Part shown: in pieces, positions 1 to 27,073 of the stretch
Numbering within the stretch: the first letter of the stretch is position 1
Layout of the letters: every line of letters begins with the position of its first letter
Source of the DNA: a virus
Length of the DNA: 27,073 nucleotides
Reading direction: 5' to 3' (one strand)
Virus record (IMG/VR): IMGVR_UViG_3300046000_004794
Span: 1 to 27,073 of that record
Position numbers and translations under genes: made by a program
The notes under the pieces: model-generated
The model's input: only the letters and a program-made list of their open reading frames with translations
The model's database searches: none
What the model was told of the DNA's origin: nothing

Positions 1-740
1 CGATAATCTTCTGCATTTACATAAGCACCTTGCCCATTGTACTCTACATAGTAGGAATTTTTAATTTTTGTAATCTGTCCCAGTTGACTTAACGCTGAAG
101 TAGCAGCCTTGACCCCTGCAGCAGTTAATCCAGCAACGATGCCTGCGGTAGCGCCGCGGCCGATAGCAGTGGATGCTTTTTCTCCTTTGAGCAATCTGTC
201 AGCGATGTTAACGATAGCTGTGGCTCCACCAACACCGAGGCCTGTGGCAGCGATGCCAGCAGAAATACCACCTGCAGCAGCTAGACCCAGTGCAGCAGCT
301 AAAGAACCTGCGATGGCTAAAAGAAATTTATGAGTTTTAGGATTGTTTGCTGCGAACTCGCCATACTTGGCTAATTTTTTTGCGATATCGGGATGTTTGG
401 CAGCAAATTTAGATTTGATATCTTCCCATTTAGCATCAAAATCTTTAACAGGCTGTGAGTTTGATAGTGCGCCGCCTAGTTTGTTGAACCACACGTCTTT
501 GAGTTTTTCAGAAACTTCACCAGCAGCATCTACAGCTTTACCTGCCATAGTGCGATTAGAACCTTGAGCACTGGCAGTGGTTTCAATGCTTTTGAATAGA
601 GCCTTGATCTGTTCTGGCGCTAGAGCCACTTCCATTAGTATAGGATGTATTTCTCTTTGCCAATGTTCAAAATAGGGATCTCGATGATCGATATCAAATG
701 ATTCGAATATATTTTCTTTGAATACGTGATTTATTCTCAT
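1..740 (-). CDS. Putative virion protein, unknown function, Gly/Ala-rich hydrophobic centre (partial, 3' end outside window)
   Basis: An open frame of 246 codons starts with ATG at 740 and leaves the window at base 1 without a stop. Residues 1-135 are hydrophilic, mostly helical-looking and charged (for example KHPDIAKKLAKYGEFAANNP). Residues about 138-215 are rich in Gly, Ala, Leu and Ile with small-residue spacing typical of glycine-zipper or membrane-inserting helices (LAIAGSLAAALGLAAAGG, then a second stretch around 194-215). Residues 226-246 return to a polar Tyr/Asn-rich sequence. I do not recognise a named family, but the arrangement (charged helical front, 'KHP' block, Gly/Ala block) resembles hypothetical virion proteins I recall from marine T4-like phages. 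A late promoter octamer lies 30 nt upstream, which supports expression with structural genes. No good Shine-Dalgarno precedes the ATG; only GGCAG is present. Membrane activity or packing inside the head or tail are both possible. Confidence 0.75.
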   Translation of the reverse strand, partial: MRINHVFKENIFESFDIDHRDPYFEHWQREIHPILMEVALAPEQIKALFKSIETTASAQGSNRTMAGKAVDAAGEVSEKLKDVWFNKLGGALSNSQPVKDFDAKWEDIKSKFAAKHPDIAKKLAKYGEFAANNPKTHKFLLAIAGSLAAALGLAAAGGISAGIAATGLGVGGATAIVNIADRLLKGEKASTAIGRGATAGIVAGLTAAGVKAATSALSQLGQITKIKNSYYVEYNGQGAYVNAEDY

Positions 741-769
741 AGTTCTGCCAACATTTGTGATATGTTTGT

Positions 770-777
770 TATTTATA
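770..777 (-). promoter_or_regulatory. T4-type late promoter, TATAAATA
   Basis: On the minus strand bases 777 to 770 read TATAAATA, the exact T4 late -10 octamer recognised by gp55 sigma. A start would be expected near 764, giving a leader of roughly 24 nt before the ATG at 740. Its first T lies inside the T-run of the terminator at 775-798. The octamer is AT-rich and could occur by chance, but position and orientation fit the gene at 1-740. Confidence 0.7.
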
Positions 778-798
778 AAAAACGAGCTTACGCTCGTT
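775..798 (-). terminator. Rho-independent terminator for leftward transcripts
   Basis: On the minus strand a perfect 7-bp stem (AACGAGC / GCTCGTT, bases 781-798) with a 4-nt loop is followed at once by six Ts. This fits the end of the leftward operon that begins with the sigma gene at 5571, whose last gene stops at 1247. It also insulates the gene at 1-740, which has its own late promoter. Confidence 0.7.
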
Positions 799-829
799 TG
801 CTTTTTCGCTTGCGCTCAAAGCATTTTTT
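799..829 (+). terminator. Possible rightward terminator
   Basis: On the plus strand TGCTTT (799-804) can pair with AAAGCA (818-823), with extra GC pairing possible inside the loop, and TTTTTT follows (824-829). No plus-strand gene lies to its left in this window, so it may only block antisense read-through, or be chance in a T-rich stretch. Confidence 0.35.
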
Positions 830-856
830 CTTTTTCTTGATAATATCGAAGTTGTG

Positions 857-881
857 AAAAAACTATAAATGCGAAGCATTT
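857..881 (-). terminator. Second terminator for leftward transcripts
   Basis: On the minus strand AAATGC-TTC-GCATTT (bases 881-867) forms a 6-bp hairpin, then four bases, then six Ts (862-857). With the stronger hairpin at 775-798 it would make a tandem stop for the leftward operon. The stem is AT-rich, hence moderate confidence. Confidence 0.45.
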
Positions 882-1246
882 TAGCATTATGCAGATTGTT
901 CAGCCACACTTAACCCGTTGCCGGGTAAAGAGTACATTATGCGAGTCGCACAGCACACTTAGCGTTACAACAATTACAGAGGCGGTCAGCCGGTACCTCG
1001 AGTTGCGTCTTATCCTGACGGTGGATTATCACGTATACGCTAACACACGCAATAACCTAAGGGTTTTTCTCCCTTCTTTTTGCCCTTTTATTCCTTTTCA
1101 AACAGCAAAATCACAGGTCTTATAAGTGATCTTCATCCAAACGGGTAGTTGCTGAGTACCATTGCGGCATGGAATTCCGTCCCTGAGTACACGTAGACCA
1201 GGTATAGAGCGCACGAACTTGGGCCTGCGCTAGCCAAAAAACCGCT

Positions 1247-1681
1247 TTATTTTGCCTTTGATTGTTCTAAAAGACGTTGCCTGAGTATATTTGAACCGCC
1301 AACTCTGACATTTATAATGCCATTATAATAGTCATCTGTTTCTAAAACTCTGCGTTCAAATTGCTCTCTTGCTTCTAAATAACTTAGTTCTGCCTTGGAT
1401 TTGCAAAGATAAATGATTTCTCTTGTGAATTTTTCCGGACCTAATGTTTGGACGTCTGCGTTTAACCTATCAGATGAACCCCAGTATTCGCGCCAATCGC
1501 TTTCTACTGTGCTTCTTCTTTTAAGTTTTTTGCCTTTGAGTGGTGGTTTAGTGCGTTTAAATTGTGCTAATTTCTTGCCTATGTACTTCTGCCCGGTGTG
1601 TAGATTCGTGATGATATAAACAAAGCCAATATAGCCTTCAGGTAATTCTTCTACTAGTTGATTTTGATACGTCCATTGCAC
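1247..1681 (-). CDS. GIY-YIG family endonuclease (Seg-like, free-standing)
   Basis: The 144-aa product carries a GIY-YIG nuclease core near its N-terminus: GFVYIITN (residues 19-26) supplies the first motif and KYIGKK (32-37) the second. Further on, SDWREYWGSS (61-70), the helix SYLEAREQF (100-108, with the probable metal-binding Glu103) and DDYYNG (116-121, conserved Asn) complete the fold. Enzymes of this family cut DNA with one divalent metal. Relatives in T4-like phages are called Seg-like homing endonucleases, but a role in branched-DNA repair cannot be excluded given the neighbouring gp46/47. The start is GTG at 1681, directly abutting the TGA stop (1684-1682) of the upstream gene; no in-frame ATG lies near the motif, so the GTG is the likely start and translation is probably coupled. 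It is the last gene of the leftward operon. No separate DNA-binding domain is evident beyond a basic stretch (KRTKPPLKGKKLKRR). Confidence 0.85.
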   Translation of the reverse strand: MQWTYQNQLVEELPEGYIGFVYIITNLHTGQKYIGKKLAQFKRTKPPLKGKKLKRRSTVESDWREYWGSSDRLNADVQTLGPEKFTREIIYLCKSKAELSYLEAREQFERRVLETDDYYNGIINVRVGGSNILRQRLLEQSKAK

Positions 1682-1912
1682 TCACTTAGTTAGTTTGGGA
1701 GGTCTGCCTAGCTGGCCTTTTCTGGTTTTCTTACGTGCCTCTCGCTTGTCTTGTATTTCTATTCGCCTTTTACTTGCCTCGTTGCGTATTTCTGATAGCC
1801 AATAGCGTGCCTTGATGCCTGCCTCGTCTGAGCCTTTGTATTCAAATCGTTCTTGCCACTTAAAATATTCCTGAAAAGCAGCAATCATCTTGTCGTGACT
1901 TTCTGTTGTCAT
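1682..1912 (-). CDS. Small basic protein, possibly nucleic-acid binding
   Basis: The 76-aa product is strongly charged. Its middle (KGSDEAGIKARYWLSEIR, residues 26-43, then a run of Arg/Lys/Glu) resembles the helical Hc1-like repeats in small histone-like proteins of marine T4-like phages. The tail KGQLGRPPKLTK contains GRPPK, an AT-hook-like core. These features suggest DNA or RNA binding but do not prove it. The ATG at 1912 overlaps the TGA of gene 46 in an ATGA arrangement, and its own TGA abuts the GTG of the nuclease gene, so all three are likely translated in a coupled series. A small basic protein directly after gene 46 fits a helper in recombination or packaging, which is inference. 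It is much shorter than T4 UvsY and I see no reason to call it that. Confidence 0.7.
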   Translation of the reverse strand: MTTESHDKMIAAFQEYFKWQERFEYKGSDEAGIKARYWLSEIRNEASKRRIEIQDKREARKKTRKGQLGRPPKLTK

Positions 1913-3687
1913 TCTACAATGTCAATATCGTTACTGTAACTGGTAAAGCCGTTCTCTTTGATCACTTTCAGCACATGATTAACGCGACTGGTCAAGTCAT
2001 CACGATGTGAAATTAAGAATACATTCTTATCACGTTCACGGGTCATGCGTTTTAACACAGCAATACTGGATTCAACACCGCTTGAATCCATACCTGAGTC
2101 TACCAACTCATCGATAAACAGCAAGTTGATGCTGTGATATAGATTCTCCCATACATCTCGGAATGCCCACGACATAGATAATATCAATCTATTACGTTCA
2201 CCACGTGACAGGTTATCAAAGTCTAGGTCTTGTCCTAGCTGTGTAATGATAACTGATAGATCGTTTTGGAATTCTACAATGTGTGGCAATCCAATCTTGT
2301 CCAAATAATAGGTCAAGCGTTGATTCAAGAATGCCAAGTTCTGATCAATAATACGTTTTCGTACAAAACTATCTTTGTTTGTCAGCAGTTTGTACAAGAA
2401 TTCCTGATGCTCCTTAACACGCACCAACTCATTAGCATGATCCCAACTGATTTCCTGCACCGCAGTATTTTTAAGTTCTTCGATCTGCTCTAGATAGGGA
2501 TTAATTTCCGCTTGTTTTGCTTCAACATCTCTTTCCAGGCCACTTACTGTGTTCTTATGATTCAATGCCTGTTCTAAACTGTCATAGTGTACCTGTGGAC
2601 ACGCACCTAATTCGCCTACAAGCGCCAATGCTTCGTTGAATGCTGCTAACTCTGATTGGTGTTCTGTAAGACTAGTTCGGCTTTCTTCAACCTGCTTGGT
2701 TTTAGCAGTGACCATGTCTTCATGTTTAGAATCATGTAGGTCTTGTCCACAACTGTGGCACTTGTGATCAGCCAGTGCAGTTAATTCTGTTTCTAATTTG
2801 TCTAATAGCTTTTGTTCTTTTTCTAAAGTAGCGGTTTGCTTTGCTATCAACGATACTAGATTATCACGTTCTTTTTTGTTAGCAGTCCATTCAACTAGAG
2901 ATTTTTGTGCGGCAATCTCAACATCGATATCGATCGTACTGAGCCTATCAATGCTTTTTCTAAGGTTCTCTACGCTAGTTTCTTTCTGTTCTTCCCATAG
3001 CTTCTGTTTGCGCTCTAAAGAGTCTATGCTCTGTTGAATTCGTTCGTTGGAAGCCTTCACCGTGTCAATGCGTGTGTTTTCTGTAGAAATAGCATCCTTA
3101 GTCAAGCGTAGTTGCTCTTTGAGGTTCTCTGCTTTTTCGCTTAACAATGTAATACCTAACAACTGTTCAATAATGCTTCGTTGATCATTGGGCTTCAAGG
3201 CCAAGAACGGTTCAGTATAGGTATTAAGTGCTACCAGATGTTTAAACATCTCGTGACTCATTCCAATCATTTCTTCAATAGACTTTTGTGTTTCTCGGCT
3301 GTCACCTTGCGATTCATCCAGATCTTCTAGGTCTTGTTCTTGCCCATTGATACTAAATTTCAGTAAGTTAGGTTTTCGTCCACGCTCAATGTGATACTCG
3401 ACACCGTCCTTCTCAAATGTAACGGTACATAACATACCTTTTGAATTGATCTTATTGATTAAGTTATCACGTTTAATATTAGTCAGGGCCTGGCCATAGA
3501 TACCATAACTCAAACCATTAATGATTGTAGTTTTACCTGTGCCGTTACGAGCACCACTGTCGTCACCGCCTAGATCTAGGTTCTCACCTAAGACCAAAGT
3601 TAACTGACCCTTGTCAAAGTCTATGGCCTGGGTTTGATTGCCCACGCTCATAAAATTGCGTACTGTTAGATTTTTAATTTTTATCAT
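1909..3687 (-). CDS. 46: Recombination endonuclease subunit gp46 (Rad50/SbcC-like ATPase)
   Basis: The 592-aa protein is an SMC/Rad50-type ATPase. With gp47 it resects DNA ends to start recombination-dependent replication and repair. In order: N-terminal strand IKIKNLTVRNFMSVG; P-loop ARNGTGKTT (46-54) preceded by the insert GENLDLGGDDSG (34-45); coiled-coil arms from about 185 to 430; zinc hook C310-H-S-C313 at the apex; ABC signature LSRGERNR (493-500); Walker B LLFIDEL (522-528) with D-loop SGMD (531-534); and switch His561 in LISHRDD. All key catalytic elements are present. Length is close to T4 gp46 (about 560 aa). The ATG at 3687 overlaps the TGA of gene 47 by four bases, as expected for a co-translated complex. 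The first P-loop position is Ala rather than Gly, apparently a tolerated variant in phage homologues. Confidence 0.95.
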   Translation of the reverse strand: MIKIKNLTVRNFMSVGNQTQAIDFDKGQLTLVLGENLDLGGDDSGARNGTGKTTIINGLSYGIYGQALTNIKRDNLINKINSKGMLCTVTFEKDGVEYHIERGRKPNLLKFSINGQEQDLEDLDESQGDSRETQKSIEEMIGMSHEMFKHLVALNTYTEPFLALKPNDQRSIIEQLLGITLLSEKAENLKEQLRLTKDAISTENTRIDTVKASNERIQQSIDSLERKQKLWEEQKETSVENLRKSIDRLSTIDIDVEIAAQKSLVEWTANKKERDNLVSLIAKQTATLEKEQKLLDKLETELTALADHKCHSCGQDLHDSKHEDMVTAKTKQVEESRTSLTEHQSELAAFNEALALVGELGACPQVHYDSLEQALNHKNTVSGLERDVEAKQAEINPYLEQIEELKNTAVQEISWDHANELVRVKEHQEFLYKLLTNKDSFVRKRIIDQNLAFLNQRLTYYLDKIGLPHIVEFQNDLSVIITQLGQDLDFDNLSRGERNRLILSMSWAFRDVWENLYHSINLLFIDELVDSGMDSSGVESSIAVLKRMTRERDKNVFLISHRDDLTSRVNHVLKVIKENGFTSYSNDIDIVE

Positions 3688-4694
3688 AGGTCGTTATAGA
3701 TATTCAATAGTAGTGCTTTGTCGTAGGTATCGCTTTCAATGGCATTGATCTGATTCATAACGATCGTATCAACTGATTCAAAGTTGATGTCGATAGGAGT
3801 AGCATTAGATTCTACTTGAACTTTTTCAGGGATTAACATTAACTCACGCAGATTGTACTGCGGAATGAATTGTTCTTTGATAAAGTTGGCTTCTTCGAAA
3901 CTAATTGGTAAATCGATAGTAACACGACAATGCATCTTCTCACGCAGAAGTTTATCTGGTGTGTCGATGATCTGACTTAATTTGTATGTTCTATATATCG
4001 GTTGACCGGGCCAAGTTAAGTACTCTGGTTTCCCACCCCACTCTAATATCATCATACCACGTTCGTCGTCGCCTGCGTCTGCATAGTTATGTGGAAAGGC
4101 ATTACCAATATAAGTTACATTGCCTTTGCTTTGACGTTTATGGAAGTGTCCGCTGAACACGTACTCTTGATTTATAAAATGATTGCCCTGTAACTGCCCA
4201 TGATCAGGCATCTGCACCATAGCATTCATATAGAACAGGGGCAATTCCAAATGTCCAAACACATATCGACTTTTAATCTTAGGTACGTTGCGCCATTCTT
4301 CACCCACTAACCAAGGCATGATAGTTACATCGCCTTCTGTGAGTGTTTCTTTGATTGGAATCACATTTGGAAACAATCGCATAAACTCAATAGAATTAAT
4401 TTCACGTTTGTCTTTGTAGAACAGATCGTGATTGCCCAATATGAAATAAACTTTTTCAAAGCTCTGACTTAACCGTTCAAGATTTGAAACGGTATAGTTC
4501 ATTGTGCTGACATCAGTGGTAGATCGATTGTGATGCCAGTCACCTAGGAATATTGCAGTTTCGCAACCTTGTGCTTTGGCAGTATCACAAAACCAAGTGA
4601 CGAAATCTTCGCAGTCCTGATTATGGACTCTACTACCGCTTTTTAGCCCAAAGTGAATGTCAGTGAAACAGGCTACCTTTTTAAATAGACTCAT
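3684..4694 (-). CDS. 47: Recombination endonuclease subunit gp47 (Mre11/SbcD-like nuclease)
   Basis: The 336-aa protein has the full set of metallophosphoesterase motifs: D12-I-H14 (FTDIHFG), GDWHH (51-55, metal-bridging Asp52), GNHD (87-90), a histidine in FGHLE (146-150) and GHFH (182-185). These bind two Mn ions and cut DNA from ends in a complex with gp46. The length matches T4 gp47 (339 aa). The C-terminal third (from about 240) is the capping and gp46-docking part and is less conserved. The gene sits 31 nt downstream of the sigma gene and overlaps gene 46 by ATGA. No clear Shine-Dalgarno precedes the ATG at 4694; the upstream bases are A/T-rich. I am confident in the family and the phage role. 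Confidence 0.95.
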   Translation of the reverse strand: MSLFKKVACFTDIHFGLKSGSRVHNQDCEDFVTWFCDTAKAQGCETAIFLGDWHHNRSTTDVSTMNYTVSNLERLSQSFEKVYFILGNHDLFYKDKREINSIEFMRLFPNVIPIKETLTEGDVTIMPWLVGEEWRNVPKIKSRYVFGHLELPLFYMNAMVQMPDHGQLQGNHFINQEYVFSGHFHKRQSKGNVTYIGNAFPHNYADAGDDERGMMILEWGGKPEYLTWPGQPIYRTYKLSQIIDTPDKLLREKMHCRVTIDLPISFEEANFIKEQFIPQYNLRELMLIPEKVQVESNATPIDINFESVDTIVMNQINAIESDTYDKALLLNIYNDL

Positions 4695-4725
4695 AGATAT
4701 ATTTTAAACTCTTTTATTATAAAGG

Positions 4726-5571
4726 TCAATCTTCTTCGTTACCGGTAGTTATTGTAACAGGACCAGCTGCAGGACCACTACCACTATTTTGACGAGTCCA
4801 ACTTGGATTCATACCATTTATTTCGAGGATGTCGTCTCTAATATTTTGGTTACGTTTTTCAATGTTGATGATACGTACGAAACTATTGGTAACAGCAGCA
4901 GTATAGTAAGCAAAAGGATTATCAGATTTACTTTCATCAAATTGGAGTCCTATTTGGGTTAGTTGAAGTATGGCCTGTCCACGCATTTCATCGTTGTAGG
5001 TATAGCCACGGACGTTGCCTCTAGTTGCATATCGTTCACATAATTTTAAAAACATACGAGCTAGGTTGTCAGTCATCTGGCCATGTTCTTTATTGAACTC
5101 GCCAGTGTCTAGCGGACCTTTCCAATGGCTTTTTCCTACACATATTAGGTTGCCTTTATCATCAAACTTCCAGTGTTGGAACGGAGGAAAGTTTACCTTG
5201 TCATGACTGTCAGCAGTATTTTTTAGTGTCTTTTTTCGACCTGGTGCTAACGGTATGTGTTCAAAAGTCATAATACGGAAAACCAGCTCTTCTTTGGTAA
5301 TTTTTTTATAGTCTACTTCAAATTCTTTGGCAGGTAATTTTTTACCGGCTGCGATCATTCCGGCTTCGTGTGCGATCTTGCTCATTCTTGATGCACGGTT
5401 TCTTTTGGCTTCTGCGATGGTTCTGATATTGAGTTTGTCTAGGCTGCTTACGATTAGATCATAATCGCTGTATGCCTTGTCTGTGTATGTACAGTATGTG
5501 TTTTTGCTGCGATGGATCTCTTTTAGTAGGTCTTTGTTGGTTAGGTACTTTATTTTTGGTATCAGTGTCAT
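4726..5571 (-). CDS. 55: Late-transcription sigma factor gp55
   Basis: The 281-aa product is the T4-type late sigma factor, which directs host RNA polymerase to TATAAATA promoters. The diagnostic core is residues 167-250, with YTYNDEMRGQAILQLTQIGL and FDESKSDNPFAYYTAAVTNS corresponding to the sigma region-2-like segment of T4 gp55 (there 'YKNPHAYITQACFNAFV'). It is nearly 100 residues longer than T4 gp55 (185 aa): residues 1-60 (TNKDLLKEIHRSKNTYC) and 90-160 (PPFQHWKFDDKGNLICVGKS) form an N-terminal extension I recall from marine homologues. The C-terminus (PVTITTGNEED) lacks the SLDFLYE-like sliding-clamp-binding motif of T4 gp55. The ATG at 5571 is set by AGGAGA 10 nt upstream. It heads the leftward operon, and late-type promoters lie at both ends of that operon. 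Confidence 0.9.
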   Translation of the reverse strand: MTLIPKIKYLTNKDLLKEIHRSKNTYCTYTDKAYSDYDLIVSSLDKLNIRTIAEAKRNRASRMSKIAHEAGMIAAGKKLPAKEFEVDYKKITKEELVFRIMTFEHIPLAPGRKKTLKNTADSHDKVNFPPFQHWKFDDKGNLICVGKSHWKGPLDTGEFNKEHGQMTDNLARMFLKLCERYATRGNVRGYTYNDEMRGQAILQLTQIGLQFDESKSDNPFAYYTAAVTNSFVRIINIEKRNQNIRDDILEINGMNPSWTRQNSGSGPAAGPVTITTGNEED

Positions 5572-5581
5572 TAGATATGAT

Positions 5582-5605
5582 TCTCCTATTACTTATATAA
5601 TAGCA
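5582..5605 (-). promoter_or_regulatory. Extended -10 promoter candidate and ribosome binding site for the gene 55 operon
   Basis: On the minus strand TGCTATTAT (5605-5597) matches an extended -10 element (TGn followed by TATTAT, one mismatch to TATAAT); no convincing -35 is seen 17 nt further up. AGGAGA (5587-5582) is a strong Shine-Dalgarno for the ATG at 5571. A host-sigma promoter here would let the sigma operon be expressed before late genes. Start site and strength are inferred. Confidence 0.45.
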
Positions 5606-5617
5606 CATTTTGCAAAG

Positions 5618-5625
5618 AATAAATA
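5618..5625 (+). promoter_or_regulatory. Late promoter, AATAAATA, for the baseplate block
   Basis: AATAAATA differs from T4 TATAAATA only at the first base, which as I recall is degenerate in cyanophage late promoters (NATAAATA). The start would fall near 5631, about 22 nt before the ATG at 5653, and the leader includes GGAG (5635-5638). The spacing to the start codon mirrors that of the late promoter at 770-777. It would drive the rightward baseplate genes. Confidence 0.6.
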
Positions 5626-5652
5626 GAGTATAACGGAGAATATTTACTCAAA

Positions 5653-6777
5653 ATGGCATTATCTGCAAACCCTTTAGCACAGCTAATCACATCATCATCG
5701 CAGGCTATCACACAAGCCACTAACGAAGCGCAGGCTCGCTTACCACAGATAGGCGATGCATTAGCTAAAGCCAATCTCGATGCAACTATTTCTAGACTCA
5801 GTGGAGAAATAGGCAGCGGCCTAAACGGATTAACAGCCGGCACAGGAACAGGCCTAGACGCTCTTAAAAATGGAGCCAGTAATTTTATCGCCGGCGGCGG
5901 CACAACACTAAGCGGATTAGGAAATACCATACAGAGCACAGTGGCCGGAGGTATTTCCACTCTGCAAACCGTAGCAGGATCAACCAGCAACATCACTGCA
6001 GATATCTCAGGTACACTAAACAAATTAACAGGCGGAAATCTTGCAGGCGGACTACAAGGTCTAGCAGGACAAATTTCTTCAGCAGCCGGAATGCTGAATA
6101 ATTTCCTAAGCCTAAAAAGAGGAGCAAATCTTCCATCCGGTGGAGAATTGTTTTTAAAACAAGGTTCTCCGATTCAACTGCAACCTAATGCTAAAAATGA
6201 TTGGCGTGTGAGAATCAATGCACAGTGGAACATATTCAACAGTCCGCTGTTTAAATTATTAGAAAACACCGGCGGCGTGGTTTGGCCTTATAATCCTAAT
6301 ATCACAGTATCTACCAAAGCCAACTACACCGCTATAGATGCCACACACAGCAATTATCAATTCCAGGCATATAAAAACAGCGTTGTAGATGATATTCAGA
6401 TCAGCGGAGAGTTCAGTTGCGAAACAGAAACCGATGCAGCCTATTGGATAGCGGCTACTACCTTCTTTAAAACTGCCACTAAAATGTTTTTTGGTGAAGG
6501 AGAATTCGCAGGAAATCCTCCTATAGTCTGCAATTTATCGGGCTACGGATCAAGTATTTTTGACAAGATTCCGGTGATTGTCAAAGCCTTTTCCGTAGAG
6601 CTCAAAGATGATGTGAACTATATACGATGCAACACATTTGGAACTAACACATGGGTGCCTGTGCTTAGTACAATATCAGTGACAGTGACTCCGGTGTATA
6701 ACAGACGTAGATTAAGAAAATTCAGCCTGCAAGATTATTCAAGAGGCAAGGCCGCAGACAGTGTAGGATACATCTAA
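5653..6777 (+). CDS. 48: Baseplate tail-tube cap/initiator protein (gp48/gp54 type)
   Basis: The 374-aa product has two parts. Residues 1-150 are low-complexity, rich in Gly, Ser, Thr, Ala and Leu. Residues about 165-374 form a tail-tube-like domain with INAQWNIFNSPLFKLL, a conserved SNYQFQAYKNSVVDDIQISG, the strand-helix-strand AAYWIAATTFFKTATKMFFG and the end TVTPVYNRRRLRKFSLQDYS. This matches the class of proteins that cap the hub and start the tube in T4 (gp48 and gp54 share the tube fold). I choose gp48 from length (T4 gp48 is 364 aa) and its place before gene 53; gp54 is the main alternative, since only one such protein is in the window. It is the first gene of the rightward late block. 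The spacer from GGAG to ATG (14 nt) is long, but no better start exists. Confidence 0.7.
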   Translation: MALSANPLAQLITSSSQAITQATNEAQARLPQIGDALAKANLDATISRLSGEIGSGLNGLTAGTGTGLDALKNGASNFIAGGGTTLSGLGNTIQSTVAGGISTLQTVAGSTSNITADISGTLNKLTGGNLAGGLQGLAGQISSAAGMLNNFLSLKRGANLPSGGELFLKQGSPIQLQPNAKNDWRVRINAQWNIFNSPLFKLLENTGGVVWPYNPNITVSTKANYTAIDATHSNYQFQAYKNSVVDDIQISGEFSCETETDAAYWIAATTFFKTATKMFFGEGEFAGNPPIVCNLSGYGSSIFDKIPVIVKAFSVELKDDVNYIRCNTFGTNTWVPVLSTISVTVTPVYNRRRLRKFSLQDYSRGKAADSVGYI

Positions 6778-6778
6778 G

Positions 6779-7081
6779 ATGGCAATCACGTACAGCAAAT
6801 CCAGTCCTTATAACAACACTAGACAGAATAATCTATATCTAGAACTACTGTCAATAAGACCAGTGCCTGCCGAAACAGATGATTTTAGATATGTTATTGA
6901 AAATCAATACCGACACAGACCAGATCTATTGGCCTATGATCTCTACGGCAATCCTAAATTATGGTGGGTGTTTGTACAGCGAAATATGAGTGTGATCAAA
7001 GATCCTATCTATGATTTTGAACCAGGAACAACCATTTATCTTCCAAAAAGATCAAACCTAGAAAAATTTTTAGGAATCTAA
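6779..7081 (+). CDS. 53: Baseplate wedge protein gp53 (LysM-like)
   Basis: The 100-aa product is a short gp53. Residues about 35-90 hold a LysM-like pattern: YRHRPDLLAYDLYGNPKLWW (44-63) is followed by VFVQRN, and the C-terminal PIYDFEPGTTIYLPK ends with the usual 'G..I.iP' strand. T4 gp53 (196 aa) is about twice as long; the marine form keeps only this core. In T4 gp53 clamps the inner wedge (gp6/7/25) to the hub. The gene starts one base after the upstream TAA, with AGGA at 6765-6768 as ribosome binding site, and is followed one base later by the next gene, so the three are a tight unit. Confidence 0.85.
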   Translation: MAITYSKSSPYNNTRQNNLYLELLSIRPVPAETDDFRYVIENQYRHRPDLLAYDLYGNPKLWWVFVQRNMSVIKDPIYDFEPGTTIYLPKRSNLEKFLGI

Positions 7082-7082
7082 C

Positions 7083-9437
7083 ATGGCTATCAGAGATATT
7101 GGTAGAGCGATAGTAGAAGTTGTAAGACCAGATGGTGGTGCCGGACTAGCTAACGAATTATCAACATTCGTCAGCAAAGGGTTAGCAACAGTAACCACAG
7201 GATTAGTTCCAGCACGAGCTACCGATGTTATAAACAACGGCGCCAGCAGCCTAAAGAATGATACTCTAAGATCCAATGAAGCCACGATACAATTACCCAA
7301 GGTAATACCAAATCCTCTAGAACAATTTGCATCATATACGCCATTATGGACCTTGGCATGCCTCACTCCAGAACAGTATAACGATCCTAGATCATATAGA
7401 AACAGTCCTGCCGATCTAAAACATATAGTAATGAGTTCTGGTGGTAGATACGATACCCAGCGAGTGCAGACAGCCAGCGGCACACCAGAATTTTTTATCA
7501 ACAATTTTACCATGAAAGCTGTGGTAGGTGCTAATAAAAAAACAGGTAACAGCAATGCTTTTAAATTTGAGTGGACTATCTACGAACCATATTCTATGGG
7601 ACTATTATTACAGAGTCTACAGATAGCGGCAAAAAATGCAGGATATCCCAACTATCTTAATAACACACCCTTTGTGTTGAGATTAGATTTTCAAGGGTAC
7701 GACGAACTAGGGGTTCCATATACATCTGTGAAACCTAAATTTTTTACACTGTGTATAACGGCTGCAAAGTTTGAAGTCAATGAAAGTGGCAGCACCTATA
7801 AAATGGAAGGTGTGCCCTTCAACCATAAAGGATTCAGCGATCTTGTTAATCTAGCATTTAATGACGTAAAATTAACACTAGGAGAAAAAGGTCTTGTAGA
7901 AGAATTATTGTCGGGCACTACTAATGAAAGTCTACAAAAAGTTTTAAATGACATAGAGCAGAGATTAAAAGACGATGAATTGATCGGAGAAAAAGATGTC
8001 TACGAAATAGTGTTTCCAACATCGTCATCACAATTTAATTCAGTGAACGGGCCAGCTAATACCAAAGCTGCCACAGTGGATCCTAACGAATCACCAAAAA
8101 CAGTGATCAATGGTACCGATGTAGAAGTTAAAAAAGATTTTGATCAAAACGAAATAGGCGGAGCCAGTCTGGGATTTGATCAGAGCAAAGGCGGAACATA
8201 TGTGATGCGTAAAAACGATCAACGAGATGCTAAAACCGGGTTGATCAACAGAGATAAAATGGTTATCGATCCAACCAAACGTGTGTTTCAATTTGCACAA
8301 GGGCAAAGCCTTACAGCAATTATGAACCAAATAGTATTAAGTTCAGATTATGCAGCCAAAGCCATTGATCCTAAATATAAAACCCCTGAAGGATTTGTTA
8401 AATGGTTTCGACTAGACGTTCAAATTGAATTATTAAAGTTCGATGCCGTGACTGGCGAATATGCTAGAAAATACACCTTCCGAGTAGTTCCTTATCTGGT
8501 GCACGAAACAATATTCTCTAATCCGAATTCTGCGCCTATTGGTTATAGTGAATTACAAAAAACAATTTCTAAAGGTTACAATTATATCTACACAGGCCAA
8601 AATGTGGATGTGTTAAAATTTGACATACAGATTAACAATTTATTCTTTACAGGGGTCACTCCTAGTAAACCCAGCGACTCGGGCACAGCAGCAAATCCCG
8701 ACACCGGCGGAGGACCATCCCCTCAGGTCAACAAGCAGGCTAAAACCGGGCAAGGAACCTCACCAGGATCTCAACTGGCCAGTGGCGGTCGAGCAAGATT
8801 AAAAAGAGATCCTAAATTAATTGAGCAGTCGTTGAAAGGCGGAGCCAATCAAACAGACACAGAACAACAAGTGGCCAAGGCATTTCATGAAGCATTTTTA
8901 AATAACGGGGCAGAATTAGTCACAGTGAATCTAGAGATATTGGGAGACCCGTATTGGATAGTTGACAGCGGAATATCTAACTATTTTGCATCACCGTCAG
9001 ATTCTAATCCGGCCCTGACTGAAGATGGAACAATGAACTATGAAAGCGGAGATGTATATGTATATCTCAGTTTTAGAACACCCACAGATATAGATGAAAC
9101 CACAGGATTATATGAGTTTGCTACAGGTGGTAAAGTGAGTCCTTTTAGCGGAATTTATAGAGTATCTGCCTGCGAAAGTATTTTCGCCGATGGGGCATTT
9201 AAACAAAAATTAACCTGCTTAAGAATGCCAGGACAGGCAGTGGATTACAAAGATAATCCTCCAGAATTACTCAATGATCCGAATATTCCAACATCGAGTG
9301 CAATGACAGTAGGATCTGATGAACCAGTAGCAAGTTCACCTTTAGATGATCCGGGATATAATCAAGCAGTTGCACCAAACTTTACGCCTGTATCAGTGAG
9401 AGGTAATCAAGTTCCTGGCGATAGAGCAATAACTTAA
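7083..9437 (+). CDS. Large baseplate/virion structural protein, possible hub component (gp27-equivalent)
   Basis: I do not recognise a named family for this 784-aa protein. It lies between gp53 and gp5, where marine T4-like phages carry a large structural protein. Residues about 115-275 are a beta-rich domain (EFFINNFTMKAVVG, NAFKFEWTIYEPYSMGLLLQ). Around 402 begins a second domain (FQFAQGQSLTAIMNQIVLSS), continuing with YTFRVVPYLVHETIFSNP. A flexible linker rich in Gly, Pro, Ser and Lys spans about 533-570. The end (about 615-770) holds EILGDPYWIVDSGISNYF and GIYRVSACESIFADGAFKQK, a pattern seen in hub or late-control-protein-like tail components. The pairing with gp5 and the absence of another gp27 candidate suggest it fills the gp27 hub role; that is inference. 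AGGA 8-11 nt upstream sets the ATG at 7083. Confidence 0.65.
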   Translation: MAIRDIGRAIVEVVRPDGGAGLANELSTFVSKGLATVTTGLVPARATDVINNGASSLKNDTLRSNEATIQLPKVIPNPLEQFASYTPLWTLACLTPEQYNDPRSYRNSPADLKHIVMSSGGRYDTQRVQTASGTPEFFINNFTMKAVVGANKKTGNSNAFKFEWTIYEPYSMGLLLQSLQIAAKNAGYPNYLNNTPFVLRLDFQGYDELGVPYTSVKPKFFTLCITAAKFEVNESGSTYKMEGVPFNHKGFSDLVNLAFNDVKLTLGEKGLVEELLSGTTNESLQKVLNDIEQRLKDDELIGEKDVYEIVFPTSSSQFNSVNGPANTKAATVDPNESPKTVINGTDVEVKKDFDQNEIGGASLGFDQSKGGTYVMRKNDQRDAKTGLINRDKMVIDPTKRVFQFAQGQSLTAIMNQIVLSSDYAAKAIDPKYKTPEGFVKWFRLDVQIELLKFDAVTGEYARKYTFRVVPYLVHETIFSNPNSAPIGYSELQKTISKGYNYIYTGQNVDVLKFDIQINNLFFTGVTPSKPSDSGTAANPDTGGGPSPQVNKQAKTGQGTSPGSQLASGGRARLKRDPKLIEQSLKGGANQTDTEQQVAKAFHEAFLNNGAELVTVNLEILGDPYWIVDSGISNYFASPSDSNPALTEDGTMNYESGDVYVYLSFRTPTDIDETTGLYEFATGGKVSPFSGIYRVSACESIFADGAFKQKLTCLRMPGQAVDYKDNPPELLNDPNIPTSSAMTVGSDEPVASSPLDDPGYNQAVAPNFTPVSVRGNQVPGDRAIT

Positions 9438-9449
9438 TGGATAAATTAA

Positions 9450-11084
9450 ATGGCTGAAGAAAGTAGACCGTCGTCGGAATATGCCAATCAAGGTGGATTG
9501 AGATCTGGCCCCTACCTGGCTAGAATAGTTAATCACCTTGATCCTAGTTTAATGGGTGGCCTTGAAGTCACTCTGTTAAGAGAACAAGGAAATACGTTCG
9601 GTGAAGACACACAGACACACGTGGTTAGGTGTGCTATGCCGTTTTTCGGTTACACTGGTTTTGAATTTATGGGGCAAAATTCTGCTACAGTCTCGGGTAA
9701 GACCAGCGATGCTTATAACGACACACAAAAAAGTTACGGCATGTGGTTTGTACCACCAGACGTGGGTGTAACAGTATTGGTGGTATTCATTGACGGAGAC
9801 CCAGCACAGGGATATTGGATTGGTTGCGTGCCAGCAAGATTCGCCAACAACATGGTGCCTGCGATTGCCGGATCGTCACAAATTGATATTGATAAAACAG
9901 ACAGCGATAGATATGGAATTACCTCGGGCTCAGAACTGTTGCGAGTCACAAATTTACCTGTAGCAGAAATTAATAGAAAACTTAATTCTAAACAACAGGA
10001 GGTTGATCCCGACAAGATTAAAAAACCGGTGCATCCAATGGCTGATCGTTTTTTAGAACAAGGATTGTTGTTTGATGATGTTAGAGGAGTTACAACTAGC
10101 TCGGCACGAAGAGAAGCACCTAGTATGGTATTTGGTATATCAACACCGGGTCCTTTGGATAAAAGAAACGATGCTAAAAAAGCAAAAATAGGAACACAAA
10201 ATTATCAATCTCCAGCGCCGGTTCCAGTCAGTAGACTGGGTGGCACACAGTTTGTAATGGATGATGGTGATGACCGCTATGTGAGAGAAACACCTGCTGG
10301 ATCTGGTCCAGTGAAATATATTGATGTTCTTGAAAAGAAAGTAGTAGGCACAGGCGAAACAGCAACCAATGCCGGAGAACCAACGATTCCTTATAATGAA
10401 TATTTCCGTGTAAGAACTAGAACTGGACATCAAATATTGATGCATAATTCAGAAGATTTAATCTATATCGGAAATGCTAGAGGAACAACATGGGTTGAAT
10501 TAACGTCAAACGGCAAGATTGATATCTATGCCCAAGACAGCATCAGCATCCATACAGAAACTGACCTCAATGTGTTTGCAAATAGAGATATTAATCTAGA
10601 AGCCGGCAGAAATATCAACATGAAATCGGGCGGTAGACTCAAGGCAGACATCGGATCCAACATGGAGCTGTTGATAGCAGCAGACGGTAAAATCACAGTT
10701 GGAGCAAACTGGGATCAAAAAATAGGTGGAACAACAAAATTAGCATCGACGGGCAATATCAATGTAGTATCAGCAGCAAATAATAGATTTACTTCAGGAG
10801 CAAGCACACACATTGTTGCGGTAGGAGAACTTAGAGAAAGTGCCAGTACGATACATATGAATGGAGCATTAGCTGATGTGGGCGATGTGGCAGAACAAGT
10901 GATACCGTTAACAACACATGCAAATCCGGTAACGTCTGCAGCAGCAGATTGGCCCTCAACAAAATATCAGACAGGAACAATATCCAGTATTATGAAAAGA
11001 ATTCCCATGCACGAACCGTGGCCCTTGCATGAAAATCAAGTACCTCAATTTAATACGCCAACAAATACAGATAGAGATACCTAG
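9450..11084 (+). CDS. 5: Baseplate central spike protein gp5, without a visible lysozyme domain
   Basis: The 544-aa product has the gp5 N-terminal OB-fold (residues about 20-130: GPYLARIVNHLDPSLMGGLE, then MWFVPPDVGVTVLVVFIDGD and AQGYWIGCVP). A C-terminal VgrG/gp5-like beta-helix follows (about 317-470: RVRTRTGHQILMHNSEDL, VELTSNGKIDIYA, then repeated 8-10-residue strands such as DINLEAGRNINM). The middle (140-315) contains SSARREAPSMVFGISTPGPL and Pro/Gly linkers but nothing like the T4 lysozyme domain with its Glu-Asp-Thr active site. The protein would be the trimeric membrane-piercing spike under the hub, with cell-wall lysis supplied elsewhere or not needed. The conserved tail MKRIPMHEPWPLHE is as I recall it in marine gp5 proteins. 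No Shine-Dalgarno is seen; translation may be coupled to the upstream gene, whose stop lies 12 nt before. Confidence 0.85.
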   Translation: MAEESRPSSEYANQGGLRSGPYLARIVNHLDPSLMGGLEVTLLREQGNTFGEDTQTHVVRCAMPFFGYTGFEFMGQNSATVSGKTSDAYNDTQKSYGMWFVPPDVGVTVLVVFIDGDPAQGYWIGCVPARFANNMVPAIAGSSQIDIDKTDSDRYGITSGSELLRVTNLPVAEINRKLNSKQQEVDPDKIKKPVHPMADRFLEQGLLFDDVRGVTTSSARREAPSMVFGISTPGPLDKRNDAKKAKIGTQNYQSPAPVPVSRLGGTQFVMDDGDDRYVRETPAGSGPVKYIDVLEKKVVGTGETATNAGEPTIPYNEYFRVRTRTGHQILMHNSEDLIYIGNARGTTWVELTSNGKIDIYAQDSISIHTETDLNVFANRDINLEAGRNINMKSGGRLKADIGSNMELLIAADGKITVGANWDQKIGGTTKLASTGNINVVSAANNRFTSGASTHIVAVGELRESASTIHMNGALADVGDVAEQVIPLTTHANPVTSAAADWPSTKYQTGTISSIMKRIPMHEPWPLHENQVPQFNTPTNTDRDT

Positions 11085-11092
11085 GAGATATT

Positions 11093-11530
11093 ATGGCAAA
11101 TAAACTATACAATCAAAAAACTGTGGCAACCAACACAGCGTCTGTAGGTGATAAAGGCGGCACATTTACCTATAAGGGATTTAGTTCCAAAGAATTTTCT
11201 CGCAATTACAAGCTCTATGATATTGATCTTGTTAAGCAAGATCTAATCAATCATTTTTATATTCGCAAAGGTGAAAAGTTAGAAAATCCTGATTTCGGAA
11301 CGATTATTTGGGATATGCTATTTGAGCCATTTACTGAAGATGTAAAAAATATGATCGCTAAAGATGTAGAGACTATCATTAACTATGATCCGAGAATCGT
11401 GGTAAATGAAGTGTTGATTGATAGTACAGATATTGGAATACGAATACAAGCAGATTTAACGTACATCCCATTCAATATCAACGAACGTATGACATTTGAT
11501 TTTGATAAGAATAATTCTATCATTAACTAA
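11093..11530 (+). CDS. 25: Baseplate wedge protein gp25
   Basis: The 145-aa product belongs to the gp25/GPW/TssE family of contractile-tail wedge proteins, which join gp6 and seed sheath assembly. Diagnostic parts are the N-terminal YDIDLVKQDLINHFYIRKGE (43-62), the core ENPDFGTIIWDMLFEPF (64-80) with the family 'G(T)xxWxxLFEP' box, and DPRIVVNEVLIDS (98-110) followed by the closing strands. Length is close to T4 gp25 (132 aa). AGGAGA at 11083-11088, overlapping the stop of gene 5, is a strong ribosome binding site for the ATG at 11093. It lies just upstream of gene 6, its structural partner. Confidence 0.92.
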   Translation: MANKLYNQKTVATNTASVGDKGGTFTYKGFSSKEFSRNYKLYDIDLVKQDLINHFYIRKGEKLENPDFGTIIWDMLFEPFTEDVKNMIAKDVETIINYDPRIVVNEVLIDSTDIGIRIQADLTYIPFNINERMTFDFDKNNSIIN

Positions 11531-11571
11531 GCAGTTTATTTTGTTTGGTAAATATGATATAGGAACTGACA

Positions 11572-14500
11572 ATGACAACAACTAGTAGACAAAATAACCT
11601 AATACTAAATCAAGATTGGACTAGGATTTATCAGACATTTAAAAATGCTGATTTTAAATCATACGATTTTGAAAATCTACGCAGGGTTATTATCACATAT
11701 CTAAGAGAAAATTATCCAGAAGATTTCAATGATTATATTGAATCCTCCGAGTATATGGCTCTTATTGATGCAGTAGCATTTCTAGGACAAAGTCTAGCTT
11801 TCCGTATCGATCTAGCATCAAGAGAAAACTTCATCGAACTAGCAGAACGCAAAGAAAGTGTTCTACGTCTGGCTCGTATGCTTAGTTACAACGCCAAGAG
11901 AAACATAGCGGCTAACGGATTGATCAAATTTTCCAGTATAACAACCACTGAAGAATTATTAGATTCAAACGGTAAAAATCTATCCAACCAGATTGTGTCG
12001 TGGAATGATCCAACTAATACCAACTGGTTAGAACAGTTTATCACTATTCTTAACGCAGCCATGGCTGACAACACAGAATTTGGTCGCAGTCAAGGATCTG
12101 GTACAATACAAGGAATTCCCACAGAACAATATAGATTCAAAACAATCAGCACCGATGTTCCGATTTATACATTCGGAAAAACAGTTGCAGCAAGATCCAT
12201 GACCTTTGAAATAGTCAGCACAGCATTCAAAGACAGCGATGCAGTTTATGAAGAACCACCAGTACCAGGAAACCAACTAGGGTTTATATATCGCAACGAC
12301 GGCAAAGGCCCAGGAAGTCAGAACACTGGCTTCTTTCTGTTATTCAAACAAGGCAGCCTAGAACTTGCAGATTTTTCTATAGATGTTCCAACCACCAACG
12401 AAACTGTAGCAGTAAACAGTGCCAATATCAATAATGATGATATATGGCTATTCAGTCTAGGAAGCAGCGGTAATCAATTGAATCAATGGACGCAGGTTTC
12501 CAGTTTGATTGGAAACAATATTGCGTATAACAGCCTTACACAAAATATCAGAAATATCTACGCTGTTGAAACCAAAGAAGAAGACAGAGTCGATCTAGTA
12601 TTTGCTGATGGTATTTACGGAAACTTACCACAAGGTGCGTTTCGTGTTTATTATAGAATCAGTAACGGACTAAGTTATACTATCGCTCCCGCAGAACTAA
12701 GGGGAATCAACATCACGGTTCCTTATATTAATAAAAGTGGACAATCACATACACTAACCATCGGATTAGCTCTGCAATATTCTGTAGCTTCAAGTGCTGC
12801 ATCAGAAGATATCGATTCAATTAGGACTAATGCTCCTGCTGTGTATTACACACAGAATAGAATGATCACCGGTGAAGATTACAATCTTGCGCCGTTATCT
12901 AGTTCGCAAGACATATTAAAAATTAAATCTATAAACAGAACATCTAGTGGCATCAGCAGAAATTTTGAAATACTCGATGCAAGCGGAAAATACAGCAGTA
13001 TAAATGTATTTGCCGATGACGGATTCATATACAAAGAACAAATAGAAAATCAACTAAATTTTAAATTTACTAGTAGAATCGAAATATTAAATTTCATTAG
13101 ACGCAGCGTTGAACCTATTTTTACTGATACTGCTGTGTATAATTTCTATATTACTAAATTTGATAAAATTCTTTTTACAGATTTAAACAGTGTTTGGCAA
13201 AGTGTTACAACAGATGTTAACATGGCCACTGGATATTTTAAAAATGTAGTTGACAATTCTCTGTTAAAGGTTGGGGTATATTCCACCAGCAGCTTAAAAT
13301 ACCTTGCACCGGGTGCATTAATTAAATTTATTCCGCCTAGCGGATACGCCTTTAAGAAAGGCGAGTTAGTATTGATTGACTCTAACGACTCGGAACAGAC
13401 AGATAGATTATGGACCAAAACTGTTAGAATAGTTGGCGATGGAACTAATGCTGGCAGGGGAGTGTTAACCACGGGACTAGGGCCTGTGACATTTAGTGAT
13501 CCTGTACCAACCGGAGCAATAGCAGATCGAATCGTTCCTAAATTTGTCAACGATTTGCCCACAGCATTAGAAACAGAAATGGTCAACCAAACGTTCCAGG
13601 GATTAAACTTTGGTCTAAGATTCGATGTACCTACATCTACATGGAAAATAATCGCAGCCAGCGATTTAGATCTAGTATCTAATTTTAGTCTAGGTAAGGC
13701 CGGTGACACCACAAACATTAATTTAGATGCATCTTGGATATTGGCATTTGTAAAAGATGTAGATCAATATGTGATAAGAATTCGCGGATTAGATTATGTT
13801 TTTGGTAGCGTAGAACAAAATAGATTTTATTTTGATGCCAATGAAAAACAATACAATGACACGCTAGGGCGAGTAGTTAAAGATCAAGTAAAAGTTCTAG
13901 GAATTAATAAATCCAGTACAGGATCAGCTGTGCCCATAGGCAATGATTTTACTTTTGAAATTGATGACACGATTAAATTTGATGATGGGTATGAAAGTTC
14001 TATAGAAATTAAAGTGGCATTTTCTGATCGAGACGACGATGGTGTTGTAGATAATCCCGAAGCTTTTGAACAGATAGTAGGATTAGATACGCAATTAAAT
14101 TATTTGTTTTTTGAAGAAATAATCGACGAAGCCGGTTCGCAGGTATATCAATTGGTGGATAATTCAGATAATCTAATATTAATAGTTGAAAGAGAATCGC
14201 TGATTACAATTTCTAATTATAATGATGGGCAATTAATATATTTTTATGATTCAGCAGAAGATCAAGTTAAGCGTGTTGATAAGACAACTAACACATTGAT
14301 ATTAGAAAGCACATACAAGGGTGTGGTTGGTCGAGACAATCTCAAATTTCAATACGTACACAATGCTAGTGTTGATAGAAGAATCGATCCTAGTGTGAGT
14401 AATATTGTTGATATTTTCTTGTTGACTAGAAGTTACGATTCTGCATTTAGAACCTATTTAATAGGCGGAACAGATACAGAGCCAGAAGCACCCAACAGCG

Positions 14501-14976
14501 ACAGTTTAAAAATCAGCTTTGGTTCTAAATTAGACGCTATCAAATCTATCAGTGACGATATCATTTATCATCCTGTGAAATACAAGGTATTGTTTGGAGT
14601 CAAGGCAGAAACAAAATTACAAGCACAATTTAAAGTGGTTAAAAATCCTGGGCAAACAATCAATGACAATGAGTTAAAAGTTAGAATAGTCACTGCTATT
14701 AATGAGTTTTTTGATATTGCAAACTGGGACTTTGGTGATAAATTTTATCTTAGTGAATTAACTACCTATGTGTTAAATCAAGTGGCTCCGGATATCAGTA
14801 ATATAATAATAGTTCCAAGACAGACTAGACAGTCATTTGGCAGTTTGTTTGAAATACAGAGTGGCCCAGATGAAATTTTTGTCAATGGTGCCACAGTAGA
14901 CGATATAGTGATAGTTTCAGCGATAACCGCATCCGAGGTTAGAGCACCCATTGCGAGCATTGTAACGACAACATAA
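11572..14976 (+). CDS. 6: Baseplate wedge protein gp6, enlarged form
   Basis: The 1134-aa product keeps both ends of T4 gp6. The N-terminus (DWTRIYQTFKNADFKSYDFE, then YPEDFNDYIESSEYMALIDA and FLGQSLAFRIDLASRENF) is almost word for word T4 gp6. The C-terminus from about residue 1000 (AINEFFDIANWDFGDKFYLS, YVLNQVAPDISNIIIVP, SFGSLFEIQSGPDEIFVNGA) matches the T4 end. T4 gp6 has about 660 residues, so some 450 extra residues lie in between, about 540-1000, with beta-rich sequence (LAPGALIKFIPPSGYAFKKG; VPKFVNDLPTAL; YVIRIRGLDYVFGS). I recall similar expansions in other marine T4-like gp6 proteins. gp6 dimers form the inner iris of the baseplate with gp7 and gp25. AGGAAC upstream supports the ATG at 11572. 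Confidence 0.92.
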   Translation: MTTTSRQNNLILNQDWTRIYQTFKNADFKSYDFENLRRVIITYLRENYPEDFNDYIESSEYMALIDAVAFLGQSLAFRIDLASRENFIELAERKESVLRLARMLSYNAKRNIAANGLIKFSSITTTEELLDSNGKNLSNQIVSWNDPTNTNWLEQFITILNAAMADNTEFGRSQGSGTIQGIPTEQYRFKTISTDVPIYTFGKTVAARSMTFEIVSTAFKDSDAVYEEPPVPGNQLGFIYRNDGKGPGSQNTGFFLLFKQGSLELADFSIDVPTTNETVAVNSANINNDDIWLFSLGSSGNQLNQWTQVSSLIGNNIAYNSLTQNIRNIYAVETKEEDRVDLVFADGIYGNLPQGAFRVYYRISNGLSYTIAPAELRGINITVPYINKSGQSHTLTIGLALQYSVASSAASEDIDSIRTNAPAVYYTQNRMITGEDYNLAPLSSSQDILKIKSINRTSSGISRNFEILDASGKYSSINVFADDGFIYKEQIENQLNFKFTSRIEILNFIRRSVEPIFTDTAVYNFYITKFDKILFTDLNSVWQSVTTDVNMATGYFKNVVDNSLLKVGVYSTSSLKYLAPGALIKFIPPSGYAFKKGELVLIDSNDSEQTDRLWTKTVRIVGDGTNAGRGVLTTGLGPVTFSDPVPTGAIADRIVPKFVNDLPTALETEMVNQTFQGLNFGLRFDVPTSTWKIIAASDLDLVSNFSLGKAGDTTNINLDASWILAFVKDVDQYVIRIRGLDYVFGSVEQNRFYFDANEKQYNDTLGRVVKDQVKVLGINKSSTGSAVPIGNDFTFEIDDTIKFDDGYESSIEIKVAFSDRDDDGVVDNPEAFEQIVGLDTQLNYLFFEEIIDEAGSQVYQLVDNSDNLILIVERESLITISNYNDGQLIYFYDSAEDQVKRVDKTTNTLILESTYKGVVGRDNLKFQYVHNASVDRRIDPSVSNIVDIFLLTRSYDSAFRTYLIGGTDTEPEAPNSDSLKISFGSKLDAIKSISDDIIYHPVKYKVLFGVKAETKLQAQFKVVKNPGQTINDNELKVRIVTAINEFFDIANWDFGDKFYLSELTTYVLNQVAPDISNIIIVPRQTRQSFGSLFEIQSGPDEIFVNGATVDDIVIVSAITASEVRAPIASIVTTT

Positions 14977-14977
14977 T

Positions 14978-17900
14978 ATGGCAGATAAATTTCCAAAAAG
15001 CGGTTTACCAATTAGAAAAACAGTAGAACTGTTACCTTCGATATTTAGGTCAGACATCAATGACAAGTTTATGTCTGCAGTGGTTGATCCCTTGGTACAA
15101 CCAGGGTCATTAGAAAAATTAGTAGGATATATTGGTCGTAGATATGGTAAGACATATCGTAGTCCAGATGTTTACTTAGATTCTGATAATACACTAAGAA
15201 GTCGGTATCAATTAGAACCAGGGGTCGTTGTTAAAAGAGACGACGGATCTGTGGAAAAATTTTATGATTTCATTGATTTTAAAAATCAATTAAAATTCTT
15301 TGGCAACGACGATGATCGCGATAATCTAATTACATCACAGGATCACTACAGTTGGAATCCTCCTAAGCACTGCGACAAATATGTAAACTTCCTCGAATGC
15401 TATTGGGTGCCAGAAGGACCACCACCGGTGGATGTCTTTGGTCAGCCACGCACAGTAGGCAGTCAATATGGCGTCAAGCTAGGAGTAAATTCATTTATTC
15501 TAAGTCCAGATGGCTATACCAATAATCCCACCCTAACATTGTATAGGGGCGAAACCTACAAGTTTAGAGTCAACTGTCCTCAAGAAGGATTTGTGATTAG
15601 GACCAACTATGATACTGGTTCGCTGATATTCAATCCTAACAGAGCCTATGCTGCAGGACAATTTGCAGTTTATGACAGCAAATTATGGAAAGCTAACATT
15701 GATATTTTACAAGGTGATGGCAGCACTATATCCTCAGAAAGCGGCGATTGGACATACGTAGAAAATATATCCACAGGAACTGCACTTGACTATAACAACG
15801 GTGTGACCAATAATGGTGTTGAAAATGGTTTTCTAGAATTTAAAGTTCCATACGATGCGCCCGATGTGCTGTTTTATCAAGGTAAAATAACACCAGATAG
15901 ATTTGGTCGTATCATGATTGCTAACATTGAATCAAATACTTTTGTTGATGTTGAAAAAGAAATCATAGGCAAAGAAACTTACACCAGCGGAAATGGAGTT
16001 AAGTTTACCACAGGACTAATCGTAGAATTCAAGGGCAATGTAACTCCCGTAAAATATGCCACAGGTCGTTGGGTAATTGAAAATGTAGGGGTTAAAATCA
16101 ATGTAGTCAACTGGGACGATTTAGTTATTCCTAGACTGGCAAAAACCGTGCCAGAAATAGTTTTTGATAATGAAGGATTTGACACACAACCGTTTGACGA
16201 TGCGTCAACGTACCCAACTGATCAAGATTATATAGTCATTAGTAGAGACAGCATTGATCTTAATCCTTGGTCACGATACAATCGTTGGTTCCATCGACAA
16301 GTTCTAGAATACGCACATCAGTTACGAGGCGAAGATTTCTCAGCGCCAGAAACTGCTAGAGCCAAGCGACCAATCTTTGAATTCTTACCAGGACTACAAT
16401 TATTCAATCATGGTCGTATCGCAAAGCAGACAGTTGACTATATTGATGATTATACTACAGATATTTTATCCAGTATCGAAGGCAGTGTGGGATATAGCAT
16501 TGATGGAGAAACATTATTTCAAGGTGCGAGAATCTTAGTTGTGGCCGACGAAGACGAATTAACAAATAATAAAATTTATCAAATAGAATTTATCACCCAC
16601 AATGGTAAAAAACAAATCCACTTAGCGGAAACTGAGGACAGTGACTCTGCAGAAGGCGAATGTGTATTAATTCGAAGAGGCCAAAAAAACGCAGGATTAA
16701 TGTTTCATTACAACGGTACAGCATGGGTAAAAAGTCAAGTTAAAACCAAGGTAAACCAGGCTCCGTTGTTCGATGTATACGATACCGACGGTGTAAGTTT
16801 TTCAGATCCAGATAGATATCCCGAAAGTACTTTCGCTGGTACTGAATTAGTGGGATACAAAGTGGGCACCGGTAAAGTGGATTCTAAATTAGGATTTCCA
16901 TTGGCCTATCTCAATATCAACAACATCGGAGATTTGTTGTTCCATTTTAATTGGGATACTGATACCTTTAGATACAGAAAAGATACCGAGACCGTGACTC
17001 AAAGAATAGCCACAGGATTTTACTATCTAGATGATTCTGGCGGGTACGGTGGTTGGGGGAATGGATGGATTGATACTTCTAGAAAATATTTGATGCCGTT
17101 GATTGACAGCATAATAATATCCGAACCTACCAATACCATTACTCTTACTATTATTAATTGGGACGAAATAGCCCTTGATAGTGATTATGAAATTAGATTC
17201 TATCTCAACGGCGGGATATTCAAAAGTCCATATACAAGAGATTTTAACAAATTTATTTTCAGTGAAAAAACATTTGAAGTAGATGATATAGTTTCTATTA
17301 AACTGGTGACCGATGTTGCACCCGATACTGGATACTATGAAATACCTATGGGCTTGGAAAAAAATCCTCTCAATGCCCCTGTGGCAGAATGGACACTTGG
17401 TCAAGCAGCTGACCACTTAAATTCTGGTTTAGATTTCAATCCTAATTGGACTGGAGTAGTTCCCGGGCTAAACGACCTGCGAGATATTCCATTAGACGAA
17501 TTTGGAAAATCATGGAACACTTATAGTACTAGGTACATGCACCATTCTGGCATAGCACCGATCGCAGTGAGTCTGTTATGCGATAAAACAAATAATGTTA
17601 TCAAGGCTCTGCAATATGCTAAAAAATCATATACTAACTTTAAAAATAATTTCTTAGATAGAGCTATTGCATTACCTTATAATGATAATGTCGCAGATTT
17701 TGTAGATGATATTATTGCAGACATAACCAGAACAAAAACCATAGACAGTGCATTTGCCGACAGCGACATGATTGGTAGCGGAGCTTACACTGCTATCAAA
17801 TACATTGTAGAAGACACTGGAACAAATACATTTGCGCTTTCTGCAAAATTTTCGTTGACAGAACTTAGTCGACGAGCTGTATATGTTTATATCAATAATC

Positions 17901-20900
17901 AACAATTATTGAATACCAAAGACTATGAGTTCAATGCTACATTTGGTTTCGTGATTATTAGTAAATCTCTAGAGATTAATGATGTAATTGAAATCAGAGA
18001 ATATGTGTCAACAGCGACAAATTATATTCCTACAACACCAACAGCTATCGGCTTGTATAAAAAATATACTCCTATGCAATTTGTTGATGATACATATCTA
18101 GAGCCAAAAACAGTGATACAGGGACATGATGGTAGCATCACTATTGCATATGACGATTTTCGAGATCAATTATTATTAGAATTAGAATATAGAATATACA
18201 ATAATATTAAACAGGAATATAACGAACCTTTGTTTAGCATTGATAAAGTTGTTGGCGGTTATTACGGAAATGCGTTATATACCAAACCTCAACTTGACGC
18301 AGTAGTAAATCAAGAATTTTTAAAGTGGATACAAAACACAAATATTAGTTATACTGCTAATACAACATTTGATTCAGAGAACAGTTTCACCTATACCTAT
18401 ACTAATATGACTGACCCAACAGGTACGCAGCGTTTACCTGGGTATTGGAGAGGAGTGTATAACTGGTTCTATGACACAGATCGTCCACATCGCTGCCCTT
18501 GGGAAATGTTAGGCTTTTCTCAAATGCCAACATGGTGGGAAGATGAATATGGACCAGCACCATATACCAAATACAATTTAATCTTATGGGAAGATCTGCG
18601 TGACGGTATCGTTCGTCAAGGTGATCGCAAAGGCATCTACGACAGATATAAACGACCATCATTGATGTCGCACATCCCAGTTGACGGTGATGGAAAACTT
18701 TTAAGCCCGCTGGATTCAAATCTAGCTGGAGACTTTGCATTAATCAATAATCAAGGATCCTTTGTGCTAGGGGACATAGCTCCGGTAGAGTATGCTTGGA
18801 GAGCCAGCTCAGAATGGCCATTCGCTGTTACTATGGCTATGTGCTTAATGAAACCATTTGATTTTATCAATGATAGTCTTGATAGATCTAGAATTAAATT
18901 AAACAAACTAGACCAAACTGTGCATAAAAACACAGACCTCTTTATCACATTAGATGACATAGTGATGCCTGTGTCTGGTGGAGATCAGACTGCAGGGCTG
19001 TTAAATTATCTTGCAGATTATGCTAAATCAATAGGAATATCTCTAGATGAAGTTGAAAGAAAAATAAAAAATATCGACGTGAGATTGACCACTAGATTAA
19101 GCGGATTTGTTGACAAAGGTCAACAGAGATATCTGTTAGATTCAAAGAGCCCTAAATCAGCCAGCAGCAGTGTGTTTGTGCCTCCAGAAAATTATGACAT
19201 AATCTTTAATGTTAGCACCCCGATCTCCAGCGTAACGTACAGCGGAGTTATTATCGAAAAAACACAAGGTGGTTGGATTATCACAGGATACGATGATTCC
19301 ACTCCATATTTTGAATATACCGACGTGTCACCGAATCAAAAGGATCCATTGATATCAATAGGCGGTGTATCAGAAACATTTGTTAATTGGGAAGCAGGAA
19401 AACAGTTCAATAATGGACAGATTTGTAGACTGAATAACACCTTCTATAGAGCACTGAAGACACATACGTCGAGTACTGAATTTGATAATACTCTATGGAA
19501 AAAATTATCTAAACTACCGCTGATAGGTGCAGTTGAAGCACTTAGAAGAAGAAATTTTAACAGAGCTGTTAAAAAATTAAGTTACGGCACTAAATTAATT
19601 TCTGTACAAGAAGTTGTTGATTTCTTATTGGGCTACGAACAATATCTTAAATCTCAAGGATTTAAATTTGATAGATATGATGCTGAAAATCAAGTAGCAC
19701 AAGATTGGTTGACCAGCTGTAAAGAATTCATGTTCTGGACCAGACATAATTGGGCTGTAGGCTCATTGATCACTCTTAGTCCGTCGGCACAAAAATTAGA
19801 TATCACTATTCCTGTGGGAGTAGCTGATAATATTCTCGACGGATTCTATGAATATCAAATACTCAAAGGCGATGGAAAACCCCTCACTCCTAATCTTATC
19901 AACGTCAATAGAACCTTCCAAAATATCACAGTTGAAACTGCAAACACAGAAGAAGGTATATATTATCTAAAACTATATTATGTTCTAAAAGAACACGTGA
20001 CTATTTTTGATGATAGAACGGTGTTCAATGATATCCTTTATGACAAGACCACAGGATATCGTCAAGAGCGTATTAAATCTCAGGGTTTCCGCACAGTGGA
20101 TTGGGATGGCGACTACACTAGTCCGGGATTCTTGTTCGATAATGTAGACATACAGCCTTGGCAGCCTTTCACAGATTATAGACTGGGAGATATAGTTTCA
20201 TATAGAAGCTATAATTGGACCAGCTTGATTAATCAACTAGGCACTGTGGAATTTGATCCGACTAATTGGACCAAGCTAGATTCAACACCAGAAAAACAAT
20301 TGGTAGCGAACTTTGATTATAAAGTTAATCAGTTTGAAGATTACTACGATGTTGCATCGGCGGGTATAGGAGAAAATCAAAGAGCACTAGCTCGACATTC
20401 TGTAGGTTATCAAACCAGAGAGTATCTGCAAAATCTATCTGAAGATCCTGTAACACAATTTAGATTGTACCAAGGATTTATTCGTGAAAAAGGCACAGCC
20501 AATGCTGTTACTAAAATATTCAATAAACTCAGCCGTACTGGTGATGCTATCGAATTAAATGAAGAATGGGCGTTTAGAGTAGGTAGACTAGGCGGAATAG
20601 ATCAACTCAAAGAAATAGAAATTTTATTAGAGAAAGATAAATTTCAAGTTAATCCTCAGCCAATACTCGTGCTTGATACCAAACCGGTTAATATATTAGA
20701 TCAATATTATAGAATAGTGGGATCAGATTTTTCCATACAGCCAATCCCGTTTACCACACACATTAATCCGATATCCACAGAAGCCGAACCTGTTAGAACT
20801 GCAGGTTATGTAAAAACAGATCAAATAGATTTTGTTGTTTCGTCTAGAGATGATATATTAAACATTGATATCAATTCTGTGATTGAAAACGATCACATAT

Positions 20901-23900
20901 GGGTTACATTTGACAAATATACTTGGTCAGTGTTAAGATACAATCAGTCACCGATTATAACAATAACCGCCGTTACTAAATCTGCAAATTTTGTTACGAT
21001 AACTCTAGATCGTCGACACAACTTTGTCGTAGACAATATTGTTGGTTTCAAAGAAATTACATATCTTGAAGGATTTTTTCGAATCACAGCAGTTGGTCTA
21101 TTTACAATAACCGTCGAAGTTAGTCCGTCGGCACAAGACCCGTTGTTTGATAACAGCACTATCGCTTATATCTACACACTAACACCTGCTAGGTTCGAAT
21201 CATACGATGTGTTAGATTTTCAACATGCTGCGATATTAAAAGACGGGTCTAAACTATGGATTGATAATAATGGCAGCAATAGTTGGGAAGTTATTGAAAA
21301 GAAAAAACAATTTGCTGAGAAACAGATCACAGAATATGGTACAACTTCTCCCTTATACGCCGGATCAAAAGTATTATACATTGACAATCTAAAACAAACA
21401 ATTTCTAGTATCCCTGGATCTGGATATGTAATGTCTTATATTGAAACGGCAGCTGGTCTAGTATTGAAACAAATCATAGCACCGCCCGCAGGATTTGAAT
21501 CTGGAGTATTGGGCTCTTTTGGTAAATCCATGGCAGTAAGTGCAGATAACAGATGGTTGATTATAGGTTCTCCCAACGCTAGCGGTATTCGTAGTAATTA
21601 TCAAGGAACATTCAATCCTTCTGCAACCTATCTCACAGATGACATCGTAGTATATGCAGGTAAACTATGGAAATCATTGACCACTAATGTAGGCGATGGA
21701 AGTTCGATCAATATCAGTTCTAATGATTGGGCACCAGCGACATCAATACCGGCTTTCACAGCAGGAACTACAGCAGGGTATACTAACCAAGGTATGATTT
21801 CAATATATGAATGGGAAAATCAACGATGGGCTCTTAAATCCTCGTTTGTCAGCCCACGTCCCAACAACGACGAATTATTTGCATCTGATATAACTATCGG
21901 TCAATCTGGTAACACCTATTACATGGCAGTTTCTGCGGTGGAGTCTGCAGATGGCCGTGGTCGTGTATATCTTTATACCTACAATGGAACAGAATGGAAA
22001 CACCTAGAAAATCAAAATTACAAAGGTATATATGATCCAGTATCTACTGCATATTATGCAGGCGAAATAGTATGGTATGATTCTACACTATGGATGTGCC
22101 TAGAAGATTCGACATACGGTGATGGCAGTACAATTTCTGTGGAATCTGCAGGGTGGCAACGAATGGATCCTATTTCCACCCACAGCTCGTTACCAACAAA
22201 CATCGCCATAGATGATGATGGATCAACATTGGGTAACCTATTAGAAACACAAGCAGGAATACTTTCAAATTCACAACTTGCAGAATTAATTAAAATTGGT
22301 GACAAGTTTGGAACCAGCATTGCAATGAATAGGGATGCCAGCGTGTTAGCAGTCGGAGCACCATTCAGCGACGGACAATATTTCCCCAACTTCCGAGGCG
22401 TGTGGAGACCCGATATAGAATACATTGAGGGAGATGTAGTTAGATATCAAAACGGATATCATAAACTTGTACAAAGATTTGGCGAATTATTAGATTCGAC
22501 CACTCGTAGTTTCAACGAAGCTCCAGACCTCGGTCAGCCTTGGGATAGCGTCGGTGATAGCACAGGCGAATCATCAGGAAAAGTTTTCATATATCAAAGA
22601 TCCCAAACCGGCATATACGAATTAAAACAAACAATTACATCGGGATCTATGATTGATCTCAACGATGTTGATTCCGGAACCACCCCAATCGCAGCCGGTG
22701 ATCAATTCGGGTGGAGCCTGGACATAGACTATTCTGGAACAACACTGTTAGTTACCAGCCCTAAAGCAGATATCAATTTTCAAAATCAAGGCAGCGCCTA
22801 TATTCTGCGCACAGATAGTTTTGCTGGCATCGAATATCGATTAAAACAAAAACTTGAAAGTTTTGAAATATATCCAAATGAATATTTCGGTCAAAGCGGA
22901 TCGATAAGTTATGACGGTGATAGAATAGCCATAGGTGCTAACAATTCTCCATATTCATTGCCTACTAGATTTGATATCACACAAGGCACAACATTCGATC
23001 AAAGCAGAACTAGATTTGTTGATAGAAAAGGGTATTCTGGTGCGGTATACGTATTTGAGAAAAAAGACGACAATTATTTCTTAGTCGAAAAATTAGAAGC
23101 TACGTTATCGCCATTTGAATCATTTGGATTTAGTGTTGATTGTTCACATTCAGCGATTGCTGTTGGATCGCCTGATTACATTGCGCCAGCTACCCACGGA
23201 ACTGTGCTGGCCTACGACGGACCTAAGACTGGTATAGTTAGATTATTTAGAAAAGATTCCTCAGTAAATTCTTGGAATACGCTAGGAACTCAAACATCGG
23301 TTGTTGATGTCACTGCTATAAAGAGTATTGAATTATACGATAATATTAAAAATGTTAAGATACAAGACATAGACTATGTTGATAATGCTAAACTAAAAAT
23401 ACTCAACATCGCAGAACAAGAAATTAAATTTAAAACTATCTATGACCCAGCAGTTTATACCATTGGTACCGATGAACAGGTAGTAGATACAACAACAGCA
23501 TGGGCTGAGAGACATGTCGGTGAGTTGTGGTGGGATTTATCTACAGCTAAATGGAAATATTACGAACAGGGAGATGCTGCATATAGAACCGGAAATTGGA
23601 ATGCCCTAGCAGAAGGAGCCACCATTGACGTGTATGAATGGGTTGAAACTTTACTGTTACCTAACGAATGGGCTGCCATTGCTGATACCAACGACGGTAT
23701 TGCACAGGGAATTTCTGGCCAACCGTTGTATCCCGACAACACAGTGCATTCAGTAAAAGTATTAATTAATCCTAATACTGGACTAGCAACTAGCACACTA
23801 TATTATTATTGGGTAAGAAATAAAACAATAATTCCTGCAAATAACCCAACCAGAAGAATTGCAGCTTCGGAAGTGGCTGCAGCGATTGAAAATCCAGCAG

Positions 23901-26900
23901 GATCGGGCGTCGCCTTTATTGCGCTAATTGATAGTGATAAATTTTTAACGTATAATTTTGAATCAATACTGGCTTCAGATACTGCACTGTTGAATATCCA
24001 ATATCTAAAAAATAAAAAACAATTAAATTCGATTCACAATGAATATCAACTGCTAACAGAAGGACTGGCAGATAGTTTGCCAACAACAAGTCTAGAAACC
24101 AAATGGATTGACAGCTTGATAGGTAGCGACATAATTGGTAATGTTATTCCTGATCCTAAATTGCCTGCTAAACAGAAATACGGAATTAATTTTCGACCAC
24201 GTCAGGGCATGTTCATAGATCGAAGAAGCATATTAAAAATTACTATCGATAAAATAAACACGTTCCTAAAGAAAGAACCGTTCTTGGATATCGTACCATT
24301 TGATACATTAAATGACTTTGAATCAGCACCATCAGCCTCATTGAATTTATATGATCAGGCAGTGGATAATCAAGTTGATTTGATCACTATTGGTACAGCT
24401 AGAGTTCGTCAAGCGGTGCTATCAGTCAATATCATAAACAATCAAGTTGATAACATCACTATAGTTAACAGAGGGTTTGGATATAAAAAAGTTCCTCCGA
24501 TAATTATTACAGGCGACGGAACAGGAGCCACTGCTGAAGCAACAATTGATAGTCAAGGACGTATAATTTCTGTAACAGTTATTACCAAGGGGAAAAAATA
24601 TACATCGGCTACTGCTGTGGTTAGACAATTTTCTATATTAGTTAATGCAGATGAAACCACTAACGGATTCTGGGCTATCTACGCCTGGGACGATGTAAGA
24701 AAAATATTCTATAGAAGTAGAACACAGTCGTATGACACGACAAAATATCAATATTCTGAGGATTGGTGGGCCGAAGGATACGGATCCACTAGCAGGATTG
24801 TTAAAGAAGTAGCGTATTTTACATTGATCCCTTCAATCACAGTGGCGATCGGCGAGCTAATTAGAATCACAGAATACGGTAGCGGCAGTTGGGCAGTATT
24901 TGAAAAAATAGCAACCACCAACGCATATTTCTTTGACAACTATAAATTGGTAGGAAGAGGTTCAGGAACTTTTCAGTTAAGTACATCGCTTTGGAATAAT
25001 AGGCTATCGGGAATTGGATTTGACAATACTGCATCCTTTGACACTAAATTATACGACATCGACAACAGCAAAGAATTGCGTATTATATTAGATAATATCA
25101 AAAACAAATTGTTTATCGGTGAATATGCTGTTGAGTGGAACACATTGTTTTTTACTGCTGTGAGATATGCTTTCGCTGAACAACAATATATTGATTGGGC
25201 ATTTAAAACAAGTTTCTTAAATGCCACACACAATGTTGGTTCTCTTGAACAGAAATTAAATTATAAAAACGACAATCTATCAAGTTTTCAAGAATATATA
25301 CAAGAAGTTAAACCATATAGAACCACGGTTCGAGAGTATCTCAGCAAATATTCAACTACGGAACCACTAGATCAAGCCACGACAGATTTTGATCTACCAC
25401 CGGCTTTCTCTACTGCTGAAGGAAAAATAATTCCTATATCTAATTCTAATGAGGAAATACAATCGTATCCTTGGCGTTGGTGGTTAGATAATCGAGGATT
25501 TGGTATAACTGCGATCGAAGTATCTGATGCAGGCGAAGGATATACCACAGTACCTAATGTGTTAATTTCCGGTAACGGCACAGGGGCTAGAGCACGAGCG
25601 TTTGTGTCTAATGGTGCGATTTCCGGTTTTGAAATCTTAGATCAAGGTACCGGATATACACAAACTCCAACTATAACGCTAGTGGGAGGAAACAGTGCCA
25701 GACTGGCATCTGCGATTGCAATACTCGGTGATTCTAAAGCTAGAACATTTGGTATCACAGTGAAATTTGATAGATTATCTAAGCAGGGTACCTATATTGA
25801 GCTGTCACAGGAACAGGTATTTACTGCCACAGGATTTACTTCGGTATTTGATTTAAATTATGCATCGACGCGAGATAAAAGTAAAATCACCATTACCAAA
25901 GATAATCAGGTGGTTTTAAATGATGAATATATAATCAATCTTTATACATCTACCACAGATACCTATAGTTTATTAAAAGGTAAAATTATATTTGTAACAG
26001 TGCCCGAAGCAGGCAGCATTATTAAAGTTACCTATGAGAAAAATGATTCCTTGCTAGATGCAGTCAATCGTATAGAAAAATTCTACGCACCAAGCTCAGG
26101 AATGCGAGGCAAAGAACTATCACAGTTAATGACCGGTATAGATTTTGGTGGCGTTCAGATTCAGGGCACAACATTTGATGTCACAGGCGGCTGGGATGCT
26201 CTTCCTTGGTTCACAGATAACTGGGACAGCGTGGAAGCAGCAGCCGATTATTATGTGGTCTGTGACGGAAGCACTACTTTCGTGACTCTACCGTTTGTAC
26301 CATCCGCGGGACAAGAAATTAATATCTATTTAAAACGTGCAGGAACAGGAATTGCAAGAGACATAGATACATTAGGGCCGACCACAGCACCAACTGTGGT
26401 ATTTGTCGAATCCACACAAGCTCCTGCGGCGGTGAGAATAGATTCTCCTTATTTTGTACTAGGAGACGATTCGTCAACATCTGTAAATCCTAATGCACAG
26501 ATGCCTACCTTCATTGGTGACGGTGTTACAAACACTATAGAGATTGGAATTTACATACAGACAAATGTTGGGGATATATTGATATTCCGTCCTATAGAAA
26601 GCGATGGCAGTGTGACCATAACTGATAATAATCTTTTAGATACCAAACTAAGTGGCGGTACTTTCTCAGCGACGGGATCCACAGCAACCAATATTGCTCC
26701 AAACACCATAGACGGTATATATGCAATCGCTAGCGGAACACTGGCAGAAGAAATATCCATAGACGGTGATAAATTTATTTCTCCTGATCAAGTACCTGCG
26801 CCAGAAGAAAACGTTCCAGGACAGGTATTGGACAGCGTCAGCATCAAGGTGTTCAATAATACCCGCTCTGGTGCAGCACCTCTGCAATCTAAGACTCTAA

Positions 26901-27073
26901 TATCAAATGGAACTACTAAGATATATGATATTGATCTAGAAATTCTAGAATCTCGCTCATTGTTGGTATATGTCAATAAAATCAAACAAGAATTCAACAG
27001 TGCAGATTCCACAATTAATTATGCCATTGATTTTATCACCAAGCAGATCGAATTCACGACTGCACCTGCAGCA
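14978..27073 (+). CDS. Giant virion structural protein in the gene 7 position (partial, 3' end outside window)
   Basis: From ATG 14978 the frame stays open for 4,032 codons to the last base; I read it through and found no stop. It starts one base after the gene 6 stop, with no Shine-Dalgarno, so coupled translation is likely. The N-terminus (FPKSGLPIRKTVELLPSIFR; SRYQLEPGVVVKRDDGS; VNFLECYWVPEGPPP) and internal blocks resemble large, poorly characterised structural proteins I recall from marine T4-like phages: LWEDLRDGIVRQGDRKG near residue 1203, LTTRLSGFVDKGQQRYLLDS near 1370, GELWWDLSTAKWKYYEQGD near 2846 and KYGINFRPRQGMF near 3067. Visible modules are six carbohydrate-binding-like units (from 218 to 2525), an FG-GAP propeller (about 2172-2765) and two Gly-Tyr-Thr-type repeats (3163-3215, 3515-3571). 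No signal peptide or protease motif is seen. Gene order suggests a wedge or peripheral baseplate protein replacing or extending gp7; a side fibre or adhesin is the alternative. Confidence 0.85.
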   Translation, partial: MADKFPKSGLPIRKTVELLPSIFRSDINDKFMSAVVDPLVQPGSLEKLVGYIGRRYGKTYRSPDVYLDSDNTLRSRYQLEPGVVVKRDDGSVEKFYDFIDFKNQLKFFGNDDDRDNLITSQDHYSWNPPKHCDKYVNFLECYWVPEGPPPVDVFGQPRTVGSQYGVKLGVNSFILSPDGYTNNPTLTLYRGETYKFRVNCPQEGFVIRTNYDTGSLIFNPNRAYAAGQFAVYDSKLWKANIDILQGDGSTISSESGDWTYVENISTGTALDYNNGVTNNGVENGFLEFKVPYDAPDVLFYQGKITPDRFGRIMIANIESNTFVDVEKEIIGKETYTSGNGVKFTTGLIVEFKGNVTPVKYATGRWVIENVGVKINVVNWDDLVIPRLAKTVPEIVFDNEGFDTQPFDDASTYPTDQDYIVISRDSIDLNPWSRYNRWFHRQVLEYAHQLRGEDFSAPETARAKRPIFEFLPGLQLFNHGRIAKQTVDYIDDYTTDILSSIEGSVGYSIDGETLFQGARILVVADEDELTNNKIYQIEFITHNGKKQIHLAETEDSDSAEGECVLIRRGQKNAGLMFHYNGTAWVKSQVKTKVNQAPLFDVYDTDGVSFSDPDRYPESTFAGTELVGYKVGTGKVDSKLGFPLAYLNINNIGDLLFHFNWDTDTFRYRKDTETVTQRIATGFYYLDDSGGYGGWGNGWIDTSRKYLMPLIDSIIISEPTNTITLTIINWDEIALDSDYEIRFYLNGGIFKSPYTRDFNKFIFSEKTFEVDDIVSIKLVTDVAPDTGYYEIPMGLEKNPLNAPVAEWTLGQAADHLNSGLDFNPNWTGVVPGLNDLRDIPLDEFGKSWNTYSTRYMHHSGIAPIAVSLLCDKTNNVIKALQYAKKSYTNFKNNFLDRAIALPYNDNVADFVDDIIADITRTKTIDSAFADSDMIGSGAYTAIKYIVEDTGTNTFALSAKFSLTELSRRAVYVYINNQQLLNTKDYEFNATFGFVIISKSLEINDVIEIREYVSTATNYIPTTPTAIGLYKKYTPMQFVDDTYLEPKTVIQGHDGSITIAYDDFRDQLLLELEYRIYNNIKQEYNEPLFSIDKVVGGYYGNALYTKPQLDAVVNQEFLKWIQNTNISYTANTTFDSENSFTYTYTNMTDPTGTQRLPGYWRGVYNWFYDTDRPHRCPWEMLGFSQMPTWWEDEYGPAPYTKYNLILWEDLRDGIVRQGDRKGIYDRYKRPSLMSHIPVDGDGKLLSPLDSNLAGDFALINNQGSFVLGDIAPVEYAWRASSEWPFAVTMAMCLMKPFDFINDSLDRSRIKLNKLDQTVHKNTDLFITLDDIVMPVSGGDQTAGLLNYLADYAKSIGISLDEVERKIKNIDVRLTTRLSGFVDKGQQRYLLDSKSPKSASSSVFVPPENYDIIFNVSTPISSVTYSGVIIEKTQGGWIITGYDDSTPYFEYTDVSPNQKDPLISIGGVSETFVNWEAGKQFNNGQICRLNNTFYRALKTHTSSTEFDNTLWKKLSKLPLIGAVEALRRRNFNRAVKKLSYGTKLISVQEVVDFLLGYEQYLKSQGFKFDRYDAENQVAQDWLTSCKEFMFWTRHNWAVGSLITLSPSAQKLDITIPVGVADNILDGFYEYQILKGDGKPLTPNLINVNRTFQNITVETANTEEGIYYLKLYYVLKEHVTIFDDRTVFNDILYDKTTGYRQERIKSQGFRTVDWDGDYTSPGFLFDNVDIQPWQPFTDYRLGDIVSYRSYNWTSLINQLGTVEFDPTNWTKLDSTPEKQLVANFDYKVNQFEDYYDVASAGIGENQRALARHSVGYQTREYLQNLSEDPVTQFRLYQGFIREKGTANAVTKIFNKLSRTGDAIELNEEWAFRVGRLGGIDQLKEIEILLEKDKFQVNPQPILVLDTKPVNILDQYYRIVGSDFSIQPIPFTTHINPISTEAEPVRTAGYVKTDQIDFVVSSRDDILNIDINSVIENDHIWVTFDKYTWSVLRYNQSPIITITAVTKSANFVTITLDRRHNFVVDNIVGFKEITYLEGFFRITAVGLFTITVEVSPSAQDPLFDNSTIAYIYTLTPARFESYDVLDFQHAAILKDGSKLWIDNNGSNSWEVIEKKKQFAEKQITEYGTTSPLYAGSKVLYIDNLKQTISSIPGSGYVMSYIETAAGLVLKQIIAPPAGFESGVLGSFGKSMAVSADNRWLIIGSPNASGIRSNYQGTFNPSATYLTDDIVVYAGKLWKSLTTNVGDGSSINISSNDWAPATSIPAFTAGTTAGYTNQGMISIYEWENQRWALKSSFVSPRPNNDELFASDITIGQSGNTYYMAVSAVESADGRGRVYLYTYNGTEWKHLENQNYKGIYDPVSTAYYAGEIVWYDSTLWMCLEDSTYGDGSTISVESAGWQRMDPISTHSSLPTNIAIDDDGSTLGNLLETQAGILSNSQLAELIKIGDKFGTSIAMNRDASVLAVGAPFSDGQYFPNFRGVWRPDIEYIEGDVVRYQNGYHKLVQRFGELLDSTTRSFNEAPDLGQPWDSVGDSTGESSGKVFIYQRSQTGIYELKQTITSGSMIDLNDVDSGTTPIAAGDQFGWSLDIDYSGTTLLVTSPKADINFQNQGSAYILRTDSFAGIEYRLKQKLESFEIYPNEYFGQSGSISYDGDRIAIGANNSPYSLPTRFDITQGTTFDQSRTRFVDRKGYSGAVYVFEKKDDNYFLVEKLEATLSPFESFGFSVDCSHSAIAVGSPDYIAPATHGTVLAYDGPKTGIVRLFRKDSSVNSWNTLGTQTSVVDVTAIKSIELYDNIKNVKIQDIDYVDNAKLKILNIAEQEIKFKTIYDPAVYTIGTDEQVVDTTTAWAERHVGELWWDLSTAKWKYYEQGDAAYRTGNWNALAEGATIDVYEWVETLLLPNEWAAIADTNDGIAQGISGQPLYPDNTVHSVKVLINPNTGLATSTLYYYWVRNKTIIPANNPTRRIAASEVAAAIENPAGSGVAFIALIDSDKFLTYNFESILASDTALLNIQYLKNKKQLNSIHNEYQLLTEGLADSLPTTSLETKWIDSLIGSDIIGNVIPDPKLPAKQKYGINFRPRQGMFIDRRSILKITIDKINTFLKKEPFLDIVPFDTLNDFESAPSASLNLYDQAVDNQVDLITIGTARVRQAVLSVNIINNQVDNITIVNRGFGYKKVPPIIITGDGTGATAEATIDSQGRIISVTVITKGKKYTSATAVVRQFSILVNADETTNGFWAIYAWDDVRKIFYRSRTQSYDTTKYQYSEDWWAEGYGSTSRIVKEVAYFTLIPSITVAIGELIRITEYGSGSWAVFEKIATTNAYFFDNYKLVGRGSGTFQLSTSLWNNRLSGIGFDNTASFDTKLYDIDNSKELRIILDNIKNKLFIGEYAVEWNTLFFTAVRYAFAEQQYIDWAFKTSFLNATHNVGSLEQKLNYKNDNLSSFQEYIQEVKPYRTTVREYLSKYSTTEPLDQATTDFDLPPAFSTAEGKIIPISNSNEEIQSYPWRWWLDNRGFGITAIEVSDAGEGYTTVPNVLISGNGTGARARAFVSNGAISGFEILDQGTGYTQTPTITLVGGNSARLASAIAILGDSKARTFGITVKFDRLSKQGTYIELSQEQVFTATGFTSVFDLNYASTRDKSKITITKDNQVVLNDEYIINLYTSTTDTYSLLKGKIIFVTVPEAGSIIKVTYEKNDSLLDAVNRIEKFYAPSSGMRGKELSQLMTGIDFGGVQIQGTTFDVTGGWDALPWFTDNWDSVEAAADYYVVCDGSTTFVTLPFVPSAGQEINIYLKRAGTGIARDIDTLGPTTAPTVVFVESTQAPAAVRIDSPYFVLGDDSSTSVNPNAQMPTFIGDGVTNTIEIGIYIQTNVGDILIFRPIESDGSVTITDNNLLDTKLSGGTFSATGSTATNIAPNTIDGIYAIASGTLAEEISIDGDKFISPDQVPAPEENVPGQVLDSVSIKVFNNTRSGAAPLQSKTLISNGTTKIYDIDLEILESRSLLVYVNKIKQEFNSADSTINYAIDFITKQIEFTTAPAA
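15629..15760 (+). repeat. Carbohydrate-binding-like module 1 (residues 218-261)
   Basis: FNPNRAYAAGQFAVYDSKLW, then GDGSTISSESGDW, follows the 'Y..G..v.y.gklWka......p....W' pattern of chitin-binding type 3 / CBM5/12-like modules. It lies alone near the N-terminus of the giant protein. Ligand unknown. Confidence 0.55.
19382..19507 (+). repeat. Carbohydrate-binding-like module 2 (residues 1469-1510)
   Basis: VNWEAGKQFNNGQICRLNNT followed by FYRALKTHTSSTEFDNTLW keeps the aromatic, Gly and terminal Trp spacing of the same module type. It follows the KGQQRYLLDS block of the giant protein. Confidence 0.5.
20156..20278 (+). repeat. Carbohydrate-binding-like module 3 (residues 1727-1767)
   Basis: PWQPFTDYRLGDIVSYRSYN followed by VEFDPTNWTKL has the 'Y..GDiV.y....w.....h....f.p..W..l' pattern typical of the CBM5/12-like fold. 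Confidence 0.55.
21611..21739 (+). repeat. Carbohydrate-binding-like module 4 (residues 2212-2254)
   Basis: FNPSATYLTDDIVVYAGKLW followed by GDGSSINISSNDWAP. It closely parallels modules 1 and 5, including the GDGS-x-I motif before the final Trp, and is inserted after the first blade of the FG-GAP propeller. Confidence 0.6.
22031..22165 (+). repeat. Carbohydrate-binding-like module 5 (residues 2352-2396)
   Basis: YDPVSTAYYAGEIVWYDSTL followed by GDGSTISVESAGWQRM. It shares GDGSTIS with module 1 exactly and sits between FG-GAP blades. Confidence 0.6.
22403..22552 (+). repeat. Carbohydrate-binding-like module 6 (residues 2476-2525)
   Basis: WRPDIEYIEGDVVRYQNGYH then KLVQRF, with a longer tail ending in GQPWDSV. 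The front half fits the module; the spacing to the last Trp is extended. It also lies between FG-GAP blades. Confidence 0.5.
24464..24622 (+). repeat. Gly-Tyr-type beta repeat A (residues 3163-3215)
   Basis: VNRGFGYKKVPPIIITGDGT, then GATAEATIDSQGRIISVTV and TKGKKYTSATAVV. This is a 'GxGYxxxPxvxitGdGtGAtAxAxv...G.i.svtv...G.gYt' unit, a type frequent in large tail proteins of marine phages as I recall. Confidence 0.65.
25520..25690 (+). repeat. Gly-Tyr-type beta repeat B (residues 3515-3571)
   Basis: VSDAGEGYTTVPNVLISGNG, then TGARARAFVSNGAISGFEI and DQGTGYTQTPTITLVGG. It is a second copy of repeat A about 350 residues later, diverged but with the same spacing. Confidence 0.65.

Follow-up and report, generated by a model that had tools for sequence, protein, structure and literature searches.

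A giant structural protein with carbohydrate-binding-like modules in the gene 7 position of an uncultivated phage clade

In phage T4 the slot after gp6 is occupied by gp7, a protein of 1,032 aa. Cyanophages have giants there: Synechococcus phage ACG-2014d (KJ019048.1, 45300–65753; L097) encodes the 6,817-aa protein Syn7803C75_72 directly after gp6, and S-MbCM7 has VrlC (3,533 aa) in the same slot. The VrlC protein is predicted to shape double-layered baseplates (PMC6630229). Carbohydrate-binding folds in a wedge-position protein are known from phage Vp4, whose CBM-bearing Gp119 (baseplate wedge 3) binds Bacillus host cells (PMC11406892). The likeness of Gp119 to the protein described below is one of description, and it differs in its length (831 aa), its CBM16-like and xylanase-type folds and its Gram-positive host.

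Jumbo phages (>200 kb) carry giants of PHROG 10938, annotated as virion structural protein, with PA5oct gp355, Atu_ph07 AUZ94962, SCTP-2 gp140, RaK2 ORF070w, CBB_236, phAPEC6 gp245 and 121Q gp582 as named members. According to its record note, gp355 was detected in the PA5oct virion by ESI-MS/MS. CBB_236, which adjoins the wedge protein CBB_237, gave 21 peptides in the virion (PMC5259590). The 381.88-kDa gp245, encoded directly after wedge gp244, gave 17 unique peptides (PMC7247149) and is taken here as a homologue by size and neighbor, not by alignment. The RaK2 paper lists 54 virion proteins, among which we could not confirm ORF070w. In the literature we found neither a published account of what the PHROG 10938 giant does nor a structure or immuno-localisation of it.

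An open frame of at least 4,032 codons

The window, that is the whole stretch of DNA analysed, comprises all 27,073 bases of its source record. From an ATG at position 14978 one plus-strand frame runs for 4,032 codons without a stop and is still open at the 3′ end (14978–27073), just as the original prediction described it. Judged by base composition, a run of 4,032 open codons has a probability of ~10^-122, and the other five frames over the gene hold 168–441 stops each. The frame cannot be extended in its own genome because the record is only 27,073 bases long, and the extension to a stop codon was instead supplied by relatives. A scan of viral contigs yielded 148 close relatives. After dereplication, 36 contigs carry a complete single-frame gene, encoding 4,216–4,971 aa (median 4,608). 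The closest complete relatives, L015 (91% identical) and L019 (92% identical), encode 4,620 and 4,621 aa, and thus ~589 residues are lacking past the window edge. The full-length L015 protein has ~515 kDa per chain, which agrees with the expectation that such a protein would be a dominant mass.

The ten isolates that were read all have an intact giant (3,138–4,555 aa). The dN/dS ratio of the gene is 0.049–0.062 overall, with no measurable block above ~0.09, and a tandem-repeat search found no tandem repeats in it. A frameshift or misassembly, which the original prediction had named as the way in which it could fail, is ruled out for the window, since dozens of independent assemblies contain the identical single frame. 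We conclude that the giant gene is one intact gene under strong purifying selection throughout. One relative, L027, has a frameshift at residue 3,117 (13061–13092) that yields overlapping ORFs of 3,127 and 1,435 codons; this is either a sequencing error or a real break.

Gene neighborhood and family

The minus strand of the window carries gp46, gp47 and gp55. The plus strand carries a virion structural protein (phrog_12050; 5653–6777), a gp53-like baseplate wedge protein (6779–7081), a second virion structural protein (phrog_11190; 7083–9437), a gp5-like hub/spike protein (9450–11084), a gp25-like wedge protein (11093–11530), a gp6-like wedge protein of 1,134 aa (phrog_10646 and phrog_219; 11572–14976) and the giant. 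The stop of the gp6-like gene sits 1 nt before the ATG of the giant. In HHalign the gp6-like protein matched T4 gp6 with E=7e-5 and cyanophage gp6 with E=1.8e-10. Among related loci with enough upstream sequence to test, the start of the giant lies beside a long gp6-like ORF in 85 of 85, at a spacing of -1 to +79 nt (mostly -1 to +11), which confirms the predicted placement right after gp6. Gene order in RaK2, CBB and PA5oct is closely as in the window, and the order 25-6-giant recurs in phages of Klebsiella, Pseudomonas, Vibrio, Agrobacterium and Xanthomonas. The exception among the isolates examined is Salicola phage SCTP-2 (L005, 8624–17914), where a second giant of 3,096 aa lies directly upstream in the place of the gp6-like gene; it is possibly an enlarged or fused gp6. 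Downstream of the giant, L015 encodes a 222-aa protein (phrog_11259) followed by three tail-collar/tail-fibre-like genes.

In the hub protein, OB and DUF2345 spike domains were matched and a lysozyme domain was not; the tail lysozyme of this phage may be encoded at another place. At the hub locus of CBB, RaK2 and 121Q, either the hub gene is of lysozyme type or a lysozyme gene stands on its own. A 144-aa gene on the minus strand (1250–1681) matched a PHROG labelled NAD synthetase (3.9e-39) as well as homing-endonuclease PHROGs, and the NAD synthetase label looks doubtful. The T4 late promoter TATAAATA has one match in the window, below chance expectation, and none near the giant.

The giant matches PHROG 10938 with E=7e-284, best over residues 761–1726. 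By tblastn, homologues occur in 83–87 phage records, nearly all of them jumbo phages or their fragments; these include the PA5oct group, Atu_ph07, Phosso, SCTP-2, RaK2 and K64-1, and further CBB, GAP32, 121Q, PBECO4, XacN1, Vibrio 2.275.O and others. A later scan of viral contigs for the family gave at least 591 confirmed stretches. The window itself is a 27-kb fragment, and the related contig L063 is 280 kb long. Two relatives (L178 and L185) come from contigs (PBPT01000016.1, 335 kb, and PBPT01000082.1) assigned to a Neomarinimicrobiota MAG; these are probably jumbo-phage sequence that contaminates the bin, or else hint at the host.

These matches, together with the homologues found in the virion proteomes of PA5oct, CBB and phAPEC6, bear out a single giant structural protein from a family known by sequence and not by function. 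The jumbo-phage giants share with it the slot, an overlapping size range (3,138–4,555 aa) and homology in the N-terminal 170 aa and in a core at residues 986–1720. The suggested kinship with marine T4-like phages was inexact, as the homologues belong to RaK2-, PA5oct- and Atu_ph07-type jumbo phages. Its marine part stands in so far as the cyanophage giants occupy the same slot and are giant too, that of ACG-2014d being far larger than the window giant, but the sole part clearly common to them and the window giant is one repeat module (GY..xP/GA.A.A), and we found no homology between them in the N-terminus or the core.

Module architecture

The window holds the first 4,032 of ~4,621 codons of the gene, and all modules below are given on the plus strand. 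The N-terminal region (residues 1–170; 14978–15487) is conserved in all isolates and, from its position, is a candidate dock on gp6. Residues ~150–375 (15425–16102, range estimated) are predicted by AF2 and Foldseek to form a cupredoxin-like beta-sandwich, matching rusticyanin with a Foldseek probability of 1.00; copper-ligand Cys, His and Met residues are not evident in the motif, either in the sequence or in the family consensus. CBM5/12-like module 1 (residues 207–281; 15596–15820) is inserted into this sandwich. A beta module at residues 957–1012 (17846–18013) is followed by the most conserved core of the family (residues 986–1720; 17933–20137), with the motifs PWEMLGF..P.WW and EH....T.F.D. 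Apart from its CBM-like module, the core gave no PDB fold match in the model of residues 986–1900. Module 2 (residues 1470–1514; 19385–19519) lies within the core and matches 1ED7, and module 3 (residues 1727–1776; 20156–20305) lies just after it.

An FG-GAP beta-propeller region spans residues ~2147–2730 (21416–23167); FG-GAP_2 was matched over 2130–2780 in 17 of 17 relatives, with a best value of 7.3e-26. CBM5/12-like modules 4 (residues 2204–2261; 21587–21760), 5 (2346–2412; 22013–22213) and 6 (2471–2510; 22388–22507) are inserted in it. Apparent internal deletions in the short 91–95% contigs L035, L044, L055, L056 and L074 (matches reaching 2415–2458) are most likely cross-matches among the CBM-like modules and not real deletions. 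Further on, a GY..xP.v.i/GA.A.A repeat occurs at residues 3137–3214 (24386–24619) and 3510–3595 (25505–25762); it is common to other phage structural PHROGs and to the cyanophage giants. The window ends within the start of a T7-tail-fibre-N-like domain (PF03906; residues 3975–4032; 26900–27073), which was matched in 17 of 22 relatives with a best value of 1.2e-8. The full-length protein has related beta modules at residues 4176–4255 and 4276–4355, the module at 957–1012 being a further copy. The repeats were found with slices of the family profile against L015, with no matches in a reversed-sequence control; plain BLASTP found no internal repeats, so that profile slices were needed.

Over the whole protein, the Pfam model CBM_5_12 scores 51–62 bits (window 51.3) against a cut-off of 26.2. 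Taken as six separate pieces, each has CBM_5_12 as its top Pfam match, although singly they stay below the cut-off. In PDB profile searches the core matched best to the chitin-binding domain of chitinase A1 (1ED7, E=0.0023), on which the 986–1900 model superposes with a TM-score of 0.75 (on target), 1.7 Å and probability 1.00. The propeller region matched All3316 (7B5H, E=2.7e-4) on a CBM-like stretch; we take All3316 to be from the Anabaena contractile injection system. The modules thus resemble known CBM5/12 domains in sequence and fold, with fold support covering those within the two AF2 models, and differ from them in being embedded in a virion structural protein.

The conserved scaffold of the protein consists of residues 1–170, 400–650, 986–1720, 2800–2900 and 3400–3500. 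One relative of 4,216 aa, L045, has large deletions relative to L015 that take in the propeller region and ~3961–4349 including the T7-fibre-like domain, which suggests that these modules are dispensable. CBM-like modules number 5–7 per giant in the uncultivated clade of the window, as opposed to 1–2 in Atu_ph07, Phosso, PA5oct, SCTP-2 and Vibrio 2.275.O and none in RaK2, CBB, 121Q, RAS14 and XacN1. The clade also differs in its FG-GAP propeller, for which Pfam gave no match in the four isolates scanned. The absence of CBM modules from the RaK2-type homologues shows that the family's core function is something other than sugar binding. From these counts, the scaffold would seem to be the ancestral part and the sugar-binding-like modules to be cassettes acquired later, a polarity drawn from the distribution and not from a tree. 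The family itself is already in databases and virion proteomes; what is new here is a CBM-expanded branch with a beta-propeller.

Proposed role at the baseplate

We consider it probable that the giant is a modular protein of the baseplate wedge or periphery of a jumbo phage, which connects the fibres with the gp6 ring and makes many weak glycan contacts. Its baseplate location is well supported by gene order and by proteomics of whole virions, which is not specific to the baseplate. We infer its copy number, docking on gp6 and fibre attachment. The giant would be made from a tightly packed gene run (53, structural, hub, 25, gp6-like, giant), and its conserved N-terminal part and core would dock onto the gp6-like wedge ring. 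There it would fill the outer baseplate, as gp7 and its partners do in T4; descent from gp7 could not be detected. The periphery would then be a chain of beta modules comprising the cupredoxin-like domain, the FG-GAP propeller, the six CBM5/12-like modules and the T7-fibre-N-like adapters. The C-terminal adapter domains probably link the fibres encoded downstream to the wedge. The CBM-like modules, whose glycan role is putative, probably add many weak, multivalent contacts to surface glycans in adsorption; they may also be spacers or protein-protein contacts, and such modules fold in many proteins.

The giant holds the gene 7 position, as T4 gp7 does between gp6 and the remaining wedge and fibre genes, and its direction of transcription and the remaining gene order are T4-like. 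It could on these grounds be a genuine orthologue of gp7 that domain insertions have enlarged and divergence has made unrecognizable, and the C-terminus of gp7 does align weakly to ~1710–1783 in several relatives (E 0.15–1, not independent). Similarity to the 1,032-aa gp7 in sequence, profile or fold was nevertheless not found. Searching six T4-like gp7 proteins with the HMM of the giant family gave E 0.2–0.9, and the reverse search 0.07–1. Twelve segments of the giant against a T4-like gp7 profile in HHalign gave E 0.15–0.83 at a probability below 1%, while the gp6-like protein, the positive control of the same run, scored against T4 and cyanophage gp6. PDB profile searches returned no gp7. 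The AF2 models of residues 1–985 (mean pLDDT 78.8) and 986–1900 (mean 76.9, core mostly 80–95) are partial and of medium quality, and gp7 was absent among their listed Foldseek matches in the PDB and BFVD. At E ≤ 0.001 the core model matched in the viral library BFVD only apparent members of its own family, the named ones from Atu_ph07 or uncultured phages. Membership of the gp7 family is therefore not supported, and we regard hidden orthology as unlikely.

The corresponding searches for gp10 (HMMER, HHalign, PDB profile and Foldseek) were negative apart from a weak Foldseek match of the N-terminal part to CBA120 TSP4-N, which has XD domains similar to domains of T4 gp10; this match comes without alignment coordinates and is not decisive. 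Matches of the N-terminal A2 profile to N-acetylneuraminate lyase (E 0.2) and of the A3 profile to Cys-tRNA ligase (E 0.037) were judged to be chance.

Instead of being part of the baseplate body, the protein might form long fibres or whiskers on the outside, as the original prediction had allowed. Its great length, its beta-rich modular build and its T7-fibre-N-like and CBM-like modules would fit such a structure, and RaK2 has ramified fibres and CBB 119-nm whiskers. The giant is present, however, both in CBB, which has tail whiskers, and in GAP32, which may not, and this makes a long external structure less likely; the search for whisker candidates in fact looked at CBB genes that GAP32 lacks. 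The long fibres of RaK2 are assigned to gp526–gp534 and not to the giant, no tandem array was found, and the giant is fixed beside gp6 with dedicated fibre genes coming after it. We find this alternative rather improbable. A role inside the tail, as a tape measure or otherwise, which the size and the structural gene cluster could suggest, is very improbable given that both AF2 models are beta-rich, unlike helical tape measures, that CBM, FG-GAP and fibre-adapter modules are typical of exposed proteins, and that the gene sits between gp6 and the fibre genes. An artefact joining several genes by misassembly or frameshift, to which the exit of the frame at the contig end and the split in L027 might point, has next to no chance against the 36 complete single-frame relatives, the intact giants of the ten isolates and a uniform dN/dS of ~0.05.

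Beyond a modular wedge or periphery protein, a bolder version is that in this contractile-tail baseplate one ~515-kDa polypeptide unrelated to gp7 replaces several T4 wedge proteins and adds a glycan-binding outer skirt built of CBM5/12 modules. We put this forward only tentatively. If true, an outer skirt arising from repeated CBM5/12 capture would be a way of adsorbing that differs from the use of dedicated tail fibres.

The giant family is abundant, and its member here is the largest protein of its own gene cluster. At least the jumbo phages and the cyanophages, two separate groups, have filled the gene 7 slot with giants in which no shared core can be detected. The CBM-expanded clade leads to the testable idea that jumbo-phage baseplates may carry glycan-binding modules inside the wedge.
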